Assembly: GCF_014467055.1 (NCBI RefSeq)
Contig: NZ_CP060696.1
Coordinates: forward strand, 2,728,001 to 2,792,000
DNA from: Caproicibacterium amylolyticum
Lineage (GTDB): Bacteria; Bacillota; Clostridia; Oscillospirales; Acutalibacteraceae
Reading direction: 5' to 3'
Length of the DNA stretch: 64,000 nucleotides
In this document: one piece after another, positions 1 through 64,000 of the stretch
Position numbering within the stretch: position 1 is the first letter of the stretch
Layout: each line of letters begins with the position of its first letter
Made by a program: the position numbers and the translations under genes
The notes under the pieces: generated by a model
Databases searched by the model: none
Seen by the model: only the letters and a program-made list of their open reading frames with translations
Told to the model about the DNA's origin: nothing

Positions 1-2
1 CC

Positions 3-1709
3 GATCAGGATGCCATCTGGGCGTGGCTGAAACCAGAGCTTTTCATGAACCCCACCGTCACCAAGGTCGTCCATAACCTCGCGTTTGAGAGCGCATTTCT
101 GTACGCGCGCGGCATCGTGGTACAGGAACCCTGTTACGACACCATCGCGGCGGCGCAGCTGGTATATAAAAGTGAGAAGGAGTTCCGTTCGCTCGGCGAC
201 TGCGGGCTCAAAACACTGGTACCGGAATACTTCGGCGAACAGCTTCCATCCTACACCGAAACGGTTGGCGGCCTTCATTTTGACGAGCTCGATCCGCAGG
301 CGGAGCGCACCGTCCGGTATGCCTGTGCCGACTCGGATTACGCTTTGCGGCTGTATCATCTTCTCAACGGCTGGTTTGACCGCTTCCTGCCGAAACACCG
401 GTTCATTGTAGAAAAAATCGAATCGCCCACCGCCGTCTATGTCGGCCTGATGCGGTATAACGGGCTACCTTTCAATGTGGAACTAATGAAAGCGAAACGA
501 ATTGAAGCCGAAAAACATCTCACGGAAATACGCAAATCAATCGAATTCATCATCGGCGACATCCCCATCGGTGCAAACGCCAGCACCGCCGCTTTCAAAA
601 AATACCTGTTTGAACGGCTGAAGCTGCCGAAAGTAAAACAAACGGAAAAACAGCAGGACGCACTGGATGACGAAACTTTGATCCTGCTCAAAGAGCACTG
701 TGAAAAGAACCGTCCGGAACTGGTGCGCTTATTTGAACTGGTGCAGGAGTACCGGCGCTGGGGAAAGATCAAATCCACCTACATAGACGGATACCTCAAA
801 TATGTCAACACGGCCACCGGGCGTATCCATCCCGATCTGCTGCCGCTGGCCACCGAAACGGGTCGCTTCGCATCCAAAAATCCGAACTGCCAGAACATGC
901 CCCGCGCGGGCGCAGACGATATCGGCGTCCGCAATTTTATCAACGCGCCGAAGGGAAAAATTCTGTTGTCGCTGGATTTCTCACAAATCGAGCTGCGTGT
1001 AGGCGCGTTCTACTGCAAGGATGAAAAGATGCTTGAAACCTATCGCTCCGGCGGGGATATCCACGCCCAGACCACCTCTGTCATTTACAAAATTCCGCTG
1101 GAGCAGGCAAAGGACAAAAGCGCGCCGGAGTACAAGGAGCGGCGCACCATCGCCAAGAACTGCAACTTCGGCACTTTTTTCGGACTGTTTCCAAAAGGCC
1201 TGCAAAAAACACTGAAATTCAAGGCCGGGCTGGATGTGTCGCTCAATGAATGTGAGAGCATTATCCGCAACCTCAAGGCCGGATACCCACGCCTTTCGCG
1301 CTGGCAGGAGGAAACGAAAAAGCGCGCCGAGTTCCGCAAATATACCGAAACATGGCTCGGTCGGCGGCGCTCCCTGCCGGGCATCACCTCTCGGGATTGG
1401 AATGTGAAGTCCTTCGCGCAGCGCGTGGCCATGAACACGCCGATTCAGGGCACGGCGGCGGACATTCTCAAACTTGCTCTTGGACGGATTGTCCGGGGCC
1501 TGCCCGAACGCCCATGGCTTTGTCCTTTACTGCAGATTCACGACGAACTGGTCTTTGAACTGCCCGAAAATCACCTCAAAGAGGCCGTTATTTTCATCAA
1601 AAACTGCATGGAAACGAAACCTTTTGATGCGTTTTCGGTGCCGATTGTGGCGGATGCCGCCGCCGGAACCCGGTTTGGGGAGTTGCATGAGCTGGAGGAA
1701 TGCCTGTGA
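3..1709 (+). CDS. Phage family-A DNA polymerase, 5' end outside window
   Basis: Replicative polymerase of prophage A. The reading frame is open from base 3 to the first ATG at 45, so the gene starts before the window. The 3'-5' exonuclease part is visible as HNLAFE near the start and YACADSDYA around base 325. All polymerase motifs are present: motif A (LDFSQIELR, about 973-1000), motif B (RRTIAKNCNFG then FFG, about 1140-1190) and motif C (QIHDELVFE, about 1534-1560). The exonuclease and polymerase are intact but there is no sign of a 5'-nuclease domain, as usual for phage PolA-like enzymes. The stop overlaps the start of the primase-helicase gene, so the two are co-translated as a replication unit. 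Confidence 0.93.
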   Translation, partial: DQDAIWAWLKPELFMNPTVTKVVHNLAFESAFLYARGIVVQEPCYDTIAAAQLVYKSEKEFRSLGDCGLKTLVPEYFGEQLPSYTETVGGLHFDELDPQAERTVRYACADSDYALRLYHLLNGWFDRFLPKHRFIVEKIESPTAVYVGLMRYNGLPFNVELMKAKRIEAEKHLTEIRKSIEFIIGDIPIGANASTAAFKKYLFERLKLPKVKQTEKQQDALDDETLILLKEHCEKNRPELVRLFELVQEYRRWGKIKSTYIDGYLKYVNTATGRIHPDLLPLATETGRFASKNPNCQNMPRAGADDIGVRNFINAPKGKILLSLDFSQIELRVGAFYCKDEKMLETYRSGGDIHAQTTSVIYKIPLEQAKDKSAPEYKERRTIAKNCNFGTFFGLFPKGLQKTLKFKAGLDVSLNECESIIRNLKAGYPRLSRWQEETKKRAEFRKYTETWLGRRRSLPGITSRDWNVKSFAQRVAMNTPIQGTAADILKLALGRIVRGLPERPWLCPLLQIHDELVFELPENHLKEAVIFIKNCMETKPFDAFSVPIVADAAAGTRFGELHELEECL

Positions 1710-4222
1710 GTGAATATTCTCTGAATGCGGTTCCGGTCAGTCCGGGAGAATTCCTCGGCGCGTTTTTTGAACCGGCGGAGTCCGTCTGTCTGCGAATCTT
1801 CTCCGACCGCCCCGATAACGCGTTTTCCGGCCAGAAACTGAAAATCGAACAAGGGCATTTCGACAAAATTGTCGATACGCTAAAAGCCCACAACAGACAG
1901 AATCGCGGGATATATTTTGTCATCAACTACGGCGGGCATGAGGATTCCGAAATTACCCGCATCAACGCCCAGTTCATGGAGTGCGACGATATTCCGCTGG
2001 AAGAGCAGCTGGCGAAAATTCAGGCTTTTCCGCTCGAACCATCGCTGATCGTCAGGACCCGAAAGTCGCTTCACTGCTACTGGCTGATGAAAAATGCCAA
2101 AGTGGAACGGTTCCGGCCTATCCAGAAACGGCTGATCGCATATTTCGGAGCAGACCCGGCTTGCGTAAACGAAAGCCGGGTTTTCCGTCTCCCGGGCTTT
2201 CTGCACTGCAAAGAAGAACCTGTTCCTGTGGAATGCGTTAAATTCAATCCGGAACTGCGGTATACCCAAAAAGAGCTCGAGGCTGTTCTGCCGAAACTTT
2301 CTGAAGAAAATGAGCCGCTGCACGTTGCTTCATCGCCGAATAAAGATCGGGGCTCCCAGAAAGGGCTGGTGCTGGTGGGCCGCCGCTGTGCGTTCATTCA
2401 GCACTGTAAAAGGAACGCAAAAACCCTCTCAGAGCCGGACTGGTACGCCATGATCTCCAATCTGGCGATTTTCGAGGGCGGCGAGGTCGTCATCCACAAG
2501 CTGTCGAAACCGTATCCGGCTTATGACTATAACGCCACACAGGCGAAGATCGACCATTTCTATAAATCCGGCACCAAACCGATGACCTGCCGAAAGATTG
2601 CGGAGCGCGGTTTTGTCTGCCCGAAAATGCGCGGCGGCAGCTGCACCTGCAAATCACCGGCTGGGCTGGCATTTCACCCGATGAGCGTGGAAGAGCTGAA
2701 AAAAGCGCTCGCATCCGTCAAGACCAAGCAGGAGGCCGCCGTCGACATTCATACGGCACGTCGGTTTATCAACGATTACCTGTATAACATCGACCCCGGA
2801 ATCGCGGGTGCGTTTATCGGCGACAATATTAAGAACCACTTTAAATTTAAGGCGGCTGACCTCAAAACGCTTCCGGCCTACCAAAAAGAACTGTATAAAG
2901 CTTTTTCGGCGACGCAGGAAGCGCGCAAGGAACGGCGCGGGAGCGAGATTCCCGCGTGGTATGAAGTTTCCGAAAAAGGAAAGTGGAATTTCCTGCCCGG
3001 TGTGCTCGCCGACCATTGCGCCGAGAACGAGCATGTTTTTTACTGTGCCGACAGCTACTATTTCTATGAAAACGGCGTGTATCTGCCGAAAAACGACAAA
3101 ACCGCACAGCGAAAGGTGCGTTCCTATATGAACGCGCGCTACGCGCTGGCGGCTGAAATTCGGGACGCGGAATGGCAATGGCAGGTGCTGGTCGACAAAA
3201 CAGTGCGTGAAATCAATGTAAATCCCTACATCATGAACTTTAAAAACGGGCTGTACAACGTGATGACCGATGAATTCCTGCCGCACGACCCGAAATACCT
3301 GTCCACAATCCGGCTGGGCGGAAATTATGACCCGGAGGCACGGTGCCCTATTTTCATGCGCTACCTTTCCGATGTCCTGCCGGAAAGCGAAGTCCCGCTG
3401 ATACAGGAGATTCTGGGATATTTTCTCGTCCCGGTCAACAAAGCGCAGAAATCGTTTGTAATTGTAGGAAAAGGCGACAGTGGAAAATCGACGTTCCTGT
3501 CCGTGGTGCAGGACGTCCTGCTCGGCGCTGACAATGTATCCACCCTGACCTGGCAGGCGCTGGACGAGAAATTCGCAACGGTCCAGCTTTTCGGCAAACT
3601 GGCAAATGTGTTCGCCGACCTCCCGTCCGAGAATATCCGTGACACGGGAACCTTCAAGGCAATCACCGGCGAGGACTATATCTCCGCACAGCATAAATTT
3701 AAGGAATACTTCTCTTTCAAGCCCTTTGCGCGGCTGCTGTTTTCCTGCAACAGTGTCCCCAAAAGCTACACCGACCGCTCGGACGGCTTCTACCGCCGCC
3801 TGATGCTGATCCGTTTTGACCGGGCGATACCGGAGGATAAGCGCGACCCGAATCTGAAAGAAAAGCTGGCCGCCGAGGCCGACGGCATACTGGCGTGGTC
3901 AATGGCCGGGCTCCGGCGTCTGATGGAGAATTCCTACCGGTTTTCCGAAACCCAGCGGACAAAGGCGGAACTTGTGAGCTACAAGGCGGAGAACAGCAGT
4001 GCGCTGGCGTTTGTCGGGGAATGCTGCGAAATAAACGGCGGACACACCTGCATGAGCGAAGATCTGTTTTCGGCCTATCAGGAATACTGTTCCGCAAACG
4101 CGCTGAAGCCTGTCTCTCAAATCCGGTTCAACCGTGAATTGGAAGCGATACAGGGATTGTCCCGTGGACGGGACACCGTCACCCGCAGGCATGTCTGGAT
4201 CGGCATCCGGCTTTCAGAGTAA
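1700..4222 (+). CDS. PrimPol-helicase (VirE/D5-like replication protein)
   Basis: An 840-residue primase-helicase. The N-terminal part (about residues 65-180) has features of a PrimPol domain: an acidic FMECDD motif, then RKSLHCYW and SRVFRLPGF. A Cys-rich stretch follows around residues 295-320 (CRKIAERGFVCP...CTCK). The C-terminal part is a D5/P4-type superfamily 3 helicase, with Walker A GKGDSGKST near residue 592, a hydrophobic-acidic Walker B segment (LANVFADLPSE) and a sensor region FSCNSVPKSYTDRSDGF. It overlaps the polymerase gene by 10 bases; GTG at 1706 is an alternative start. It probably primes and unwinds prophage DNA. Prophage B's counterpart would lie beyond the window. Confidence 0.88.
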   Translation: MPVSEYSLNAVPVSPGEFLGAFFEPAESVCLRIFSDRPDNAFSGQKLKIEQGHFDKIVDTLKAHNRQNRGIYFVINYGGHEDSEITRINAQFMECDDIPLEEQLAKIQAFPLEPSLIVRTRKSLHCYWLMKNAKVERFRPIQKRLIAYFGADPACVNESRVFRLPGFLHCKEEPVPVECVKFNPELRYTQKELEAVLPKLSEENEPLHVASSPNKDRGSQKGLVLVGRRCAFIQHCKRNAKTLSEPDWYAMISNLAIFEGGEVVIHKLSKPYPAYDYNATQAKIDHFYKSGTKPMTCRKIAERGFVCPKMRGGSCTCKSPAGLAFHPMSVEELKKALASVKTKQEAAVDIHTARRFINDYLYNIDPGIAGAFIGDNIKNHFKFKAADLKTLPAYQKELYKAFSATQEARKERRGSEIPAWYEVSEKGKWNFLPGVLADHCAENEHVFYCADSYYFYENGVYLPKNDKTAQRKVRSYMNARYALAAEIRDAEWQWQVLVDKTVREINVNPYIMNFKNGLYNVMTDEFLPHDPKYLSTIRLGGNYDPEARCPIFMRYLSDVLPESEVPLIQEILGYFLVPVNKAQKSFVIVGKGDSGKSTFLSVVQDVLLGADNVSTLTWQALDEKFATVQLFGKLANVFADLPSENIRDTGTFKAITGEDYISAQHKFKEYFSFKPFARLLFSCNSVPKSYTDRSDGFYRRLMLIRFDRAIPEDKRDPNLKEKLAAEADGILAWSMAGLRRLMENSYRFSETQRTKAELVSYKAENSSALAFVGECCEINGGHTCMSEDLFSAYQEYCSANALKPVSQIRFNRELEAIQGLSRGRDTVTRRHVWIGIRLSE

Positions 4223-4450
4223 CGGCTCATCCCGAACGCATCGCGAACGGACACCGAATATACCCATGGACGGATTTTATTCAGATTTTGCCGCCATCCG
4301 AACGCACCGAACGGAGTCCGCGCATTCTTTGCGTATGAACGCGCCAGAGAAAAAATATGCTCAAACTCAATAAAAGGAATTAATATTCCCGCTTAAAGTC
4401 CGTCTGATCCGTCCGTGCCAGTCCTCATTTTCACCCGGAGGTGTGTCCCT

Positions 4451-4804
4451 ATGCCCCACAAGCCAAAGAAACCCTGCGCCTTCCCCGGCTGCCCGAACCT
4501 GACCGACGGCAGGTACTGCGAAGTCCACGCTTCGCAAGCAAACCGCGAGTATAACAAGTACCGCCGCGACCCCGACTCGAACAAGATCTACGGACGGCGC
4601 TGGAAAACCATTCGCGCCCTGTACCTTTCGAAGCACCCGCTCTGCGAGCAGTGCCTCAAGGCCGGGCGGTATGTTCCCGCCGAGGAAGTCCATCACATCA
4701 TTCCAATCGCCGAAGGCGGCACCCATGAGGAGTCGAACCTCATGTCGCTTTGCAAATCCTGCCACTCCGCGATCACCGCAGCAGCTGAAAACAGACACCG
4801 CTGA
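4451..4804 (+). CDS. HNH endonuclease of the cos/terminase module
   Basis: A 117-residue HNH nuclease. The start at 4451 is chosen because GGAGGTG lies 6 bases upstream; the open frame reaches back to 4415 without another good site. It has an N-terminal zinc motif (CAFPGCPN...YCEVH), then the HNH core: CEQC, VHHIIP, an Asn in EESNLM, and CKSCH near the C-terminus. In HK97-type phages with this order (HNH, small terminase, large terminase, portal) the HNH protein works with the terminase in cos cleavage. It directly precedes the possible cos region and the small terminase gene, which supports that role. Confidence 0.9.
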   Translation: MPHKPKKPCAFPGCPNLTDGRYCEVHASQANREYNKYRRDPDSNKIYGRRWKTIRALYLSKHPLCEQCLKAGRYVPAEEVHHIIPIAEGGTHEESNLMSLCKSCHSAITAAAENRHR

Positions 4805-4880
4805 CCCTAGGGGGGCGGTCGAATCTCTGCGGCCCTGCCTTGCGGACAGCGCGGCAGGCCTTCGCGCACGACACGCGCGA
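4803..4880 (+). other. Putative cos region between HNH and small terminase genes
   Basis: The 366-base gap from 4805 to 5170 has no credible gene. It opens with a G-rich tract after CCTA and then GGTCGAATCTCT, followed by GC-rich partly palindromic sequence (GCGCACGACACGCGCG). In cos phages with an HNH gene next to the terminase, cos lies at this position. The placement is by gene order and base composition only; no cut site can be demonstrated here. The rest of the gap holds a terminator at about 4900-4934 and an A/G-rich leader for the small terminase. Confidence 0.35.
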
Positions 4881-4899
4881 ATTCAAAAATATCAGAATT

Positions 4900-4934
4900 G
4901 CCCCGAAACGCTGATGTTTCGGGGCTTTGTTCGT
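4900..4934 (+). terminator. Rho-independent terminator after HNH gene
   Basis: Perfect 10-base stem GCCCCGAAAC / GTTTCGGGGC (4900-4909 and 4916-4925) with a 6-base loop, followed by a T-rich tract. It would separate the early/replication transcript from the terminase operon. Confidence 0.7.
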
Positions 4935-5170
4935 TTTGAAAAACAGGGTTGACAGGCTGTTTTTTCAAAGAGTCAGCTTTTTTCAAAAAGCGTACAGGCT
5001 GTCTGCGCGGAAAATCCCGGAGATTTTCGGGAATCTGGCAGGGAGACGCGGGCGGCGGACAGCGACAGGACGGGACAGGCCCCGACAAAAAGAGCGGAAA
5101 AAGCGGGCACATTTTGAAAAAAAGCCGCATATACATGCAAAGACACTTTTCAAAAAAGGGAGGCGGCGCT

Positions 5171-5782
5171 ATGCCCAGCGGAGGCGCAAGGAAGGGCGCG
5201 GGGCGCAAACCGAAGCCGCTCGCCGAGAAGCTGGCGGCGGGAAATCCGGGACACCGGCCTTTAAAAAAAGTGGAATTCACGGGAACCGGCGGCGTTGACC
5301 CTCATGAGCCGCCCAGTTATCTGCGCGTTATGGAAAAGCGGGAGCAGGAGAACCGACCCGGCATTCCCACACCGACCGAACTGTATACCGACACGGTCAA
5401 ATATCTGGAGCCGTCCGGCTGCCTGAATCTGGTTCCCGCCGCGCTGATCGCCGATTACGCGATGGCGAAATACTACCTGCTCCACGCGCAGTATGAGCTC
5501 GGCAAAACGGCGACGGTTGTCAAAATCAAAAAGGGGCTGAAAAAAGAGTCCGCCGAAACCTACGAGATCACCGACTTTGCCGAAGCCATGCTGAAAATGC
5601 AGAAAAACGTGCTCGCGACGTGGGAACCGATCTGGGATATCGTTTCGCGCAACAGCGAGCAGCTGGTGGCGAATCCGGAAAAAGACCTGCTGGCTGTCAT
5701 CATCGGCGGTCGCAGGCGCAAATCGAAGCCGAGAGGAGAGCCGCCCGATGGATTCCATGCAGATACAAAAAATCCCGGCTGA
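5171..5782 (+). CDS. terS: Terminase small subunit (P27-like)
   Basis: A 203-residue small terminase subunit, which recognises phage DNA for packaging. The start at 5171 is preceded by GGGAGGCGGCGCT, and the protein opens with the Gly/Lys/Arg-rich ARKGAGRKPK segment typical of the family, followed by GNPGHRPLK. Most of the rest is predicted helical, with no enzymatic motif, as expected. The frame is open further upstream (4949), but that extension is basic, low in complexity and lacks a ribosome site. The 3' end overlaps the ParB-methyltransferase gene by 35 bases. Confidence 0.82.
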   Translation: MPSGGARKGAGRKPKPLAEKLAAGNPGHRPLKKVEFTGTGGVDPHEPPSYLRVMEKREQENRPGIPTPTELYTDTVKYLEPSGCLNLVPAALIADYAMAKYYLLHAQYELGKTATVVKIKKGLKKESAETYEITDFAEAMLKMQKNVLATWEPIWDIVSRNSEQLVANPEKDLLAVIIGGRRRKSKPRGEPPDGFHADTKNPG

Positions 5783-7019
5783 AAAGCTGAATCCGGCGAA
5801 ATACAATCCCCGCAGGGATTTGCAGCCGGGCGACCCGGAATACGAAAAGCTGCTGCGCTCGGTGGATGAATTCGGCTATGTCGAGCCGATCATCTGGAAC
5901 CGGCGTACCGGGAACATCGTCGGCGGACATCAGCGCTTCAAGGTTCTGCGGCAGCTGGGCTTTGACGAGATCGACTGTGTCGTCGTCGACATGGATGAGG
6001 CGCGGGAAAAAGCGCTCAACATCGCGCTGAACAAGATCTCCGGCGACTGGGATACCGCAAAGCTGGCGGAGGTTTTCAAGGACATCGAGCAGTACGGCAT
6101 TTCACTTGACATAACCGGGTTTGAGGCCCCGGAGATTGATAAGCTATACCAGAAGCTGAATCGCGAGGACGGTAAAATTGTCGAGGACGATTTCGACAGC
6201 GAGGCCGAAGCGGCGAAGATCACGGAGCCGGTCACCCGGCCCGGCGATGTGTGGCTGCTTGGCAGGCACCGGCTCATGTGCGGGGACAGCACGGACCCGG
6301 ACGCGGTCGCGCGGCTCCTCGACGGCAGGAAAGCCCGGATGGTTTTTACCGACCCGCCGTGGAACGTGGATTACGGCGGCGACGCGAAGCATCCCAGCTG
6401 GAAGCCCCGGCAGATTCTCAACGACAAAATGACTGAGGAGCAGTTTTACGCGTTTCTGCTTTCGGCGTTCAAAGCGATGGCTTCCGCCTGCGAGCCAGGC
6501 GCGATGGTCTACATGGTGATGTCGGCGCAGGAATGGGGCACGGCCATGAGCACCATGAAAGAGGCCAGTTTTCACTGGTCATCCACAATCATCTGGGCAA
6601 AGGACTCGCTCGTTCTGTCGCGGAAGGATTACCACACGCAGTACGAACCAATCTGGTACGGCTGGCTGGACGGCGAAAAGCGCCTCTGCCCTTTACAGGA
6701 TCGTCAGCAGAGCGACCTGTGGCAGATTCCCCGCCCCAAAAAGTCGGAGGAACATCCAACCATGAAGCCCATTGCGCTGGCGGGGCGAGCAATCACGAAT
6801 TCTTCTCACACCGGCGACGTAACGCTTGATCTTTTCGGCGGCTCCGGCACCACACTTCTGGCGGCGGAGCAGTCCGACCGCGTCAACTGTTCCATGGAGC
6901 TTGACCCGAAATACTGCGATGTGATCGTAAAGCGTTACATCGAATTCCGGGAAAGCGACGAAAGCGTCTTTCTCCTGCGCGGCGGAGAAAAGCTGGCGTA
7001 TAACGAAATTGAAGGCTGA
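5748..7019 (+). CDS. ParB-domain DNA methyltransferase (N4-C or N6-A)
   Basis: A 423-residue fusion of an N-terminal ParB/Srx-like domain (about residues 1-125; NPRRD and VGGHQRFKVLRQLG) and a beta-class DNA methyltransferase. Motif IV reads TDPPWNVDY near residue 201 and the SAM-binding motif I LDLFGGSGTT near residue 362; the IV-before-I order defines the class. The start has GAGAGG upstream and lies inside the terS gene. No restriction endonuclease is nearby, so this is probably a solitary phage methylase that protects DNA or regulates packaging. Prophage B instead has a cytosine-5 methyltransferase upstream of its equivalent genes, at the window edge. Confidence 0.9.
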   Translation: MDSMQIQKIPAEKLNPAKYNPRRDLQPGDPEYEKLLRSVDEFGYVEPIIWNRRTGNIVGGHQRFKVLRQLGFDEIDCVVVDMDEAREKALNIALNKISGDWDTAKLAEVFKDIEQYGISLDITGFEAPEIDKLYQKLNREDGKIVEDDFDSEAEAAKITEPVTRPGDVWLLGRHRLMCGDSTDPDAVARLLDGRKARMVFTDPPWNVDYGGDAKHPSWKPRQILNDKMTEEQFYAFLLSAFKAMASACEPGAMVYMVMSAQEWGTAMSTMKEASFHWSSTIIWAKDSLVLSRKDYHTQYEPIWYGWLDGEKRLCPLQDRQQSDLWQIPRPKKSEEHPTMKPIALAGRAITNSSHTGDVTLDLFGGSGTTLLAAEQSDRVNCSMELDPKYCDVIVKRYIEFRESDESVFLLRGGEKLAYNEIEG

Positions 7020-7110
7020 CACCCATGGATTTCAACTTGATTTTACCCCCGAAAAGAGTGATGAATGGTACTGCGGAAACGCAAATCATAAATTTTCGGA
7101 GGTAACAAAA

Positions 7111-8097
7111 ATGGAATTCAGGTTTAACGTAACAGGTGCGGAACGTAAAAGGCTGGTCGAAACAATCAGCGAAATTCTCAATTTCCCGATGAAATATCTC
7201 GGCGCGCCGGGCTTCGGTTACGAAGTCGGTGAATACACGGTGGATAAGGACGGAACGGTCAGCGGCGAATACAACCCGCGCCTTCTTTCCACTCTTGCCG
7301 GGAAAGGCTTCGAACCGGAACCGTACCAGACCCTGCACTTCATCACGCCGCGAGGCACCCTGCTGATTGAGGAACACTTCGATACTGAGGAAGAAGCCCG
7401 CGCCGCAGGATACGAAATGTATTTCACCCATGAGGGGCGGAATATCTACAGCAAGCCAAGCGGAAACGGTGAACATTCCGTCAAATTTGCGATTGTCGGC
7501 GCTCCCCTTGCGGAAGAGCCCAATATAGCCGAACCGCCGGAAGAAGCTGACCTCACCATCGAGATGCCAATGGACGGTTTCACGCCGGAAAAGCTGGATA
7601 ACCTGAAAAAGATGGTGGCGAGCAAGGCCACACTCATCAAAACCGCACTCAGCGCGGAGGACCTGCCCATTGAACCGACCGACGAGACACTCCGCTTCCC
7701 ATGGTTTTCCGGCGGCCTTGACAGCGACACGGTGAGTGCATACACGCAGTTCATCGCCGCCCTTTGTAAAACGGCAAAAGAGAAAAAACGCGTAACCGCG
7801 AAGGTACAGGACGAATTTGAGAACCCGCGCTTTACCATGCGGGTGTGGCTGATCGGCCTCGGCATGGTGGGCGACGATTACAAGCTGGCGCGGAAACTCC
7901 TGCTCCAAAACCTCACTGGAAACGCCGCGTGGCGATACGGCGCACCGGATAAAAAAACGGCCAGCGACCCCGCTGGTTGCGCGGACGCTGGCGAAGAAAA
8001 CCCGGCGGCGCTTACCGCCCCGGCAGAGGAAGAAGCCGCACCTACCGCCGACACGGGGGCGGACGTGGCCGAAGAATCAGGTGCCGACCATGAATAA
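7111..8097 (+). CDS. Conserved phage protein of the 'virulence-related' family
   Basis: A 328-residue protein starting EFRFNVTGAERKRLV; this N-terminus is shared with the prophage B protein at 63077-63727 (QINYNVTGEKRKSLV) and with phage proteins often annotated as virulence-related. The start at 7111 has GGAGGT 7 bases upstream; the open frame back to 7009 has no such site. The A copy is about 110 residues longer than B: it has an extra segment at about residues 55-130 (around EEEARAAGYEMYF) and an Ala/Glu-rich tail. The function is unknown. In both prophages it directly precedes DUF4314. Confidence 0.75.
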   Translation: MEFRFNVTGAERKRLVETISEILNFPMKYLGAPGFGYEVGEYTVDKDGTVSGEYNPRLLSTLAGKGFEPEPYQTLHFITPRGTLLIEEHFDTEEEARAAGYEMYFTHEGRNIYSKPSGNGEHSVKFAIVGAPLAEEPNIAEPPEEADLTIEMPMDGFTPEKLDNLKKMVASKATLIKTALSAEDLPIEPTDETLRFPWFSGGLDSDTVSAYTQFIAALCKTAKEKKRVTAKVQDEFENPRFTMRVWLIGLGMVGDDYKLARKLLLQNLTGNAAWRYGAPDKKTASDPAGCADAGEENPAALTAPAEEEAAPTADTGADVAEESGADHE

Positions 8098-8314
8098 CTT
8101 TCCCTCAAAAGAAGAAGTCAAGCGTCTCCGGCGGGAATACCCCGCCGGAACTCGGGTGGAATTGATTTCAATGGATGACCCCTACACCAAACTGAAGCCC
8201 GGCGACCGCGCGACGGTTCGCGGCGTGGACGATGCCGGAAATATCCTGTGCGCGTGGGACTGCGGTTCCTCGCTGAGTTTGATTCCGGGCGTAGATAAAT
8301 TTGGGGTTGTATAA
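8090..8314 (+). CDS. DUF4314 domain protein
   Basis: A 74-residue DUF4314 protein beginning NNFPSKEEVKRLRREYPAG, followed by the RVELISMDDP and GVDDAGNILCAWD core. The ATG at 8090 overlaps the end of the previous gene; the GTG at 8081 is less likely because the prophage B homologue (62842-63084) aligns from the same MNNFPS. The fold is probably a small beta-barrel and the function is unknown. It is the last late gene before the Septu-like island. Confidence 0.8.
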   Translation: MNNFPSKEEVKRLRREYPAGTRVELISMDDPYTKLKPGDRATVRGVDDAGNILCAWDCGSSLSLIPGVDKFGVV

Positions 8315-8419
8315 CCCCTCACTGGGAAGGTAATAAGAAATGAAGGCTTGCACTATAAACATTATGAGAAGCAAAATAGCTTTCAATCATTAGAGCCTCT
8401 GACTGTAGCCTTTATAGTA

Positions 8420-8719
8420 TTATTCACATGTATTTTGCTTGTTGGCAGAAACTAGTGTAATACCGCCCTTCAAGCTGAATTCAGAATCTAATTTGTTACA
8501 TGAATCGCAGGCAGGCACAATATATTCGCCAGTCACACTACTACTGGTGTTATAAATATGCGCACCTAATGTAGCGGAATTATTACATCCACTTATTGAA
8601 CATTTTTCTGGCCATTCCTCTTTCGAGCAATTTATCCAATGCTGTTTCCACGATCCGCAATTACATGAACGATTACTCGTCCCTTTTTTGTTTTTCCAAC
8701 CAGTCGCTGTTATACTCAT
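8420..8719 (-). CDS. Small Cys-rich zinc/HNH-like protein downstream of Septu-like pair
   Basis: A 99-residue AT-rich gene on the strand of the ATPase/HNH pair, about 160 bases downstream of it. It has zinc-ligand-like pairs: CNCGSWKQHW near residue 20, CSISGCNN near residue 41, a conserved-looking GAHI, and YIVPACDSCNK near residue 70. The GAH/CDSCN layout recalls a degenerate HNH or treble-clef fold. It may be a third component of the defence island or an independent small protein. The 105 bases between it and DUF4314 and the 162 bases between it and the HNH gene show no other gene. Confidence 0.6.
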   Translation of the reverse strand: MSITATGWKNKKGTSNRSCNCGSWKQHWINCSKEEWPEKCSISGCNNSATLGAHIYNTSSSVTGEYIVPACDSCNKLDSEFSLKGGITLVSANKQNTCE

Positions 8720-8881
8720 AAGTATTTTCCTTTCGTAATTATGTGTCCCATATTTTGCTTCCCATAACTGCTAACTTCTGAGCTAACCAAGCTGATAATT
8801 ACTCCGCTTACCCGCAGTATGATCTGTTGACTTACAAAAATAAATATTATGTAAAGTTCAAATCATAAAAAATCTTCAGTT

Positions 8882-9514
8882 TTATAGATGGGATTTATAA
8901 GAAGTAATTGCAGTAATAAATTCATGAACTTCATCAGAATATTTCTCTGCAACCCTTTGTTTAGCAAGTTCATTCATTTTGGCTTCCGTGTTTAGATGAA
9001 ACATCTCAATATAACGTCTCGCCTTTTCTTTATGTACTTTATCGGTATTAGGTTTGACAAATGGTATTGCACCGGGAGTACCATCTTTACAACTAGGAAT
9101 AATAAAAAACTCTTCAGGATCATCTAAATAGGGATGTACAATTGAAAAATCAGAATCAGTGTAATGTTTTCCAAGTCGTTTAATTACATCGGTTTGTCCT
9201 TTCCCGAATGTTGAATTACAATCATGACATGATAGAACAAGATTAACGGGCAAAAAAGTGTATTCGACATGTTTGGGGTGTTTATCCCCACCCTTCGGTG
9301 CGATATGGTCAATTTCAGAAGAAAGCAATGGGAGCTCACAATATGCACATTTATTTTGTTGATTTTCCATGAGTTGCAGTTTAGCAATCGCTTTAAACTT
9401 CTTTACTTCAGCGGCGCCGGAATTCCACCCACCTGCAACCGCATGCTTTTTTAATTTAGTTTTCAGTGATTTAGGTATTTTGATCTTGTTATATATTTTT
9501 TTTGTAAACATCAC
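8882..9514 (-). CDS. HNH endonuclease, Septu PtuB-like
   Basis: A 210-residue nuclease encoded after, and overlapping by 26 bases, the ATPase gene. Its HNH/treble-clef core is CAYC near residue 57, SEIDHIAPKGG, and CHDCNSTFG near residue 95; the N-terminal part is Lys-rich. In Septu systems PtuB is the effector nuclease held by the PtuA ATPase and released to cut DNA during infection. Pairing, order, overlap and size fit PtuA-PtuB. The gene is much more AT-rich than the late genes around it, which points to recent acquisition. Confidence 0.78.
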   Translation of the reverse strand: MMFTKKIYNKIKIPKSLKTKLKKHAVAGGWNSGAAEVKKFKAIAKLQLMENQQNKCAYCELPLLSSEIDHIAPKGGDKHPKHVEYTFLPVNLVLSCHDCNSTFGKGQTDVIKRLGKHYTDSDFSIVHPYLDDPEEFFIIPSCKDGTPGAIPFVKPNTDKVHKEKARRYIEMFHLNTEAKMNELAKQRVAEKYSDEVHEFITAITSYKSHL

Positions 9515-10853
9515 AAAACTCCTGTGCTTGGTCTAATACTATATTAAGAGGGTCTGATTGATCAAATATAAATTTTCTCAGCTTATTAACTAAATTCTGT
9601 ATTTCATCAACATTTGATCCTGTACCATCATCTGAATTCATTAAGTCAATTATTTTTCTTAAGTCGGCCTCAAAGTAATAATTTCTTGTTGTCCTCACCC
9701 CAAAAATATTGTAAATTACATTTTCAGCAGACCACGCGTACGTACTGTAAGGTAATAATTCTGCGCTTGGTGATGTTGTATCAATTGCTCTATTCATAAA
9801 AACAATAGATGATGTGTGTGGCTCCAGATCAGAAACGAGATAGTGAGAATGACTTGCAATAAGGAAATGGCAACTCCCATACCTGTGAAATATTTTCTTT
9901 ATTAAGTCAATATACTTGGTTTGCCACTCTGGATGCAGGCTTATTTCCGGTTCATCAATTAGTACAAGGGAATTAGGCTTAATATTATTTAGAATTCCAG
10001 TCAAAGAGAAAATTAAATGCTTTTCACCAGAACTGCAATCTTCAAAGGGAATTCGCTCGCCATTTTTAAAAAATATAATATTAGACAATTCCAATTCATC
10101 ACTTTTGATGCAAGACAAAATGCTTTCTTTATTTTCATTCAAATATAATCTGTTTTCATCTCTATCATTCTGGAAGTCAATTGAAATATTTGAATCCCAG
10201 ATTGCGTCTTTAAGTATATTTTTGGAACCATCTATAGATTTTGACGTATTGTTGTTAATGACTTTAAATTGAACTTTTTTATCAAACTTCATTAACGATA
10301 GTATTGTAATAAGTTCGGTATAATTTTCAGATAAAGTAACTTCAAAGAAATTGCGCATTACATTCTGTAATATGGAACTCGTATAAGTTGCGTTTGAAGA
10401 CTTTCGAACTCCTAAATATATATAAGATGGAAAAAACTTTCCCATTTCTGGAGTTGTAAATAAAAACTTATCATTGACAAGAAATGATACCGCAAGAATT
10501 TTGCAAGGAAGCGCAAGTTCCTCTAAATTAATTAATAAACTATCTCGATAGCAATAAATTTCTGAACCTGATAATCGCTTTACTTCATATTTATAGCCAT
10601 TAATTTCGTATCCAATTGAAAACTGATCATATCTAAATTTAGGTTTTCTTTGATAATTCTTTGCTTTTTCCAAGAATATAAATATGTTTGCAATAATCGT
10701 TAATAAGTAGCTTTTGCCTGAGCCATTAACGCCAAGAATTAACGTTGTAAATATTTTATCTCTAGGGGTATTACTTTGAGCTACAAATTGTACATTCATT
10801 ATTTCTTTACCGTGATGATTGATTTTTAATGACTCAAGTAAAAATTCACACAT
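9489..10853 (-). CDS. AAA/SMC-type ATPase, Septu PtuA-like
   Basis: A 454-residue ATPase. The start at 10853 is chosen because CGGAG lies 8 bases upstream; a TTG at 10919 would add 22 residues. Walker A (GVNGSGKS, residues 41-48), an ABC-like signature (SSGEKHL), Walker B (SLVLIDEPEISLHPEW) and a switch His (FLIASHSHYL) follow in order, as in the OLD/PtuA group. The middle region is poorly conserved and may form the coiled-coil insertion. With the overlapping HNH gene it makes a two-gene Septu-like defence unit on the opposite strand to the packaging genes. A similar ATPase-HNH pair can also belong to retrons, but no retron reverse transcriptase is present. Confidence 0.78.
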   Translation of the reverse strand: MCEFLLESLKINHHGKEIMNVQFVAQSNTPRDKIFTTLILGVNGSGKSYLLTIIANIFIFLEKAKNYQRKPKFRYDQFSIGYEINGYKYEVKRLSGSEIYCYRDSLLINLEELALPCKILAVSFLVNDKFLFTTPEMGKFFPSYIYLGVRKSSNATYTSSILQNVMRNFFEVTLSENYTELITILSLMKFDKKVQFKVINNNTSKSIDGSKNILKDAIWDSNISIDFQNDRDENRLYLNENKESILSCIKSDELELSNIIFFKNGERIPFEDCSSGEKHLIFSLTGILNNIKPNSLVLIDEPEISLHPEWQTKYIDLIKKIFHRYGSCHFLIASHSHYLVSDLEPHTSSIVFMNRAIDTTSPSAELLPYSTYAWSAENVIYNIFGVRTTRNYYFEADLRKIIDLMNSDDGTGSNVDEIQNLVNKLRKFIFDQSDPLNIVLDQAQEFCDVYKKNI

Positions 10854-11009
10854 ATTATCAACTCCGCTAATTTCATGATCTTTGCAACTTGTTGTAAGCG
10901 ATACCGGCATGATCTGCAAATTATGGTATTTCTTTATTGCTCGGCGAACTTCGCATCATGGTACTAATCTACCATTTTAATTTATCATGCTATCTTGTTG
11001 TTTACAAGT

Positions 11010-11027
11010 ACAAGGGGTACCCCTTGT
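11010..11027. repeat. 18-bp perfect palindrome upstream of the Septu-like operon
   Basis: ACAAGGGGTACCCCTTGT is a perfect palindrome. It lies about 155 bases upstream of the ATPase start within the 429-base non-coding stretch 10854-11282, which holds no credible gene. It could be an operator for the divergent defence operon or for the terminase operon. Confidence 0.5.
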
Positions 11028-11236
11028 GCTTGCCCCCGATTTCTTCCTATATTTCTACATTATATTCCCATATTACCACTATTTCACTGCTTCGTCCATT
11101 TCTTTTTAAACAATTTGCACGATTATCCTGCCAGTCGGCTGAAAGTGCCAGCTTGTCTATCGAAATCTATATTTTTATGGGCTGTCCGGCGTCCTAATGG
11201 GAAAACTCGCCGCATAAAAATGATAATAAGCCTGCC

Positions 11237-11263
11237 GGGAGTCCCGAAAAGGACTCCCTTTTT
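11237..11263 (+). terminator. Rho-independent terminator just before large terminase gene
   Basis: Perfect 8-base stem GGGAGTCC / GGACTCCC with loop CGAAAA and a run of five T. It ends only 7 bases before the ribosome site of the terminase gene, so it may stop transcription entering from the 5' side or act as an attenuator. Confidence 0.75.
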
Positions 11264-11282
11264 CATTCTCGGAGGTGGTGCT

Positions 11283-12914
11283 GTGGATGATTTCAGAACC
11301 CTGAAAAACTACAAACCGTCCCGCTTTAAGGCGGCGGGTTCGGTATATAAAGAGCGGTTCGCGGACTCGGCGGTGTATTTTGTCAACAATCTGCGCCACA
11401 CCAAAGGGCGCTGGTACGGCGAGCCGTTCGAACTGATTGACTGGCAGGAGCAGATTATTCGCGACCTGTTTGGCATCGTCCGCAAATTCGACGAGTGCCG
11501 CCAGTTCCGAACCGCGTATGTGGAGATTCCTAAAAAGCAGGGCAAATCTGAGCTTGCGGCGGCGGTCGCTCTTCTGCTCACCTGCGCCGATCTGGAGCAC
11601 GGCGGCGAAATCTACGGCTGCGCCTCCGACCGCAGTCAGGCGAGCATCGTATTTGATGTGGCGGTGAACATGGTCGACCAGTTCCCGCAGTTGAGCAAGC
11701 TGATGAAGCTGAACATCGGGCAAAAGCGCCTGACCTTCACGCCGCTTGACAGCTTTTATCAGGTATTGTCCGCCGACGCGTACACGAAGCACGGCCTCAA
11801 CGCCCACGGAGTCATTTTTGACGAGCTTCATGCCCAACCGAACCGGCAACTGTTCGACGTCATGACGAAGGGCTCGGGCGACGCGCGTGAACAACCCCTG
11901 CATTTCATCATCACCACAGCCGGAACCGACCGCAACTCCATCTGCTGGGAGATGCACCAGAAGGCCGAGGACATTCTGCGCGGCAAGCGCATCGATCCCA
12001 CCTTTTACCCGGTGATCTATTCCGCCGCCGACGATGAGGACTGGACTTCTGAGGAAGTCTGGCGAAGGGTGAACCCATCCCTCGGCATCACGGTCACAAT
12101 GGAAACGATGCGTCAGTCCTTTGAGGACGCGAAGCAGAATCCGGTCAACGAGAATATTTTCCGCCAGCTGCGCCTGAACCAGTGGGTGAAGCAGTCCGTC
12201 CGTTGGATGAACATGGAGCGGTGGGACAGTTGCGACTTCAAATTCGACCCGAAGGCGCTGGAAAACCGAATCTGCTACGGGGGCTTGGATTTATCCAGCA
12301 CCACGGACATCACTGCGTTTGTGCTGGTGTTCCCGCCGGAGGATGAGGAAGATAAATACGTCGTCCTGCCGTTTTTCTGGATACCGGAGGAATCGCTCGA
12401 AACCCGCGTCAGGCGCGACCATGTGCCGTATGACCTGTGGAAAGCGCAGGGCTTTTTAAACACCACTGAGGGCGACGTCATCCACTATTCCTTTATTGAG
12501 AAATTCATTGAGGAACTCGGCAAGAAATACAACATCAAAGAGATCGCGTTCGACCGCTGGGGCGCGTGGGAGCTGACGCAGAATCTGGAGGGACTGGGCT
12601 TTACCGTCGTGCCGTTCGGGCAGGGCTTCAAGGATATGTCCCCGGCGACGAAGGAACTGATGCGCCTGACGCTGGAGCGGAAGATCGCCCACGCCGGAAA
12701 TCCGCCTCTGCGCTGGATGGCGGATAACCTCTGCGTCAGCACCGACGCCGCCGGAAATATCAAGCCCAACAAACAGAAAGCGACCGAGCGCATCGACGGC
12801 GTGGTGGCGCTCATTATGGCGCTGGACCGCGCCATACGCAACGAGGGCGCGCTGCCGGGAAGCGTGTACGACACGCACAGCCTGCTGATGTACGGAGAGG
12901 ACGGGTGGAACTGA
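11283..12914 (+). CDS. terL: Terminase large subunit
   Basis: The packaging motor of prophage A (543 residues). The GTG start at 11283 lies 4 bases after GGAGGTGGT; the longer open frame back to 10995 is low-quality sequence containing the terminator and is not coding. The ATPase domain has a Walker A-like motif (IPKKQGKSE, about residue 85) and a Walker B-like motif (GVIFDELH, about residue 180). The C-terminal nuclease has CYGGLDLSSTTD with the metal-binding Asp pattern and IAFDRWGAWE. The prophage B homologue is at 60628-62298. The gene ends in a TGATG overlap with portal. Confidence 0.93.
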   Translation: MDDFRTLKNYKPSRFKAAGSVYKERFADSAVYFVNNLRHTKGRWYGEPFELIDWQEQIIRDLFGIVRKFDECRQFRTAYVEIPKKQGKSELAAAVALLLTCADLEHGGEIYGCASDRSQASIVFDVAVNMVDQFPQLSKLMKLNIGQKRLTFTPLDSFYQVLSADAYTKHGLNAHGVIFDELHAQPNRQLFDVMTKGSGDAREQPLHFIITTAGTDRNSICWEMHQKAEDILRGKRIDPTFYPVIYSAADDEDWTSEEVWRRVNPSLGITVTMETMRQSFEDAKQNPVNENIFRQLRLNQWVKQSVRWMNMERWDSCDFKFDPKALENRICYGGLDLSSTTDITAFVLVFPPEDEEDKYVVLPFFWIPEESLETRVRRDHVPYDLWKAQGFLNTTEGDVIHYSFIEKFIEELGKKYNIKEIAFDRWGAWELTQNLEGLGFTVVPFGQGFKDMSPATKELMRLTLERKIAHAGNPPLRWMADNLCVSTDAAGNIKPNKQKATERIDGVVALIMALDRAIRNEGALPGSVYDTHSLLMYGEDGWN

Positions 12915-14164
12915 TGGGCTTTTTCTCACGGAAAAAGAATCCAAAGAACAGCCTCTCCACCTCGAAAAACTTCTTCTGGGGTGGTTCCACCTCCGGCACC
13001 TTTGTCAACGAGAACACCGCCATGCAGACGGCGGCGGTGTACGCCTGTGTCCGCGTGATTTCGGAGGCTATCGCGAGCCTGCCGCTGCACGTTTACCGCT
13101 ATGAGGATACCGGTTCCAAACTTCTGCCCGGCCATTCTCTGTATAACATCCTTCACAACGCGCCGAATCCGGAAATGACCAGCTTCGTCTTTCGCGAAAC
13201 GCTCATGAGCCACCTGCTCCTGTGGGGCAACGCTTACGCGCAAATTATCCGGGACGGCGGCGGTCGGGTGCTGGCACTTTACCCTCTTCTCCCCAACAAA
13301 ACGGATGTCTGGCGTGGCCCGGACGGGCAGATTTACTACACCTATTGGCGGAACACGGACGAAAGCCGCCCTAATGAGAAAAGCGGCGGCGTGACACTTT
13401 CCAAAGACGACGTTCTGCACATTCCCGGCCTGAGCTTTGACGGGCTGGTCGGCTATTCGCCCATCGCGCTCACCAAAAATGCGGTGGGCATGGCGATCGC
13501 CACCGAGGATTACGGCGCTTCCTTCTTCGCTAACAACGCCAATCCCGGCGGCATTCTGGAGCATCCGGGGACACTGAAAAATCCCGACCAGATTCGCTCG
13601 GCGTGGGAAATGCTCTACAAAGGCGGTAACAAAGCTCACCGGATTGCCGTCTTGGAGGAAGGGCTTAAATTCCACCCGATTTCGGTGCCGCCGGAGGAAG
13701 CGCAGTTTCTGGAAACCCGCAAATTTCAACTCGACGAAATTGCCCGCATTTTCCGGATCCCGCCCCATATGGTCGGCGATCTGGAAAAAAGCAGTTTTTC
13801 GAACATCGAGCAGCAGTCTCTGGAATTTGTGAAATACACGCTCGACCCGTGGGTGGTTCGCTGGGAGCAAACCATGAACCAGTCTCTGCTCCTGCCGTCC
13901 GAAAAAGCCTCCGTTTATATCAAATTCAATCTGGACGGCCTGCTGCGCGGCGACTACGCCACACGCATGAACGGATACGCCATCGGGCGGCAAAACGGTT
14001 GGCTGTCGGCAAACGACATCCGGCGGCTTGAGAACATGAACGAAATCACGCCCGAGGAGGGCGGCGATCTGTATCTTGTCAACGGCAATATGGTGAAGAT
14101 GGCTGACGCGGGCGCGGCGTATACGAAACAATCCTCAGAAAACAAAGGGGGTTCCGGTACATGA
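12914..14164 (+). CDS. HK97-type portal protein
   Basis: A 416-residue portal protein, forming the dodecameric ring for DNA entry and exit. It has the family hallmarks TAMQTAAVYACVRVISEA near the N-terminus, LLLWGNAYAQI, LHIPGLSFDGLVGYSP, and the conserved ARIFRIPPHMVGDLEKSSFSNIEQ region about two-thirds along. ATG at 12914 shares a base with the terL stop and GGAGAGG lies upstream. The prophage B copy is at 58272-59525. Its 3' end overlaps the protease gene by 4 bases. Confidence 0.93.
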   Translation: MGFFSRKKNPKNSLSTSKNFFWGGSTSGTFVNENTAMQTAAVYACVRVISEAIASLPLHVYRYEDTGSKLLPGHSLYNILHNAPNPEMTSFVFRETLMSHLLLWGNAYAQIIRDGGGRVLALYPLLPNKTDVWRGPDGQIYYTYWRNTDESRPNEKSGGVTLSKDDVLHIPGLSFDGLVGYSPIALTKNAVGMAIATEDYGASFFANNANPGGILEHPGTLKNPDQIRSAWEMLYKGGNKAHRIAVLEEGLKFHPISVPPEEAQFLETRKFQLDEIARIFRIPPHMVGDLEKSSFSNIEQQSLEFVKYTLDPWVVRWEQTMNQSLLLPSEKASVYIKFNLDGLLRGDYATRMNGYAIGRQNGWLSANDIRRLENMNEITPEEGGDLYLVNGNMVKMADAGAAYTKQSSENKGGSGT

Positions 14165-14916
14165 GTGAACAATTGCAGGCGAACGGCTCGCAGGACACAC
14201 CCACTCCAAGGCGCGAATTGCCAGCGGCGGCTCGCCGCAAATTCTGGAACTTTGTAAACAACGACGGCGAGGAACGCACCCTGTATCTGGAGGGCGCAAT
14301 TGCCGACGAAACGTGGTGGGGCGACGAGGCCACGCCAAAGCTGTTCAAGGACGATCTACTCTCCGGCTCCGGCGACATCACCATCTGGATCAATTCTCCC
14401 GGCGGGGACGTGTTCGCCGCCGCGCAGATTTACAATATGCTTAAGGAATATTCCGGTAAAGTGACCGTGAAAATTGACGGGATCGCCGCTTCGGCGGCCT
14501 CAGTCGTCGCCATGTCGGGCGACCAGGTGCTCATGTCACCGGTTTCCAATCTGATGATCCATAATCCCTCGACCATCGCCATCGGGGACGGCGACGAAAT
14601 GCTCCGGGCAAAGGCAATGCTCGATGAAGTGAAGGAATCCATCATCAACGCCTACGAAGCGAAATCCGGCCAGTCGCGCGCCGCGATTTCTCACATGATG
14701 AACGATGAAACGTGGATGAACGCCAAAAAAGCGGTGGAGCTTCACTTTGCGGACGGCATTCTTTATACGGAATCCGCGCCGCAGGATACCTCCGGCGGGC
14801 TGATTTTCTCCCGCATGGCGGTTCAAAATTCACTTCTGAGCAAATTCCCCGCGAAGAAGCCGCTTCCAAAAGTATCCGCCACAGAACGAGAATCGCGCTT
14901 GAATCTCTTAAAATAA
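14161..14916 (+). CDS. ClpP-like head maturation protease
   Basis: A 251-residue prohead protease of the ClpP/crotonase fold (S14-like). The oxyanion strand reads INSPGGDVFAAAQIYN, the nucleophile region GIAASAASVVAM (Ser at about residue 116) and the catalytic His lies in LMIHNPSTIAIGD. It cleaves the N-terminal delta domain of the capsid protein during maturation. It sits in the standard portal-protease-capsid order, and overlaps portal by 4 bases. The first 20 residues are a low-complexity extension absent from the prophage B copy. Confidence 0.92.
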   Translation: MSEQLQANGSQDTPTPRRELPAAARRKFWNFVNNDGEERTLYLEGAIADETWWGDEATPKLFKDDLLSGSGDITIWINSPGGDVFAAAQIYNMLKEYSGKVTVKIDGIAASAASVVAMSGDQVLMSPVSNLMIHNPSTIAIGDGDEMLRAKAMLDEVKESIINAYEAKSGQSRAAISHMMNDETWMNAKKAVELHFADGILYTESAPQDTSGGLIFSRMAVQNSLLSKFPAKKPLPKVSATERESRLNLLK

Positions 14917-14933
14917 CATATCGGGAGGAACTG

Positions 14934-16124
14934 ATGATGCCGACAATTCTTGAACTGCGCGAGAAACGCGCCAAAGCATGGGAAGCCGCCAAGGTCTTTC
15001 TTGATCTCAAGAAAACCCCGGATGGAATGCTATCCGCCGAAGACGCTGCCGCCTACGATAAAATGGAAGCTGAAATTATCGCGCTCAAACAGCAGATTGA
15101 CCGCGAAGAACGGGCGCGCGAATACGAGCAGGAGCTTGCCTCCCCCACCAGTCAGCCGCTGACCGGGAATCCCGGCGTTCCGGCGCAGGCTCAGTCCGGC
15201 AGGGCGTCCGACGCTTACAAAGCGGCGTTCTGGGACGCCATTCGCGGACGCAAGGCGGCAAACGCTTTGCAGGTGGGCACCGACAGCGAGGGTGGATATC
15301 TGGTGCCGGACGAATTCGACCGCCAGCTGATGGAAACTCTCGAGGAACAGAACATTTTCCGGCAACTTGCCCGGATTATTCAGACTGCCAGCGGCGACCA
15401 CAAAATTCCGGTGGTCGCAACCAAAGGCACCGCAAGCTGGGTGGATGAGGAAGGCCAGATTCCCGAGAGCGACAACAGCTTTTCTCAGGTAACGCTCAGC
15501 GCGTATAAGCTGGCAACGCTGATTAAGGTCAGTCAGGAACTGCTGAACGATTCGATCTTCCCGCTGGAAAGCTATATCGCGAGCGAATTCGCCCGGCGCA
15601 TCGGAGCCAAAGAGGAAGAAGCGTTCTTTGTCGGCGACGGCACAAAAAAGCCCACCGGCGTTCTCGCCGCGACGGGCGGCGCGCAGGTGGGCAAAACAAC
15701 GGCGTCGGCAACCGCCATCACGCTGGATGAAATTCTCGATTTGTACTACAGCCTGCGGTCGCCTTACCGGGCAAAAGCTGTGTTTATCACGAACGACACG
15801 ACCGTGAAAACCGTCCGCAAGCTGAAAGACAGCAACGGGCAGTACCTCTGGCAGCCGGCGATTACCGCTTCCGCGCCGGATACGATTCTGGGCAAACCCA
15901 TTTATACCTCCGCCTATGTTCCGGCTGTCGCGGCAAGTGCGAAAACCGTGGCGTTCGGAGATTTCAGTTACTACTGGATCGCCGACCGGCAGGGGCGCAC
16001 ATTCCAGCGGCTGAACGAGCTGTACGCCACCACCGGGCAGGTGGGTTTCATCGCAACCGAGCGGGTGGACGGAAAGCTGATTCTGCCGGAAGCGGTGCAG
16101 GTGCTTCAGCAGGCGGCGTCATGA
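14934..16124 (+). CDS. HK97-type major capsid protein
   Basis: A 396-residue capsid protein. Residues 1-110 form a charged, helical delta/scaffold domain (ILELREKRAKAWEAAK), expected to be removed by the adjacent protease. The mature fold starts around TDSEGGYLVPDEFDRQL and includes IPVVATKGTASWVDEE and GDFSYYWIADRQG. A double ATG at 14934/14937 follows GGGAGGAA; either may be used. The prophage B homologue at 55561-56760 is of similar length and clearly related. Confidence 0.94.
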   Translation: MMPTILELREKRAKAWEAAKVFLDLKKTPDGMLSAEDAAAYDKMEAEIIALKQQIDREERAREYEQELASPTSQPLTGNPGVPAQAQSGRASDAYKAAFWDAIRGRKAANALQVGTDSEGGYLVPDEFDRQLMETLEEQNIFRQLARIIQTASGDHKIPVVATKGTASWVDEEGQIPESDNSFSQVTLSAYKLATLIKVSQELLNDSIFPLESYIASEFARRIGAKEEEAFFVGDGTKKPTGVLAATGGAQVGKTTASATAITLDEILDLYYSLRSPYRAKAVFITNDTTVKTVRKLKDSNGQYLWQPAITASAPDTILGKPIYTSAYVPAVAASAKTVAFGDFSYYWIADRQGRTFQRLNELYATTGQVGFIATERVDGKLILPEAVQVLQQAAS

Positions 16125-16125
16125 T

Positions 16126-16437
16126 ATGGCGGATTTGCTGGATAAGGTTAAGAAGAATCTGATTCTGGAGCACAATCAGGATGATATCCTGCTCCAAAGC
16201 TTTATCGCCGCCGCGACCGCCTACGCCGAAAAATACCAACATGTGGCAGACGGTTTTTACGCCGAAAATACGATGTCCGCAACCACGGAGCAGGCAATCA
16301 TTATGCTGTCAAGCCACTTTTATGAAAGCCGCGACGGCTCCACCGGGGGATTTTTTGCCGACAGCGTTCCGGCGGGACAGCAGGTATGGGATACCGTGAA
16401 TATGCTCCTGCGCCTCGACCGCGAATGGAAGGTGTGA
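16126..16437 (+). CDS. Head-tail connector protein (gp6-like)
   Basis: A 103-residue HK97 gp6-like connector that forms a ring beneath the portal. It starts right after the capsid gene. Conserved helical segments TEQAIIMLSSHFYESRDG and QQVWDTVNMLLRLDREW are shared with prophage B (55224-55544). Downstream synteny is broken here by an antisense regulator whose stop lies only 4 bases away. Confidence 0.88.
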   Translation: MADLLDKVKKNLILEHNQDDILLQSFIAAATAYAEKYQHVADGFYAENTMSATTEQAIIMLSSHFYESRDGSTGGFFADSVPAGQQVWDTVNMLLRLDREWKV

Positions 16438-16441
16438 AATA

Positions 16442-16945
16442 TCATTCTATGATTTGAGATATATTCTTCACAAGATTTGATTGGCACTCATGTGCTTGAT
16501 TAATCAATTTCTCTCCTCGCACATCAAGAGCGACATTCATAAAAGTGTATGGAGTACTGATGTGTGAATCCATTAACTTGTTGAGCGGTAAATCGTCAAT
16601 ATTCATTGCCTCACTATGCACCTTATAAATTTCATCCAACACAGCATTAATTGCCCAAAAACGCCGATTGTTTTCCTTGTAATCGTCAGTATAGTCCCCA
16701 TTTTCTTTTAAACAAGTTTCTAACTTGTCAAGTAATCCATCTGGATATACAATCTGAATTTGTGCGGGAAAAACGGGAAAGTGTAATGCCTCAGCAAGTT
16801 GAATCCACGTCTTTGTACTTGGTGTCCGCCTCCCTGATTCATAATGAGCATAGGTTGATTTATCTATGCCAAGCTCATCAGCTACATCCTTTTGAGTTTT
16901 TCCAGCACGTTGACGAAAAAGTTTTAGTTGCTCATTTATTTCCAT
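16442..16945 (-). CDS. XRE-family regulator carried as antisense moron
   Basis: A 167-residue HTH regulator inserted between connector and adaptor genes. The N-terminal Cro/C1 HTH (residues 5-60) is KLFRQRAGKTQKDVADELG followed by the recognition helix DKSTYAHYESGRRTPS. The C-terminal half (residues 75-167) is helical, unrecognised, and may be a sensor or oligomerisation domain. The gene has its own strong promoter and a palindrome between promoter and start, so it probably represses itself. It is not in the lysogeny-control position, and may instead be a stand-alone regulator benefiting the lysogen. Confidence 0.85.
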   Translation of the reverse strand: MEINEQLKLFRQRAGKTQKDVADELGIDKSTYAHYESGRRTPSTKTWIQLAEALHFPVFPAQIQIVYPDGLLDKLETCLKENGDYTDDYKENNRRFWAINAVLDEIYKVHSEAMNIDDLPLNKLMDSHISTPYTFMNVALDVRGEKLINQAHECQSNLVKNISQIIE

Positions 16946-16968
16946 TGATATTCCTTCCTTCTAAGAAA

Positions 16969-17016
16969 TTGGCGTATCGCCAACGCTAGTATAATGCTAA
17001 GTTGGCGCTTTGTCAA
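16969..17016 (-). promoter_or_regulatory. Sigma-A promoter and operator of the XRE moron
   Basis: On the minus strand a perfect -35 TTGACA (17016-17011), 17-base spacer and -10 TATACT (16993-16988). Downstream, TTGGCG-TAT-CGCCAA (16969-16983) is a perfect inverted repeat, and a further half-site (GCGCCAAC) sits inside the spacer. This layout fits an autoregulated XRE gene. Confidence 0.8.
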
Positions 17017-17044
17017 CCAAGTAATTGAGAAAGTTGGAAAACAC

Positions 17045-17380
17045 ATGAGTTTCGGTAAAATGAACGCTTTCATTGATGTTGTAAAGACCGAGCAAAGCAA
17101 AGACGCCGACGGCTTCGTCACCTCGACCGATACGGTGCTTGCCAGCGCCCGCGCCTACCGGGAAGACCGTCACGGGAATGAGATATGGGCGAACCGCGCG
17201 GCGTGGTCGGCAGCGACCAGCCTGTTCCGTTTCCGCAGGATTCCCGGCGTAGAAATCCGTCCCTCGCTTTTTATCGTCTGCTCCGGCGAACGGTTCCGTA
17301 TTCTCAGCGCGGAGGATGTGCGGGGGCGCGGCATGTACACCGAGGTTCTGGCGGAACGGCTGGAGCCGAGTAAGCATTGA
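17045..17380 (+). CDS. Phage head-tail adaptor / head closure protein
   Basis: A 111-residue SPP1 gp16-like adaptor. The start at 17045 (SFGKMNAFIDVV) is supported by the identical opening in prophage B (54415-54750). Conserved features include ARAYREDRHGNEIWANRAAW, FRFRRIPGVE and GRGMYTEVLAE. It closes the head after packaging and joins the tail. The XRE promoter occupies the sequence just upstream, so the ribosome site here is weak. Confidence 0.87.
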   Translation: MSFGKMNAFIDVVKTEQSKDADGFVTSTDTVLASARAYREDRHGNEIWANRAAWSAATSLFRFRRIPGVEIRPSLFIVCSGERFRILSAEDVRGRGMYTEVLAERLEPSKH

Positions 17381-17392
17381 GGAGGGATTCCT

Positions 17393-17824
17393 GTGGCAAA
17401 GGTAAGTTTTTCTATGCCAGCCGACTTTTTGCGGAAAGTCTCCGCGCTCGGCGAGAAAACCGACGAGATTATCCCCCGTGTGCTGGAAGCGGGCGGTGAG
17501 GTCGCGTTCGAAAAGGTTCGCGATAATTTGGAATCGGTCATAGGCCGGGATACCAAATCCCCTTCGCGTTCCACCGGAGAGCTTGCGTCGGCGCTGGGGC
17601 TTTCTCCGGCGAGGATGGATAAGGACGGCAATTTTAACGTTAAAGTGGGCTTTTCGGAACCGCGCCCGGATGGGGAGAGCAATGCCAAAATTGCCAACAT
17701 CCTCGAGTACGGCAAGCACGGCCAGCCGCCGAAGCCCTTTTTAAAGCCCGCAAAAACACAGGCGCGCAAACCGGGCATTGAGGCGATGAAGGAAAAGCTG
17801 GAGGAGGAAATCAAAAAAATATGA
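17393..17824 (+). CDS. HK97 gp10-like tail completion protein
   Basis: A 143-residue protein with a GTG start 13 bases after the adaptor gene, preceded by GAGGAGG. It matches the prophage B protein at 53960-54409 along its length: VPRVLEAGG-type helix, ESVIGRDTKSPSRSTGELASALG, and EYGKHGQPPKPFLKPA. The HK97-gp10 family acts at the neck/tail terminator. It overlaps the next gene by 4 bases (ATGA). Confidence 0.85.
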   Translation: MAKVSFSMPADFLRKVSALGEKTDEIIPRVLEAGGEVAFEKVRDNLESVIGRDTKSPSRSTGELASALGLSPARMDKDGNFNVKVGFSEPRPDGESNAKIANILEYGKHGQPPKPFLKPAKTQARKPGIEAMKEKLEEEIKKI

Positions 17825-18162
17825 GCATCCTTCAGGAACTGACCGCACTCATCACCGGATTGGGGCTTGCGGTGGAAACCGGCGTTTTTTCCGGAGAAGC
17901 TCCCGCAGAGTATATAGTTATAACGCCGTTGACCGATTCGTTTGAGTTGTTCGGCGACAACCGCCCGGAATATGAAACGCAGGAGGCGCGCCTGTCGCTC
18001 TTTTCCAAAAGAAACTACATCGCGCTGAAAACCAGCGTCCTCCGCGCGCTGCTGGCCGCCGGTTTTACCGTCACCGACCATCGGTATATCGAACATGAGG
18101 ACGATACCGGTTACCACCATTATGCCATCGACACGGCAAAACCGTATGCATGGGAGGAATGA
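17821..18162 (+). CDS. Tail terminator/completion-like protein
   Basis: A 113-residue protein in the tail terminator position between the gp10-like gene and the tail tube gene. It is similar in length and sequence to prophage B 53619-53963: ETGVFSGEAPAEYIVITPL, QEARLSLFSKRNY and EHEDDTGYHHYAID. The role is inferred from position and DUF3168-like size. Confidence 0.75.
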   Translation: MSILQELTALITGLGLAVETGVFSGEAPAEYIVITPLTDSFELFGDNRPEYETQEARLSLFSKRNYIALKTSVLRALLAAGFTVTDHRYIEHEDDTGYHHYAIDTAKPYAWEE

Positions 18163-18164
18163 AG

Positions 18165-18764
18165 ATGGCCACCATCGGCATGGATAAACTCTATTACGCT
18201 AAAATTACCGAAGGCACCGACGGGGATGAAACATACGCGACGCCAACCCAGCTTGCAAAGGCAATTAAAGCCGATCTTACCATTGATCTGGCGGAAGCGA
18301 CGCTCTACGCCGACGACGGCACAGCCTATGTCGTCAAGGAGTTCAAAACCGGTACGCTGTCGCTGGGTGTTGAGGACATCGGCGCTCAGGCGGCACAGGA
18401 CCTGACCGGGGCAGTCGTGGACGACAACGGCGTTCTGGTGTCCACCGGTGAAGATGAGGGAGCGGCGGTGGCAGTAGGCTTTCGGGCGCTCAAACCGAAC
18501 GGGAAATACCGCTATTTCTGGCTGTACCGCGTAAAATTCGGCATCCCCGCCGCGAATCTGCAGACCAAAGGCGACTCCATCACCTTCCAGACCCCGACCA
18601 TTGAGGGAACCGTGATGCGCCGGAACAAGGCCGACAGCAAGGGCAATCATCCTTGGAAAGCCGAAGTGACCGAAGGCGACGCCGGCGTATCCGACGCAAC
18701 CGTTACCGGCTGGTACGCGCAGGTTTACGAGCCGGTTTACACCGCGCCGCCGTCCGGCACATAA
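18165..18764 (+). CDS. Major tail (tube) protein
   Basis: A 199-residue major tail protein. The start at 18165 (ATIGMDKLYYAKITEG) matches prophage B (ATVGFDKLYYSKITEA). Family features are KCDLSIDLAEATLYADD-like (here KADLTIDLAEATLYADD), FKTGTLSLGVEDIG and NGKYRYFWLYRVKFG. It polymerises into the tail tube of a long-tailed siphophage. Confidence 0.9.
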   Translation: MATIGMDKLYYAKITEGTDGDETYATPTQLAKAIKADLTIDLAEATLYADDGTAYVVKEFKTGTLSLGVEDIGAQAAQDLTGAVVDDNGVLVSTGEDEGAAVAVGFRALKPNGKYRYFWLYRVKFGIPAANLQTKGDSITFQTPTIEGTVMRRNKADSKGNHPWKAEVTEGDAGVSDATVTGWYAQVYEPVYTAPPSGT

Positions 18765-18778
18765 AGGGGGATTTTTTC

Positions 18779-19171
18779 ATGGAAGAAGAACGCGGCGCGC
18801 TGATTGACATCGGCGGCGAGGAATACGAGCTGATTCTCACCACAAAGGCGACAAAGGCCATCGCCGGGCGCTACGGCGGCCTTGAAAATCTGGGTGAAAA
18901 GCTGATGCGCTCGGAGAATTTTGAGATGGCGCTGGATGAGATCGTCTGGCTTCTGACACTGCTTGCAAACCAGTCCGTCCTGATTTACAACCTCAAACAC
19001 AAAGATGCGCCGAAGGAACTGCTGACCGAGGAGGAAGTGGAGCTTCTCACCTCGCCCCTGCAGCTGGCGTCATATAAAAACGCCATCACCGAAGCCATGC
19101 TCCGGGGCACCGCCCGGAACGTGGTCAGCGAATGCGCAGAGAATCCATTAAAAAACACACCAGCCGGGTGA
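18779..19171 (+). CDS. Tail assembly chaperone, G frame
   Basis: A 130-residue protein upstream of the tape measure gene. The start at 18779 follows AAAGGGGG. It shares EYELILTTKATKAIAGRYGG and MALDEIVWLLTLLANQSV with prophage B (52626-53012). The last codons hold the slippery heptamer A_AAA_AAC at 19150-19156; -1 slippage there fuses the protein to the downstream T frame, as in many long-tailed phages. G and GT chaperone the tape measure during tail assembly. Confidence 0.87.
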   Translation: MEEERGALIDIGGEEYELILTTKATKAIAGRYGGLENLGEKLMRSENFEMALDEIVWLLTLLANQSVLIYNLKHKDAPKELLTEEEVELLTSPLQLASYKNAITEAMLRGTARNVVSECAENPLKNTPAG

Positions 19172-19359
19172 GCGACAGCGAACTTTTCACCCGGCTGTAT
19201 TATTACGGAATCGTTCAGATGCATATGGAGCCGGAGCAATTCTGGCTCACGCCCATCGGGCTTTTTCTGGATTTATGGGCCTGTCACAAACAGTTTCTGG
19301 GAATTGAGACACCGTATCGGGAGATAAGTGTGGATGATGTGATACCAAGTGATAGTTAA
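19132..19359 (+). CDS. Tail assembly chaperone, T frame (made by -1 frameshift)
   Basis: An open frame overlapping the end of the G gene in the -1 frame. If made by slippage, its coding part starts at 19156 (67 codons: HTSRVSDSELFTRLYYYG onward); the ATG at 19132 has no ribosome site. Prophage B has the same protein in the same relative frame at 52435-52641 (RVSDEELFARLLYYGV). Shared residues include the Gln-His region, PIG(L/D), a Trp, HKQF and IDDV. Its stop is 1 base from the stop of the antisense HEPN-like gene. Confidence 0.85.
   Translation: MRRESIKKHTSRVSDSELFTRLYYYGIVQMHMEPEQFWLTPIGLFLDLWACHKQFLGIETPYREISVDDVIPSDS
19150..19156 (+). promoter_or_regulatory. -1 ribosomal frameshift heptamer A_AAA_AAC
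   Basis: In the G reading frame the codons read TTA AAA AAC, giving the classic slippery site A_AAA_AAC. Slipping by -1 continues as CAC ACC AGC in the T frame. The same heptamer sits at the same place in prophage B (52641-52647). Confidence 0.85.
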
Positions 19360-19360
19360 A

Positions 19361-20548
19361 TCATGCAACTACTTGAATTTTGCTTTCTAAACACAAAAAC
19401 AACTTGTACATTTCATTCATATATATAAACCTGCGCAGGGAATTAGCTTCCGTTTCTTTCTCTGTCGCATGTCCGTGGGCTATCTTATGTCTTGAATTAT
19501 TGGGGCAGCTATCCGGATCAGCTGGAGAAAAGTTTTCGGTGTAAGTCTTATCTACACAGTCCAGAACACATCTACAAATAATCCAATCTGTGAAAGGCAT
19601 CACATTCATGGGCATTTCAAGAGCAAGATCTGTCACACTTTGAAGTGCCTTCTCTCCCCGATACATTGGATTCGCCATGTTTTCACGGACAAAATCAGTT
19701 ACAATTCCTTCAAAATGGAGAGAGAGTATTGTTGTAGAAGAATTGAACATTCGCCTTGAGTGGCCTATCAGTGCTTCATGAAATACATTTTTTCTTGACT
19801 CGAAGTAAGAAGGACCGCTCCATCCATTTACAATTTGCTTAAGGGCAGCACATCTATTATTCCTGAAATGTTGAACAATCAGAGTGTCCACTTCTTCTTG
19901 TGTGATTTCAGTTCTTCGTTCATATATATTATCAACAATTTCTTCAGGAAGCTCCGAAACTAAAAGCCAGCCAAATTTTCTTAGAAGATTATTTTTTTCT
20001 TCAAAATTTCTCATATGAGCGAATGCTTCTGAAAATTGTGAAAAATCAATTGGTGGAATGGCTCTTACAAGCCCAGAAATCTGAAATCGAAACGCATCAG
20101 TAAAGCCTTGGGTAATTTGCGACATTTGCTTCGTCATCGGAATAAGGGTATCTGATAAGCTTTGCAAACCACTGGTCATTGCGCGAATTGAATCAGTTAA
20201 ATAGTCCATTTTGGAAAGACTGATCTGTAATGGTTGAATCGATTTCACTAATGACTCTGCTAGGTAATCAAATCTTGGCAACGATGTTTGAAGTGCTCTT
20301 GATGCTTCATTTGCTAGGGAACTCAGAGCCGGAGCCAGAGACTTCGATACCATCTCACTCACGGAAATAGCAGGTTGCATCGCAATGGCTTGTTTAGCAA
20401 CAAAATTCTGTTGAACCATCAACGCACTCATGAGTGGCGGATTGATCATTCGCTGGATGGTTGCCTGCTGTTTAAGTGCTGATTCTAGCACCGGATTAGA
20501 AAGAGCAGAATTAAGCCCTACTGGAATATTGGTTTTTAACTTATCCAT
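19361..20548 (-). CDS. HEPN-like protein carried as antisense moron
   Basis: A roughly 395-residue protein unlike any phage structural protein. Residues 1-190 are a long amphipathic helical region with recurrent patterns (SLAPALSSLANEASRAL; PLQISLSKMDYLTDSIRAM), probably a coiled coil. The C-terminal part contains RHKIAHGHA near residue 360, an R-x4-H motif of HEPN RNases, and EANSLRRFIYMNEM after it. HEPN ribonucleases are common abortive-infection effectors. ATG at 20548 is taken as start; TTG at 20560 is the alternative. It forms an operon with the 52-codon gene upstream and is inserted between chaperone and tape measure genes. Confidence 0.65.
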   Translation of the reverse strand: MDKLKTNIPVGLNSALSNPVLESALKQQATIQRMINPPLMSALMVQQNFVAKQAIAMQPAISVSEMVSKSLAPALSSLANEASRALQTSLPRFDYLAESLVKSIQPLQISLSKMDYLTDSIRAMTSGLQSLSDTLIPMTKQMSQITQGFTDAFRFQISGLVRAIPPIDFSQFSEAFAHMRNFEEKNNLLRKFGWLLVSELPEEIVDNIYERRTEITQEEVDTLIVQHFRNNRCAALKQIVNGWSGPSYFESRKNVFHEALIGHSRRMFNSSTTILSLHFEGIVTDFVRENMANPMYRGEKALQSVTDLALEMPMNVMPFTDWIICRCVLDCVDKTYTENFSPADPDSCPNNSRHKIAHGHATEKETEANSLRRFIYMNEMYKLFLCLESKIQVVA

Positions 20549-20591
20549 ATTATTTGTCAATCCCCCCCATGACGTTTAAGCATGATTCTTT

Positions 20592-20750
20592 TTACTTCTT
20601 TTTACTCTCTTTACTCTCTTTACGGATGGTTCCAATTTGTTTATCAGATCGTGTGTCCCGACCATCAGAATTTCGGATTGTTCCCGCTGGTAATCCGTGG
20701 TTCTTTTCGAAGGAACCTACCGTACAATCGCTCCTTGTCTTCCGAGTCAT
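20592..20750 (-). CDS. Small basic protein upstream of HEPN-like gene
   Basis: A 52-residue gene with a strong AAAGGAGGG 6 bases before its ATG, below a near-consensus promoter. The product is very polar (TRKTRSDCTVGSFEKNHG, then PAGTIRNSDGRDTRSDKQIG and a Lys/Ser tail) and contains two related TxGxxxK-type segments: TVGSFEKNHG and IGTIRKES, each preceded by RSD. It is the first gene of the HEPN-like operon, with the HEPN start about 44 bases beyond its stop. It could be an antitoxin, a regulator or a DNA-binding peptide; no homology is recognised. Confidence 0.65.
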   Translation of the reverse strand: MTRKTRSDCTVGSFEKNHGLPAGTIRNSDGRDTRSDKQIGTIRKESKESKKK

Positions 20751-20833
20751 TTTAAGCCCTCCTTTACGTTGAATCTTATTAAACCATACGTTTTGACCAT
20801 TATCAGTCAGACATTCTAAGTACTAACACTAAA

Positions 20834-20863
20834 ATTATACAGCCTACATATTGTGATTGTCAA
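20834..20863 (-). promoter_or_regulatory. Sigma-A promoter of the HEPN-like operon
   Basis: Minus-strand TTGACA (20863-20858), 18-base spacer, consensus TATAAT (20839-20834). The leader to the 52-codon gene is about 80 bases. The stretch 20864-20926 upstream carries only the tape measure ribosome site. Confidence 0.85.
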
Positions 20864-20926
20864 GATAGTTCAACACCACAAGTTGTAATTTGTAGATAAC
20901 CATATGTTTTAAGGAGGTGACCGCAT

Positions 20927-23218
20927 ATCGCAGACGATTTTGGGGTGCGGATCGGCATCGAGGGCGAAAAGGCTTTCAAGGATGCGCTCCGCGACATCAA
21001 CCAGAGTTTCAAAGTACTCGGCTCCGAGATGCAGCTGGTCACCAGCCAGTTTGACAAAAATGACTCATCCGTGCAGGCCGTCACCGCCCGGAATGCAGTC
21101 CTGAATAAAGAAATTGACCAGCAGAAAGAGAAAATCGAGACCCTCCGCGCCGCTTTGCAGAACGCGTCGGACTCTTTCGGAGAAAACGACCGCCGAACGC
21201 AAAACTGGCAGATACAACTGAACAAAGCGCAAGCCGACCTCAACGGCATGGAAAAGGAACTCCAAAAAAACAACAGTGTGCTGGACAACGCCGGGAAAGA
21301 ATTCGACGACGCCGAAAAGCAGGCGAATCAGTTCGGCAATGAAATCACAAGCGCATCAAAGCAGTCGGAAGAAGCGTCCGGGCGCTTTGATAAACTCGGC
21401 GGTGTCGTCAAGGGGATCGGCGCTTCCCTTGGCGTGGCTCTGGCCGGAATCGGCGCGGCTGCCGTGGGCGCGGGCAAATCGCTGGTGGATGCTTCCGTAA
21501 ACTCCGCCGCCTACGCCGACGAAGTTCTTACGCTCTCCGACCAGACGCACGTCGGCACGGAGGCCCTGCAGGCCTACCAATACGCCGCCGAACTGATTGA
21601 CACACCGCTCGAAACCTTTACCGCGAGCATGGCGCGGAATGTCCGGTCTATGGATTCGGCGGCGGGAGGCTCTAAGGAAGTGGCTGCGGCTTACGCAAGG
21701 CTCGGCGTTTCGATTCAGGATTCAAACGGACACCTGAGAAACGGTGAGGATGTTTACTGGTCGGCGATCGACGCACTCGGGCAGATATCCAATGAAACCG
21801 AGCGGGACGCGCTTTCGATGCAGATCTTCGGCAAATCCGCACAGGGCCTGAATCCGCTGATTGCGAAGGGCAGTGCGGGAATCAAAGAACTGACCGCCGA
21901 AGCGCAGAACATGGGCGCGGTCATGTCGGGCGACCAGCTTAATTCTCTCGGCAAGTTCGACGATACGGTTCAGCGTCTGAAATCCGGGGCGGAGGCCGCA
22001 AAGAATGTCATGGGTACAGTCCTTCTTCCGCAGATGCAGACGCTCGCCAGCTCCGGCGTGTCGCTGCTCGGCACCTTTACAAAGGGACTTTCGAACGCGG
22101 GCGGCGACTGGACAAAAATTTCAGCGGCTATCGCCGCGACGATTGGAGGACTGACCAGTTCCATCCTCGCAGAACTGCCGAAGGTCGTGCAGGCGGGGCT
22201 GGACATTGTGCTGTCAATCGGAAACGCAATCACGGCAAATCTGCCGACAATCATCAATTCGGCGGTTTCCATCGTCATGACGCTGGTGCAGGGACTGGTG
22301 AGCGCTTTGCCGCAGATCACGCAGGGCGCGCTGCAATTAGTTCTGTCACTGGTGGACGGTATCATCGCCAATCTTCCTCAGCTGGTGAACGCCGCGCTAA
22401 CGATGGTGATTACGCTGGCGTCGGGCATCGGCGACGCACTCCCAAAGCTCATCCCCGCCATGATTGACGCGGTCCTTACAATTGTGAACACGCTTCTCAA
22501 CAATATGGATCAGGTGCTTTCCGCCGCGTTCAAGATCATCGAAGGGCTGGCGAGAGGGCTGATCAATGCCCTGCCGAAGCTGATCGACCGACTGCCGCAG
22601 ATCATCGATTCCATTGTGGATTTCATCGTGAACAACCTGCCGCTCATCATCGAAACCGGCGTAAAAATCATCATTGAACTGGCGGCTGGCTTGATCAAGG
22701 CGATACCGACGCTCGTGGCAAAGCTGCCGCAGATTATTTCCGCGATGGTAAGCGGTTTCGGCAAGCTGCTCGGCGCATTCAGCAATATCGGGAACAACAT
22801 TGTATCCGGCATCTGGCAGGGCATTTCCGGGATGAAGGACTGGATTCATGCCAAAGTCCGTGATTTCTTTGGCGGAATCGTTGACAGTGTAAAGGGACTG
22901 CTTGGGATTCATTCCCCGTCCGCCGTGTTCGCCGGAATCGGCGGCTTCATGGCGCAGGGGCTCGGGCAGGGCTTCAGTAAGGCGATGAACGATGTTTCCG
23001 CCGATATGCAGAATTCGATTCCTACAAATTTTAACCTCAATCCTGCGCTGGGTGTCGGCGGGTTTGCAGGCGGTTCCGCTGGCATGGCGGGAGGCTCCGG
23101 CGGCTTTACGCTGCACATCGAGAATTTTGTGAACAACACGGAAAAGGACATCCAGCGTCTTGCCTATGAATTTGAATTCTATCGGCAGCAAGCAGCGGCG
23201 GCAAGGGGGAACGCGTGA
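20927..23218 (+). CDS. Tape measure protein with ATC in place of the start codon
   Basis: The tail length and DNA ejection protein (about 763 residues). The prophage B homologue starts MADNFGFKIGVEGEK; the frame here reads ATC GCA GAC GAT TTT GGG GTG CGG ATC, so the aligned start codon is ATC, 6 bases after AAGGAGGTGA. The next possible start, GTG at 20945, is 24 bases from that site. The N-terminal 150 residues are coiled coil. A hydrophobic Gly/Ala segment lies at about 155-185 (GASLGVALAGIGAAAVGAG) and long helical repeats (LPQLVNAAL, LPKLIDRLPQIID) follow. The last bases overlap Dit. Confidence 0.85.
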   Translation: MADDFGVRIGIEGEKAFKDALRDINQSFKVLGSEMQLVTSQFDKNDSSVQAVTARNAVLNKEIDQQKEKIETLRAALQNASDSFGENDRRTQNWQIQLNKAQADLNGMEKELQKNNSVLDNAGKEFDDAEKQANQFGNEITSASKQSEEASGRFDKLGGVVKGIGASLGVALAGIGAAAVGAGKSLVDASVNSAAYADEVLTLSDQTHVGTEALQAYQYAAELIDTPLETFTASMARNVRSMDSAAGGSKEVAAAYARLGVSIQDSNGHLRNGEDVYWSAIDALGQISNETERDALSMQIFGKSAQGLNPLIAKGSAGIKELTAEAQNMGAVMSGDQLNSLGKFDDTVQRLKSGAEAAKNVMGTVLLPQMQTLASSGVSLLGTFTKGLSNAGGDWTKISAAIAATIGGLTSSILAELPKVVQAGLDIVLSIGNAITANLPTIINSAVSIVMTLVQGLVSALPQITQGALQLVLSLVDGIIANLPQLVNAALTMVITLASGIGDALPKLIPAMIDAVLTIVNTLLNNMDQVLSAAFKIIEGLARGLINALPKLIDRLPQIIDSIVDFIVNNLPLIIETGVKIIIELAAGLIKAIPTLVAKLPQIISAMVSGFGKLLGAFSNIGNNIVSGIWQGISGMKDWIHAKVRDFFGGIVDSVKGLLGIHSPSAVFAGIGGFMAQGLGQGFSKAMNDVSADMQNSIPTNFNLNPALGVGGFAGGSAGMAGGSGGFTLHIENFVNNTEKDIQRLAYEFEFYRQQAAAARGNA

Positions 23219-23931
23219 TGCTGAGCTTCACGTTCGGAGGCAAGAACAGCTTTCAGGACTTCGGTATCTTTGTGGCTTCCCGTCCGCATATCCCATCCCC
23301 GGAGCGCCGGGTGACCTACATCGACGTGCCGGGGATGGACTCCCGGCTCCGGCGCGACGAGGGCACCTACGGCGATATCACTCTTTCCGTGGAATGCTCG
23401 TTTCTCGGCGACCCCGTTCCGAAAATCAGCGCCGTTAAAGGATGGCTTCTGGGCGCTGGCGAAGCCGATCTGACTTTCAGCCACATTCCGGGTCGGAAGT
23501 ATCGCGCGCAGGTGGTCAACAGCATCGACTTTGAAATCGTGCTGAAAATCACCTCGCATTTCGTGATTCTGTTCAACTGTCAGCCGTTCCAGTACGCGAC
23601 GGACAATGCGCCAATTGTTGTAACGGACGGTTCCGGATATGTTCTGTCCAATCCCGGAACGGTGAAATCTCTTCCTAATATAAAGATAACTGGCTCCGGC
23701 GCGGGAGCTCTAACGGTGAACGGGGGTAATGTGTCTTTCAGCAACATCGACGGCACGGTGACGCTTGATTCCACGATTCAGGAAACGTATCAGGACACCG
23801 GCACGTCGCTCATCAGCAAGAATTCCACCAAGATTGGGAATTACTCAGTGCTTTTGCCGGGTGACAACGCGATCTCGTTTTCCGGCGGAATCACGTCCCT
23901 TGAAATCACTCCGAACTGGCGGTGGCTATGA
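23218..23931 (+). CDS. Distal tail protein (Dit)
   Basis: A 237-residue distal tail protein, the hub of the siphophage tail tip. ATG at 23218 overlaps the tape measure stop. It has SFTFGGKNSFQDFGIFVASRP, the PGMDSRLRRDEGTYGDI region, and the WLLGAGEADL and FNCQPFQYA segments typical of the N-terminal domain. Prophage B has a similar-sized copy at 48917-49624. It ends in a TGATG overlap with Tal. Confidence 0.88.
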   Translation: MLSFTFGGKNSFQDFGIFVASRPHIPSPERRVTYIDVPGMDSRLRRDEGTYGDITLSVECSFLGDPVPKISAVKGWLLGAGEADLTFSHIPGRKYRAQVVNSIDFEIVLKITSHFVILFNCQPFQYATDNAPIVVTDGSGYVLSNPGTVKSLPNIKITGSGAGALTVNGGNVSFSNIDGTVTLDSTIQETYQDTGTSLISKNSTKIGNYSVLLPGDNAISFSGGITSLEITPNWRWL

Positions 23932-26444
23932 TGATTCGGGTCTACGATTCCAAAGCACAGGAATTTTCGAATGACGGACTTGGGACGGTCACTCCAAGTT
24001 CCTGCGTCGTTTCGGAAGAAATCAACGGCGCGTTTGAACTGGAACTGACGCATCCGGTCGATTCCTTCGGCAAGTGGAAACGGCTCCAGAAAAACAATAT
24101 CATCCGGGCGAACACACACCATGGGATTCAGGCATTCCGCATCTACCGGGTGGTCAAAAACGTTGTCGACGGTACGGTGAAGGTGAATGCCCGGCACATC
24201 TTCTATGACCTGCTGGCCAATTTCGTGGAGGACGTCCGTCCGACCGGCAAGACCGGAGCGGAAGCCGGGCAGCAGATTCTGAGCGGATGCCAGTATCTGA
24301 CTCCGTTCACCTTCTCAAGCGACATTACACATAATTCCACCGCTTACTATCTCCGCCAGTCTCCGGTGCAAGCGTTCCTCGGTGACGCCGATCAGGCGTT
24401 CATTTCCCGGTGGGGCGGTGAGATCATCCGGGACAATTTCAGCATCGCCGTCAACACCCGGCTTGGGACGGACAACGGAGTACGGATCGCCTACGGAAAG
24501 AACATGGCGGGGCTGGAATTTCAGGAGGACGCATCCGGCGTGGCGACGCGGATTCTGCCGACGGCCCTGACCGAAGATAATCAGATTCTGATTCTCCCTG
24601 AAAAGTACATTGACAGCCCGCGCATCGCTGATTATCCGTTTCCGGTGATTGCAGTGATGGACACCGGATTTCAGGTCGGCAAAGAAGTCGACGGCGCAAT
24701 TTCCTACCCCACAATCGATTCCTGCTATGAAGCCATGAGAGAATTCGTTGCCAATCAGTACCTTGCCGGGGCCGACATTCCGAAGCTTTCCCTGTCTGTG
24801 GATTTCGTGGACTGGAAGGACATCACCGGATATGAAAAATACAGGTCTTTGCTGACTGTGAACCTCGGCGATGATGTTACGGTCGATTATGAGCCGTTCG
24901 GTGTCAGCGTCAAGCTTCGGGTGTGCGCGGTATCATACAACTGCCTGACCGATCGGTTTGAAACACTGACCGTCGGAGAGAAGCGAATATCCGTCGTGAA
25001 TTCCATCAACTCCGCTTCGCAGCAGATCAGCGAAGTAAAGCGGGAAATTACCGTTACCAATCAGAACGTGTCCTCTGTCACGGAAAACGTATCTGACCTG
25101 AACAGTGACGACAAGCTGACTCCGGGTGAAAAAAGCGCCGCTCTGAGGGAGTGGAGTTCCTTTGCCAATGAAAAAGGAACGCTCAGCACGCAGGCCACGG
25201 CGCTTGGAATTACAACCGAACTGTCTGCCTACAACGACTCTTTCCAGCTCCTCTCCAATTATCTGAACGGCGGCGCGTTGTACACGACCGGCATTCCGCT
25301 CTGGCTGGATGATGGGCATCGGGATACCACCACGGACATCAGCGGCGAACAGTACCGGCAGAACTTTGAGGATTACTATGTTGCCCGGAACATACTTGTT
25401 CAGGCAATCACCGCGAAGCTCAAGGCGCTGGCCGACACCGCGCAGAACGGCGTCGACGCCAACACGGGCGAAATCACGACCATTGATTCGACCCTTATCA
25501 CCATCCAGACCGATGTCGGCGGCCTGCAAACCACCGTTTCTAGCATCGACGACCAGATTTCCAACACCGAGGACGGCATCGCGCTCCGGCTTTCGAACGC
25601 GGAATCGACCATTGAACAGCACAGCGCTTCCATTGTCACCAAAGTCGAAAGCAGCACCTTCGACGGATATGTTTCGGAAAATGACGCACAGTTTTCAGAC
25701 GTTGATACCCGGCTGACCACGATGCAGCAGACCGTGGACGGTCTGACCTTGTCCATCAGCAGGACCGGCTACCGGAATCTGCTGAAGAATTCGGCGGGCC
25801 GGAACGGGCTGACTTTCTGGAGCACAACCGGAACAGTCACTACCGTTTCCAATACGGATACTTCAAACAACACGGTCAGCAATTCCGCCTTCCTCATGGC
25901 GGCGGACAGCGCCATCTCGCAGGATTTCTCCCTGAAATTCAACACGGCACACACGGCCTCTTTGCTCTTTCGGGCTTCCGGCTCGGGCGGAACAGTTACG
26001 GTCAGCATTACACAAAACGGTGCCGAATCCGTTTTATATGACAACACAAATACCGGCACGGACTGGGAGTTTGTTACCTTTTCTTTCCATTCTCTGGGCA
26101 CGGTCTGCTCCATTAAAATTACAGCTTCCATTGAAATCCTCGTGTCCGATCTGATCGTTTCCGAGGGGACGAATATTGCGCCGTGGGTACAATCCGACGA
26201 AGAGCTATATACAACAAACTTCATCGCCGACAGCACCGGTCTGACGATCGGAAGCAATACCACCGACATGAAAGCCCACATTTCCACTTCGGCATTTGAA
26301 ATCTTTCGAGGCGATGATCTTAGAATCAACGTTGCGCCGGACGGAACGCGCCTGCAAAAAACCATCATTGAGGACGATCTCACGGTCGGCAGTGTCAAGG
26401 AAATCGTCCGGGCCGGGGTCGGCGTCGATTTCGTTGTAATATAG
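23931..26444 (+). CDS. Tail-associated (Tal/gp27-like) tail protein
   Basis: An 837-residue tail-tip protein. The start is set at 23931 by alignment with prophage B, which is exactly the same length. The N-terminal ~370 residues resemble the phage Tal/gp27 domain (LELTHPVDSFGKWKRLQ, NARHIFYDLLANF). After about residue 380 comes a helical stalk (QQISEVKREITVTNQNVSSV; TTMQQTVDGLTLSISR) and then a beta-rich C-terminal region. No peptidase motif is evident. It probably trimerises in the baseplate or fibre. Confidence 0.85.
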   Translation: MIRVYDSKAQEFSNDGLGTVTPSSCVVSEEINGAFELELTHPVDSFGKWKRLQKNNIIRANTHHGIQAFRIYRVVKNVVDGTVKVNARHIFYDLLANFVEDVRPTGKTGAEAGQQILSGCQYLTPFTFSSDITHNSTAYYLRQSPVQAFLGDADQAFISRWGGEIIRDNFSIAVNTRLGTDNGVRIAYGKNMAGLEFQEDASGVATRILPTALTEDNQILILPEKYIDSPRIADYPFPVIAVMDTGFQVGKEVDGAISYPTIDSCYEAMREFVANQYLAGADIPKLSLSVDFVDWKDITGYEKYRSLLTVNLGDDVTVDYEPFGVSVKLRVCAVSYNCLTDRFETLTVGEKRISVVNSINSASQQISEVKREITVTNQNVSSVTENVSDLNSDDKLTPGEKSAALREWSSFANEKGTLSTQATALGITTELSAYNDSFQLLSNYLNGGALYTTGIPLWLDDGHRDTTTDISGEQYRQNFEDYYVARNILVQAITAKLKALADTAQNGVDANTGEITTIDSTLITIQTDVGGLQTTVSSIDDQISNTEDGIALRLSNAESTIEQHSASIVTKVESSTFDGYVSENDAQFSDVDTRLTTMQQTVDGLTLSISRTGYRNLLKNSAGRNGLTFWSTTGTVTTVSNTDTSNNTVSNSAFLMAADSAISQDFSLKFNTAHTASLLFRASGSGGTVTVSITQNGAESVLYDNTNTGTDWEFVTFSFHSLGTVCSIKITASIEILVSDLIVSEGTNIAPWVQSDEELYTTNFIADSTGLTIGSNTTDMKAHISTSAFEIFRGDDLRINVAPDGTRLQKTIIEDDLTVGSVKEIVRAGVGVDFVVI

Positions 26445-26455
26445 GGAGAAACCGT

Positions 26456-28159
26456 ATGAGTGAAATCATCAGCGCCCTGCAGAACGGTTCGCAGGTCAAG
26501 GTAGTCTATTCCTACACCCAAAATATCTCCGCGAACACATCGGCGGTCACCGCTTCCCTGTATGTTCACCGCGACAGCTACGGACCGTCGTATGCCGATT
26601 CCTGTACAGCGTATATCAACATCAACGGCGCTCGGGCTATGACATACACGGCGGGCTTCACGATCGGGTCGAGCTGGGTGCAGATCGGCAGCACGGCGAC
26701 CGCGACTGTAGCGCACAATGCCGACGGTACAAAAATCGTCAACATCACAGGATACTTCAATTCCAGCGTCACCTCAAAACTGGAAAATCTCAGTGTTTCC
26801 CAGAACATCACACTGGCAACGATTCCAAGGGCGAGCCAAATCACGGCGTCATCCGGTTCTTTCAACATCGGCAGTTCCATTACAATCTACACGAACCGGA
26901 AGAGTATTTCCTTTACGCATGCACTGAATTTGTATTTCGGCGGCTATGCTACAACAATTACCTACGATATTACCGACAGCTATGTTTGGAACACCTCCGG
27001 GTGGGCCTCGGCCATGTACCAGCAGATTCCGAACACAAATACCGGAACCGGCACGCTGCGGCTCATCACCTACGACGCGGGCGGCAGCGTGGTCGGATAC
27101 ACGGAACTGGGAATTACGGCCCATGTGGTTAACAGCAATCCATCATTCGCCAATTTCTCCTATGCCGATGTGGATTCCAATACCGTCGCGCTGACAGGCG
27201 ATTCTTCGCAGATCGTCCAGACAAAGTCGAATCTCCGGGTGACCGTGACCGGCGCGGCGGCACAGAATTACGCGACGGTTTCTTCCTACCGGGTGCAGTA
27301 CGGCTCAAAAACAGTGACGAGCAATTCCAGCGTGATCAGCTTCGGAACCGTGTCCGCGAGCGACAGCCTGATCGTGACCGTCGTGGACAGCCGGGGCAAC
27401 ACAGCTCAGCAGAGCACGGCAATTTCCACGATTGCCTATTCCCCGCCGGTGATTTCTTCCGTTTCACTCTCGCGCGTGAACAACATCGAAGCCGGAACGG
27501 TGCTGGAATGCGCCGGAACATACGCGGCCTACATGGTAATGAAAAGCCAGTATTTTCTGAAATACCGGTACAAGACAACTTCTTCCAGCACATGGAGCGA
27601 TTATGTCCCCGTCACGCCGACCGTGAGCGGCGGTGATTTCTCGTTCAACGCCAGCATCGGGAACTTCGATATCGACTCGTCGTTCAACTTTGAGATCGCG
27701 GCGTCCGACTATTATGTCTCAACCGTACAGTCTGCCCTGCTGCCCACGGCAAAGCCGGTCTTTTCCATCCGCGACGGACAGATCGGCGTCAACAAAATCC
27801 CGGAGAACGGGGCGCTGGACGTCAGCGGCGACGTTTATATCTCCGGTTCCAAGGCTTACAGCGACGGCTATCATCCCGGCGCCGATACCGTGGGCGGGCT
27901 GCACATTCTGCGCGGCGCGGCCTCCGGGACCACTGCCACACAGACGGTCTACGGTTCCATCTACTATTCGGCGGATATCAACATCAGCTTCGGAACGACT
28001 TTGCCGGTGGTTCCGTATGTCCTGACGTCGTTCAACACGAACGGCTTCGGCTACTGCGTCATCAAAAGCACAAGTACGACCGGGTTCACAGTCAAAATCA
28101 CCAATGAGGTCACATCCTCGGGTGTAAACTGGGGAATCCACTGGCTCGCGGTGTATTGA
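26456..28159 (+). CDS. DUF859-like siphophage minor structural protein
   Basis: A 567-residue protein rich in Ser, Thr, Asn and Tyr with repeated beta-strand patterns (SVTSKLENLSVSQNITLATIP; FGTVSASDSLIVTVVDSRG), as in siphophage DUF859 proteins. The N-terminus (SEIISALQNGSQVKVVYSYTQN) and the C-terminal VFSIRDGQIGVNKIPE segment are almost identical in prophage B (44685-46388, same length). It is probably a receptor-binding or baseplate protein. In B holin and amidase genes follow; here the HTH/zinc-finger gene follows directly. Confidence 0.8.
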   Translation: MSEIISALQNGSQVKVVYSYTQNISANTSAVTASLYVHRDSYGPSYADSCTAYININGARAMTYTAGFTIGSSWVQIGSTATATVAHNADGTKIVNITGYFNSSVTSKLENLSVSQNITLATIPRASQITASSGSFNIGSSITIYTNRKSISFTHALNLYFGGYATTITYDITDSYVWNTSGWASAMYQQIPNTNTGTGTLRLITYDAGGSVVGYTELGITAHVVNSNPSFANFSYADVDSNTVALTGDSSQIVQTKSNLRVTVTGAAAQNYATVSSYRVQYGSKTVTSNSSVISFGTVSASDSLIVTVVDSRGNTAQQSTAISTIAYSPPVISSVSLSRVNNIEAGTVLECAGTYAAYMVMKSQYFLKYRYKTTSSSTWSDYVPVTPTVSGGDFSFNASIGNFDIDSSFNFEIAASDYYVSTVQSALLPTAKPVFSIRDGQIGVNKIPENGALDVSGDVYISGSKAYSDGYHPGADTVGGLHILRGAASGTTATQTVYGSIYYSADINISFGTTLPVVPYVLTSFNTNGFGYCVIKSTSTTGFTVKITNEVTSSGVNWGIHWLAVY

Positions 28160-28215
28160 TCATGGCGGACGGAACACTGTTGATTTTAGCGCTTTGCCGT
28201 AAGGGGGGCGGTCGC

Positions 28216-28665
28216 ATGACCGGTGAGCAGAAACAGGAAATAGTTCTATTGAGAGAGCAGGGGGCGAATCTCACCGAGATTGCCAAAAAGCTTGGCCTGC
28301 CCAAAAACACGGTGAAAACCTTCTGCTGGCGGCACCATGTCACACCCGCTGCTTCCACTGAGCAGCCGCGAATCCCTTTCGGTAACTTTTGCCTGAACTG
28401 TGGCAAAGCAATCCCACATGAGGCGAAAAAGAAGCCGAAGAAATTCTGCTGTGACAAATGCCGCGAGGCTTGGTGGAATCATAACCGGCGCGCTGTTCAC
28501 CAAGAAGCTTTATGCCGTTCGGTCTGCGCCCACTGCGGAAAGGAATTTGAAAAATTCGCAGATTCTAAACAGCGCTACTGCTGCCACGCCTGTTACATAT
28601 CCGCTCGTTTCGGGGAGGCAAAGCATTATGGAAATGAACCGCGAGCAGTTTCAAAAAGAACTTGA
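28216..28665 (+). CDS. HTH plus zinc-finger protein preceding recombinases
   Basis: A 149-residue protein with an N-terminal sigma-70-like HTH (EQKQEIVLLREQGANLTEIAKKLG then PKNTVKTFC) and two Cys-rich zinc modules: FCLNCGKAI...KFCCDKCREAWW near residue 57 and CAHCGKEFEKF...RYCCHACYISARFG near residue 100. The start at 28216 follows AAGGGGGGC. The same protein stands before the recombinase operon of prophage B (42884-43300). Conserved linkage suggests that it controls or assists the recombinases. Confidence 0.75.
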   Translation: MTGEQKQEIVLLREQGANLTEIAKKLGLPKNTVKTFCWRHHVTPAASTEQPRIPFGNFCLNCGKAIPHEAKKKPKKFCCDKCREAWWNHNRRAVHQEALCRSVCAHCGKEFEKFADSKQRYCCHACYISARFGEAKHYGNEPRAVSKRT

Positions 28666-28813
28666 TTACGGCACCGCTATGGCACTGGTGCGTGAAATGC
28701 TGGAGGAGGGTGTCATCAGTCGCGAGGAGTTCACCCGCATTGATACGATGTACCTTGACCGTTACTGTCCGGTGTTCCGCCGGATAGAACTCCCCGAAGC
28801 ACGTCAGGAATGA
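28628..28813 (+). CDS. SHOCT-like small protein
   Basis: A 61-residue protein overlapping the 3' end of the HTH/zinc-finger gene. It is predicted to be two short helices: KELDYGTAMALVREMLEEG followed by VISREEFTRIDTMYLDRYCP. The pattern (leading helix, then (I/V)(T/S)xEEF) is that of SHOCT-like domains often found before serine recombinase genes in Firmicutes elements. There is no intact counterpart between the same two genes in prophage B. Confidence 0.6.
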   Translation: MEMNREQFQKELDYGTAMALVREMLEEGVISREEFTRIDTMYLDRYCPVFRRIELPEARQE

Positions 28814-28885
28814 TATGGAATAGGCCGTCATCGCTTGACTTGCCTTGCTTTCAGAGCGTTAATGGTAACGAAGAAGGTGAATTTA

Positions 28886-30154
28886 ATGCAGGTAAGACAA
28901 ATCTATACTCCCGCGCCGGAGCCGGTAAAAAAGCGTGTCTGCGCTTACGCGAGGGTTTCCTCCGGCAGCGACGAACAGCTTCACAGCCTGTCAGCGCAGA
29001 TCAGCTATTACAGTGAAATGATCGGCAAAAATCCTGATTGGGAATATGCCGGAGTTTTTTCCGACGAGGCATTTACGGGGACAAAAGAGTCACGTCCCGG
29101 CTTTCAGAAAATGCTGAGCCGGTGCCGCACCGGAGAAATCCAGATGATCATCACAAAGTCCATTTCGAGGTTTGCCAGAAACACCGTCACCGTACTGCAA
29201 TCGGTGCGGGAACTGAAAGCCATCGGAGTGGACGTCTTTTTCGAGGAACAGAATATCCATTCGCTTTCCGGCGAGGGCGAATTCATGCTGAGCGTCCTAT
29301 CCTCATTCGCGCAGGAGGAGAGCCGTTCCTGCTCTGAAAACTGCAAGTGGCGGATTCGCAAGGACTTTCAGGAGGGCCGCCCCAACACGGGAAGGCTGCT
29401 CGGTTACCGCCTTTCCGGCGGAGTATTGACCGTTGTACCGGAGGAGGCCGAAACGGTCAGGGAAATTTACAGAGATTATCTAAGCGGCATGGGTATGCTC
29501 GCAATCGTGAAAAAATTCCGTGCGCGCGGCGTGTTCATAAGCAAGGGCGGGGTTTCCGGTATTCTCCGAAACGAAAAATATATAGGCTCTATGCTTTTAC
29601 AGAAAACCTTTGTACGAGACCACCTCACAAAGAAAAAAATGAAGAACACAGGGCAGCTTCCGCAGTTTTTTGTGGAGGATAGCCACGAGGCAATTATTGA
29701 CAGGGATACATGGGACGCCGTGCAGGATAAAATAGACCGCCGTGCTAATTCTCATCCCCCAAGGAAAGCACCTGACAGTTATCCATTTACCGGGCTGATT
29801 CGATGCGGAAAATGCGGCGCGCCCTACCGGCGCAAGCACGCCAATGCAGGAAAACCCTATGAGAAAATCGTGTGGATATGCGCTACCTTTAATACGCTGG
29901 GAAAGGCCGAATGCGACAGCCAGCAGATCCCGGAGTCTGTTTTGGAAACACTGGCAGAGGAAGTAGGCGGTATCTCACAAATATCCGAAGTTATGGTGCC
30001 GGAAGCGAACCGGCTGATCTTCCGCATGAAGAACGGTTCGGAAATTGAGCGCGAATGGCAAAACCCGTCGCGCCGTGAGAGTTGGACGCCTGAAATGCGC
30101 GAAGCCGCCCGGCAAAGAGCCCTTCAGCAGCGGGGAAAGGAGAAAAACTGGTGA
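28886..30154 (+). CDS. Large serine recombinase A1
   Basis: A 422-residue serine recombinase starting at 28886 (QVRQIYTPAPEP). The catalytic domain has YARVSSGSDEQ with the nucleophilic Ser, the KSISRFARNT arginine motif and QEESRSCSENCKWR. A recombinase domain follows, then a zinc ribbon CGKCG...C...C and a short C-terminal tail without the long coiled coil. It is closest to recombinase B1 (41444-42742). Its stop overlaps the GTG of recombinase A2 (GTGA), so both are made together. Confidence 0.9.
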   Translation: MQVRQIYTPAPEPVKKRVCAYARVSSGSDEQLHSLSAQISYYSEMIGKNPDWEYAGVFSDEAFTGTKESRPGFQKMLSRCRTGEIQMIITKSISRFARNTVTVLQSVRELKAIGVDVFFEEQNIHSLSGEGEFMLSVLSSFAQEESRSCSENCKWRIRKDFQEGRPNTGRLLGYRLSGGVLTVVPEEAETVREIYRDYLSGMGMLAIVKKFRARGVFISKGGVSGILRNEKYIGSMLLQKTFVRDHLTKKKMKNTGQLPQFFVEDSHEAIIDRDTWDAVQDKIDRRANSHPPRKAPDSYPFTGLIRCGKCGAPYRRKHANAGKPYEKIVWICATFNTLGKAECDSQQIPESVLETLAEEVGGISQISEVMVPEANRLIFRMKNGSEIEREWQNPSRRESWTPEMREAARQRALQQRGKEKNW

Positions 30155-31761
30155 GCAAAAAACAGATAACGGTCATTCCCGCGACTATCGGTCTTCACCA
30201 AAAATCCGCTTTCGGTGACCCCACCGCGAAACGGCGCGTGGCGGCCTACGCGCGGGTATCCACCGACAGCGAGGAACAGCAAACCAGCTATGAGGCACAG
30301 GTGGATTATTACACAAAATACATCAAAGAGCGCGATGATTGGGAGTTCATCAAGGTCTATACAGATGAGGGAATTTCAGCGGTAAACACCAAACGCCGCG
30401 AGGGATTTAAGCAGATGGTCGCGGACGCTCTGGCGGGGAAAATTGATCTGATTGTTACTAAATCGGTCAGCCGCTTCGCACGGAATACCGTAGACTCCCT
30501 GAACACCATACGCCAGCTGAAAGAAAAACATGTGGAGTGCTATTTTGAAAAGGAATCAATCTGGACGTTTGACGGCAAGGGCGAACTGCTTCTGACCATC
30601 ATGTCGTCGCTGGCGCAGGAGGAATCAAGGTCAATCAGCGAAAACGTGACATGGGGGCAAAGAAAACGCTTTTCCGACGGAAAGGTCACGATGCCTTACG
30701 GGCGGTTTCTCGGTTATATCAAAGGCGCGGACGGCAAACCGAAGATTGTGGAAGAAGAAGCCCGGATTGTCCGTGAGATATTTCAAATGTTTTTAAACAA
30801 TATCTCCATTCGCGAGATATGCAGAGAATTAACGCAGCGCGGTGTTCCCACCCCCGGCGGAAAACAGAACTGGGCGGTCAGCACTGTGCGCAGCATTCTG
30901 TCCAATGAGCGTTACAAGGGCGATGCGCTTCTGCAAAAGCGTTTTACAGTGGACTTTCTCTCCAAAAAAATGAAGCGTAACGAGGGCGAGGTTCCTCAAT
31001 ATTATGTAGAAAATTCGCATCCGGCGATTGTTTCGCCTGAGATGTTTGATTTGGTACAGGCAGAGCTTGAAAAAGTCATCACCGCCGGATATAAGCGAAG
31101 CAGTGTCAGCTGCTTTTCCGGCAAGATTTTCTGTGCGTACTGCGGCGAAGTCTATTCCCGCAAAACGTGGACTACGACAAAAAACCGCCAGCCTGTGAAA
31201 CGTCAGGTCTGGCAGTGCAACGCGAAATATCCGGAGCGCGGAGAAGTGTGTCCTTCCATCCATGTTACGGAAGAAGAGATTAAAGAAGCGTTTCTGCTGG
31301 CGCTCAATCAGATTATTAGCGACCGCAAACGGTACATAGCAAACCTCGAACCTATATTGGAGCTTCTTGCCGACACCGGCGAACTGGATACAGAAGAATG
31401 CGTTTTAAAGGAGCGCGCAGACGGAATCCACGCCCAGATGGAGGCGCTGGTGAACGAAAGCGCCCGGAAGGCACAAAATCAGAATGAACTGCGCGAACGC
31501 TATGCGGAACTTAACAGCCGCTACGAATCGGTCAAAGGGCGGCTCGCTGAGGTTGCCGACGAGAAGCAAGCTAAACGAGTTCGGCGGGAAAATATCCTGC
31601 GTTTTATGGATACGGTCAGGGAACGCGAAAGCCTGCTGACTGCCTTTGACGAGCCGCTCTGGCGGGCATCGGTCGAGCGCATGACCGTCCGAACAAAGAA
31701 GGATATTGTGGTGCGCTTCCGCGACGGGCAGGAGGTGAATGTTGACATTACAGAGCGGTAA
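30151..31761 (+). CDS. Large serine recombinase A2
   Basis: A 536-residue large serine recombinase. It has YARVSTDSEEQQTSYEAQ with the catalytic Ser, KSVSRFARNTVDSL, and GRFLGYIKG. A zinc ribbon follows (FCAYCGEVYSRK...WQCNAKYPERGEVC), then a C-terminal coiled coil (about residues 400-490, MEALVNESARKAQNQNELRE) that controls synapsis in phage integrases. It pairs with recombinase B2 (39819-41447). In prophage B two more recombinase genes follow; here the operon ends and an AT-rich unrelated gene begins. Confidence 0.9.
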   Translation: MSKKQITVIPATIGLHQKSAFGDPTAKRRVAAYARVSTDSEEQQTSYEAQVDYYTKYIKERDDWEFIKVYTDEGISAVNTKRREGFKQMVADALAGKIDLIVTKSVSRFARNTVDSLNTIRQLKEKHVECYFEKESIWTFDGKGELLLTIMSSLAQEESRSISENVTWGQRKRFSDGKVTMPYGRFLGYIKGADGKPKIVEEEARIVREIFQMFLNNISIREICRELTQRGVPTPGGKQNWAVSTVRSILSNERYKGDALLQKRFTVDFLSKKMKRNEGEVPQYYVENSHPAIVSPEMFDLVQAELEKVITAGYKRSSVSCFSGKIFCAYCGEVYSRKTWTTTKNRQPVKRQVWQCNAKYPERGEVCPSIHVTEEEIKEAFLLALNQIISDRKRYIANLEPILELLADTGELDTEECVLKERADGIHAQMEALVNESARKAQNQNELRERYAELNSRYESVKGRLAEVADEKQAKRVRRENILRFMDTVRERESLLTAFDEPLWRASVERMTVRTKKDIVVRFRDGQEVNVDITER

Positions 31762-31848
31762 ATGTAGTATATAAATAAAGAAAAAGTTATGCTGTCGAAC
31801 CAATATTTTGTTTCATTTCAAAAGTCATAATAGGAGCAGGTGACATAC

Positions 31849-32826
31849 ATGGATAGTTTTATTAGCATGTGCAGTAAATTAGTGAATCGATTAATAATGA
31901 AATCACGTAATTTCTGTAATATTTCTTGTGTGCCTGATGGACTTATGGACATATTAAAAATTTATTCTGCAACAGGGGTAATTGAAGATGATTCAAAATA
32001 TAGTTCAAAATTAAGTTATGATTATGATTATTTTGCTTTTGCAAAAAGCACAAAGACATTATTGGCAATTCATCAATTGCTACTATGTAAGGATTATAAT
32101 TTTTCAGAGGATTGCTTTGCGCTCATTCGCTCGATATTTGAAAATCATATTCTTAGCCGGTATGTAAGAGAAAACATTGACGACAATGAAAAGCAAAAGG
32201 AAGTAGTAGACAATTTCGTACTTGCACCATTAGGTGTTTCATTTGATTATTATGAGTCTCACGGGAGATCTGGCATATTTACTAAAAACAATGAAAAAGT
32301 TGGGGACATTAAAAATCCAAGAAGTATTATCATGGGCAAAGAGAAAGATTATTATGATCAGCTATATCCCTTCTTATGCCAATATACACATTGTAGCTAC
32401 GGCGCAATATCCTGCTATTTCAGTCCAAGTGGATTCACTTATACTGGCCATAAATTCTTATTACTTACGTATCTTTTAACAATTTTTGTATTTACCAAGA
32501 TGTATGAGGGCGTAATCACAGTAAACGGCGAGGATTTAGTAGATAATAAAACGATGAAATCATATTATGACTTAGCTTATGATTCTTTAGAACTACAGAT
32601 TAAGGTAATGGATATTTTGATAGAGTATTATAGGGACAAGCCACAGGAACAAATAGAATATATTATTGAAAAATATATAGGTGAAGGGAAAATAGATAAC
32701 TCTAATTTTAAAATATCCCGAATGTTAACAAAAATGAAAGATTCTTTATTTGATAATGAAATTGGAAGCTTAGATAAAAGCACATTTACAAATGGGTGCT
32801 TTGTTAGAAAGTATCAGGAGTGGTGA
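31849..32826 (+). CDS. AT-rich protein of unknown function, DUF5677-like
   Basis: A 325-residue protein, mostly helical, with CFALIRSIFENHILSRYVREN in the middle, resembling the helical core of DUF5677-type proteins, plus YTHCSYGAISCYFS and a hydrophobic segment FLLLTYLLTIFVFTKMYEG. The start at 31849 has AGGAGC upstream; GTG at 31840 is possible. Base composition is much more AT-rich than recombinase A2, so it was acquired separately. It occupies the place where prophage B has its third and fourth recombinases. A role in defence is conceivable but unproven. Confidence 0.5.
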   Translation: MDSFISMCSKLVNRLIMKSRNFCNISCVPDGLMDILKIYSATGVIEDDSKYSSKLSYDYDYFAFAKSTKTLLAIHQLLLCKDYNFSEDCFALIRSIFENHILSRYVRENIDDNEKQKEVVDNFVLAPLGVSFDYYESHGRSGIFTKNNEKVGDIKNPRSIIMGKEKDYYDQLYPFLCQYTHCSYGAISCYFSPSGFTYTGHKFLLLTYLLTIFVFTKMYEGVITVNGEDLVDNKTMKSYYDLAYDSLELQIKVMDILIEYYRDKPQEQIEYIIEKYIGEGKIDNSNFKISRMLTKMKDSLFDNEIGSLDKSTFTNGCFVRKYQEW

Positions 32827-32869
32827 CTCCGATTCCTGTTGAATTAATAATTTAGCGGGCTGTACAACC

Positions 32870-32922
32870 CCGGTTACACTAAAACATTATGCACAAGCCG
32901 TTTCGTGTTTTAGTGTAACCGG
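32870..32922. repeat. 17-bp perfect inverted repeat at prophage A end
   Basis: CCGGTTACACTAAAACA (32870-32886) and its exact complement (32906-32922) flank a 19-base loop. Inside it CATTATGCACAAGC (32885-32898) pairs again with 32999-33012. The segment 32827-33394 contains no intact gene, only these repeats, a terminator and a recombinase remnant. Confidence 0.75.
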
Positions 32923-33020
32923 TCTTATTTTGTCCCAATGCAAACCTCGAAAACGGCTTGTACACTGGGCAAAAACGCCTTGTCCACCTGAAACCACAGC
33001 TTGTGCATAATGTAAATGAA

Positions 33021-33060
33021 AAACCCCGGAAAGCCGATAAACAAAGGCTTTCCGGGGTTT
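33021..33060. terminator. Strong bidirectional terminator
   Basis: Perfect 15-base stem AAACCCCGGAAAGCC / GGCTTTCCGGGGTTT with a 10-base loop; A-rich on the left and T-rich on the right, so it works for both strands. It separates the prophage A cargo end from the DJ-1/WYL segment. Confidence 0.85.
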
Positions 33061-33269
33061 GCGTCAACAGAGTATTACTATTGACGTCTTGATTTGTATG
33101 GAGAGTTAGTTACTGATACAATTTAATTATTCTTCCACGATGCACTCTTGGGGGTGTGCATTTTGTTTTAGGGGTGTGCATTGAAAAAAGTGGCGGTAAA
33201 CGGGCTTATCTCAGCCTGTTTGCCGCCGCTTGTAAATGTTATAATTTCGATGAAGGACTCTGCGGTACT

Positions 33270-33341
33270 CCACCCAAACGTAATCCTCGTCCCGGATAAA
33301 AGGATTGCAGAAAGCAATCCGTCTGGTGTGACTTTTAAAAG
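33270..33341 (-). pseudogene. 3' remnant of a serine recombinase gene
   Basis: Minus-strand codons read LLKVTPDGLLSAILLSGTRITFGW, matching the extreme C-terminus of recombinase B4 (HIEVTPDGKLAVTFLAGTKIT). No catalytic domain is present. It is a short recombination scar pointing the opposite way to prophage A. Confidence 0.55.
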
Positions 33342-33394
33342 ATTGTTTGTTAGGCATCCCATATGGTCTATGTCCTGTTTATGACAAAGATGTA

Positions 33395-34033
33395 TTAGTT
33401 TTCATTCCCAGACGGTAATGTTTGCATGAGGGCAAAGAAATGTTTAGCCTCACCGGTACTGAAATATTCATACCAGACTTCCAGTGTGTCTGACTGAAAA
33501 ACACCTAAATGCTCAATAATTTGTTTCGCCCACAGTAAAGCTCCGGTGGAACTTGCAGTAATAAGGTTGTTATCCGCTACAGATGGCTTGTCTATATAAA
33601 AACCTTGCCCTTTATAACCAGGAGAAACCATTTCAAGAAATCCCAGCCCGTTACTGGTATGCGGCCGGTTGTCCAAAAGCCCGGCACTCGCCAGTGCAGC
33701 GGTCGCCCCACAGATTGCACACACCGTAGCGCCTGCAGAGAGAAATTCGCTGGCTTTTTCGATGATAGCGCCATGCCTTGGGTCGTTCCATGTATTCGCG
33801 CCCGGCAGGATCAACACGCTTGTTTCACTCACAGCCATATCATCAATTAAGCAATCGGGCACGATTGTCATCCCGCCCATTGAACGGATTGGCTCTTTAG
33901 AACAACTAACCGTTTTGAGCGATACACGCTGCGCGCCCTTTTTGAAAAATCGACCGGAATTCAGCTCCGCAGTTACATACCCCAACTCCCAGTCAGCTAA
34001 AGTATCAAGAACATAAACATAGATTGTAAACAT
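33395..34033 (-). CDS. DJ-1/PfpI family protein
   Basis: A 212-residue DJ-1/PfpI superfamily (glutamine amidotransferase-like) protein. The start at 34033 (FTIYVYVLDTLADWE) has GAGGAG 7 bases upstream; ATG further up is less likely. The nucleophile elbow is VCAICGATAALASAG, with Cys at about residue 115, and LILPGANTWNDP precedes it. The likely role is a stress-response hydrolase, glyoxalase or amidase-like enzyme; the substrate is unknown. It is divergent from the WYL regulator gene, so it is probably that regulator's target. Confidence 0.8.
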   Translation of the reverse strand: MFTIYVYVLDTLADWELGYVTAELNSGRFFKKGAQRVSLKTVSCSKEPIRSMGGMTIVPDCLIDDMAVSETSVLILPGANTWNDPRHGAIIEKASEFLSAGATVCAICGATAALASAGLLDNRPHTSNGLGFLEMVSPGYKGQGFYIDKPSVADNNLITASSTGALLWAKQIIEHLGVFQSDTLEVWYEYFSTGEAKHFFALMQTLPSGNEN

Positions 34034-34147
34034 AAATTTCTCCTCTTTCATTGCTTTATTGATTTGTTTGCTTTTTTATAGTACCATGTAATCGTTGACA
34101 ACAGTATGGCAACAATCAAAAAAGAAGTTTTGAAAGGCGGCTGTCAG

Positions 34148-35080
34148 ATGAAAGTAGACAGGCTTGTTAGCATTATTATGATACTCCTTGATAAAGAGCG
34201 GATTGGCGCACAGGAGTTAGCAGATATGTTTGAAGTTTCACCCCGCACAATCTACCGAGACATAGACACCATCAACATAGCGGGTATTCCTGTTTGCTCA
34301 ACATCGGGAGTGGGCGGCGGCTTTGAAATTATGCAGAAATACAAGATTGATAGAAAGGTTTTTTCGACTGCCGACCTTTCCGCTATCTTGATGGGGCTTT
34401 CCAGTCTTTCCAACATGATACGGGGTGATGAACTGGTAAACGCCCTTGCGAAAGTCAAGAGTTTTATCCCCGCCGACAGAGCGAAAGACATTGAATTAAA
34501 AGCAAATCAAATATGTATAGATTTAAGTCCGTGGATGGGTAACAGGAGCATACAACCATATTTAGAGATTATCAAAACAGCTTTGCAGGAAAGCAAGCTA
34601 CTTTCGTTTGAATATGTAGCCCACAACGGAAATAAGACCACACGAACAGTTGAACCGTATCAGCTTGTATTGAAAAGTAGTCATTGGTATTTGCAAGGGT
34701 ATTGCTATAAAAGAAATGATTTTCGTTTATTCAGACTATCCCGCATATCGAACTTGCAAATGGAAACGGAAACTTTCACACCACGGGATTTTCCAAAACC
34801 GCAGTTAGAATTTGATGATATATTGGCAACCATGCAAATAAAAATCAAAATTCGTATTCATAAATCTATCATGGATAGGGTACTTGATTATTGCCCCTAT
34901 GAAGATTTTTCACCAGACGGCGACGAGTATTACATTGTCAGTTTTCCGTTCATAGAAAATGAATACCACTATGATATTCTTTTCAGTTTTGGGGATAAAT
35001 GCGAGTGTTTAGAGCCGTTACATATCCGCACAGAAATGAAGCGTAGAATACATGATATAGCTACCATATACGAAAGCTAA
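34148..35080 (+). CDS. HTH-WYL transcriptional regulator (YafY/DeoR-like)
   Basis: A 310-residue regulator. The N-terminal HTH (residues 1-60) contains RIGAQELADMFEVSPRTIYRDI and the linker has GIPVCSTSGVGGGFEI. The WYL domain lies at about residues 140-230 with SSHWYLQGYCYKRNDFRLFRLSRI, and a WCX extension follows. It is transcribed away from the DJ-1/PfpI gene across a 114-base intergenic stretch. WYL regulators sense ligands, often nucleic acid, and control neighbouring genes. The start at 34148 is chosen because the sequence upstream (MATIKKEVLKGGCQ) does not match the family. Confidence 0.87.
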   Translation: MKVDRLVSIIMILLDKERIGAQELADMFEVSPRTIYRDIDTINIAGIPVCSTSGVGGGFEIMQKYKIDRKVFSTADLSAILMGLSSLSNMIRGDELVNALAKVKSFIPADRAKDIELKANQICIDLSPWMGNRSIQPYLEIIKTALQESKLLSFEYVAHNGNKTTRTVEPYQLVLKSSHWYLQGYCYKRNDFRLFRLSRISNLQMETETFTPRDFPKPQLEFDDILATMQIKIKIRIHKSIMDRVLDYCPYEDFSPDGDEYYIVSFPFIENEYHYDILFSFGDKCECLEPLHIRTEMKRRIHDIATIYES

Positions 35081-35175
35081 TACATGGAGTAAGACGAAAA
35101 AGGCAAAGAGTTGCTTTGTCCTTTTTATTTTGTTCCAACTATCAAGCCTATCAATGGACGGGTAGTATTTTTTTG

Positions 35176-35403
35176 CTTTACCGTCTGCGTGAGGAAAAGC
35201 AGAAGCTTCAGCTGGAAAGTGCCGGGCGGGATGAGCAGAAAAAACGCATCGCCGACATGGGCACCTTCCTTCGGGAACAGCCCACCACCCTGACGGAATA
35301 CGACGAGCCGCTTGTCCGGCGACTGATTGAAAAAGTCACCGTCTACGAGGGGAAATTCACGGTGGAATTTAAGTCCGGTGTGATGATGGATGTGGATGAA
35401 TAA
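35176..35403 (+). pseudogene. 3' remnant of a large serine recombinase gene
   Basis: Seventy-five codons encode only a recombinase C-terminus: YRLREEKQKLQLES coiled coil, FLREQPTTLTEYDEPLVRRL, then EKVTVYEGKFTVEFKSG. No ATG with ribosome site or catalytic domain is present. Together with the remnant at 33270-33341 it brackets the DJ-1/WYL pair, which suggests past integration and deletion. Confidence 0.75.
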
Positions 35404-35417
35404 GGGCAAAAACAAGC

Positions 35418-35451
35418 AAGGCACTCTACGAAATTTGACGTAGGGTGCCTT
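35418..35451. terminator. Terminator after the recombinase remnant
   Basis: Stem AAGGCACTCTACG / CGTAGGGTGCCTT (one G-T pair) with loop AAATTTGA, followed by TCTCCCTTTATTT. Confidence 0.7.
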
Positions 35452-35499
35452 CTCCCTTTATTTAAACTAAAATCATAAATCTTTTAGGAGGTACGTACT

Positions 35500-36711
35500 T
35501 CAATTGGAAAAGTGTATCAACCCTGTAGTTGTCCCTTTTTCTTTATTTTGATTACACGGTTCAAGCTTAAGATAATCCAGAATACTATTCATCGTTTCAA
35601 GCATTGAATAAATTCTCTCAGCATATTCATCAACTGCCGCTTCTTGTTTAAATCTATATTTCGTAACTAACGCAATTGTCATGTTGTATTCCACTTTAGT
35701 TTGACATTCCAGCATGGCCTGAGATATGCCTGACTTTTTAAATACATTAATATGTGGTAAAGCAGGGGAAACTTTCGAAAGTAACATTACATCTTTTCTA
35801 AAGTAAAGGCCACTTTCTAATTCATCATAATTTTTTATGCTTTCTAGGCGAAAACTGTTGCAATCCATCAAATTATAAATGCAGTTCTTGTCTATTCCTA
35901 AACACTCAAACTGTTTATAATCATTTAACTCATTTATTGCTTGATAACTTCTCAGAGAGTCTATTAATTTTATTGCATTGTATATTAGAAATCTATTTCC
36001 AGAAGGATACATCGAATTGATATTTTTTTCTATATTTGAAATTATCTCTGCGTAGTCTATCTTGACTTGGAATACGTCATAGATATTATCTTTTAACTTA
36101 TTAGTTATTTCTTCGATTGTGATATTTTTAAAGTTCATTGGATATTCAATGGCTTCAGTTCCGTATATAAGACGAAATAGATTATTATACAGAATTTTCA
36201 TTTCCTCTAAAATATCTTTTACTAAGTACTGCTTAATAAATCCTTGATTGGTTGCGTCTATCATTGCACAATTAATCCAATCAGATAATTCTTTATAAAA
36301 ATCGTTATTTTTGATATCAAAAGTCGAGATTCTTTTGTGATTAATATCAAAGGCTAACTTCTCAATATTACTTGATTTTGATACCAATAAAATCGTACGA
36401 GATTCCCCTAGTAGAGCCGTTGCAATACCGGCTTCATACATTACATTAGGATTTGAAACCTGAGCTTCGTTTTCAAGTAATGCTATATGTGATATATCGC
36501 CTATAAATACATCGCTATCTGAAATTTGGCTCCATATTTTTTCTATAATATCGGGAGAACCCGACTCCTCTTGAGTAGGTGCAAAGATGATATCTAAATC
36601 TAATTGTTTTGTCTGTAATAAGTATTTTTTGGATTTAGAAAGTTGTTTTTTAATAAAGCGTGCTATATCATTCTCTTGACTTTGCCAAGCCAGAAATATT
36701 TTCGCTTTCAT
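35500..36711 (-). CDS. TIR-like/nucleotide-binding protein
   Basis: A 403-residue AT-rich gene. The N-terminal ~150 residues look like a TIR-like or deoxyribosyltransferase-like Rossmann fold: KIFLAWQSQENDIARFIKK, then SDVFIGDISHIAL, NPNVMYEAGIATALLG with a conserved Glu, and RTILLVSKSSN. The C-terminal 250 residues are helical and unrecognised. TIR-like enzymes of this type can cleave NAD as antiviral effectors, but the fold alone does not prove it. It stands alone between the prophages, with a 22-bp repeat pair upstream. The start has AGGAG 9 bases upstream. Confidence 0.6.
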   Translation of the reverse strand: MKAKIFLAWQSQENDIARFIKKQLSKSKKYLLQTKQLDLDIIFAPTQEESGSPDIIEKIWSQISDSDVFIGDISHIALLENEAQVSNPNVMYEAGIATALLGESRTILLVSKSSNIEKLAFDINHKRISTFDIKNNDFYKELSDWINCAMIDATNQGFIKQYLVKDILEEMKILYNNLFRLIYGTEAIEYPMNFKNITIEEITNKLKDNIYDVFQVKIDYAEIISNIEKNINSMYPSGNRFLIYNAIKLIDSLRSYQAINELNDYKQFECLGIDKNCIYNLMDCNSFRLESIKNYDELESGLYFRKDVMLLSKVSPALPHINVFKKSGISQAMLECQTKVEYNMTIALVTKYRFKQEAAVDEYAERIYSMLETMNSILDYLKLEPCNQNKEKGTTTGLIHFSN

Positions 36712-36777
36712 TTTTTATCTCCTCACCACTTAAATTTATACGTCTCGCCCTGTTCCCGCACACACGCCAAAACTCAA

Positions 36778-36869
36778 AAAACATCTATCCTGTTCTCTCA
36801 CCAAGCCCCAAAAACGCAAAACATCTATTCTGTTCTCTCGTGAAAGCCCGTTATCAATTCTGTTCTCTC
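36778..36869. repeat. Helically phased direct repeats
   Basis: AAAACATCTAT(C/T)CTGTTCTCTC occurs at 36778-36799 and 36818-36839 (40 apart). The shorter CTGTTCTCTC recurs at 36860-36869 (30 further). These are multiples of about 10 bases. The 483-base stretch 36712-37194 has no gene; beyond these repeats and CACATATTACC at 37114-37124 nothing more is seen. Confidence 0.7.
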
Positions 36870-37194
36870 GCGAACGGAATCCGACCCGATAGACCGATTC
36901 CCATGAACAAGCAAAATCACGATTTGAGTGTACAGTTTAAAAAACCAAAAACCACAGAAATGGCTTATTTACTGGGATTTCTGTACACTCATTCTTTTGC
37001 CCTTGACATCAATACTACCGTCTCAACGTGCTCTGTTCGTGGAGACAAATAAACTATAGTTAGCATATAAACTTCGCATAATCAGGGGTAAGCTTGCTAT
37101 ATCATCTCACTGCCACATATTACCACATCTCATTATAACACAATCCGTAATTCGACACTAGTATAAGCCTTTTTAGGAAATTTTTCCACAATAT

Positions 37195-38727
37195 TCAACA
37201 AGTAATTTTCGTCCCGGCCAAAAAGGTTACAGCAAGCTTTCCATCGGGCGTGACCTCGATATGATCAAGGATTTTGAGGGATAATTCGTAATCAAACGTC
37301 TCAATCCGGCTTACCTCTGAAAGTACTCGAAGCATCTCATTCGCCCTGTATCGTACCAAAAGATTAGGACTTGTCGTCGCAATACGGCTAAAGCTGGATG
37401 CGTACCGCAGGCGGTGGCTGACGAGCAGGTTCCACGCTTTCACAAAAGCCTTCTCCGGCGCGCCGGCGGGAATCTGAATATCGGTGCAGAACATCTGCCG
37501 CTCAGCAGGCAACTTGCGGTGTTTCGCCCGGTAATGCGCCGCACGGCTGTCCGTATCCTTGCTCCATAGCGCCCTAGGCGGCGGTGTGAAGGTCCGTCCA
37601 GCAATTTCCGTTTCGCGCTTGCCGCGGAAGCTGCTGCATCGCCAGTATCTCTGGTCTTCCTCACCGGCCTTCTTTGATTTCAAGAGCATATAAGTAGACC
37701 CGCAGACCGAGCAAGTAATCCTTGCCGACAGCGGGTTTTCTTTGTTATGATTATGGTACTTGCTGATACGGTGGGCACGGCAATACTGCTCCTGCCGCTC
37801 AAGTTCCAGCCGGACGCATTCCCATGTATCCTTATCTATAATTGCGGGATGACTGTCCTCAATATAGTATTGCGGCAGCTCGCCCTTGTTGTCCGCACGC
37901 TTTTTCGTCAGATGGTCTGTGTTATAGGTTTTCTGAAACAGTGTGTCCCCCTTGAATTTTTCGTTTGTGAGGATTTGTCTTACACTGCTCAGATTCCAGA
38001 CAGCATTTCCTTGTTCGGATAATATGCCATCTTCCGTAAGATGAGCCGCGATCTGAGAAAAGCTGTTACCGGCAAGAAATTCATAGTAAATTCTGCGCAC
38101 TACGGCAGCCTGTTCCTCGTTAATGATCAGTTCGCCGTCAATTTTATCGTAGCCGAGGAACTTGCCGCACGGTACGCTTTTCACACTGCCATTCTCATAT
38201 TTACGCCGAATGCCCCATTTGACATTCTCGGACAGAGAAAGACTCTCATTTTGCGCTACGGCCGAAATTAAAGTCAGCAGGACTTCGCCCTCGCTGTTCA
38301 TGGTATGGATATTCTCTTTTTCAAAGAAAACATCAACGCCCAGAGCTTTCAGCTCCCGGACGTTTTTTAATGTATCCACCGTATTCCTGCCAAAGCGCGA
38401 CACACTCTTGGTGATCACAATATCTACAAGCCTGGCACGGCAGTCTGCCATCAATCGGTTGAAGGCTTCACGGCGGAGCGTTCCTGTACCGCTGATACCC
38501 TCATCTGCATAAATGCCGACATATTCATAATCTTCGTTTGATGAGATATATTCCTGATAATAATCGATCTGCGCCTTGACGCTGTGAAGCTGTTCCTCGC
38601 TCTCACTGGATACGCGGCAGTAAGCAGCGACCTTCTTTTTTGGCGCTTCATCACCGTGATTCGCCGAACGGGTATCCGGCAGCGGGTACAAGGGTATAAC
38701 TTTTCTCCCGTTTGCTTTTTGCTTCAT
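37195..38727 (-). CDS. Large serine recombinase B4
   Basis: A 510-residue recombinase, last of the four-gene operon. ATG at 38727 (KQKANGRKVIPLY) lies within the end of recombinase B3, a 77-base overlap; the open frame back to 38895 is antisense-like and lacks a ribosome site. Catalytic motifs: YCRVSSESEEQLHSVKAQ with the nucleophilic Ser, KSVSRFGRNTVDTL, and NESLSLSENVKWGIRR. A zinc ribbon (CSVCGSTYML) is expanded by a longer insertion than in the others. The C-terminus (HIEVTPDGKLAVTFLAGTKI) matches the scar at 33270-33341. Confidence 0.85.
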   Translation of the reverse strand: MKQKANGRKVIPLYPLPDTRSANHGDEAPKKKVAAYCRVSSESEEQLHSVKAQIDYYQEYISSNEDYEYVGIYADEGISGTGTLRREAFNRLMADCRARLVDIVITKSVSRFGRNTVDTLKNVRELKALGVDVFFEKENIHTMNSEGEVLLTLISAVAQNESLSLSENVKWGIRRKYENGSVKSVPCGKFLGYDKIDGELIINEEQAAVVRRIYYEFLAGNSFSQIAAHLTEDGILSEQGNAVWNLSSVRQILTNEKFKGDTLFQKTYNTDHLTKKRADNKGELPQYYIEDSHPAIIDKDTWECVRLELERQEQYCRAHRISKYHNHNKENPLSARITCSVCGSTYMLLKSKKAGEEDQRYWRCSSFRGKRETEIAGRTFTPPPRALWSKDTDSRAAHYRAKHRKLPAERQMFCTDIQIPAGAPEKAFVKAWNLLVSHRLRYASSFSRIATTSPNLLVRYRANEMLRVLSEVSRIETFDYELSLKILDHIEVTPDGKLAVTFLAGTKITC

Positions 38728-39841
38728 TCGATTCCCCCGTAACCACCCAGTGACCGTGAAAATGTTCTGCCGCAATCCGATCCAGAATATCCTCCGGAAT
38801 ACGGATACCGGTGCATGCGGCTTTCCCATTATGCAAATAAGTGCCGCACTCCCAGTCGACGCCCCACCTGGAGGCCTTTCGGATGAGTACGGCACCGCAT
38901 AGAGGGCAGTGAAGCCGCCCGCTGAACGGATAGCTTTTCGGTTTCCGACTTTCCCGCAAACACTGTGCCGACTGCCACAGTTCTTTGCTGATGAGGGCCG
39001 GGTGGTTACCTTCTATATAATATTGGTCGCGCTGACCTTCGTTTCGCACTGATTTCCCGCGCTCGTCCACAAACGACTTCTGCATCAAACAGCCGCCTTT
39101 ATATTTTTCGTTTGAAACAATGCGCAGTATCCTGCTTGACGACCATGGCTTATTGGTATACGTCGGAATGTTCATGCTGTTCAGTTCCTTTGCCAGCTGA
39201 TACGCTCGAATACCATCAAGATATCGTTTGAATATCAGCCTGACGATTTCTGCCTGTTCTTCATTGATGACGAGATTTCCGTTTTCATCCTTGTCATAGC
39301 CAATCAGACGGTTGGTGTCGATCATGGCGCATCCACGCTTATACCGGCTGCGGATTGCCCATTGAACATTTCCGCAGACAGATTTGTGTTCTTCCTCGGC
39401 AATGGACGCAAGCACGGTCAGCATAAGCTCGCCATCAGAGGAAAGTGTATTAATATGATGCTCCTCAAAGATAACGCCTACACCCAGCATTTTCAGTTCA
39501 CGCACCGATTCGAGCAGAAGTACTGTGTTTCTTGCAAAACGGGAAATCGATTTTGTCAAGATGAGGTTGAGTCCCCCATTCCTCGCTTCGGCAAGCATTG
39601 ACTGAAAGCCCGGGCGATTCTCTTTCGCGCCAGAGATTCCGGCATCCGAGAAAATGCCGCAGAACTCGTATTCGGGATTCGCGTTGATGAGCCGCTCATA
39701 ATACTGGCGTTGATTTTCGAGCGAATTCAGCTGCTTTTCATGCTCAGTCGACACCCGGATATAAGCACACACTTTCAGCTTTGAAACCAAATGCGAGGGA
39801 GTACGGGTTTGCACAATTTCACTGATGCTTCGTTTTCGCAT
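38651..39841 (-). CDS. Serine recombinase B3 (short form)
   Basis: A 396-residue recombinase. It has YIRVSTEHEKQLNSLENQ with the catalytic Ser, KSISRFARNTVLLL, and AEEEHKSVCGNVQWAIR. The zinc ribbon is CPLCGAVLIRK...WECGTYLHNGKAAC, and only a short tail follows, so it lacks the coiled coil of a typical integrase. Its start overlaps recombinase B2 by 23 bases. It has no counterpart in prophage A. Confidence 0.87.
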   Translation of the reverse strand: MRKRSISEIVQTRTPSHLVSKLKVCAYIRVSTEHEKQLNSLENQRQYYERLINANPEYEFCGIFSDAGISGAKENRPGFQSMLAEARNGGLNLILTKSISRFARNTVLLLESVRELKMLGVGVIFEEHHINTLSSDGELMLTVLASIAEEEHKSVCGNVQWAIRSRYKRGCAMIDTNRLIGYDKDENGNLVINEEQAEIVRLIFKRYLDGIRAYQLAKELNSMNIPTYTNKPWSSSRILRIVSNEKYKGGCLMQKSFVDERGKSVRNEGQRDQYYIEGNHPALISKELWQSAQCLRESRKPKSYPFSGRLHCPLCGAVLIRKASRWGVDWECGTYLHNGKAACTGIRIPEDILDRIAAEHFHGHWVVTGESNEAKSKREKSYTLVPAAGYPFGESR

Positions 39842-41447
39842 ATTTCCGAACCCCGCAATCTACCGTCCAGGGCAGTTCCGTACCGTCTCGGAACACAAAC
39901 AGCACCTTGCAGTCGCTGAAAATCTTCATGTGATGCAGCGCCGCCTGCCAAACCCGCTCGTCGAACTCCAAGAGCGGTGCGTCATGCTTTCTGAGCTCCG
40001 CAAGGAATCCGGTAATCTGCACACGCTTTGCGGCGCACATCGCAATAGCGGAACTTAGCTCGCGGCGGCGCGTTTGGAGCTTTTGGTACTGCTCCAAATA
40101 CGCATTATACTTTTCATTATAGTCACGCTGCTCCGTCTGTGACCGCGCGTTGGCGGCGATAAGCTTTTCTGTGAGTGTTACAATTTCCGAACACTGCAGG
40201 TCAATTTTCTCCGTCTCCGTTTTATATGCGCTGTCGTCTGTAATCGTATCCAGCGTCTTGTCATACTTTGCAATTATTTTGGCCTTGTTGGAAATCATGC
40301 TGTTGAACGCGTCCACAAAGGCTTTTTTGATTGCATCTTCTTTGAGCGTCGGTGTGGTACAGTATTTGCGCTCTGCATATTTATTGTTGCAGTGCCACAC
40401 CATCGCTTGGTAATTACTGCCCGTATGCCACATTTTTCTGCCGTAATAACCTCCGCACTCTCCGCAGATGATGCGGCCTGAAAAGACACTGACGCATACT
40501 GTATGCCCACCCGCTTCCTCGCGGCGGCGGAATTCTTCCTGCACCATCTCATAAACTTCGGGACGTATGATGGCCGGGTGGCTATGCTCAATATAATACT
40601 GCGGAACCTCGCCCTCGTTGACTTTCTTTTGCTTGGTGAGAAAATCCACCGTAAATGTTTTTTGCAGGATTGCGTCTCCCTTATATTTTTCATTTGTCAA
40701 AATACTCTGAACGGTATGCCCCCTCCAGTTCGCAAATCCGCCGGGCGTGGGGATTTCCTCGGCAGTCAGCCGCAATGCGATATTGTAGGGCGTTTTGCCT
40801 TCAAGAAATTCGTTATAGATACGCCGGACAATAACCGCTTCACTTTCTACAATCTGCGGAAGTTTGTCCGCTCCTTTTTCGTAGCCGAGAAATCTCTTGT
40901 AAGAAAGAGTGACATTCCCATCCGAAAAAGATTTTCTTTTCCCCCAGGTAATATTTTCACTCATTGACCTTGATTCTTCTTGCGCAAGTGAGCTCATAAT
41001 CGTAATGAGCAGTTCGCCCTTGGAATCGAGCGTGTAAATGTTCTCCTTCTCGAAGAATACTTCCACGCCTTTTTCCTTAAGCTTACGCACTGTCGTCAGC
41101 GTATCCACCGTGTTTCTGGCAAAGCGGCTGACCGACTTCGTAAGGATAAGGTCTATTTTTCCGTCCAGCGCATCGGCAATCATACGCTTGAAACCCTCGC
41201 GCTTTTTCGTATTGGTGGCACTGATACCCTCATCGGCATAGACCTCTACAAAAAACCATTCGGGATTTATTTTAATGCGGTCTGTGTAGTATTCAACCTG
41301 CGCTTTGTAGCTGGTTTGCTGTTCTTCCTTTTCGGTGGACACACGGGCATACGCGGCAACCCGCCGTTTTGTAACCGCCCCCTGCCACTGTGCCGAAAAG
41401 CGCGGTGCGGTAGCGGGTATTACCGTAATTTCTCTTCCAGTATTCAT
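39819..41447 (-). CDS. Large serine recombinase B2
   Basis: A 542-residue recombinase, closest to A2. It has YARVSTEKEEQQTSYKAQ, KSVSRFARNTVDTL and QEESRSMSENITWGKR, then the zinc ribbon CGECGGYYGRK...WHCNNKYAERKYC and a long coiled coil (IVTLTEKLIAANARSQTEQ) before a C-terminal ELPWTVDC segment. It overlaps recombinase B1 by 4 bases (ATGA), a sign of translational coupling. Confidence 0.9.
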   Translation of the reverse strand: MNTGREITVIPATAPRFSAQWQGAVTKRRVAAYARVSTEKEEQQTSYKAQVEYYTDRIKINPEWFFVEVYADEGISATNTKKREGFKRMIADALDGKIDLILTKSVSRFARNTVDTLTTVRKLKEKGVEVFFEKENIYTLDSKGELLITIMSSLAQEESRSMSENITWGKRKSFSDGNVTLSYKRFLGYEKGADKLPQIVESEAVIVRRIYNEFLEGKTPYNIALRLTAEEIPTPGGFANWRGHTVQSILTNEKYKGDAILQKTFTVDFLTKQKKVNEGEVPQYYIEHSHPAIIRPEVYEMVQEEFRRREEAGGHTVCVSVFSGRIICGECGGYYGRKMWHTGSNYQAMVWHCNNKYAERKYCTTPTLKEDAIKKAFVDAFNSMISNKAKIIAKYDKTLDTITDDSAYKTETEKIDLQCSEIVTLTEKLIAANARSQTEQRDYNEKYNAYLEQYQKLQTRRRELSSAIAMCAAKRVQITGFLAELRKHDAPLLEFDERVWQAALHHMKIFSDCKVLFVFRDGTELPWTVDCGVRKYAKTKHQ

Positions 41448-42742
41448 TGTGCCTTCCTCTCCAATGTCCTTTTTTGAGCTTCTTTTCGCATTTCAGCAGT
41501 CCAGCCTTCACTCCGCGGCTTGTTTTCCCAGGTGCGAAGAACCTCTCTGCCATCCGTGAATACAAAAAGCAGGATGCCGTTTTCCGGCACACGGATTTCC
41601 TCAATTTTCGCCTTAAAAACAGAAGCGTCATATTCGGCAAGCCCAAGAACCCCCACCGCTGTTTTCTTCAGGATATTTTCCGGTATTTGCTTGGAGCTGC
41701 AAAAGGCTCTGCCTTTCTTATTAAAGGTAGCGCAGCACCATGCGACGTTATACGTCGTCGTTTTTCTGCGAAAATTTGCGCCGCAAATACCGCAGTGGAT
41801 TTTTCCTGTAAATTCGGAGTAGGAAGGTGTCTTCGGCGCGGTTGAAAATTTTTGGGCGCGTCGGGCAATCTCGGTTTGAACCTCGTCAAAAACACTCTGC
41901 TCAATGATAGCTTCATGCGTCCCTTTCGTGTAATACATCGGCAGCTTGCCTTTGTTTATCCGTTTCGCCTTTGTAAGGTGGTTTTCGGAAAATGTCTTCT
42001 GCAAGAGCATATTTCCCGTATACTTTTCATTCCTCAAAATTACGTAAATGGCGCCTTCAGACCATCGACCACCATTCTTTGTCGGCACACCCAAAGCGAT
42101 CAGATTGCGCATAATGGCATTCTTGCCCATGCCGTTTAGATAATCGGTATAAATCATTCGCACGACCTCGGCTTCGGCGGGATTGACAACTAATTGTTTG
42201 TCGGCAAAATCGTAACCGTAAATGCGTAGATTATTTGGTATGCCGTCCTTGAAATTATTACGGATGCGCCACTTACAGTTCTCGCTGCAGGAAAGGCTCT
42301 CTTCCTGCGCAAAGGATGCCAAGATTGTCAGCATTAATTCGCCGTCGCCGCTGACGGAATGGATATTCTGTTCTTCGAAATAAACGTCCACTCCCAGCAG
42401 CTTCAGCTCACGAACAGTATTCAGCATGAGTACCGTATTTCTGGCAAATCGGGAAATTGATTTTGTGATAACCATATCAATAAGACCCTTCCGGCAATCG
42501 TCAAGCAGCCGCTTAAATTCAGCACGGTTATCTTTTGTACCTGTCAGAGCTTCATCGGCATAGACCTCGACGAAATTCCATTCTAGGTTCTGGCGTATGA
42601 AATTACTGTAATAATCAATCTGCGCGGCAAGTGAATGCAGCATGGCATCCTTCCCACTGGATACTCTCGCATATGCGGCAACTCGCTTTTTGGCGGGAGC
42701 TTGCGACATTGTGGGAGTAATATCTGTAACTATCTTTTGCAT
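41444..42742 (-). CDS. Serine recombinase B1
   Basis: A 432-residue recombinase, the first of four, preceded by AAGGAGG and a promoter. It has YARVSSGKDAMLHSLAAQ, KSISRFARNTVLML and QEESLSCSENCKWRIR. The zinc ribbon is CGICGANFRRK...WCCATFNKKGRAFC. It lacks a long coiled coil and is most like recombinase A1. The A1/B1 and A2/B2 pairs show the conserved two-gene core; B3 and B4 are extra. Confidence 0.9.
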   Translation of the reverse strand: MQKIVTDITPTMSQAPAKKRVAAYARVSSGKDAMLHSLAAQIDYYSNFIRQNLEWNFVEVYADEALTGTKDNRAEFKRLLDDCRKGLIDMVITKSISRFARNTVLMLNTVRELKLLGVDVYFEEQNIHSVSGDGELMLTILASFAQEESLSCSENCKWRIRNNFKDGIPNNLRIYGYDFADKQLVVNPAEAEVVRMIYTDYLNGMGKNAIMRNLIALGVPTKNGGRWSEGAIYVILRNEKYTGNMLLQKTFSENHLTKAKRINKGKLPMYYTKGTHEAIIEQSVFDEVQTEIARRAQKFSTAPKTPSYSEFTGKIHCGICGANFRRKTTTYNVAWCCATFNKKGRAFCSSKQIPENILKKTAVGVLGLAEYDASVFKAKIEEIRVPENGILLFVFTDGREVLRTWENKPRSEGWTAEMRKEAQKRTLERKAQ

Positions 42743-42767
42743 AGACCTACCTCCTTGTCAGTGTCAC

Positions 42768-42796
42768 ATATTACCTCTGGTTCTCAGATATAGCAA
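42768..42796 (-). promoter_or_regulatory. Promoter of the four-recombinase operon
   Basis: Minus-strand TTGCTA (42796-42791), 17-base spacer, TAATAT (42773-42768), then TGTGAC and an AAGGAGG ribosome site before ATG at 42742. The sequence TTGCTATAT...AGAG..TAAT is repeated before the gene at 63727. Confidence 0.65.
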
Positions 42797-42883
42797 CGCC
42801 ATTTCCCAATAAACATCCGACAAAAATCGGTCTGTATTTACGGCTTGGAATTGTATCAATTATGGCGTAATTCTCGGTGGAAA

Positions 42884-43300
42884 TTATGCCTTTCCGAATC
42901 GGTCGGCGATATAACAAGTGTGGCAGCAGTAGCGACGGCTTTTATTACCGTAGCTGTCAAACAATTTGCCGCAGCCTGCACATACCAGATGATAGACCGC
43001 CTTTTTCTTGACGCTTTCCTGATGGCTGTTCCACCATGCCACACGGCAAGCGTCTGAACAAAAACGGCGCGGCTTTGTTTTTACTGTCACCATGAGCGGT
43101 TTTCCGCAGTGCTGACAGTATGACAAAGAGAGTTTTTCTTTTTCGGCGCTCTGAACCGGTTTCTGAATACAGGACAGATTGTTTCTTCGGCAATAACTTT
43201 TTACCGTATTAACAGAAACACCAAGAGTATTTGCAATCGTCGCATATCCGCAGCCTTCTAAACGTAAAAAACGAAGTGATTCTTTTTGAGCTTCTGTCAT
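42884..43300 (-). CDS. HTH plus zinc-finger protein preceding recombinases
   Basis: A 138-residue counterpart of 28216-28665. HTH: ESLRFLRLEGCGYATIANTLG followed by SVNTVKSYC. Zinc modules: YCQHCGKPLMVT...RRFCSDACRVAWW and CAGCGKLFDSY...RYCCHTCYIADRFG. The start is set at 43300, 8 bases after GGAGGG; the ATG immediately upstream (43303) is also possible. It lies between the amidase terminator and the recombinase promoter. Confidence 0.75.
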   Translation of the reverse strand: MTEAQKESLRFLRLEGCGYATIANTLGVSVNTVKSYCRRNNLSCIQKPVQSAEKEKLSLSYCQHCGKPLMVTVKTKPRRFCSDACRVAWWNSHQESVKKKAVYHLVCAGCGKLFDSYGNKSRRYCCHTCYIADRFGKA

Positions 43301-43358
43301 CATCGATACCCTCCTACCGATATGCGAAAAATCGGTAGGATTCGAACCCCCTGAACAC

Positions 43359-43398
43359 AAAAAAGCCGCCCGCAGGGTAATAAAACCCCACAGGCGGC
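43359..43398 (-). terminator. Terminator after the amidase gene
   Basis: On the minus strand GCCGCCTGTGGGG, loop, CCCTGCGGGCGGC, then TTTTTT. It closes the lysis operon of prophage B before the integration genes. Confidence 0.75.
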
Positions 43399-43417
43399 AA
43401 TGTTATAAAATATTCTG

Positions 43418-44182
43418 TTATGCTTTCCGGATGCTGTCTTTTGTTACCCAACCCAGCGCGTCCAGCAGGTATGGGCAGCTGCGTTTAAGATCGACGATGC
43501 GGGTAACGGTACAAGTCTTGTTCTGAAACGTTCGTCCCTTCCCGCCGCCGTAGCTGTCGGCGTAAACCGCGCCGTTGAGAATAACCCTGTCGCCGACAGA
43601 AAATACTACAGGCGCCGCGATCCCGGCCAGATCCTTTCTGACATCCTCACGGAAGATATCCATCGACTTGCCGAACCTCGGGAACCAGTGCATGACGTCA
43701 CTGTGATTGCTGGCGATTCCTAGCTTAAACCCTTCGGAGTGGCAAATGACGTTCTTCTCAGTCAGACCATAGAGTTTGCAGAGATACACGCAAAGCTCCA
43801 CCGCTTCAGTATAGACCTTGCCAAAATACGCCGTATCTGTTAGCCCATCCTCGCAGATTTCAAACCCGATGTGCGTGTCGTTGCCGGAGCCGCCGCAGTG
43901 CCAGCCGCGATAGTTCCATGGCAGTGTCTGATAGGCGGCAATGGAACCGTCCATCAGCCTGCCGATGAAAGCGTGAACGCAGACATTTCTGCCGCCTGGC
44001 CTGTCCTGATTCCAGTCGTTATTGTTCGGATTTTTCCCGAGCAGGCCGCCGTCGGGTCCGACATAGCGCCTGAGATTGGGGTTGTTCGCCCCGGTAGAGT
44101 GCACCATAATACCCTTCGGATTGATGGTTCTGCCCGCCTTGTAGCATGCGCTATTCGTCAGAATGAGTTTATGCAGATTCAT
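43418..44182 (-). CDS. N-acetylmuramoyl-L-alanine amidase (endolysin)
   Basis: A 254-residue endolysin with an N-terminal amidase_2/PGRP-type zinc domain: IMVHSTGANNP near residue 25 supplies the first zinc His, GRLMDGSIAAYQTLPW the substrate strand, and CHSEGFKLGIASNHSDV a second His cluster. The C-terminal part (about 195-254) resembles a small SH3-like wall-binding domain (FSVGDRVILNGAVYADS). It cuts peptidoglycan at lysis. It overlaps holin by 4 bases. Prophage A lacks it. Confidence 0.9.
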   Translation of the reverse strand: MNLHKLILTNSACYKAGRTINPKGIMVHSTGANNPNLRRYVGPDGGLLGKNPNNNDWNQDRPGGRNVCVHAFIGRLMDGSIAAYQTLPWNYRGWHCGGSGNDTHIGFEICEDGLTDTAYFGKVYTEAVELCVYLCKLYGLTEKNVICHSEGFKLGIASNHSDVMHWFPRFGKSMDIFREDVRKDLAGIAAPVVFSVGDRVILNGAVYADSYGGGKGRTFQNKTCTVTRIVDLKRSCPYLLDALGWVTKDSIRKA

Positions 44183-44595
44183 GAGTTGTCCTCCTTGTTA
44201 CCGCGATTGTGCAGCTGTTCCAATACGTCCTTGAGCTTCTGTGGAACAGGCAGACCGATGTGTGCGGCGTTCTCCAAAATGGAAACGCCCTCGTTGCTCA
44301 GGTAGAAAAACACGACCGCCGTGCGGATGACCCCGTCTCCGCCTAAAACCAGTTCGTCCAGAATATGCCCGACGCCCACCAGTGCGAAAATTAGCACCTT
44401 CTTGAAAATACCCTTCGCACCGATCTCGCTGGAAAGTTTTTTGTCAAGAACGGCACACATTACGCCAGTCAGATAGTCGATCACCACAAACGCGATGAGG
44501 GCGTAGAGGACTCCATCAAGCCCGCCAAGGAACCACCCGAGGAAACCGCCCAGAACGGCAAAGACCGCCTGCGCCCAGTTCCAGATTGTTTTCAT
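44179..44595 (-). CDS. Phage holin (holin_4/toxin-secretion family)
   Basis: A 138-residue holin starting at 44595 (KTIWNWAQAVFAVLGG) after GGAGG. Membrane segments are visible: AVLGGFLGWFLGG, VLYALIAFVVIDYLTGVMCAVL and KKVLIFALVGVGHIL, plus a fourth moderately hydrophobic helix. It forms the lesion through which the adjacent amidase reaches the wall. No holin-like gene is found in prophage A within this window. Confidence 0.88.
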   Translation of the reverse strand: MKTIWNWAQAVFAVLGGFLGWFLGGLDGVLYALIAFVVIDYLTGVMCAVLDKKLSSEIGAKGIFKKVLIFALVGVGHILDELVLGGDGVIRTAVVFFYLSNEGVSILENAAHIGLPVPQKLKDVLEQLHNRGNKEDNS

Positions 44596-44684
44596 TTCTA
44601 TTCCTCCAATCAAGTTGATTTTATATAATAAAAAGCGCCTTTGCCCCACGCAAAAGCGCCTTTAAACCGATACATTAATTATCC

Positions 44685-46388
44685 TTAATACGCTGCAACC
44701 CAGTAAATCACATAGCTAACGCCAGATGAAGTTACCGCATTTACAAGATTGCAGATAAATCCCGTAGTTGATACGGATTTGATTTTGACAAAACCAATAC
44801 CGTTTGTGTATAAGCCAGTGGTCACTGCCGGAATGCTCGGCAGGGTAGCTCCGAAATTAACCGAAATATCGGCTGAATAATAAATCGAACCATAGGCCGT
44901 TGATGTGGCGATTGTGCCACTCGCCGAGCCTTTCAGAACATGCAGACCGCCCACAGTGTCGGCGTTTGGATGGTAGCCGTCGCTGTAGGTTTTATTGCCG
45001 GAGGTGTATATATCGCCGCTCACGTCGAGCGCTCCATCTTCCGGAATTTTGTTGATACCTATCTGCCCGTCACGGATAGAGAAAACCGGCTTTGCCGTAG
45101 GCAGTAAGGCTGATTGTGTTACTGCGGTGTAGTAATCGGACGCCGCGATCTCAAAGTTAAATGACGAATTGATGTCGAAGTTTCCGATGCTGGCGTTAAA
45201 CGAAAAGTCTCCGCCACTCATCGCCGGAGTGATTGTGACATAACTGCTCCACGTCCCCGACGCGGTTGTTTTGTACCGGTATTTCAGGAAATACTGGCTT
45301 TTTGTTACCATATACGCCGCATAATTGCCGGTGCACGTCAAAATCGCTCCGGCTTCGATGTTGTTCACGCGAGCCAGCGACACGGAAGAAAACGCGGGCG
45401 AGGAATAGGCGATTGTTGTAAGAGTGGAAGATTGTGAGTTCGAATTGCCCCGGCTGTCGATGACGGTTACGATCAGACTGTCGCTTGCGGACACGGTGCC
45501 GAAACTGATCACGCTGGAACTGCTCGTCACCGTTTTGGAACCATACTGCACTTTGTAAGACGAAATGGCTGCGTAGTTTTGCGCAGCCGCGCTGGTCACG
45601 GTTACCTGAATATTGGATTTCGACTGAACAATCAGAGAGGAATTTCCGGTCAGCGTGACCGTGTTGGAATCCACATCCTGATAGGAAAAGCCGGTGAATG
45701 TCGGATTGCTGTTTATGACATGAGCGGTGATTCCCACTTCCGTATAGCCAACCATGTTGCTGTCCGCGTCGTAGGTGATCAGCCGGAGCGTGCCGGTTCC
45801 TGTGTTCGAGTTTGGAATCTGCTGGTACAGGGAAGAAGCCCACGACGCGGTGTTCCAAACATAGCTGTCGGTAATGTTGTAGGCAATTGTGGTCGTATAG
45901 CTTCCAAAGTAGAGATTCAGAGCGTGCGTGAAGGTGGTGCTTTTCCGATTCGTGTAAATTGTAATGGAACCGCCGATATTGAATGAATTAATGGAAGCCG
46001 TAATCTGACTCGCCCTTGGAATGGTCGTCAGCGTGATATTTTGGGAAACGTTGAGATTTTCCAGCTTCGCGGTGACGCTGGAATTGAAATACCCGGTAAT
46101 GTTAACAATCTTCGTGCCGTCGGCGTTATGTGCGACGCTCATGGCGGCTGTACTGCCGATCTGCACCCAGCTTGACCCGATGGTAAAACCCGACATGTAC
46201 GTCATGGCCCGCGAGCCGTTTATATTAATGTAAGCCGAGCAGCTCGAATCGGTGGAAGGCCCGTAGCTGTCGCGGTGAACATACAGGGCAGCAGTGATTG
46301 TTGAGGTGTTTGCGGAAATATTCTGCGTATAAGAGTAGACCACCTTGACCTGCGAACCGTTTTGCAGGGTGCTGACAATTTCAGACAT
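44685..46388 (-). CDS. DUF859-like siphophage minor structural protein
   Basis: A 567-residue homologue of 26456-28159 with the same length and near-identical N-terminus (SEIVSTLQNGSQVKVVYSYTQN) and C-terminal signature FSIRDGQIGINKIPED. The middle third (HNADGTKIVNITGYFNSSV, FGTVSASDSLIVTVIDSRG) is also shared. The last 60 residues, after DTVGGLHVL, are the most different, as expected of a host-recognition tip. Confidence 0.8.
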   Translation of the reverse strand: MSEIVSTLQNGSQVKVVYSYTQNISANTSTITAALYVHRDSYGPSTDSSCSAYININGSRAMTYMSGFTIGSSWVQIGSTAAMSVAHNADGTKIVNITGYFNSSVTAKLENLNVSQNITLTTIPRASQITASINSFNIGGSITIYTNRKSTTFTHALNLYFGSYTTTIAYNITDSYVWNTASWASSLYQQIPNSNTGTGTLRLITYDADSNMVGYTEVGITAHVINSNPTFTGFSYQDVDSNTVTLTGNSSLIVQSKSNIQVTVTSAAAQNYAAISSYKVQYGSKTVTSSSSVISFGTVSASDSLIVTVIDSRGNSNSQSSTLTTIAYSSPAFSSVSLARVNNIEAGAILTCTGNYAAYMVTKSQYFLKYRYKTTASGTWSSYVTITPAMSGGDFSFNASIGNFDINSSFNFEIAASDYYTAVTQSALLPTAKPVFSIRDGQIGINKIPEDGALDVSGDIYTSGNKTYSDGYHPNADTVGGLHVLKGSASGTIATSTAYGSIYYSADISVNFGATLPSIPAVTTGLYTNGIGFVKIKSVSTTGFICNLVNAVTSSGVSYVIYWVAAY

Positions 46389-46403
46389 TCCATCATTCCT
46401 TCC

Positions 46404-48917
46404 TTAAATCACCACAAAATCAACGCCGACCCCGCTCCGCACAATCTCCTTGACGCTCCCGACCGTGAGATCATCCTCAATGATGGTTTTTTGCAGCCGT
46501 GTGCCGTCCGGCGCGACATTGATGCGAAGGTCGTCGCCGCGATAAATTTCAAACGCCGAGGTGGAGATATGGGCTTTCATATCCGTGGTATTGCTGCCGA
46601 CCGTCAGGCCGGTGCTGTCCGCGATAAAGTTTGTCGTGTAAAGCTCCTCGTCGGATTGTACCCACGGCGCAACGTTCGTGCCCTCGGAAACGATCAGGTC
46701 GGAGGCAAGCAGGTTCACGGAAGTTGTGACCTTAATGGTGCAGACCGTGTTAAGCGAATTGAATGGAAAAGTAACGAATGTCCACTCCGTGCCGGTATTC
46801 GTGTTGTCATACAGTACAGATTCGGTGCTGTTCTGTGTGATGCTGACCGACACATGGCCGCCGGAACCGGACGCTTCATACAGCAGCGATGCGGTGTGCG
46901 GCACATTAAATTTTAAAGAGAAGTCCTGCGAAATAGTGCTGCCCGATGCCATACTGAACGCCGAATTGCTCACGGTGTTGTTTGACGTGTCCGTGTTTGA
47001 GACGGTGGCAGCCGTGCCTGTCGTGTTCCAGAATGTCAGACCGTTCTTGCCCGCCGAGTTTTTCAGCAGATTCCGGTAACCGGTTTGGCTCACGGAAAGC
47101 GTCAGACCATCGACTGTTTGCCGCATGGTGGTAATCTGCGTATTGACATCTTCCAACTTCGAACCATTATCAGAAATATACGCGTCAAACGTACTGCTTT
47201 CCACTTTGGTTACGATGGAAGAACTGTGCTGTTCAATGGTGGATTCCGCATTGGAAAGCCGGAGTGCGATGCCGTCTTCCGTATTAGAGATTTGGTTGTC
47301 GATGCTGGACACGGAAGTTTTCAGGCCGCTGACATCGGTTTGAACGGTCGTGAGCGTAGAATTGATCGTGGTAATTTCACCCGTGTTGGTATCCACACCG
47401 TTCTGCGCGGTATCGGCCAAAGCCTTGAGCTTCACCGTAATTGCCTGAACCAGTGTGTTTCTTGCAGCATAGTAATCGGCAAACTTCTGCCGGAACTGTG
47501 CGCCGCTGATGTCAGTTGTAACATTCAGGTGGTCAGCATCCAACCAGAGCGGGATGCCGGTTGTATAAAGAGCACCTCCGTTGAGATAATTGGACAGAAG
47601 CTGGAACGCGTCATTGTAGGCTGACAGCTCGGTCGTGATTTCAAGCGCGGTGGCCTGCGTGTTGAGAGTTCCCTTTTCATTGGCAAAGGAACTCCAGTCG
47701 CGCAGGGCGGCGCTTTTCTCAATCGGCGTCAGCTTATTGTCGCTGTTGATATCCTCTACGTTCTCTGTAACAGCGGACACGTTTTGGTTTGTTACCGTGA
47801 TTGCCTGTTTTACTTCATCAATTTTCTGCGAAGCGGAATTAATGGAATTAACCACGGAGATTCGTTTTTCTCCGATGGTGAGCGTTTCATACCGATCTGT
47901 CAGGCAGTTGTAGGAAACCGCGCAAACGCGGAGTTTCACGCTGACGCCGAACGGCGCATAGTCGACCGTCACATCGTCGCCCAGCCCCACGGTTAGCAGA
48001 GATTTGTATTTTTCGTACCCGGTGATGTCCTTCCAGTCCACAAAGTCCACAGAAAGGGAGAGCTTCGGAATATCAGTCCCGGCGAGGAATTTGTCGCTGG
48101 CGAACTGCCGCATCGCCGTATAACAGGAATCGACCGTAGGGTAAGGAACCGCGCCGTCGACATCCTTGCCAATCTGGTAGCCGGTGTCCATTGTCGCTAT
48201 GATGGGAAAGGGATATTCTGAAATGTGCGGGCTGTCAACGTACTTTTCCGGCAAGAGTAGAATTTGATTGTCGGCGGTCAGAGCGGTGGGAAGTATCCGC
48301 GTCGCAACGCCGGAAGTGTCCTCGTTGAATTCCAGCCCTGCCATGTTTTTTCCATAGGAAATCCGCACGCCGTTGTCCGCGCCGAGCCGCGTGTTGATCG
48401 CGATGTTGTAGTTGTCCCGGATAATTTCGCCGCCCCACCGGGAGATGAACGCCTGGTCGGTGTCACCGAGAAAAGCCTGCACCGGAGATTGCCGGATGAA
48501 GTATGCCGTGACCGTGTGCGTGATATCGCTCGCGAAGGTGAAAGGGGTCAGGTACTGGCAGCCGCTGAGAATCTGCTGTCCGGCTTGCGTTCCATTCTTT
48601 CCGGTCGGCCTGACGTCTTCCACGAAATTTGCCAGCAGATCATAGAAGATGTGCCGTGCATTTACCTTGATCGTGCCGTCAACCGCGTTTTTTACTACCC
48701 GGTAGATGCGGAACGCCTGCACGCCGCGATGTGTGTTGACCCGGATGATGTTGCTTTTTTGCAGACGTTTCCATTTGCCGAAAACATCAATCGGGTGGGT
48801 GAGTTCCAGTTCAAACGCGCCGTTGATTTCTTCCGAAACAGCACAAGAGCTGGGAGTGATCGTCCCCAGCCCATCGTTATTAAATTCCTGTACCTTGGAA
48901 TCGTAAACCGGAACCAT
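46404..48917 (-). CDS. Tail-associated (Tal/gp27-like) tail protein
   Basis: An 837-residue homologue of 23931-26444, of exactly the same length. ATG at 48917 is in a TAATG overlap with the Dit stop. It has VYDSKVQEFNNDGLG, LELTHPIDVFGKWKRLQ and VKVNARHIFYDLLANF-like sequences, the helical stalk and the C-terminal DDLRINVAPDGTRLQKTI shared with A. Confidence 0.85.
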   Translation of the reverse strand: MVPVYDSKVQEFNNDGLGTITPSSCAVSEEINGAFELELTHPIDVFGKWKRLQKSNIIRVNTHRGVQAFRIYRVVKNAVDGTIKVNARHIFYDLLANFVEDVRPTGKNGTQAGQQILSGCQYLTPFTFASDITHTVTAYFIRQSPVQAFLGDTDQAFISRWGGEIIRDNYNIAINTRLGADNGVRISYGKNMAGLEFNEDTSGVATRILPTALTADNQILLLPEKYVDSPHISEYPFPIIATMDTGYQIGKDVDGAVPYPTVDSCYTAMRQFASDKFLAGTDIPKLSLSVDFVDWKDITGYEKYKSLLTVGLGDDVTVDYAPFGVSVKLRVCAVSYNCLTDRYETLTIGEKRISVVNSINSASQKIDEVKQAITVTNQNVSAVTENVEDINSDNKLTPIEKSAALRDWSSFANEKGTLNTQATALEITTELSAYNDAFQLLSNYLNGGALYTTGIPLWLDADHLNVTTDISGAQFRQKFADYYAARNTLVQAITVKLKALADTAQNGVDTNTGEITTINSTLTTVQTDVSGLKTSVSSIDNQISNTEDGIALRLSNAESTIEQHSSSIVTKVESSTFDAYISDNGSKLEDVNTQITTMRQTVDGLTLSVSQTGYRNLLKNSAGKNGLTFWNTTGTAATVSNTDTSNNTVSNSAFSMASGSTISQDFSLKFNVPHTASLLYEASGSGGHVSVSITQNSTESVLYDNTNTGTEWTFVTFPFNSLNTVCTIKVTTSVNLLASDLIVSEGTNVAPWVQSDEELYTTNFIADSTGLTVGSNTTDMKAHISTSAFEIYRGDDLRINVAPDGTRLQKTIIEDDLTVGSVKEIVRSGVGVDFVVI

Positions 48918-49624
48918 TACAGCCACCGCCAGTTCGGAGTAATTTCAAGAGAAGTAATGCCGCCGGAAAACGAGATCGTATTGTCACCCAGCAAGAGTAT
49001 CGGATATTCTCCGGTCTTGGTGGAATTCTTGCTGACCAGCGCCGTGCCTGTATCTTTGTACGTTTCCTGCAGTTTAGAATTGAGGATAACACTCTCATCG
49101 ATGCCGCTGAAAGACACCACACTTCCGTTCACTGACAGAGCACCTGTGCCGGAGCCGTTTACTTTTATGATAGGAAGAGATTTCAGCGTTCCGGGATTGG
49201 TGAGTATCATGTTTTCGCTGACTGAGATAGGTGTATTAGCCGTTGCATATTGGAACGGCTGGCAGTTGAACATAATTACGAAATGCGAGGTAATCCGCAG
49301 GACAATTTCAAAGTCGATACTGTTCACGACCTGTGCAAGATACTTCCGGCCTGAAATGTGGCTGAAAGTGAGGTCGGCTTCACCCGCGCCCAAAAGCCAG
49401 CCTTTGATCGCACTGATTTTCGTGCTAGGGTCACCGAGAAACGAGCATTCCACGGACAACGTGATATCGCTGTAAGTGTCCTCGTCGCGCCGGAGCCTGG
49501 AATCCATCCCCGGCACTTCGATATAGGTCACCCGGCGTTCCGGCGACGGGATGTGTGGTCGTGTTGCCACATAAATACCAAAGTCCTGAAAGCTGTCTTT
49601 GCCGCCGAATGTGAAACTCAGCAT
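48917..49624 (-). CDS. Distal tail protein (Dit)
   Basis: A 235-residue homologue of 23218-23931. It has FGGKDSFQDFGIYVATRP, VPGMDSRLRRDEDTYSDI and FNCQPFQYA. The ATG overlaps the tape measure stop. It forms the tail-tip hub. Confidence 0.88.
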   Translation of the reverse strand: MLSFTFGGKDSFQDFGIYVATRPHIPSPERRVTYIEVPGMDSRLRRDEDTYSDITLSVECSFLGDPSTKISAIKGWLLGAGEADLTFSHISGRKYLAQVVNSIDFEIVLRITSHFVIMFNCQPFQYATANTPISVSENMILTNPGTLKSLPIIKVNGSGTGALSVNGSVVSFSGIDESVILNSKLQETYKDTGTALVSKNSTKTGEYPILLLGDNTISFSGGITSLEITPNWRWL

Positions 49625-51915
49625 TATGCGTTCCCCCTTGCCGCCGCTGCCTGCTGCCGATAGAATTCAAATTCATAGGCAAGCCGTTCAATGTCCTTGT
49701 CGGTGTTGTTTACGAAATTTTCAATATGAAGCGTGAAGCCGCCGCCCGCTAGGGACTTACCGCCTGCACTGTTAATAGAACTACCAATGTTAAGAGCAGG
49801 ATTTAAGTTAAAGGCGGTCGGAATTGCCGATTGCATATCGGCGGAAATATCGCTCATTGCCTTGCTGAATCCCTGTCCCAAACCCTGCGCCATATAGCCG
49901 CCGATTCCGGCGAACACAGTGGACGGCGAGTGAATTCCGAGCATACCCTTTACGCTGTCCACGATACCACTGAAGAAATCTTTCACTTTGGCATAAATCC
50001 AGTCTTTCATCCCAGAAATGCCCTGCCAGATTCCGGACACAATGTTGCTGCCAATATTGTTGAATGCGCCGAGCAGTTTTCCGAAACCGTTCACCAGCGA
50101 AGAAATGATCTGTGGGAGTTTTGCCACAAGCGTCGGAATTGCCTTGATGAGTCCGACCGCCAGTTCGACGATAATTCTTACGCCCAGTTCAATAATCAGC
50201 GGCAGGTTGTTAATGATAAAATTCACAATTGAATCTATAATCTGCGGGAGCCGGTCGATCAGCCGCGGCAGCGCGTTGATCAGTCCCTTCGCCAGCCCTT
50301 CGATGATCTTGAATGCGGCGGCGATTACCTTATCCATGTTGTTCAGAAGTGTGTTTACAATCGTGAGAACCGCATCGATGATCGCCGGGATTAACTTCGG
50401 AAGCGCATCGCCGATGCCCGATGCCAGCGTGATAATCATTGTCAGCGCGGCGCTCACCAATTGCGGAAGGTTGGCAATGATGCCGTTTACCAATGCAAGA
50501 ATTAGCTGCAAAGCGCCCTGCGTGATCTGTGGGAGTGCGCCGATCAGCCCCTGCAGGAGCGTCATAACGATGGTGACCGCAGAACTGATAATCATCGGCA
50601 GATTTGCAGTGATCGCATTGCCGATTGACAGCACAATATCCAGCCCCGCCTGTACGACCTTCGGCAGCTCGGCAAGGATGGAGCTGGTCAGTCCACCGAT
50701 CGTCGTGCTGATGGTCTTTGAGATTTTTGTCCAATCGCCGCCCGCATCTGAAAGGCCTTTTGTAAAGGTTCCGAGCAACGACACGCCGGAGCTGGCGAGC
50801 GTCTGCATCTGCGGGAGAAGCACCGTGCCGAGAACATTCTTGGCGGCGCTGGCTCCGGACTTGAGCCGCTGCACGGTATCGTCAAATTTACCGAGCGAAT
50901 TAAGCTGATCACCGGACATGACAGCGCCCATATTCGTCGCTTCTGCAGCCAGCTCTTTAATCCCTGCGCTGCCCTTTTCAATCAGCGGATTCAAATCCTG
51001 CGCGGATTTTCCAAAAATCTGCATGGACAATGCGTCACGCTCGGTCGAATCCTTTACTTTCCCCAGCGCATCAATGGTCGACCAGTAAACATCCTCGCTG
51101 TTTTTCAGATGTCCGTTGGAATCCTGAATTGAAACACCCAGCTTTGCGTAAGCTGCAGTCATGTCCTTGGAACCGCCCGCCGCCGAATTCATGGAACGAA
51201 TCTGTTTTGCCATGCTGCCGGTCAGCGTTTCGAGCGGAGTATCCACCAGTTCAGCGGCGTATTTGTAGGCTTGCAGTGCTTCCGTACTCATGTGCGTCTG
51301 CGCGGACATCGTCAGAATATCATCCGCATAGGCCGCAGAATTCACGGAAGCGTCCACCAGCGACTTTCCCGCGCCCACAGCCGCCGCGCCGATTCCGGCC
51401 AAAGCGACACCCATCGATGCGCCGATGCCCTTTACGATTCCGCCGAGCTTGTCAAACCGCCCTGACGCTTCATCTGACTGTTTCGAAGCGGTGGTAATTT
51501 CATCGCCGAATTTATTCGCGCTTTTGGCGCCGTCCTGAAACTCGTCGCCTATTTCATTGAGTATCTTTTCATTTCCGGACAGCTCGCGCTCCATGCCGTT
51601 GAGTTCCGTGTGCGCCTTGTTCAGTTGGATTTGCCAATTCTGGGTGCGGCGGTCGTTTTCACCGAAAGAGGAAGCGGCGTTGTCTAGCGCCGCTTTCAAG
51701 GTGCCGATTTTCTCTTTCTGCGCGTCGATTTCTTTGTTCAGAACTGTATTTCGGGCGGTGACAGCCTGCACTGACCTGTCATTCTTATCAAACTGGCTGG
51801 TGACAAGCGCCATTTCGCTGCCCAGAACCTTGAAGCTCTGGTTAATATCCGAAAGGGCTTTCTTAAATTCCTTTTCGCCCTCAACTCCGATTTTGAAGCC
51901 AAAGTTGTCTGCCAT
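49624..51915 (-). CDS. Tape measure protein
   Basis: A 763-residue homologue of 20927-23218, starting with a normal ATG after AAAGGAGTGATCACAT. The coiled-coil N-terminus, GASMGVALAGIGAAAVGAGK hydrophobic segment and repeated LPQLVSAALTMIITLASG helices match. The C-terminal HSPSTVFAGIGGYMAQGLGQG is conserved in both. This copy shows which start codon the prophage A gene has lost. Confidence 0.92.
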   Translation of the reverse strand: MADNFGFKIGVEGEKEFKKALSDINQSFKVLGSEMALVTSQFDKNDRSVQAVTARNTVLNKEIDAQKEKIGTLKAALDNAASSFGENDRRTQNWQIQLNKAHTELNGMERELSGNEKILNEIGDEFQDGAKSANKFGDEITTASKQSDEASGRFDKLGGIVKGIGASMGVALAGIGAAAVGAGKSLVDASVNSAAYADDILTMSAQTHMSTEALQAYKYAAELVDTPLETLTGSMAKQIRSMNSAAGGSKDMTAAYAKLGVSIQDSNGHLKNSEDVYWSTIDALGKVKDSTERDALSMQIFGKSAQDLNPLIEKGSAGIKELAAEATNMGAVMSGDQLNSLGKFDDTVQRLKSGASAAKNVLGTVLLPQMQTLASSGVSLLGTFTKGLSDAGGDWTKISKTISTTIGGLTSSILAELPKVVQAGLDIVLSIGNAITANLPMIISSAVTIVMTLLQGLIGALPQITQGALQLILALVNGIIANLPQLVSAALTMIITLASGIGDALPKLIPAIIDAVLTIVNTLLNNMDKVIAAAFKIIEGLAKGLINALPRLIDRLPQIIDSIVNFIINNLPLIIELGVRIIVELAVGLIKAIPTLVAKLPQIISSLVNGFGKLLGAFNNIGSNIVSGIWQGISGMKDWIYAKVKDFFSGIVDSVKGMLGIHSPSTVFAGIGGYMAQGLGQGFSKAMSDISADMQSAIPTAFNLNPALNIGSSINSAGGKSLAGGGFTLHIENFVNNTDKDIERLAYEFEFYRQQAAAARGNA

Positions 51916-51946
51916 ATGTGATCACTCCTTTCGGAGAATGTTCAGA

Positions 51947-51975
51947 TTGAGAAATAGGAAGATATGGTGTAATAT
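51947..51975 (+). promoter_or_regulatory. Sigma-A promoter of the GNAT moron
   Basis: Plus-strand TTGAGA (51947-51952), 17-base spacer, TAATAT (51970-51975), about 25 bases before the GNAT start and just upstream of the oppositely oriented tape measure gene. Confidence 0.75.
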
Positions 51976-52000
51976 AATCTCATGAAAGGTGGGTGCAGAA

Positions 52001-52438
52001 ATGATCCGACTAATGACAATTGCTGATTATAATGATGTTTATAATTTTTGGATCAATACGCCCGGCATGGGATTGAATGATATTGATGATTCCAGAGCCG
52101 GGATAGAAAAATATTTAGAGCGAAATCCCCGTACATGTTTTGTTGCTATTGAGCAAAATGAGATTGTCGGCGCAATTCTCAGTGGCCATGATGGACGCAG
52201 AGGATATATTTACCATACAGCTGTCAGCGCATCCATGCGTAAGTGCGGTATTGGTACCGCACTGTTGAGCGCAGCGATAAAATCACTAGAAGCAGAGGGC
52301 ATTTGTAAAGTTGCTCTGGTCGTTTTTTCTAAAAATTCTATTGGCAACAAATTCTGGGAAAAAAGAGGTTTCACTGTTCGTAAAGATTTGATTTACCGCA
52401 ACAAAGCAATGGTGGAACTAAAAAGAATAGATACTTAA
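52001..52438 (+). CDS. GNAT-family acetyltransferase carried as antisense moron
   Basis: A 145-residue GNAT enzyme. The start at 52001 (IRLMTIADYNDVYNFW) follows AAGGTGG. Motifs include AIEQNEIVGAILSGHDGRRGYIYHTAV and the acetyl-CoA loop RKCGIGTALL. The substrate is unknown. Its TAA stop overlaps the stop codon of the oppositely transcribed T frame. It sits between chaperone and tape measure genes, exactly where prophage A carries its HEPN-like unit. Confidence 0.87.
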   Translation: MIRLMTIADYNDVYNFWINTPGMGLNDIDDSRAGIEKYLERNPRTCFVAIEQNEIVGAILSGHDGRRGYIYHTAVSASMRKCGIGTALLSAAIKSLEAEGICKVALVVFSKNSIGNKFWEKRGFTVRKDLIYRNKAMVELKRIDT

Positions 52439-52641
52439 TCCAAACCATCCGGCATTACATCATCAATAAATAATTCCCGTTTCGGTTTCGCCAGCCCATT
52501 AAACTGTTTATGGATTTCCCATTGGTCAAGCAGATCGCCAATAGGCATGAACCACACGTCGGATTCAGGCCTGTGTAGCTGCGTTACGCCGTAATATAAA
52601 AGTCGGGCAAATAACTCCTCGTCACTTACCCGACCACCGTG
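52435..52641 (-). CDS. Tail assembly chaperone, T frame (made by -1 frameshift)
   Basis: An open frame of 68 codons in the -1 frame after the G gene, with no start codon of its own: it continues from the slippery site as HGGRVSDEELFARLLYYG and contains PIGDLLDQW, HKQF and FIDDVMPD. It matches the A copy at 19156-19359. Its stop overlaps the GNAT stop. Confidence 0.85.
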   Translation of the reverse strand, partial: HGGRVSDEELFARLLYYGVTQLHRPESDVWFMPIGDLLDQWEIHKQFNGLAKPKRELFIDDVMPDGLD

Positions 52642-53012
52642 TTTTTTGAGGATTCTTCCTCGCTTTCGACATAGCGTTTCGTGCCTTTCATCAGCGCTTC
52701 CATGATAGAGTTTTTGTAATTTGCCAGATCATAGGGAGAAGTCAAAAGCTCGACCGCTTCCTCGGTAAGCAGTTCCCGTTTCTCCGCATTCTGCAAATTG
52801 TGAATCAGGACGCTCTGATTCGCCAAAAGCACGATCAGCCACACGATTTCTTCAAGGGCCATTTCAAAGTTTTCCGACTTCATCAACTTTTCGCCGAGGT
52901 CTTCCAGCCCGCCGTAGCGTTTGGCAATCTCTTTTGTAGCGCGCGTCGTCAGGACGAGCTGGTACTGCTCGCCCCCGACTGCAATGATCGCGCTTTTGTC
53001 TTCAATGCTCAT
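52626..53012 (-). CDS. Tail assembly chaperone, G frame
   Basis: A 128-residue homologue of 18779-19171. The start is set at 53012 (SIEDKSAIIAVGGEQYQL), 9 bases after AAGGAG; the ATG at 53021 abuts that site. It has TTRATKEIAKRYGGL and ALEEIVWLIVLLANQSV. The end reads TCA AAA AAC, giving A_AAA_AAC. Confidence 0.85.
   Translation of the reverse strand: MSIEDKSAIIAVGGEQYQLVLTTRATKEIAKRYGGLEDLGEKLMKSENFEMALEEIVWLIVLLANQSVLIHNLQNAEKRELLTEEAVELLTSPYDLANYKNSIMEALMKGTKRYVESEEESSKNTVVG
52641..52647 (-). promoter_or_regulatory. -1 ribosomal frameshift heptamer A_AAA_AAC
   Basis: Same heptamer and frame as in prophage A, six codons before the G stop. The two copies differ in the surrounding codons but keep the slippery run. 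Confidence 0.85.
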
Positions 53013-53025
53013 ATCTGCCATCTCC

Positions 53026-53616
53026 TTACGTCCCCGTAGTGTAATCCGGCTCGTAAACGGTGGTAAACCAAGCGGAAATTATCGCCGCCAAAACGCCGGA
53101 ATCGTCCTCATTGACTTCCGTTTTCCAGGGATGCTTTCCGTTGCCATCCACTTTATTGCGCTGCGTAATTGTACCTTCGATGGTTGGCGTAGCGAATTTT
53201 ATGCTGTCACCCTTTGTTTCCAGATTCGTCGCGGGGACGCCGAACACCACACGGTACAGCCAGAAATACCGATATTTTCCGTTTGCCTTTTTTGCGCGGA
53301 ATCCGATCGCGACAGGCTTACCGCCGTCCTCGCTTGCGGAAACAAGAACGCCGTTCGTATCCAGTACCGCTCCGGTTAAGTTTTCCGCCGCCGACGGACC
53401 TATATCATCTACGCCCAGCGACAGTTTCCCGGATTTGAATTCTTTCACGACGGTCTGCGCCGCGTCGTCGGCATACAGCGTCGCTTCCGCGAGATCAATC
53501 GATAGATCGCATTTGATTGCCTTGGCGAGTAAAACCGGAGCAGCATAGGTTTCTGTGCCGTCTGTCGCTTCCGTGATTTTTGAATAATACAGCTTATCAA
53601 ATCCAACGGTTGCCAT
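53026..53616 (-). CDS. Major tail (tube) protein
   Basis: A 196-residue homologue of 18165-18764: ATVGFDKLYYSKITEA, KCDLSIDLAEATLYADD and NGKYRYFWLYRVVFG. ATG at 53616. Confidence 0.9.
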   Translation of the reverse strand: MATVGFDKLYYSKITEATDGTETYAAPVLLAKAIKCDLSIDLAEATLYADDAAQTVVKEFKSGKLSLGVDDIGPSAAENLTGAVLDTNGVLVSASEDGGKPVAIGFRAKKANGKYRYFWLYRVVFGVPATNLETKGDSIKFATPTIEGTITQRNKVDGNGKHPWKTEVNEDDSGVLAAIISAWFTTVYEPDYTTGT

Positions 53617-53618
53617 AT

Positions 53619-53963
53619 TTAAGTTTCCTCCAAATCATATATTTTTGCCACATCAATGGCATAGTGATGGTAATTCGTATCATCCTCATGACCGATATAG
53701 CGGCGGTCGGTCACGGTGAATTCGTGATCCAACAGGGAGCGGACGATTTGGTTTTTCCTCTGCTGGTAATTGTTTTTGGAGAACAGGGAAAGCCGCGCCT
53801 CCTGTATCTCCTGACGGGGCCGGTCGTCCGCGTGAAGCTCAAAGGTATCGGCGAGCGGAGTGATTACCACATATTCATCCGGGGCTTTCTCTTGAAAAAC
53901 GCCGGTCTCCACCGCGATGCCCAACGCGCCCAGCAGCGTGTTCAGTTCCGATAAAGTGCTCAT
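53619..53963 (-). CDS. Tail terminator/completion-like protein
   Basis: A 114-residue homologue of 17821-18162: VETGVFQEKAPDEYVVITPL, EARLSLFSKNNY and EDDTNYHHYAIDVAK. It overlaps the preceding gp10-like gene by 4 bases (ATGA), as in prophage A. The role is inferred from position. Confidence 0.75.
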   Translation of the reverse strand: MSTLSELNTLLGALGIAVETGVFQEKAPDEYVVITPLADTFELHADDRPRQEIQEARLSLFSKNNYQQRKNQIVRSLLDHEFTVTDRRYIGHEDDTNYHHYAIDVAKIYDLEET

Positions 53964-54409
53964 AAGCCCTCGATTTCCTCGTCCAGTTTGGCGGTCATCG
54001 CCGCAATGCAGGCTTTCCGTGAAGTGGATTTAGCGGGCTTCAAAAAAGGTTTTGCGGGCTGACCGTGTTTGCCGTATTCCAGAACGGCGGCAATTTTGGC
54101 GTTGCTCACTCCGCCACCCGGGCTCCGGGCATCGGAGCGTGGCTCTGCAAACCCAACCTTCACATTGTAGTTGCCGTCCCGGTCCTGACGGGCATCTGTG
54201 ACACCGAGTGCGGAGAACAGTTCGCCTGTGGAGCGGCTTTCGGTTTTCGTGCCTTTTCCAATTACAGAAGCGAGGTTGCTTTTCACCTTTTCAAGCACTA
54301 CGCTGCCGCCAGCTTCCAGTACCTTTGGAATGATCACATCGGTCTGCTCTGCCAGCCGGGAAACTTTCAGAAGAAACTCCTCCGGCATTTTGAAATCCAC
54401 TCGTGCCAT
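53960..54409 (-). CDS. HK97 gp10-like tail completion protein
   Basis: A 149-residue homologue of 17393-17824. The start is set at 54409 (ARVDFKMPEEFLLKVS) because GAGGTGA precedes it; GTG at 54418 is possible. It has TESRSTGELFSALGV and EYGKHGQPAKPFLKPAKS. Confidence 0.85.
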   Translation of the reverse strand: MARVDFKMPEEFLLKVSRLAEQTDVIIPKVLEAGGSVVLEKVKSNLASVIGKGTKTESRSTGELFSALGVTDARQDRDGNYNVKVGFAEPRSDARSPGGGVSNAKIAAVLEYGKHGQPAKPFLKPAKSTSRKACIAAMTAKLDEEIEGL

Positions 54410-54414
54410 ATCTG

Positions 54415-54750
54415 TCACCTCACAGACGGTTCCAGCTTTTCGGCCAGAACCTCAAGATACATGCCGCGGCCACGGACGTTTTCTACACTGAGAACCCGGT
54501 ACCTGCCGTCGGCACAGAAAATGAAAAGGGACGTAGAAATTTCTACGCCCGGAATCTTGCGAAACTGGAACATCGCCGAAGCGGTGGAGAATGCCGCCAT
54601 ATTTGCCCATCGCTCATTTCCGTGCCGATCTTCCTTATATGCCCTCACAGAAGCAAGGATGGTGTCGCCCTCGGTGACAAAGCCCTCATCATCTTTGCTG
54701 GGGGCGGTGCTAATGATATCGATGAAGGTGTTCATTTTGCCAAAGCTCAT
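54415..54750 (-). CDS. Phage head-tail adaptor / head closure protein
   Basis: A 111-residue homologue of 17045-17380: SFGKMNTFIDIISTAPSKDD, YKEDRHGNERWANMAAF, FRKIPGVEISTSLFIF and GRGMYLEVLAEKLEP. The VOC promoter starts 28 bases upstream on the other strand. Confidence 0.87.
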   Translation of the reverse strand: MSFGKMNTFIDIISTAPSKDDEGFVTEGDTILASVRAYKEDRHGNERWANMAAFSTASAMFQFRKIPGVEISTSLFIFCADGRYRVLSVENVRGRGMYLEVLAEKLEPSVR

Positions 54751-54777
54751 GCGCTTATACCTCCGTCATTGAAAAGA

Positions 54778-54806
54778 TTGACAGGAACAGATCAACAGAT
54801 TATGAT
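54778..54806 (+). promoter_or_regulatory. Sigma-A promoter of the VOC moron
   Basis: Plus-strand consensus TTGACA (54778-54783), 17-base spacer, TATGAT (54801-54806), then a GTGAGG ribosome site before ATG at 54839. Confidence 0.8.
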
Positions 54807-54838
54807 AAAAATGAAAAAATAATTTGTGAGGTGCTTTT

Positions 54839-55213
54839 ATGATTACAGGTGTTTGTTTGGGTAACGTTGCAATTGACTGCAAAGATGCACGGAAACTTCA
54901 AGATTTTTACGCTGAACTTCTCGGTTGGGAAAAGTGTGAAAAGTATGACTGTCCCGCAGTGAGCAGTCAAAGCGGTATTGTGCTTTTGTTTATGCAGGCG
55001 GATGATTTCGATTATATACGTCCCGTATGGCCGGAGCAGCCCGGAAAACAGCAAAAGCAGATGCACTTTGATTTTCAGGTTGACGAGTTACTGACCGCAG
55101 TAAAGCAGGCGGAAGCAATCGGTGCAGTCAAAGCGGAAAGTCAGTATGGCGGCGGTGATTGGGTAACCATGTTCGATCCTGAAGGCCACCCGTTTTGCCT
55201 GTGCGCAAAATAA
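54839..55213 (+). CDS. VOC-superfamily (glyoxalase-like) protein, antisense moron
   Basis: A 124-residue VOC protein: VCLGNVAIDCKDARKLQDFYAELLGW at the start, HFDFQVDELLTAVKQAEA in the middle, and FDPEGHPFCLC at the end supply the usual metal-ligand positions (His and Glu). Substrate unknown; it could be a glyoxalase, dioxygenase or antibiotic-resistance protein. It sits between connector and adaptor genes, the same slot as the XRE moron in prophage A, with its stop 10 bases from the connector stop. Confidence 0.85.
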   Translation: MITGVCLGNVAIDCKDARKLQDFYAELLGWEKCEKYDCPAVSSQSGIVLLFMQADDFDYIRPVWPEQPGKQQKQMHFDFQVDELLTAVKQAEAIGAVKAESQYGGGDWVTMFDPEGHPFCLCAK

Positions 55214-55223
55214 AATTCGATCC

Positions 55224-55544
55224 TTACATTTTCCATGTGCGATCAAGCCTCAACAGCAGGTTGACGGTTTCCCACACCTGCTGTCCGGCCTGAACGTTAT
55301 CCGCGAAGAAGCCGCCGGTGCTGCCGTCCCGACTTTCGTAAAAGTGGGATGCCAGCATAATGACAGCCTGTTCAGTGGTGGGCGGCACAGCGTTCTCCTC
55401 GTAATAACCCGATACGATATGCTGATAGCTTTCGGCGTAGGAAACAGCGGCACGGATGTAACCTTTCAGAAGGTCGTCATCCGTGCCGTTTTCCAATATG
55501 AGATTTGCCTTGACCTTTGGCAGCAGGGTATCGATTAAACTCAT
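55224..55544 (-). CDS. Head-tail connector protein (gp6-like)
   Basis: A 106-residue homologue of 16126-16437: SLIDTLLPKVKANLILEN, TEQAVIMLASHFYESRDG and NVQAGQQVWETVNLLLRLD. Confidence 0.88.
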   Translation of the reverse strand: MSLIDTLLPKVKANLILENGTDDDLLKGYIRAAVSYAESYQHIVSGYYEENAVPPTTEQAVIMLASHFYESRDGSTGGFFADNVQAGQQVWETVNLLLRLDRTWKM

Positions 55545-55560
55545 ACCGTTGCACCTCCGG

Positions 55561-56760
55561 TTATGATGCCTTCTGCTGTAGTACCTTGATCGCTTCAGGC
55601 AGAATCAGCTTGCCGTCCACACGCTGGGTAGCAATAAAGCCAACCTGACCCGTAGCGGCGAACAATTCGTTCAGGCGTTTGAAAACCCGACCCTGACGGT
55701 CGGCCACCCAGTAATAGGAGAAATCCCCGAACACGACAGCCTTCGCGGCTGCCGCAATGGCAGGGACATATGCCGAGGTATACAGCGGGCGGTTGAGAAT
55801 GGTATCTGGTGTCGCTTCCTTGATTGATGGCTGCCAGAGGTACTGACCGGTGGAATCCTTCAGCTTGCGGATGGCCTTGATGGTGGAGTCGTTCATGACA
55901 AACGCCGCCCTGTTGCGGTAAGGCGCTTTCAGGCTGTAGAACAGGTCGAGCATTTCGTCCAGCGTGATGGCAGTCGCGCCCGCAGAGGTCACGCCGACCT
56001 GCGCGCCGCCGGTTGCGTTCAAAATGCCCACCGGCTTGCCCGTGCCGTCGCCCGTGAAGAAGGCTTCCTCTTCCTTGTTGCCAATCCTGCGGGCGAATTC
56101 CTTGGTGATATAGCTTTCGAGGTTGAACACGCTGTCATTGAGCAGTTCCTCGGAAACCTTGATCATGGTTGCCAGTTTGTAGGCGCCGATAGACACCTGC
56201 CCGAAGCTGTCATCACTTTCGGGAATTGCACCTTCCTCATCGACCCACGAAGCGGTGCCCTTGGTCGCCACAACGGGAATCTTGCGGTCTCCGGAAGAAG
56301 TCGTAATGACGTTTGCCAGAGTGCGGAAGATGTTTTGTTCCTCGAGTGCTTCTACAAGGCTACGTTCAAACTCGTCCGGCACAAGGTATCCACCCTCAGA
56401 ATCGGTGCCGATCTGTAGGGCGTTCATCACATCGTAGTGCGGATTTTTCGCACGCATCACGTTCCAGAACGCCTTTTTGTATTCGGCGGTCGCGCGTCCG
56501 GTTTTTTCCTCCGTGCCGCCAGTTGGGGTGTTGGTGATCGGATTGCTGGTTGCTTTCTCAAGTTCTGCGTCGATGGCGGTCTGGCGCTCCAGACGGTCGA
56601 TCTCCTTGCCGAGTGCCACCACGTCTGCTTCCATCTTGTCGTAAGTGGCGGTATCCTCAGCGGACAGAAGCCCGTCACCGCCGCGCTTGGTGTCAAGGAA
56701 CGCTTTCGCCACGTCCCACGCTTTTGCGCGTTTCTCGCGCAGTTCCAGAATTTTACTCAT
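55561..56760 (-). CDS. HK97-type major capsid protein
   Basis: A 399-residue homologue of 14934-16124, preceded by AGGAGGAA. It has the same delta domain (ILELREKRAKAWDVAKAF), TDSEGGYLVPDEFERSL, and GDFSYYWVADRQGRVF. The capsid gene and the protease gene are separated here by an antisense cargo gene, unlike in A. Confidence 0.94.
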   Translation of the reverse strand: MSKILELREKRAKAWDVAKAFLDTKRGGDGLLSAEDTATYDKMEADVVALGKEIDRLERQTAIDAELEKATSNPITNTPTGGTEEKTGRATAEYKKAFWNVMRAKNPHYDVMNALQIGTDSEGGYLVPDEFERSLVEALEEQNIFRTLANVITTSSGDRKIPVVATKGTASWVDEEGAIPESDDSFGQVSIGAYKLATMIKVSEELLNDSVFNLESYITKEFARRIGNKEEEAFFTGDGTGKPVGILNATGGAQVGVTSAGATAITLDEMLDLFYSLKAPYRNRAAFVMNDSTIKAIRKLKDSTGQYLWQPSIKEATPDTILNRPLYTSAYVPAIAAAAKAVVFGDFSYYWVADRQGRVFKRLNELFAATGQVGFIATQRVDGKLILPEAIKVLQQKAS

Positions 56761-56801
56761 AATTTTTCCTCCTAATTTTATATAGTTAAATGAAATATAG
56801 G

Positions 56802-56843
56802 CATCTCCCGGGAATATAAATGATTAGGGATAAACGGGAGATG
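56802..56843 (+). promoter_or_regulatory. Hairpin overlapping ribosome site of the 240-residue moron
   Basis: CATCTCCCG (56802-56810) and its complement CGGGAGATG (56835-56843) flank a 24-base loop; the right arm contains the GGGAGATGA ribosome site of the gene at 56849, so folding would hide it. A convincing promoter is not evident. Confidence 0.45.
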
Positions 56844-56848
56844 AGAAT

Positions 56849-57571
56849 GTGAAAAACTGCGTTATAGTCATGCCGAAAAAGCATATTCTCCGAGTCGCTT
56901 TAATTTGCGCGGTAATTATTTTTGCTGCATCAATTATCTGCAATTTTCATGATCATCAGGCAATTGCCGTACTCAGCACGTCCATGTGGAAGATAGAACC
57001 TGAAACACCAAAGAATATTGACGACCCGTCATTCGAACTTCCATATCCGACAAAAACGGTACCTGTCAGCGAAGTAATGAAAAACGGAAAAGAGATTCCT
57101 TTACAGTTTGCCTACAATAATCCGGATTGGAAACGTCAGGCATATAAAGAATACTGGCATAGTTCCTACGGCCGCTGGAGCTATGTTCCTAATCGTATTC
57201 ACTATGCCATGCACCGTATTTTCGTCACCTATCCTACGGCTTCAGTATTCTACGATTTCACCCATGATCTCGGAATTTGGGATGAAAGTGATAAATTTCA
57301 GATTCCCACAAGAACTCCATTTGAAAACATCGTGCTGGTGGTAATGCTGACAAAAGTCGATAAAATTGTTACGCTTGGAAATCAGGTTGTGGTTATCGGA
57401 AGACCATCTCTTAACGGATTGCAGGCCTTGCTAATACCCAGTAAGGATTTGTCGCCCTACAATCCAAAAGAAAGTATTCTGTTCCAATTGGTTACTCCCG
57501 AGGGTGATGAAATTGATTATACAAATGATATATACGCCGTTACTGAATCAAGCCAATCGCAATCCAACTGA
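56849..57571 (+). CDS. Membrane-anchored protein of unknown function, antisense moron
   Basis: A 240-residue protein with an N-terminal hydrophobic anchor or signal peptide (KKHILRVALICAVIIFAASIICNF) and a soluble extracytoplasmic remainder rich in aromatic residues (KEYWHSSYGRWSYVPNRIHYAM; VFYDFTHDLGIWD). The GTG at 56849 follows GGGAGATGA; ATG at 56870 (PKKHILRV) is an alternative. The cargo is probably surface-exposed on the lysogen. It is inserted between capsid and protease genes and its stop lies 11 bases from the protease stop. Confidence 0.65.
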   Translation: MKNCVIVMPKKHILRVALICAVIIFAASIICNFHDHQAIAVLSTSMWKIEPETPKNIDDPSFELPYPTKTVPVSEVMKNGKEIPLQFAYNNPDWKRQAYKEYWHSSYGRWSYVPNRIHYAMHRIFVTYPTASVFYDFTHDLGIWDESDKFQIPTRTPFENIVLVVMLTKVDKIVTLGNQVVVIGRPSLNGLQALLIPSKDLSPYNPKESILFQLVTPEGDEIDYTNDIYAVTESSQSQSN

Positions 57572-57582
57572 AATAATCGATT

Positions 57583-58275
57583 TTAGACTTTTAAAAGATT
57601 AAGCCGCTTTTCAAGCGATTCAATCGGGGTACCAGTCTTCGGCTTTTCTCTTTTCGGCAGCCTGCTGATAAGCGAATTTGTTACCGCCGCCCGGCTGAAG
57701 ACGAAACTGTCCGCCGATTCGGTCGGCTCGCCCTCCTCAAACAAGACCTTATCGGCAAAGCCCAGTTCAATAGCCTTGTTTGCATTCATCCAGGTTTCTG
57801 CGTCCATGAGGTGCGAGAGTTTTGCGCGGGAAAGCCCGGACTTCAATTCGTAAGCGTTGATGATGCTTTCCTTGATTTCGTCCAGCAGAGCCTTGGCACG
57901 GAGCATTTCCTCACTATCACCGATAGCGATTGTTGATGGATTGTGGATCATCAGCATTGACACAGGCGACATATACACGTCGCCGCCCGCCATTGCGATG
58001 ACACTGGCCGCCGATGCAGCCATGCCGTCAATTTTAACCGTGACTTTTCCGGTGTAGTCCATGAGCATGTTGTAGATCTGAGCCGCCGCAAATACATCGC
58101 CGCCGGGGGAATTGATCCAAATGGCGACATTGCCGCTCCCGGCAAGCAATTCATCCTTGAACAGCTTGGGCGTAACCTCATCGCCCCACCAGGTCTCGTC
58201 GGAAATGACGCCGTTGAGGTAGAGGGTACGCTCTTCAGTTGTTTCATTCCGAACCCAGTTCCAAAATTTTTTCAT
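57583..58275 (-). CDS. ClpP-like head maturation protease
   Basis: A 230-residue homologue of 14161-14916: INSPGGDVFAAAQIYNML, DGMAASAASVIAMAGG with the nucleophilic Ser, and SMLMIHNPSTIAIGD with the His. It overlaps portal by 4 bases. Confidence 0.92.
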   Translation of the reverse strand: MKKFWNWVRNETTEERTLYLNGVISDETWWGDEVTPKLFKDELLAGSGNVAIWINSPGGDVFAAAQIYNMLMDYTGKVTVKIDGMAASAASVIAMAGGDVYMSPVSMLMIHNPSTIAIGDSEEMLRAKALLDEIKESIINAYELKSGLSRAKLSHLMDAETWMNANKAIELGFADKVLFEEGEPTESADSFVFSRAAVTNSLISRLPKREKPKTGTPIESLEKRLNLLKV

Positions 58276-59525
58276 CTACTAACCTCCTTTGATTGATTTG
58301 CGGCAAACGCGCCCGCGTCCGCCAGCTTTGTCATGTTGCCGTTAATCAGATACAGGTCACCACCCTCCACGGCGGAAATGCGATTCATATCTTCCAGCTC
58401 GCGGATGTCGTTCGCCGAGAACCAACCATTCTGCCGCCCCGTGGCGTAGCCGCTCATGCGGCTGGCATAATCGCCGCGGAGCAAACCGTCCAAGTTAAAC
58501 TTTATAAACAGCGACGGCTTTTCGGATGGCAAAATCAGCGACTGTTGAAGAGACTGTTCCCAGCGCACCACCCACGGGTCGAGGGTGTACTTTACAAATT
58601 CCAGCGACTGCTGTTCGATATTTGAAAAGCTGGATTTTTCAAGGTCTCCGACCATATGTGGCGGAACACGGAATATCCGAGCGATTTCATCGATCTGGAA
58701 CTTCCTCGTCTCCAGAAACTGCGCCTGTTCCGGCGGAATTCCGATGGCCTGAAACTTCATCCCTTCTTCCAGCACAGCAACCTTATGGGCGTTACCGCTG
58801 CCCTGATAGGCGGTGTTCCAGCTGTCCTTGACCCGCTGAATATCCTTGATAACACCGGGGTGTTCCAGCACTCCGCCGGGATTTGCCCCGTTGGCGAAGA
58901 ACGACGCGCCATATTCTTCGGTGGCAAGCGACATTCCGATGGCATTTTTCGCCATGGCGATGGGACTGTAGCCAATCAGACCATCAAAGCCTAGGCCGGG
59001 GATGTGAAGTACCTCGTCCCTGCGAAGCGTAATATAGCCGCCCTCCGGCTTGATTCCACTTTCGTCCGCGTCGCGGTAATAGGTGTAAAGAAGTTCACCA
59101 TCTACCGCTCGGTTAACTTCCATCTTGTTCGGAAGCAGTGGGTAGAGTGCGACAACTTGCCCCCGCCCATTTCGTACCACCTGCGCGTAGGCGTTGCCCC
59201 AAAGCAAAAGATGACTCATTAGTGTCTCTCGAAACACAAATGAAGTCATCTCCGAGTTTGGCTCATCATGAAGCAGGGAATACAGCGGGTGCTGAGGGAT
59301 GCGTTCCTTGCCGCCATCCGTCCGGTACCGGTAGACGTGCAGCGGCAGCCCGGCGATGGCTTCGGCCAGTATCCTAACGCAGGCATACACCGCCGTGGTC
59401 TGCATGGCAGTCCGCTCGTTGACCGTTTTGCCCGATGTCGTGCTGCCGAACAGGAACGAGAACGCGCTGCCGACACGGTTCTGGGGCTTATCGCGGGAAC
59501 GGAACAGACCGGTAAAGATACTCAA
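58272..59525 (-). CDS. HK97-type portal protein
   Basis: A 417-residue homologue of 12914-14164. The start is a TTG at 59525 with GGAGGTGA 7 bases upstream. It has TAMQTTAVYACVRILAEA, SHLLLWGNAYAQV, LHIPGLGFDGLIGYSP and ARIFRVPPHMVGDLEKS. Confidence 0.93.
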   Translation of the reverse strand: MSIFTGLFRSRDKPQNRVGSAFSFLFGSTTSGKTVNERTAMQTTAVYACVRILAEAIAGLPLHVYRYRTDGGKERIPQHPLYSLLHDEPNSEMTSFVFRETLMSHLLLWGNAYAQVVRNGRGQVVALYPLLPNKMEVNRAVDGELLYTYYRDADESGIKPEGGYITLRRDEVLHIPGLGFDGLIGYSPIAMAKNAIGMSLATEEYGASFFANGANPGGVLEHPGVIKDIQRVKDSWNTAYQGSGNAHKVAVLEEGMKFQAIGIPPEQAQFLETRKFQIDEIARIFRVPPHMVGDLEKSSFSNIEQQSLEFVKYTLDPWVVRWEQSLQQSLILPSEKPSLFIKFNLDGLLRGDYASRMSGYATGRQNGWFSANDIRELEDMNRISAVEGGDLYLINGNMTKLADAGAFAANQSKEVSR

Positions 59526-59556
59526 ATGGCGTCACCTCCGAAAAATGGGTATAAGA

Positions 59557-59582
59557 AAAGGACGGCCGATTGGTCGTCCTTT
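59557..59582 (-). terminator. Terminator between membrane moron and portal gene
   Basis: Stem AAAGGACG / CGTCCTTT with a partly paired 10-base interior and T-rich end on the minus strand. It closes the moron unit upstream of the portal ribosome site. Confidence 0.65.
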
Positions 59583-59665
59583 GGTCTTTTGCTGTTGAAT
59601 TATGCTTCACTTAATTCTCATAATTAACACCTTTAAATTTACATTCGCAGGCATAATGGGAATTA

Positions 59666-60457
59666 TTATAAAGTGACATTATAAGTGTACTCACCAATCA
59701 GCATTTTGTTTCCACTACTGTCGTAAGCAATATAGATAAATCTATAATTGCCGGATTTGCTGGGAACGGTATTGTACGTTCCCAAGTTTACATTATAGAC
59801 CATAAAATAATTGAATTCAGAACTCTGTGTGGAGTATAACATGGGGATGATGCTGGAAAGCGGTGTAGTTACAGTGGTCACCCAGAATTTGCTGCCGTTT
59901 ACCGCCGTTTTAAAAGCCGAAATCTGCTCTTCATCGGTGAATTCAATACTACTCATGGAGTAATAATTTACGGAATCTTCAACCACTTTTGACGTAGTTG
60001 ACACGGATGATGAATTTGGGACGTTTTCCTGAAATTTCTGTGTTGTGATATGACCTCTATCCGGTAGACTAAAATGGACTTCTGATGAGATATCATCAAT
60101 AAAAGATAAATTGTGTAAGTAAGTGCCACTAAATATAAAAGTGAAGGAACCATAAATACAAAGTAAAATAGTAAAAATTATCCCAACAATAATATTTTTT
60201 GTTGTTTTAAAACCCCTTCGCTTATACACCACACCTAATATTAAGTTAGCCAATGGAATGGGAAGCAACAGAAAGAACATCCATGAATAATCAGTGGCTG
60301 CCGCACTGAATGAAAGCTGTGCCGACTCAAGAGCCAGTCCTGAAGGAAGAGAGAAAAAAGAGAGAATGAACAGCAGAATCATCATACCCTTTATGGTCAC
60401 TGAGGTTCTGTGTGGAAAAGCCTGTGGAGTATTGCCACTTCCTTTACTCGAGCCCAT
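59666..60457 (-). CDS. Multi-pass membrane protein of unknown function, moron
   Basis: A 263-residue protein starting at 60457 (GSSKGSGNTPQAF). Three hydrophobic segments are clear: MMILLFILSFFSLPSGLAL, WMFFLLLPIPLANLILGVV and IIVGIIFTILLCIYGSFTFIF. The remaining ~150 residues are Ser/Thr/Asn-rich and probably extracellular (YSTQSSEFNYFMVYNVNLG). It lies between terL and portal in the same direction, with its own promoter and a terminator downstream, so it is an independent cargo unit. It has no counterpart in prophage A. Confidence 0.65.
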   Translation of the reverse strand: MGSSKGSGNTPQAFPHRTSVTIKGMMILLFILSFFSLPSGLALESAQLSFSAAATDYSWMFFLLLPIPLANLILGVVYKRRGFKTTKNIIVGIIFTILLCIYGSFTFIFSGTYLHNLSFIDDISSEVHFSLPDRGHITTQKFQENVPNSSSVSTTSKVVEDSVNYYSMSSIEFTDEEQISAFKTAVNGSKFWVTTVTTPLSSIIPMLYSTQSSEFNYFMVYNVNLGTYNTVPSKSGNYRFIYIAYDSSGNKMLIGEYTYNVTL

Positions 60458-60493
60458 CAATGCTATAACCCCTATCTTTCAAAAATTATCTCC

Positions 60494-60522
60494 ATCTTAA
60501 CACGTATTGTACTTGTGATCAA
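60494..60522 (-). promoter_or_regulatory. Sigma-A promoter of the membrane moron
   Basis: Minus-strand TTGATC (60522-60517), 17-base spacer, TAAGAT (60499-60494), about 37 bases before the start. Confidence 0.65.
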
Positions 60523-60627
60523 TTCCTAGTTTTTCCACTTTACAGTTTTTGCTGCTTCGTTTATAACTTATCCGAAGTTCATTATTTACTTTACAATATG
60601 CAATCGTTCGGCAAATTGCAAGTAATC

Positions 60628-62298
60628 CTATAAAATTAAAATTCCCCGTTCATCATAGACCGAAGCCGAATTGTCATTCCCGCACCGTATTGCACGGTCG
60701 AGTGCCATAATCGTCGCCACTGTGCCGTCAATTTTCTCGGTGGACTTTTCCTTGTCGGCCTTAATGTTTCCGGCAGGGTCGGTGCGGATGTAGATGTTAT
60801 CCATCATCCACCGCAAAACAGGATGCCCGCCATGGGCGAGTTTTTCCTCCAAGGTCAGTTTCATTAGTTCCTTGGTCGGCGGAGACATATCCTTGAAACC
60901 CTGCCCAAAAGGCACGACCGTAAAGCCCAGCCCCTCAAGGTTCTGCGTCATCTGCACCGCGCCCCATCGGTCAAAGGCAATCTCGCGGATGTTGTATTTT
61001 TCGCCTAGCTTTTCAATGAATTTTTCGATATATCCGTAATGCACAACATTTCCTTCGGTGGTCAGCAGGTGTCCCTGTTTCTCCCAGAGGTCATATTGCA
61101 CATGGTCGCGGCGAACACGCAGGTCGATGTTGTCCTCCGGTATCCAGAAGAACGGCAGAATGTTGTATTTGTCCTCTTCATCAAGCGGTGGGAATACCAG
61201 CACGAACGCCGTTATATCCGTGGATGATGAGAGGTCAAGCCCGCCATAGCAGACGCGCCCGCGCAGGTTATCTGCGTTTACGGGGAAAGCGCATTTATTC
61301 CATTTGTCCATTGGCATCCAGCGCACCGCCTGTTTAACCCACTGGTTCAAACGAAGCTGACGGAAGCTGTTTTCCTCTGCAGGATTCTGCTTTGCGCTCT
61401 CACAGGCAGCTTTTACCTTGTCGATTCCGACCGTGATTCCGAGCGAGGGATTCGCTTTTTTCCATACCTTGGGGTCTGTCCAGTCATCTTCCGGCGCGGC
61501 ACCGTAGATTACAGGATAGAAAGCAGGGTCGTGCTTTCTGCCATTCAAAATATCCAGCGCCTTTTGATGTACCTCCCAGCAGATGCTGTTCTGGTTATCA
61601 CCGGCAGTTGTAATTAGAAAATACAGTGGCTGCATTCTCGCGTCGCCGCTTCCCTTGGTCATAACGTCGTAGAGCTTTCGGTTCGGTTGCGTGTGAAGCT
61701 CATCAAACACCACGCCGTGAGTATTGAAGCCATGCTTGTTGCCGACGTCGGCGGACAGCACCTGATAGATACTGCCCGTTGGATGAAAAATCAGCCGCTT
61801 CATAGAATCAAGGATTTTTACCCGTTTCGACAATGCCGGGCACATCCGAACCATATCCGCCGCCACATTGAACACGATGGACGCCTGGTTGCGGTCGGCG
61901 GCGCATCCATACACTTCGGCGCGTTCCTCATTATCGCCGCAGGTGAGCAGCAGGGCAACAGCCGCCGCAAGCTCACTTTTTCCCATCTTTTTCGGTATTT
62001 CCACATAAGCGGTGTTGAATTGCCGGTAACCGTTGGCTTTGAGCGTTCCGAATACATCACGGATAATCTGCTCCTGCCAGTCGATAAGCTCAAACGGCTT
62101 ACCCGCCCACGTGCCTTTGGTATGACAGAGCGCTTGTATAAAAGACACCGCATAGTCGGCGGCGGACTTGTCATAAGCGGAATCCGCCGACTTGAACCGT
62201 GTCGGAGCGTATTTTCTGAGCCTCCGTATATCCGCCGCCTCCCTTCGGGCATAAAAACAGACCTGCCGATTGCAACGTTTGCAAGAGCAAGCCTCCAA
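60628..62298 (-). CDS. terL: Terminase large subunit
   Basis: A homologue of 11283-12914: IPKKMGKSELAAAVAL Walker A region, GVVFDELHTQPNRKLYDVM Walker B region, and CYGGLDLSSSTDITAFV in the nuclease domain. The start is uncertain: the frame opens after a TAG and the first candidate is TTG at 62298 (EACSCKRCNRQVCFY), with no clear ribosome site. The Cys-rich N-terminus is absent in prophage A, where the protein begins near DFRTLKNYKPSRF. Confidence 0.88.
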   Translation of the reverse strand: MEACSCKRCNRQVCFYARREAADIRRLRKYAPTRFKSADSAYDKSAADYAVSFIQALCHTKGTWAGKPFELIDWQEQIIRDVFGTLKANGYRQFNTAYVEIPKKMGKSELAAAVALLLTCGDNEERAEVYGCAADRNQASIVFNVAADMVRMCPALSKRVKILDSMKRLIFHPTGSIYQVLSADVGNKHGFNTHGVVFDELHTQPNRKLYDVMTKGSGDARMQPLYFLITTAGDNQNSICWEVHQKALDILNGRKHDPAFYPVIYGAAPEDDWTDPKVWKKANPSLGITVGIDKVKAACESAKQNPAEENSFRQLRLNQWVKQAVRWMPMDKWNKCAFPVNADNLRGRVCYGGLDLSSSTDITAFVLVFPPLDEEDKYNILPFFWIPEDNIDLRVRRDHVQYDLWEKQGHLLTTEGNVVHYGYIEKFIEKLGEKYNIREIAFDRWGAVQMTQNLEGLGFTVVPFGQGFKDMSPPTKELMKLTLEEKLAHGGHPVLRWMMDNIYIRTDPAGNIKADKEKSTEKIDGTVATIMALDRAIRCGNDNSASVYDERGILIL

Positions 62299-62341
62299 AA
62301 TCTATCTGTACGAGACACACGCCGTCTCCGGCGCGTCCTGC

Positions 62342-62518
62342 TTAAAACCTTTTGATGCTGGCGCTGCCGTCGGCGTCGAAACTCACGTTGTAGCGGATTT
62401 CAAAGCCGTCAGCGTTTTTGGTAATCACTCTGATGCCGCCCTCAAAGGCAGTGTACATTCTGTCGATTCTCTCGCCCTGCGGCAGTTGGCTTTCGATTTG
62501 CTTTATCTGCTTTTCGTT
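62342..62518 (-). CDS. Small conserved phage protein of unknown function
   Basis: A 58-residue protein (NEKQIKQIESQLPQGERI, YTAFEGGIRVITKNADG, then RYNVSFDADGSASI). GGAGG lies 8 bases upstream of the ATG at 62518. It precedes terL; prophage A has the Septu-like island at this place. It may be a small beta-rich protein of the packaging region. Confidence 0.65.
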   Translation of the reverse strand, partial: NEKQIKQIESQLPQGERIDRMYTAFEGGIRVITKNADGFEIRYNVSFDADGSASIKRF

Positions 62519-62675
62519 CATTTTCATTTCCTCCGTTTGGTGTGTTTTTCTCTTTCGGTAGTCACATATTAACTCTGAAAGCACACGATATCCAGGAAAT
62601 TACGCGATCAATCCGGGTATAATCTACACGATCTTTCGAGCAAATACCACCCCAGAATAGTGTAGTTTACAGCCG

Positions 62676-62852
62676 CTATTCTTCTCCTGTGAGGATAAAA
62701 CGGACGTATTTGTCTTTATGCTCCTCAAGAAAAACCACCAGTTCAAAGAAGTTCATTTCATGGGCTATGCGCTGAACGGCGAGGGTGTCGAACATATTTG
62801 TAAGCGCGGTTTTACGGATAGCGAGAATTTGCTCTTTCACTTTACTGTCCAT
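62676..62852 (-). CDS. DUF5049 domain protein
   Basis: A 58-residue protein: DSKVKEQILAIRKTALTN, MFDTLAVQRIAHEMNF and FELVVFLEEHKDKYVRFI, the DUF5049 pattern. The start is set at 62852, overlapping DUF4314. Function unknown. Prophage A has no copy after its DUF4314 gene. Confidence 0.75.
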   Translation of the reverse strand: MDSKVKEQILAIRKTALTNMFDTLAVQRIAHEMNFFELVVFLEEHKDKYVRFILTGEE

Positions 62853-63084
62853 CACTTGTGTCCCCCAGTTTCCTGCACAAATCCTCACCGTAGACCACTT
62901 GGAGCGAACTGCCGTTGTCCCACGCAATGCCCAAACTGCCGAGGTCGTCCACATACCGCACGGTGCCTTTCGTACCGATTGGCGGCGCTTGGACATCATC
63001 CATACGGAGAAGCTCCACACGACAGCCCACCGGGTACTGCTTGCGGATTCGCTCAACGATTTCTCTTGATGGAAAGTTATTCAT
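62842..63084 (-). CDS. DUF4314 domain protein
   Basis: An 80-residue homologue of 8090-8314: NNFPSREIVERIRKQYPVG, RVELLRMDDVQAPPIG and IAWDNGSSLQVVYGED. ATG at 63084 overlaps the end of the upstream gene by 8 bases, as in A. Confidence 0.8.
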   Translation of the reverse strand: MNNFPSREIVERIRKQYPVGCRVELLRMDDVQAPPIGTKGTVRYVDDLGSLGIAWDNGSSLQVVYGEDLCRKLGDTSDGQ

Positions 63085-63727
63085 TGTCAGCACCTCCCGC
63101 AACCGGATTCTTGAAAGCAGAACTGCCGGTTAGTTTTGAAAGCAGAATTTTGCGCTCCTCTTTATACTCCGCACCGATAAAGCCGAGCCGGAGAAGGAAG
63201 CAGCGGAGTGCGTACTTTTCATTGTCCACAGGCCTTTCGGTCGCACTGACCCTCTGCTGTGTTTTCGCCATGTCACATAAGGCTGTGACAAAATGTGTGC
63301 ATGCCTTGACTGCGTCAGGGTCTGTACCATCCTCAAACCATGGAAACCGCACCTTGTCATCTGTTATTTCAAGTTTGAGTGTTTCCGTGCCGAGCGCCTT
63401 TTTAATAAGGTTGGTCTTGCTTTCCACCAGTCGCTTAAGGTTTTCAAGCGCCGCGTCGGTAAAAGCCGAACGGGGCATTTCGATGGTCAGCCGGTCGGGT
63501 TCGTCATACTCGCGTTCTTCGGTGTCAAACCCCTGTTGGTGCAAGGCATTCTCCAAATCAAGATTGTCGGGACCTGTGACCGTCCCATTCTTGTCGATAT
63601 GGTAGCTGCCCACTTCATAGGTGAATGTAGGCGCACCGAGATATTTGATTGGAACATTCAGTTCCTGACTGATTGCGCCGACCAGTGATTTGCGTTTTTC
63701 TCCTGTAACATTGTAGTTAATTTGCAT
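63077..63727 (-). CDS. Conserved phage protein of the 'virulence-related' family
   Basis: A 216-residue protein related to 7111-8097: NVTGEKRKSLVGAISQELN, FTYEVGSYHIDKNGTVTG and LTIEMPRSAFTDAALENLKR. It is about 110 residues shorter than the A copy. A promoter-like element lies upstream. Confidence 0.75.
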   Translation of the reverse strand: MQINYNVTGEKRKSLVGAISQELNVPIKYLGAPTFTYEVGSYHIDKNGTVTGPDNLDLENALHQQGFDTEEREYDEPDRLTIEMPRSAFTDAALENLKRLVESKTNLIKKALGTETLKLEITDDKVRFPWFEDGTDPDAVKACTHFVTALCDMAKTQQRVSATERPVDNEKYALRCFLLRLGFIGAEYKEERKILLSKLTGSSAFKNPVAGGADNE

Positions 63728-63758
63728 TTTTCGTACCGCCTTTCTTTTTCGGTATTAC

Positions 63759-63788
63759 ATTAATCACTCTAAACCGCTTATATAGCAA
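63759..63788 (-). promoter_or_regulatory. Promoter-like element before the 'virulence-related' gene
   Basis: Minus-strand TTGCTA (63788-63783), 18-base spacer, ATTAAT (63764-63759). The flanking sequence TTGCTATAT...AGAG...TTAAT resembles the element before the recombinase operon. Confidence 0.5.
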
Positions 63789-63855
63789 CGGTTTTATGCG
63801 ATTTCTGCGGAGAATACTGTACCGAGTATTCGGCGGTTTCTTGTGTACAATGAAC

Positions 63856-64000
63856 CTAATGGTTCATAAACACAATGCCCGTCAGTACAAAGCAGACGCA
63901 GGGCAAAGCCACGCCGTTTCCCCACATCTTATATTCGGCGGCGTCGGAGTGCGGATTTTTCAGCCATTTGATAATCTGTCTGCGACTTTTGGGTTTCTCG
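63856..64000 (-). CDS. Cytosine-5 DNA methyltransferase, C-terminal fragment
   Basis: Forty-seven codons continue past the window edge. The C-terminus reads RQIIKWLKNPHSDAAEYK followed by MWGNGVALPCVCFVLTGIV, the conserved end of phage cytosine methyltransferases (the GN-x-(V/I)-x-x-P motif). It lies just upstream of the 'virulence-related' gene, so prophage B uses a C5 methylase where A has the ParB-methylase. Confidence 0.7.
   Translation of the reverse strand, partial: EKPKSRRQIIKWLKNPHSDAAEYKMWGNGVALPCVCFVLTGIVFMNH

Follow-up and report, generated by a model that had tools for sequence, protein, structure and literature searches.

The window (the whole 64-kb stretch of DNA that we analysed) includes a siphophage-type prophage, and we think it probable that a 1.5-kb cargo of low G+C within this prophage encodes a HEPN ribonuclease for abortive infection, along with a mini-gene that is separate and is not a dedicated antitoxin. 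The observations behind this reading are the structure of the genes, the conservation of the HEPN motif, the defence genes near most of the relatives that we examined, the slot that holds the cargo, and the absence of linkage between the two genes. That the prophage cargo slot holds a HEPN effector is likely.

The two cargo genes are antisense to the genes that border the slot, which are a second tail gene on the left (19132..19359, plus strand) and the tape measure gene on the right (20927..23218, plus strand). PHROGs labels the gene on the right "tail length tape measure protein", the gene at 18779-19171 "tail protein", and the gene at 19132-19359 "unknown function"; judging by position and overlap, the latter two would be a tail chaperone pair. 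The G+C content of 19361-20905 is 0.39, versus 0.57 in the flanks that we took.

An earlier note on this DNA had described a near-consensus promoter, a 52-codon gene with a strong ribosome binding site, and a 395-residue protein with a long helical N-terminus and a C-terminal R-x4-H, and all of these held up. The sigma-70/A promoter (TTGACA-18-TATAAT; 20863..20834, minus strand) is actually perfect: the −35 and −10 boxes match all 12 of the 12 consensus bases, with an 18 bp spacer. It is the only exact occurrence in the 64-kb window, and a shuffled window is expected to contain just 0.03 (at least one was present in 3 of 100 shuffles). Because the cargo has this strong promoter of its own, which faces against the late genes, it is probably read in the lysogen. 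The small gene (20750..20592, minus strand; 52 amino acids plus a stop codon) has an open frame, and its ribosome binding site, AAAGGAGGG (20757..20765, minus strand), lies six bases 5' of the ATG. The long gene is on the same strand, 43 bp away (20548..19361; 395 amino acids from its ATG, or 399 if read from an upstream TTG at 20560). We found one promoter for this stretch.

In the predicted model of the long gene's product, residues 5-175 of the 399-residue reading (20036..20548, minus strand) are helical. Model confidence in this region is low, and the mean pairwise identity is 20-24%; we suspect that it is a sensor. Residues 248-399 (19364..19819, minus strand) would form a HEPN-like domain, with structural matches of moderate Z to Csm6, AbiA, and AbiV. 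AbiA and Csm6 are defence proteins with HEPN domains, and the entry for AbiV is itself titled as a HEPN-type defence protein. The N-termini of these proteins differ from that of the window's protein, and the likeness is in the structure of residues 248-399; we found no match in sequence to AbiV, AbiA, or Csm6. (Foldseek with the whole model alone was uninformative.)

The sequence S-R-H-K-I-A-H-G near the end of the protein contains the motif R357-H-K-I-A-H362 (19475..19492, minus strand). R is present in 45 of the 47 aligned sequences and H in all 47, and a polar residue follows the R. Excerpts of the superfamily's description define HEPN by an R-x4-6-H motif with a polar residue after the R (PMC3710099), so by its conserved R and H this family has the HEPN motif. 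These counts, together with the structural matches, support the HEPN-like C-terminus that the earlier note proposed. As for E-x3-[KR], which is a motif of many but not all HEPN families, E284, D289, and R292 are conserved by eye, and the strict form was not seen. No profile from Pfam, PADLOC, or NCBIfam (HEPN families included) matched the window's protein above the cut-off, and among the matches listed for the 47 sequences (25 of 45 Pfam families), no curated family was over the cut-off. Two ORFs the size of tape measure genes matched the profile of the family (E = 6e-4 and 9e-4), which we read as likeness to the helical N-terminus, as with other helical proteins that matched. Searches with the Pfam HEPN families PF18735 and PF18737, meant to build a comparison profile, matched in just 4 and 1 of 79 genomes, and we set them aside.

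In whole-genome searches, the class yielded 4 of 391 genomes with the HEPN family, the phylum 2 of 398, and the taxonomic family 1 of 398 (the window's own genome is counted in each), so the HEPN family is rare and patchy. It had no match in IMG/VR, phages, or plasmids. Four of the five other loci whose surroundings we examined, all in bacterial genomes, are near restriction or SIR2 genes, which is the pattern of a defence island, in a small sample. In one genome (G145), the HEPN gene is two genes ahead of a type I methylase and specificity gene, and the intervening gene has a specificity-type domain as well; in another (G240), it directly precedes a type I methylase and specificity gene, along with a gene of DUF262 type. 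In a third (G228), it is flanked by a DrmC-like PLD protein and an MmeI-type IIG enzyme. In Clostridium sp. CS001, a distant homologue follows a SIR2-superfamily protein. In the remaining genome (G836), an AAA_14/DUF4143 ATPase adjoins the HEPN gene, a DEAD/ResIII-type helicase is farther away, and no clear restriction gene is adjacent. Our literature search, whose coverage lay outside subscription journals, listed no paper recognisable as describing this slot or this HEPN family. The family, which is unnamed and has a fast-changing N-terminus, joins the list of probable abortive-infection effectors.

The slot itself holds different cargo in related phages. We used the chaperone protein as the query, took 80 of the 374 matching loci in IMG/VR, and could measure how far the second tail gene is from the tape measure gene in 74 of them. 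This distance was at most 40 bp in 46 loci, 41-200 bp in 4, and over 400 bp in 24. In other words, relatives' slots are empty or differently filled, which favours the earlier note's suggestion that the unit is cargo. (Some inserts are duplicates: L173 and L174 have the same insert, and L175 and L177 have the same listed proteins.) When we compared ten cargo proteins to Pfam, we found AbiEii (L139 and L175), ParE (L101), Fic with HTH (L110), the YhcG nuclease (L180), and the NO VEIN C-terminal domain (L127). AbiEi in L139 and Phd/YefM in L101 were slightly below the cut-off, and the proteins of L103 and L162 had no Pfam match. For 25 cargo proteins, drawn from 18 of the 24 filled slots, the PADLOC matches listed (25 of 85 families) include 3 to SoFic/PDC-S04, 2 to AbiEi, and 2 to AbiEii. 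Based on these Pfam and PADLOC matches, about 22 inserts are distinct, of which perhaps six or seven contain known toxin-antitoxin or defence genes, and the others have no assignment in this analysis. Prophages reportedly (Rousset, 2022) have such hotspots, where a conserved phage slot holds variable anti-phage genes; what sets the slot here apart is its place, with the tail chaperone genes on one side and the tape measure gene on the other, in a siphophage-type family. The slot, with its AbiE, ParE/Phd, Fic, and HEPN contents, could be mined for more.

Ten bases, TTTTCATGCC, occur within the 90 bp that precede the tape measure gene in 14 of the 24 filled slots and in none of the 46 empty ones (L101-L180). 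In 12 slots that we folded, they are downstream of hairpins of differing sequence and resemble an intrinsic terminator with a shared tail. They may be a terminator for the cargo or else a recombination border; the window's slot does not have them. Also, the window's tape measure gene at 20927 has a non-standard first codon. At the aligned place, 63 of the 74 measured relatives have ATG, TTG, or GTG, and in the remaining 11 the aligned start seems to be shifted by a few bases. The window's tail may be impaired, or a base may have been miscalled.

In the mechanism that we propose (ribonuclease activity, trigger, dimerisation, and silencing upon induction are the parts that we infer), the cargo would have entered a siphophage-type prophage, in the space that separates the tail chaperone genes from the tape measure gene, and would be transcribed in the lysogen from its own promoter. 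The all-helical, fast-diversifying N-terminus would most likely recognise an incoming phage by one of its products or activities, whereupon a dimer of the C-terminal HEPN domain would cut RNA and stop the cell, which is abortive infection. Upon prophage induction, head-on late transcription across the cargo would turn it down, by analogy to the paper on Tha. The 52-residue gene would stand apart as a mini-gene that has been widely transferred and that, in this cargo, shares the promoter.

Tha and Tab are the nearest working models. Tha, as portrayed in parts of its description (PMC11087260), is a HEPN protein from a Staphylococcus prophage whose N-terminus is undefined and which is activated by tail proteins. 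Tha-1 and Tha-2 share with the window's protein a location in a prophage, an N-terminus that is undefined, and R-x4-H in a C-terminal HEPN domain; Tha is expressed in the lysogen, as we would expect for the window's gene. The two families have no detectable relation in sequence (hhalign probability 0.1, with a Tha profile of two sequences). According to the same parts, Tha lies between the integrase and cI and is partly overlapped by an antisense inhibitor (ith), whereas the window's gene is between tail genes, and we identified no antisense inhibitor of the ith kind there. The cargo also resembles Tab of Pseudomonas phage JBD26, a minus-strand defence gene that lies within the late gene cluster, has a promoter of its own, and acts from the lysogen (excerpts of PMC10884400). 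Tab acts through the tape measure protein to block tail assembly, and it sits between terminase genes. Those excerpts do not mention a HEPN domain, and the likeness is one of layout.

HEPN toxins often have partners, and the earlier note had suggested that the small gene was an antitoxin or a trigger sensor. As a two-gene toxin-antitoxin system, the 52-residue protein would bind and silence the HEPN toxin and release it on infection, which fits with adjacent genes on one strand, 43 bp apart, with a single promoter found, and with a small protein that is basic and is modelled as compact. But in the loci searched, the two families are not linked. Within up to 5 kb on each side of the small gene, a HEPN-family gene was found at 0 of 88 loci (33 of which had a shorter flank on at least one side), and the only match below E = 1 was in L051, at E = 0.016. 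Conversely, the note had proposed looking for homologues with a conserved small upstream gene, and none of the 4 other HEPN genomes carries the small gene. When we searched 50 of the 80 small-gene genomes for the HEPN family, 2 matched. One match is weak (E = 3e-4) and covers the helical part only; the other is a convincing but distant HEPN homologue that is not adjacent, at about 5.1 kb from the small gene, with a second, partial copy of the small gene nearby. Other neighbours of the small gene are unrelated. In the genomes compared, a conserved unit of small gene and HEPN gene is not supported, and the small gene does not look like the HEPN protein's dedicated partner; a pairing confined to the lineage of the closest HEPN homologues (P0002-P0005, 64-74% identity) is conceivable. 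We consider a toxin-antitoxin pair to be very unlikely.

A non-catalytic or regulatory HEPN-like protein, which the prophage would use to control itself through superinfection exclusion or gene regulation, is unlikely: across 47 sequences, the catalytic-type R/H pair hardly varies, and 4 of the 5 other loci with context are near restriction or SIR2 genes in bacterial genomes. The adjacent tape measure gene's non-standard first codon means that the prophage may be decaying, in which case the cargo could be unexpressed and have no present function. Yet the promoter is perfect, the ribosome binding site is strong, both frames are open, and the motif is intact, so decay of the cargo is unlikely too.

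Apart from the HEPN effector that we favour, the small-gene family alone is the stranger object. We analysed the codons of 87 of 89 sequences, including the window's (L079 was left out for lack of an anchor and L081 for a stop in frame). Entropies at the three codon positions are 0.53, 0.31, and 1.43 bits. Because the third positions vary and 72% of the codon differences are synonymous, the small gene is a real coding sequence. By this evidence, the protein is strongly constrained and the surrounding DNA is not. We rejected a conserved DNA element around the gene, as conservation of the flanks is confined to the region of the ribosome binding site and the block of the stop codon. An RNA antitoxin was rejected as well (Rfam had no match at E up to 1 in 15000-25000 of the window). 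Promoter-like scores of at least 10 were found in 23 of 87 upstream regions (window included) versus 6.8% of control segments, so the small gene often seems to have its own promoter.

With a net charge of +7 and a pI of about 10.2, the small protein is basic, and it is predicted to be compact, with two helices. It matched nothing in the copies of Pfam, PHROGs, PADLOC, and NCBIfam that we used, and structure comparison found no significant known fold (best E = 0.45). We regard a similarity to uS11 (E = 0.19) as chance. By eye, the alignment has T-R-S-D-x-x-[VI]-G twice, so that the two halves look alike.

A search for homologues of the small protein found 546 at 90% clustering, of which 120 were listed, and a scan of a genome collection confirmed 97 places, of which we kept 80. 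The hosts include Bacillus, Paenibacillus, Clostridia, Halomonas, Cobetia, bins named after Mariprofundaceae, Chloroflexi, Slackia, and others; hosts known from small MAG contigs may be misbinned. Copies in the 80 genome loci (Bacillota, Halomonadaceae, bins named Mariprofundaceae, Chloroflexi, and others) are 67-89% identical to the window's. The gene is also in 8 IMG/VR loci (58-73% identity), in a single phage record, and on 3 plasmids, and Spirosoma plasmids carry 50% forms. We searched 98 genomes from the genus, family, and order of the window and found it in the window's own genome alone. We scanned 108 of 143 neighbouring ORFs, and the families listed (25 of 95) include HSP70 (3), TerL (3), portal (3), the ribonucleotide reductase small chain (2), GrpE (1), DnaJ (1), and many singletons. 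In 5 of the 8 IMG/VR loci, the small gene is between terminase and portal genes (by position and likeness), and on a Spirosoma plasmid, the genes on its two sides have the annotations S24 peptidase and DNA polymerase. In Clostridium sp. CS001, a second copy, which is partial, lies about 0.6 kb away from the first (L184:9820-10700).

A family that is strongly conserved among distant bacteria without a fixed neighbour is a testable puzzle. Our tentative guess is that the 52-residue gene represents a mobile module of a new kind, made of one gene and inserted independently in phage late operons, plasmids, GrpE-DnaK operons, and defence cargo, with one conserved job of its own, perhaps binding nucleic acids or ribosomes. 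If so, all of its carriers, including the HEPN unit, would profit from that one job.

The window contains other genes that resemble cargo or defence genes. Between its prophages, a gene of low G+C (35500-36711, minus strand) has a match to a CAP12/Pycsar-type TIR domain (Pfam E = 1.5e-5; 25.4 bits versus a cut-off of 24.7); the product had no match to PDB sequences at E = 0.01. A PtuA/PtuB-like (Septu) pair (8882-10919, minus strand; G+C 0.31-0.35) is antisense, upstream of the first prophage's terminase gene. A second, inverted prophage of the same kind is at about 43-62 kb of the window, and in its corresponding slot, a GNAT acetyltransferase gene (51989-52438, plus strand) is antisense and ends at the stop codon of the second tail gene. 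Single antisense genes at 16442-16945 (minus strand), 54839-55213 (plus strand), and 56849-57571 (plus strand) lie amid late genes. Their labels are XRE-type regulator, glyoxalase-like, and unknown, two of the three are low in G+C, and they probably mark other cargo slots.
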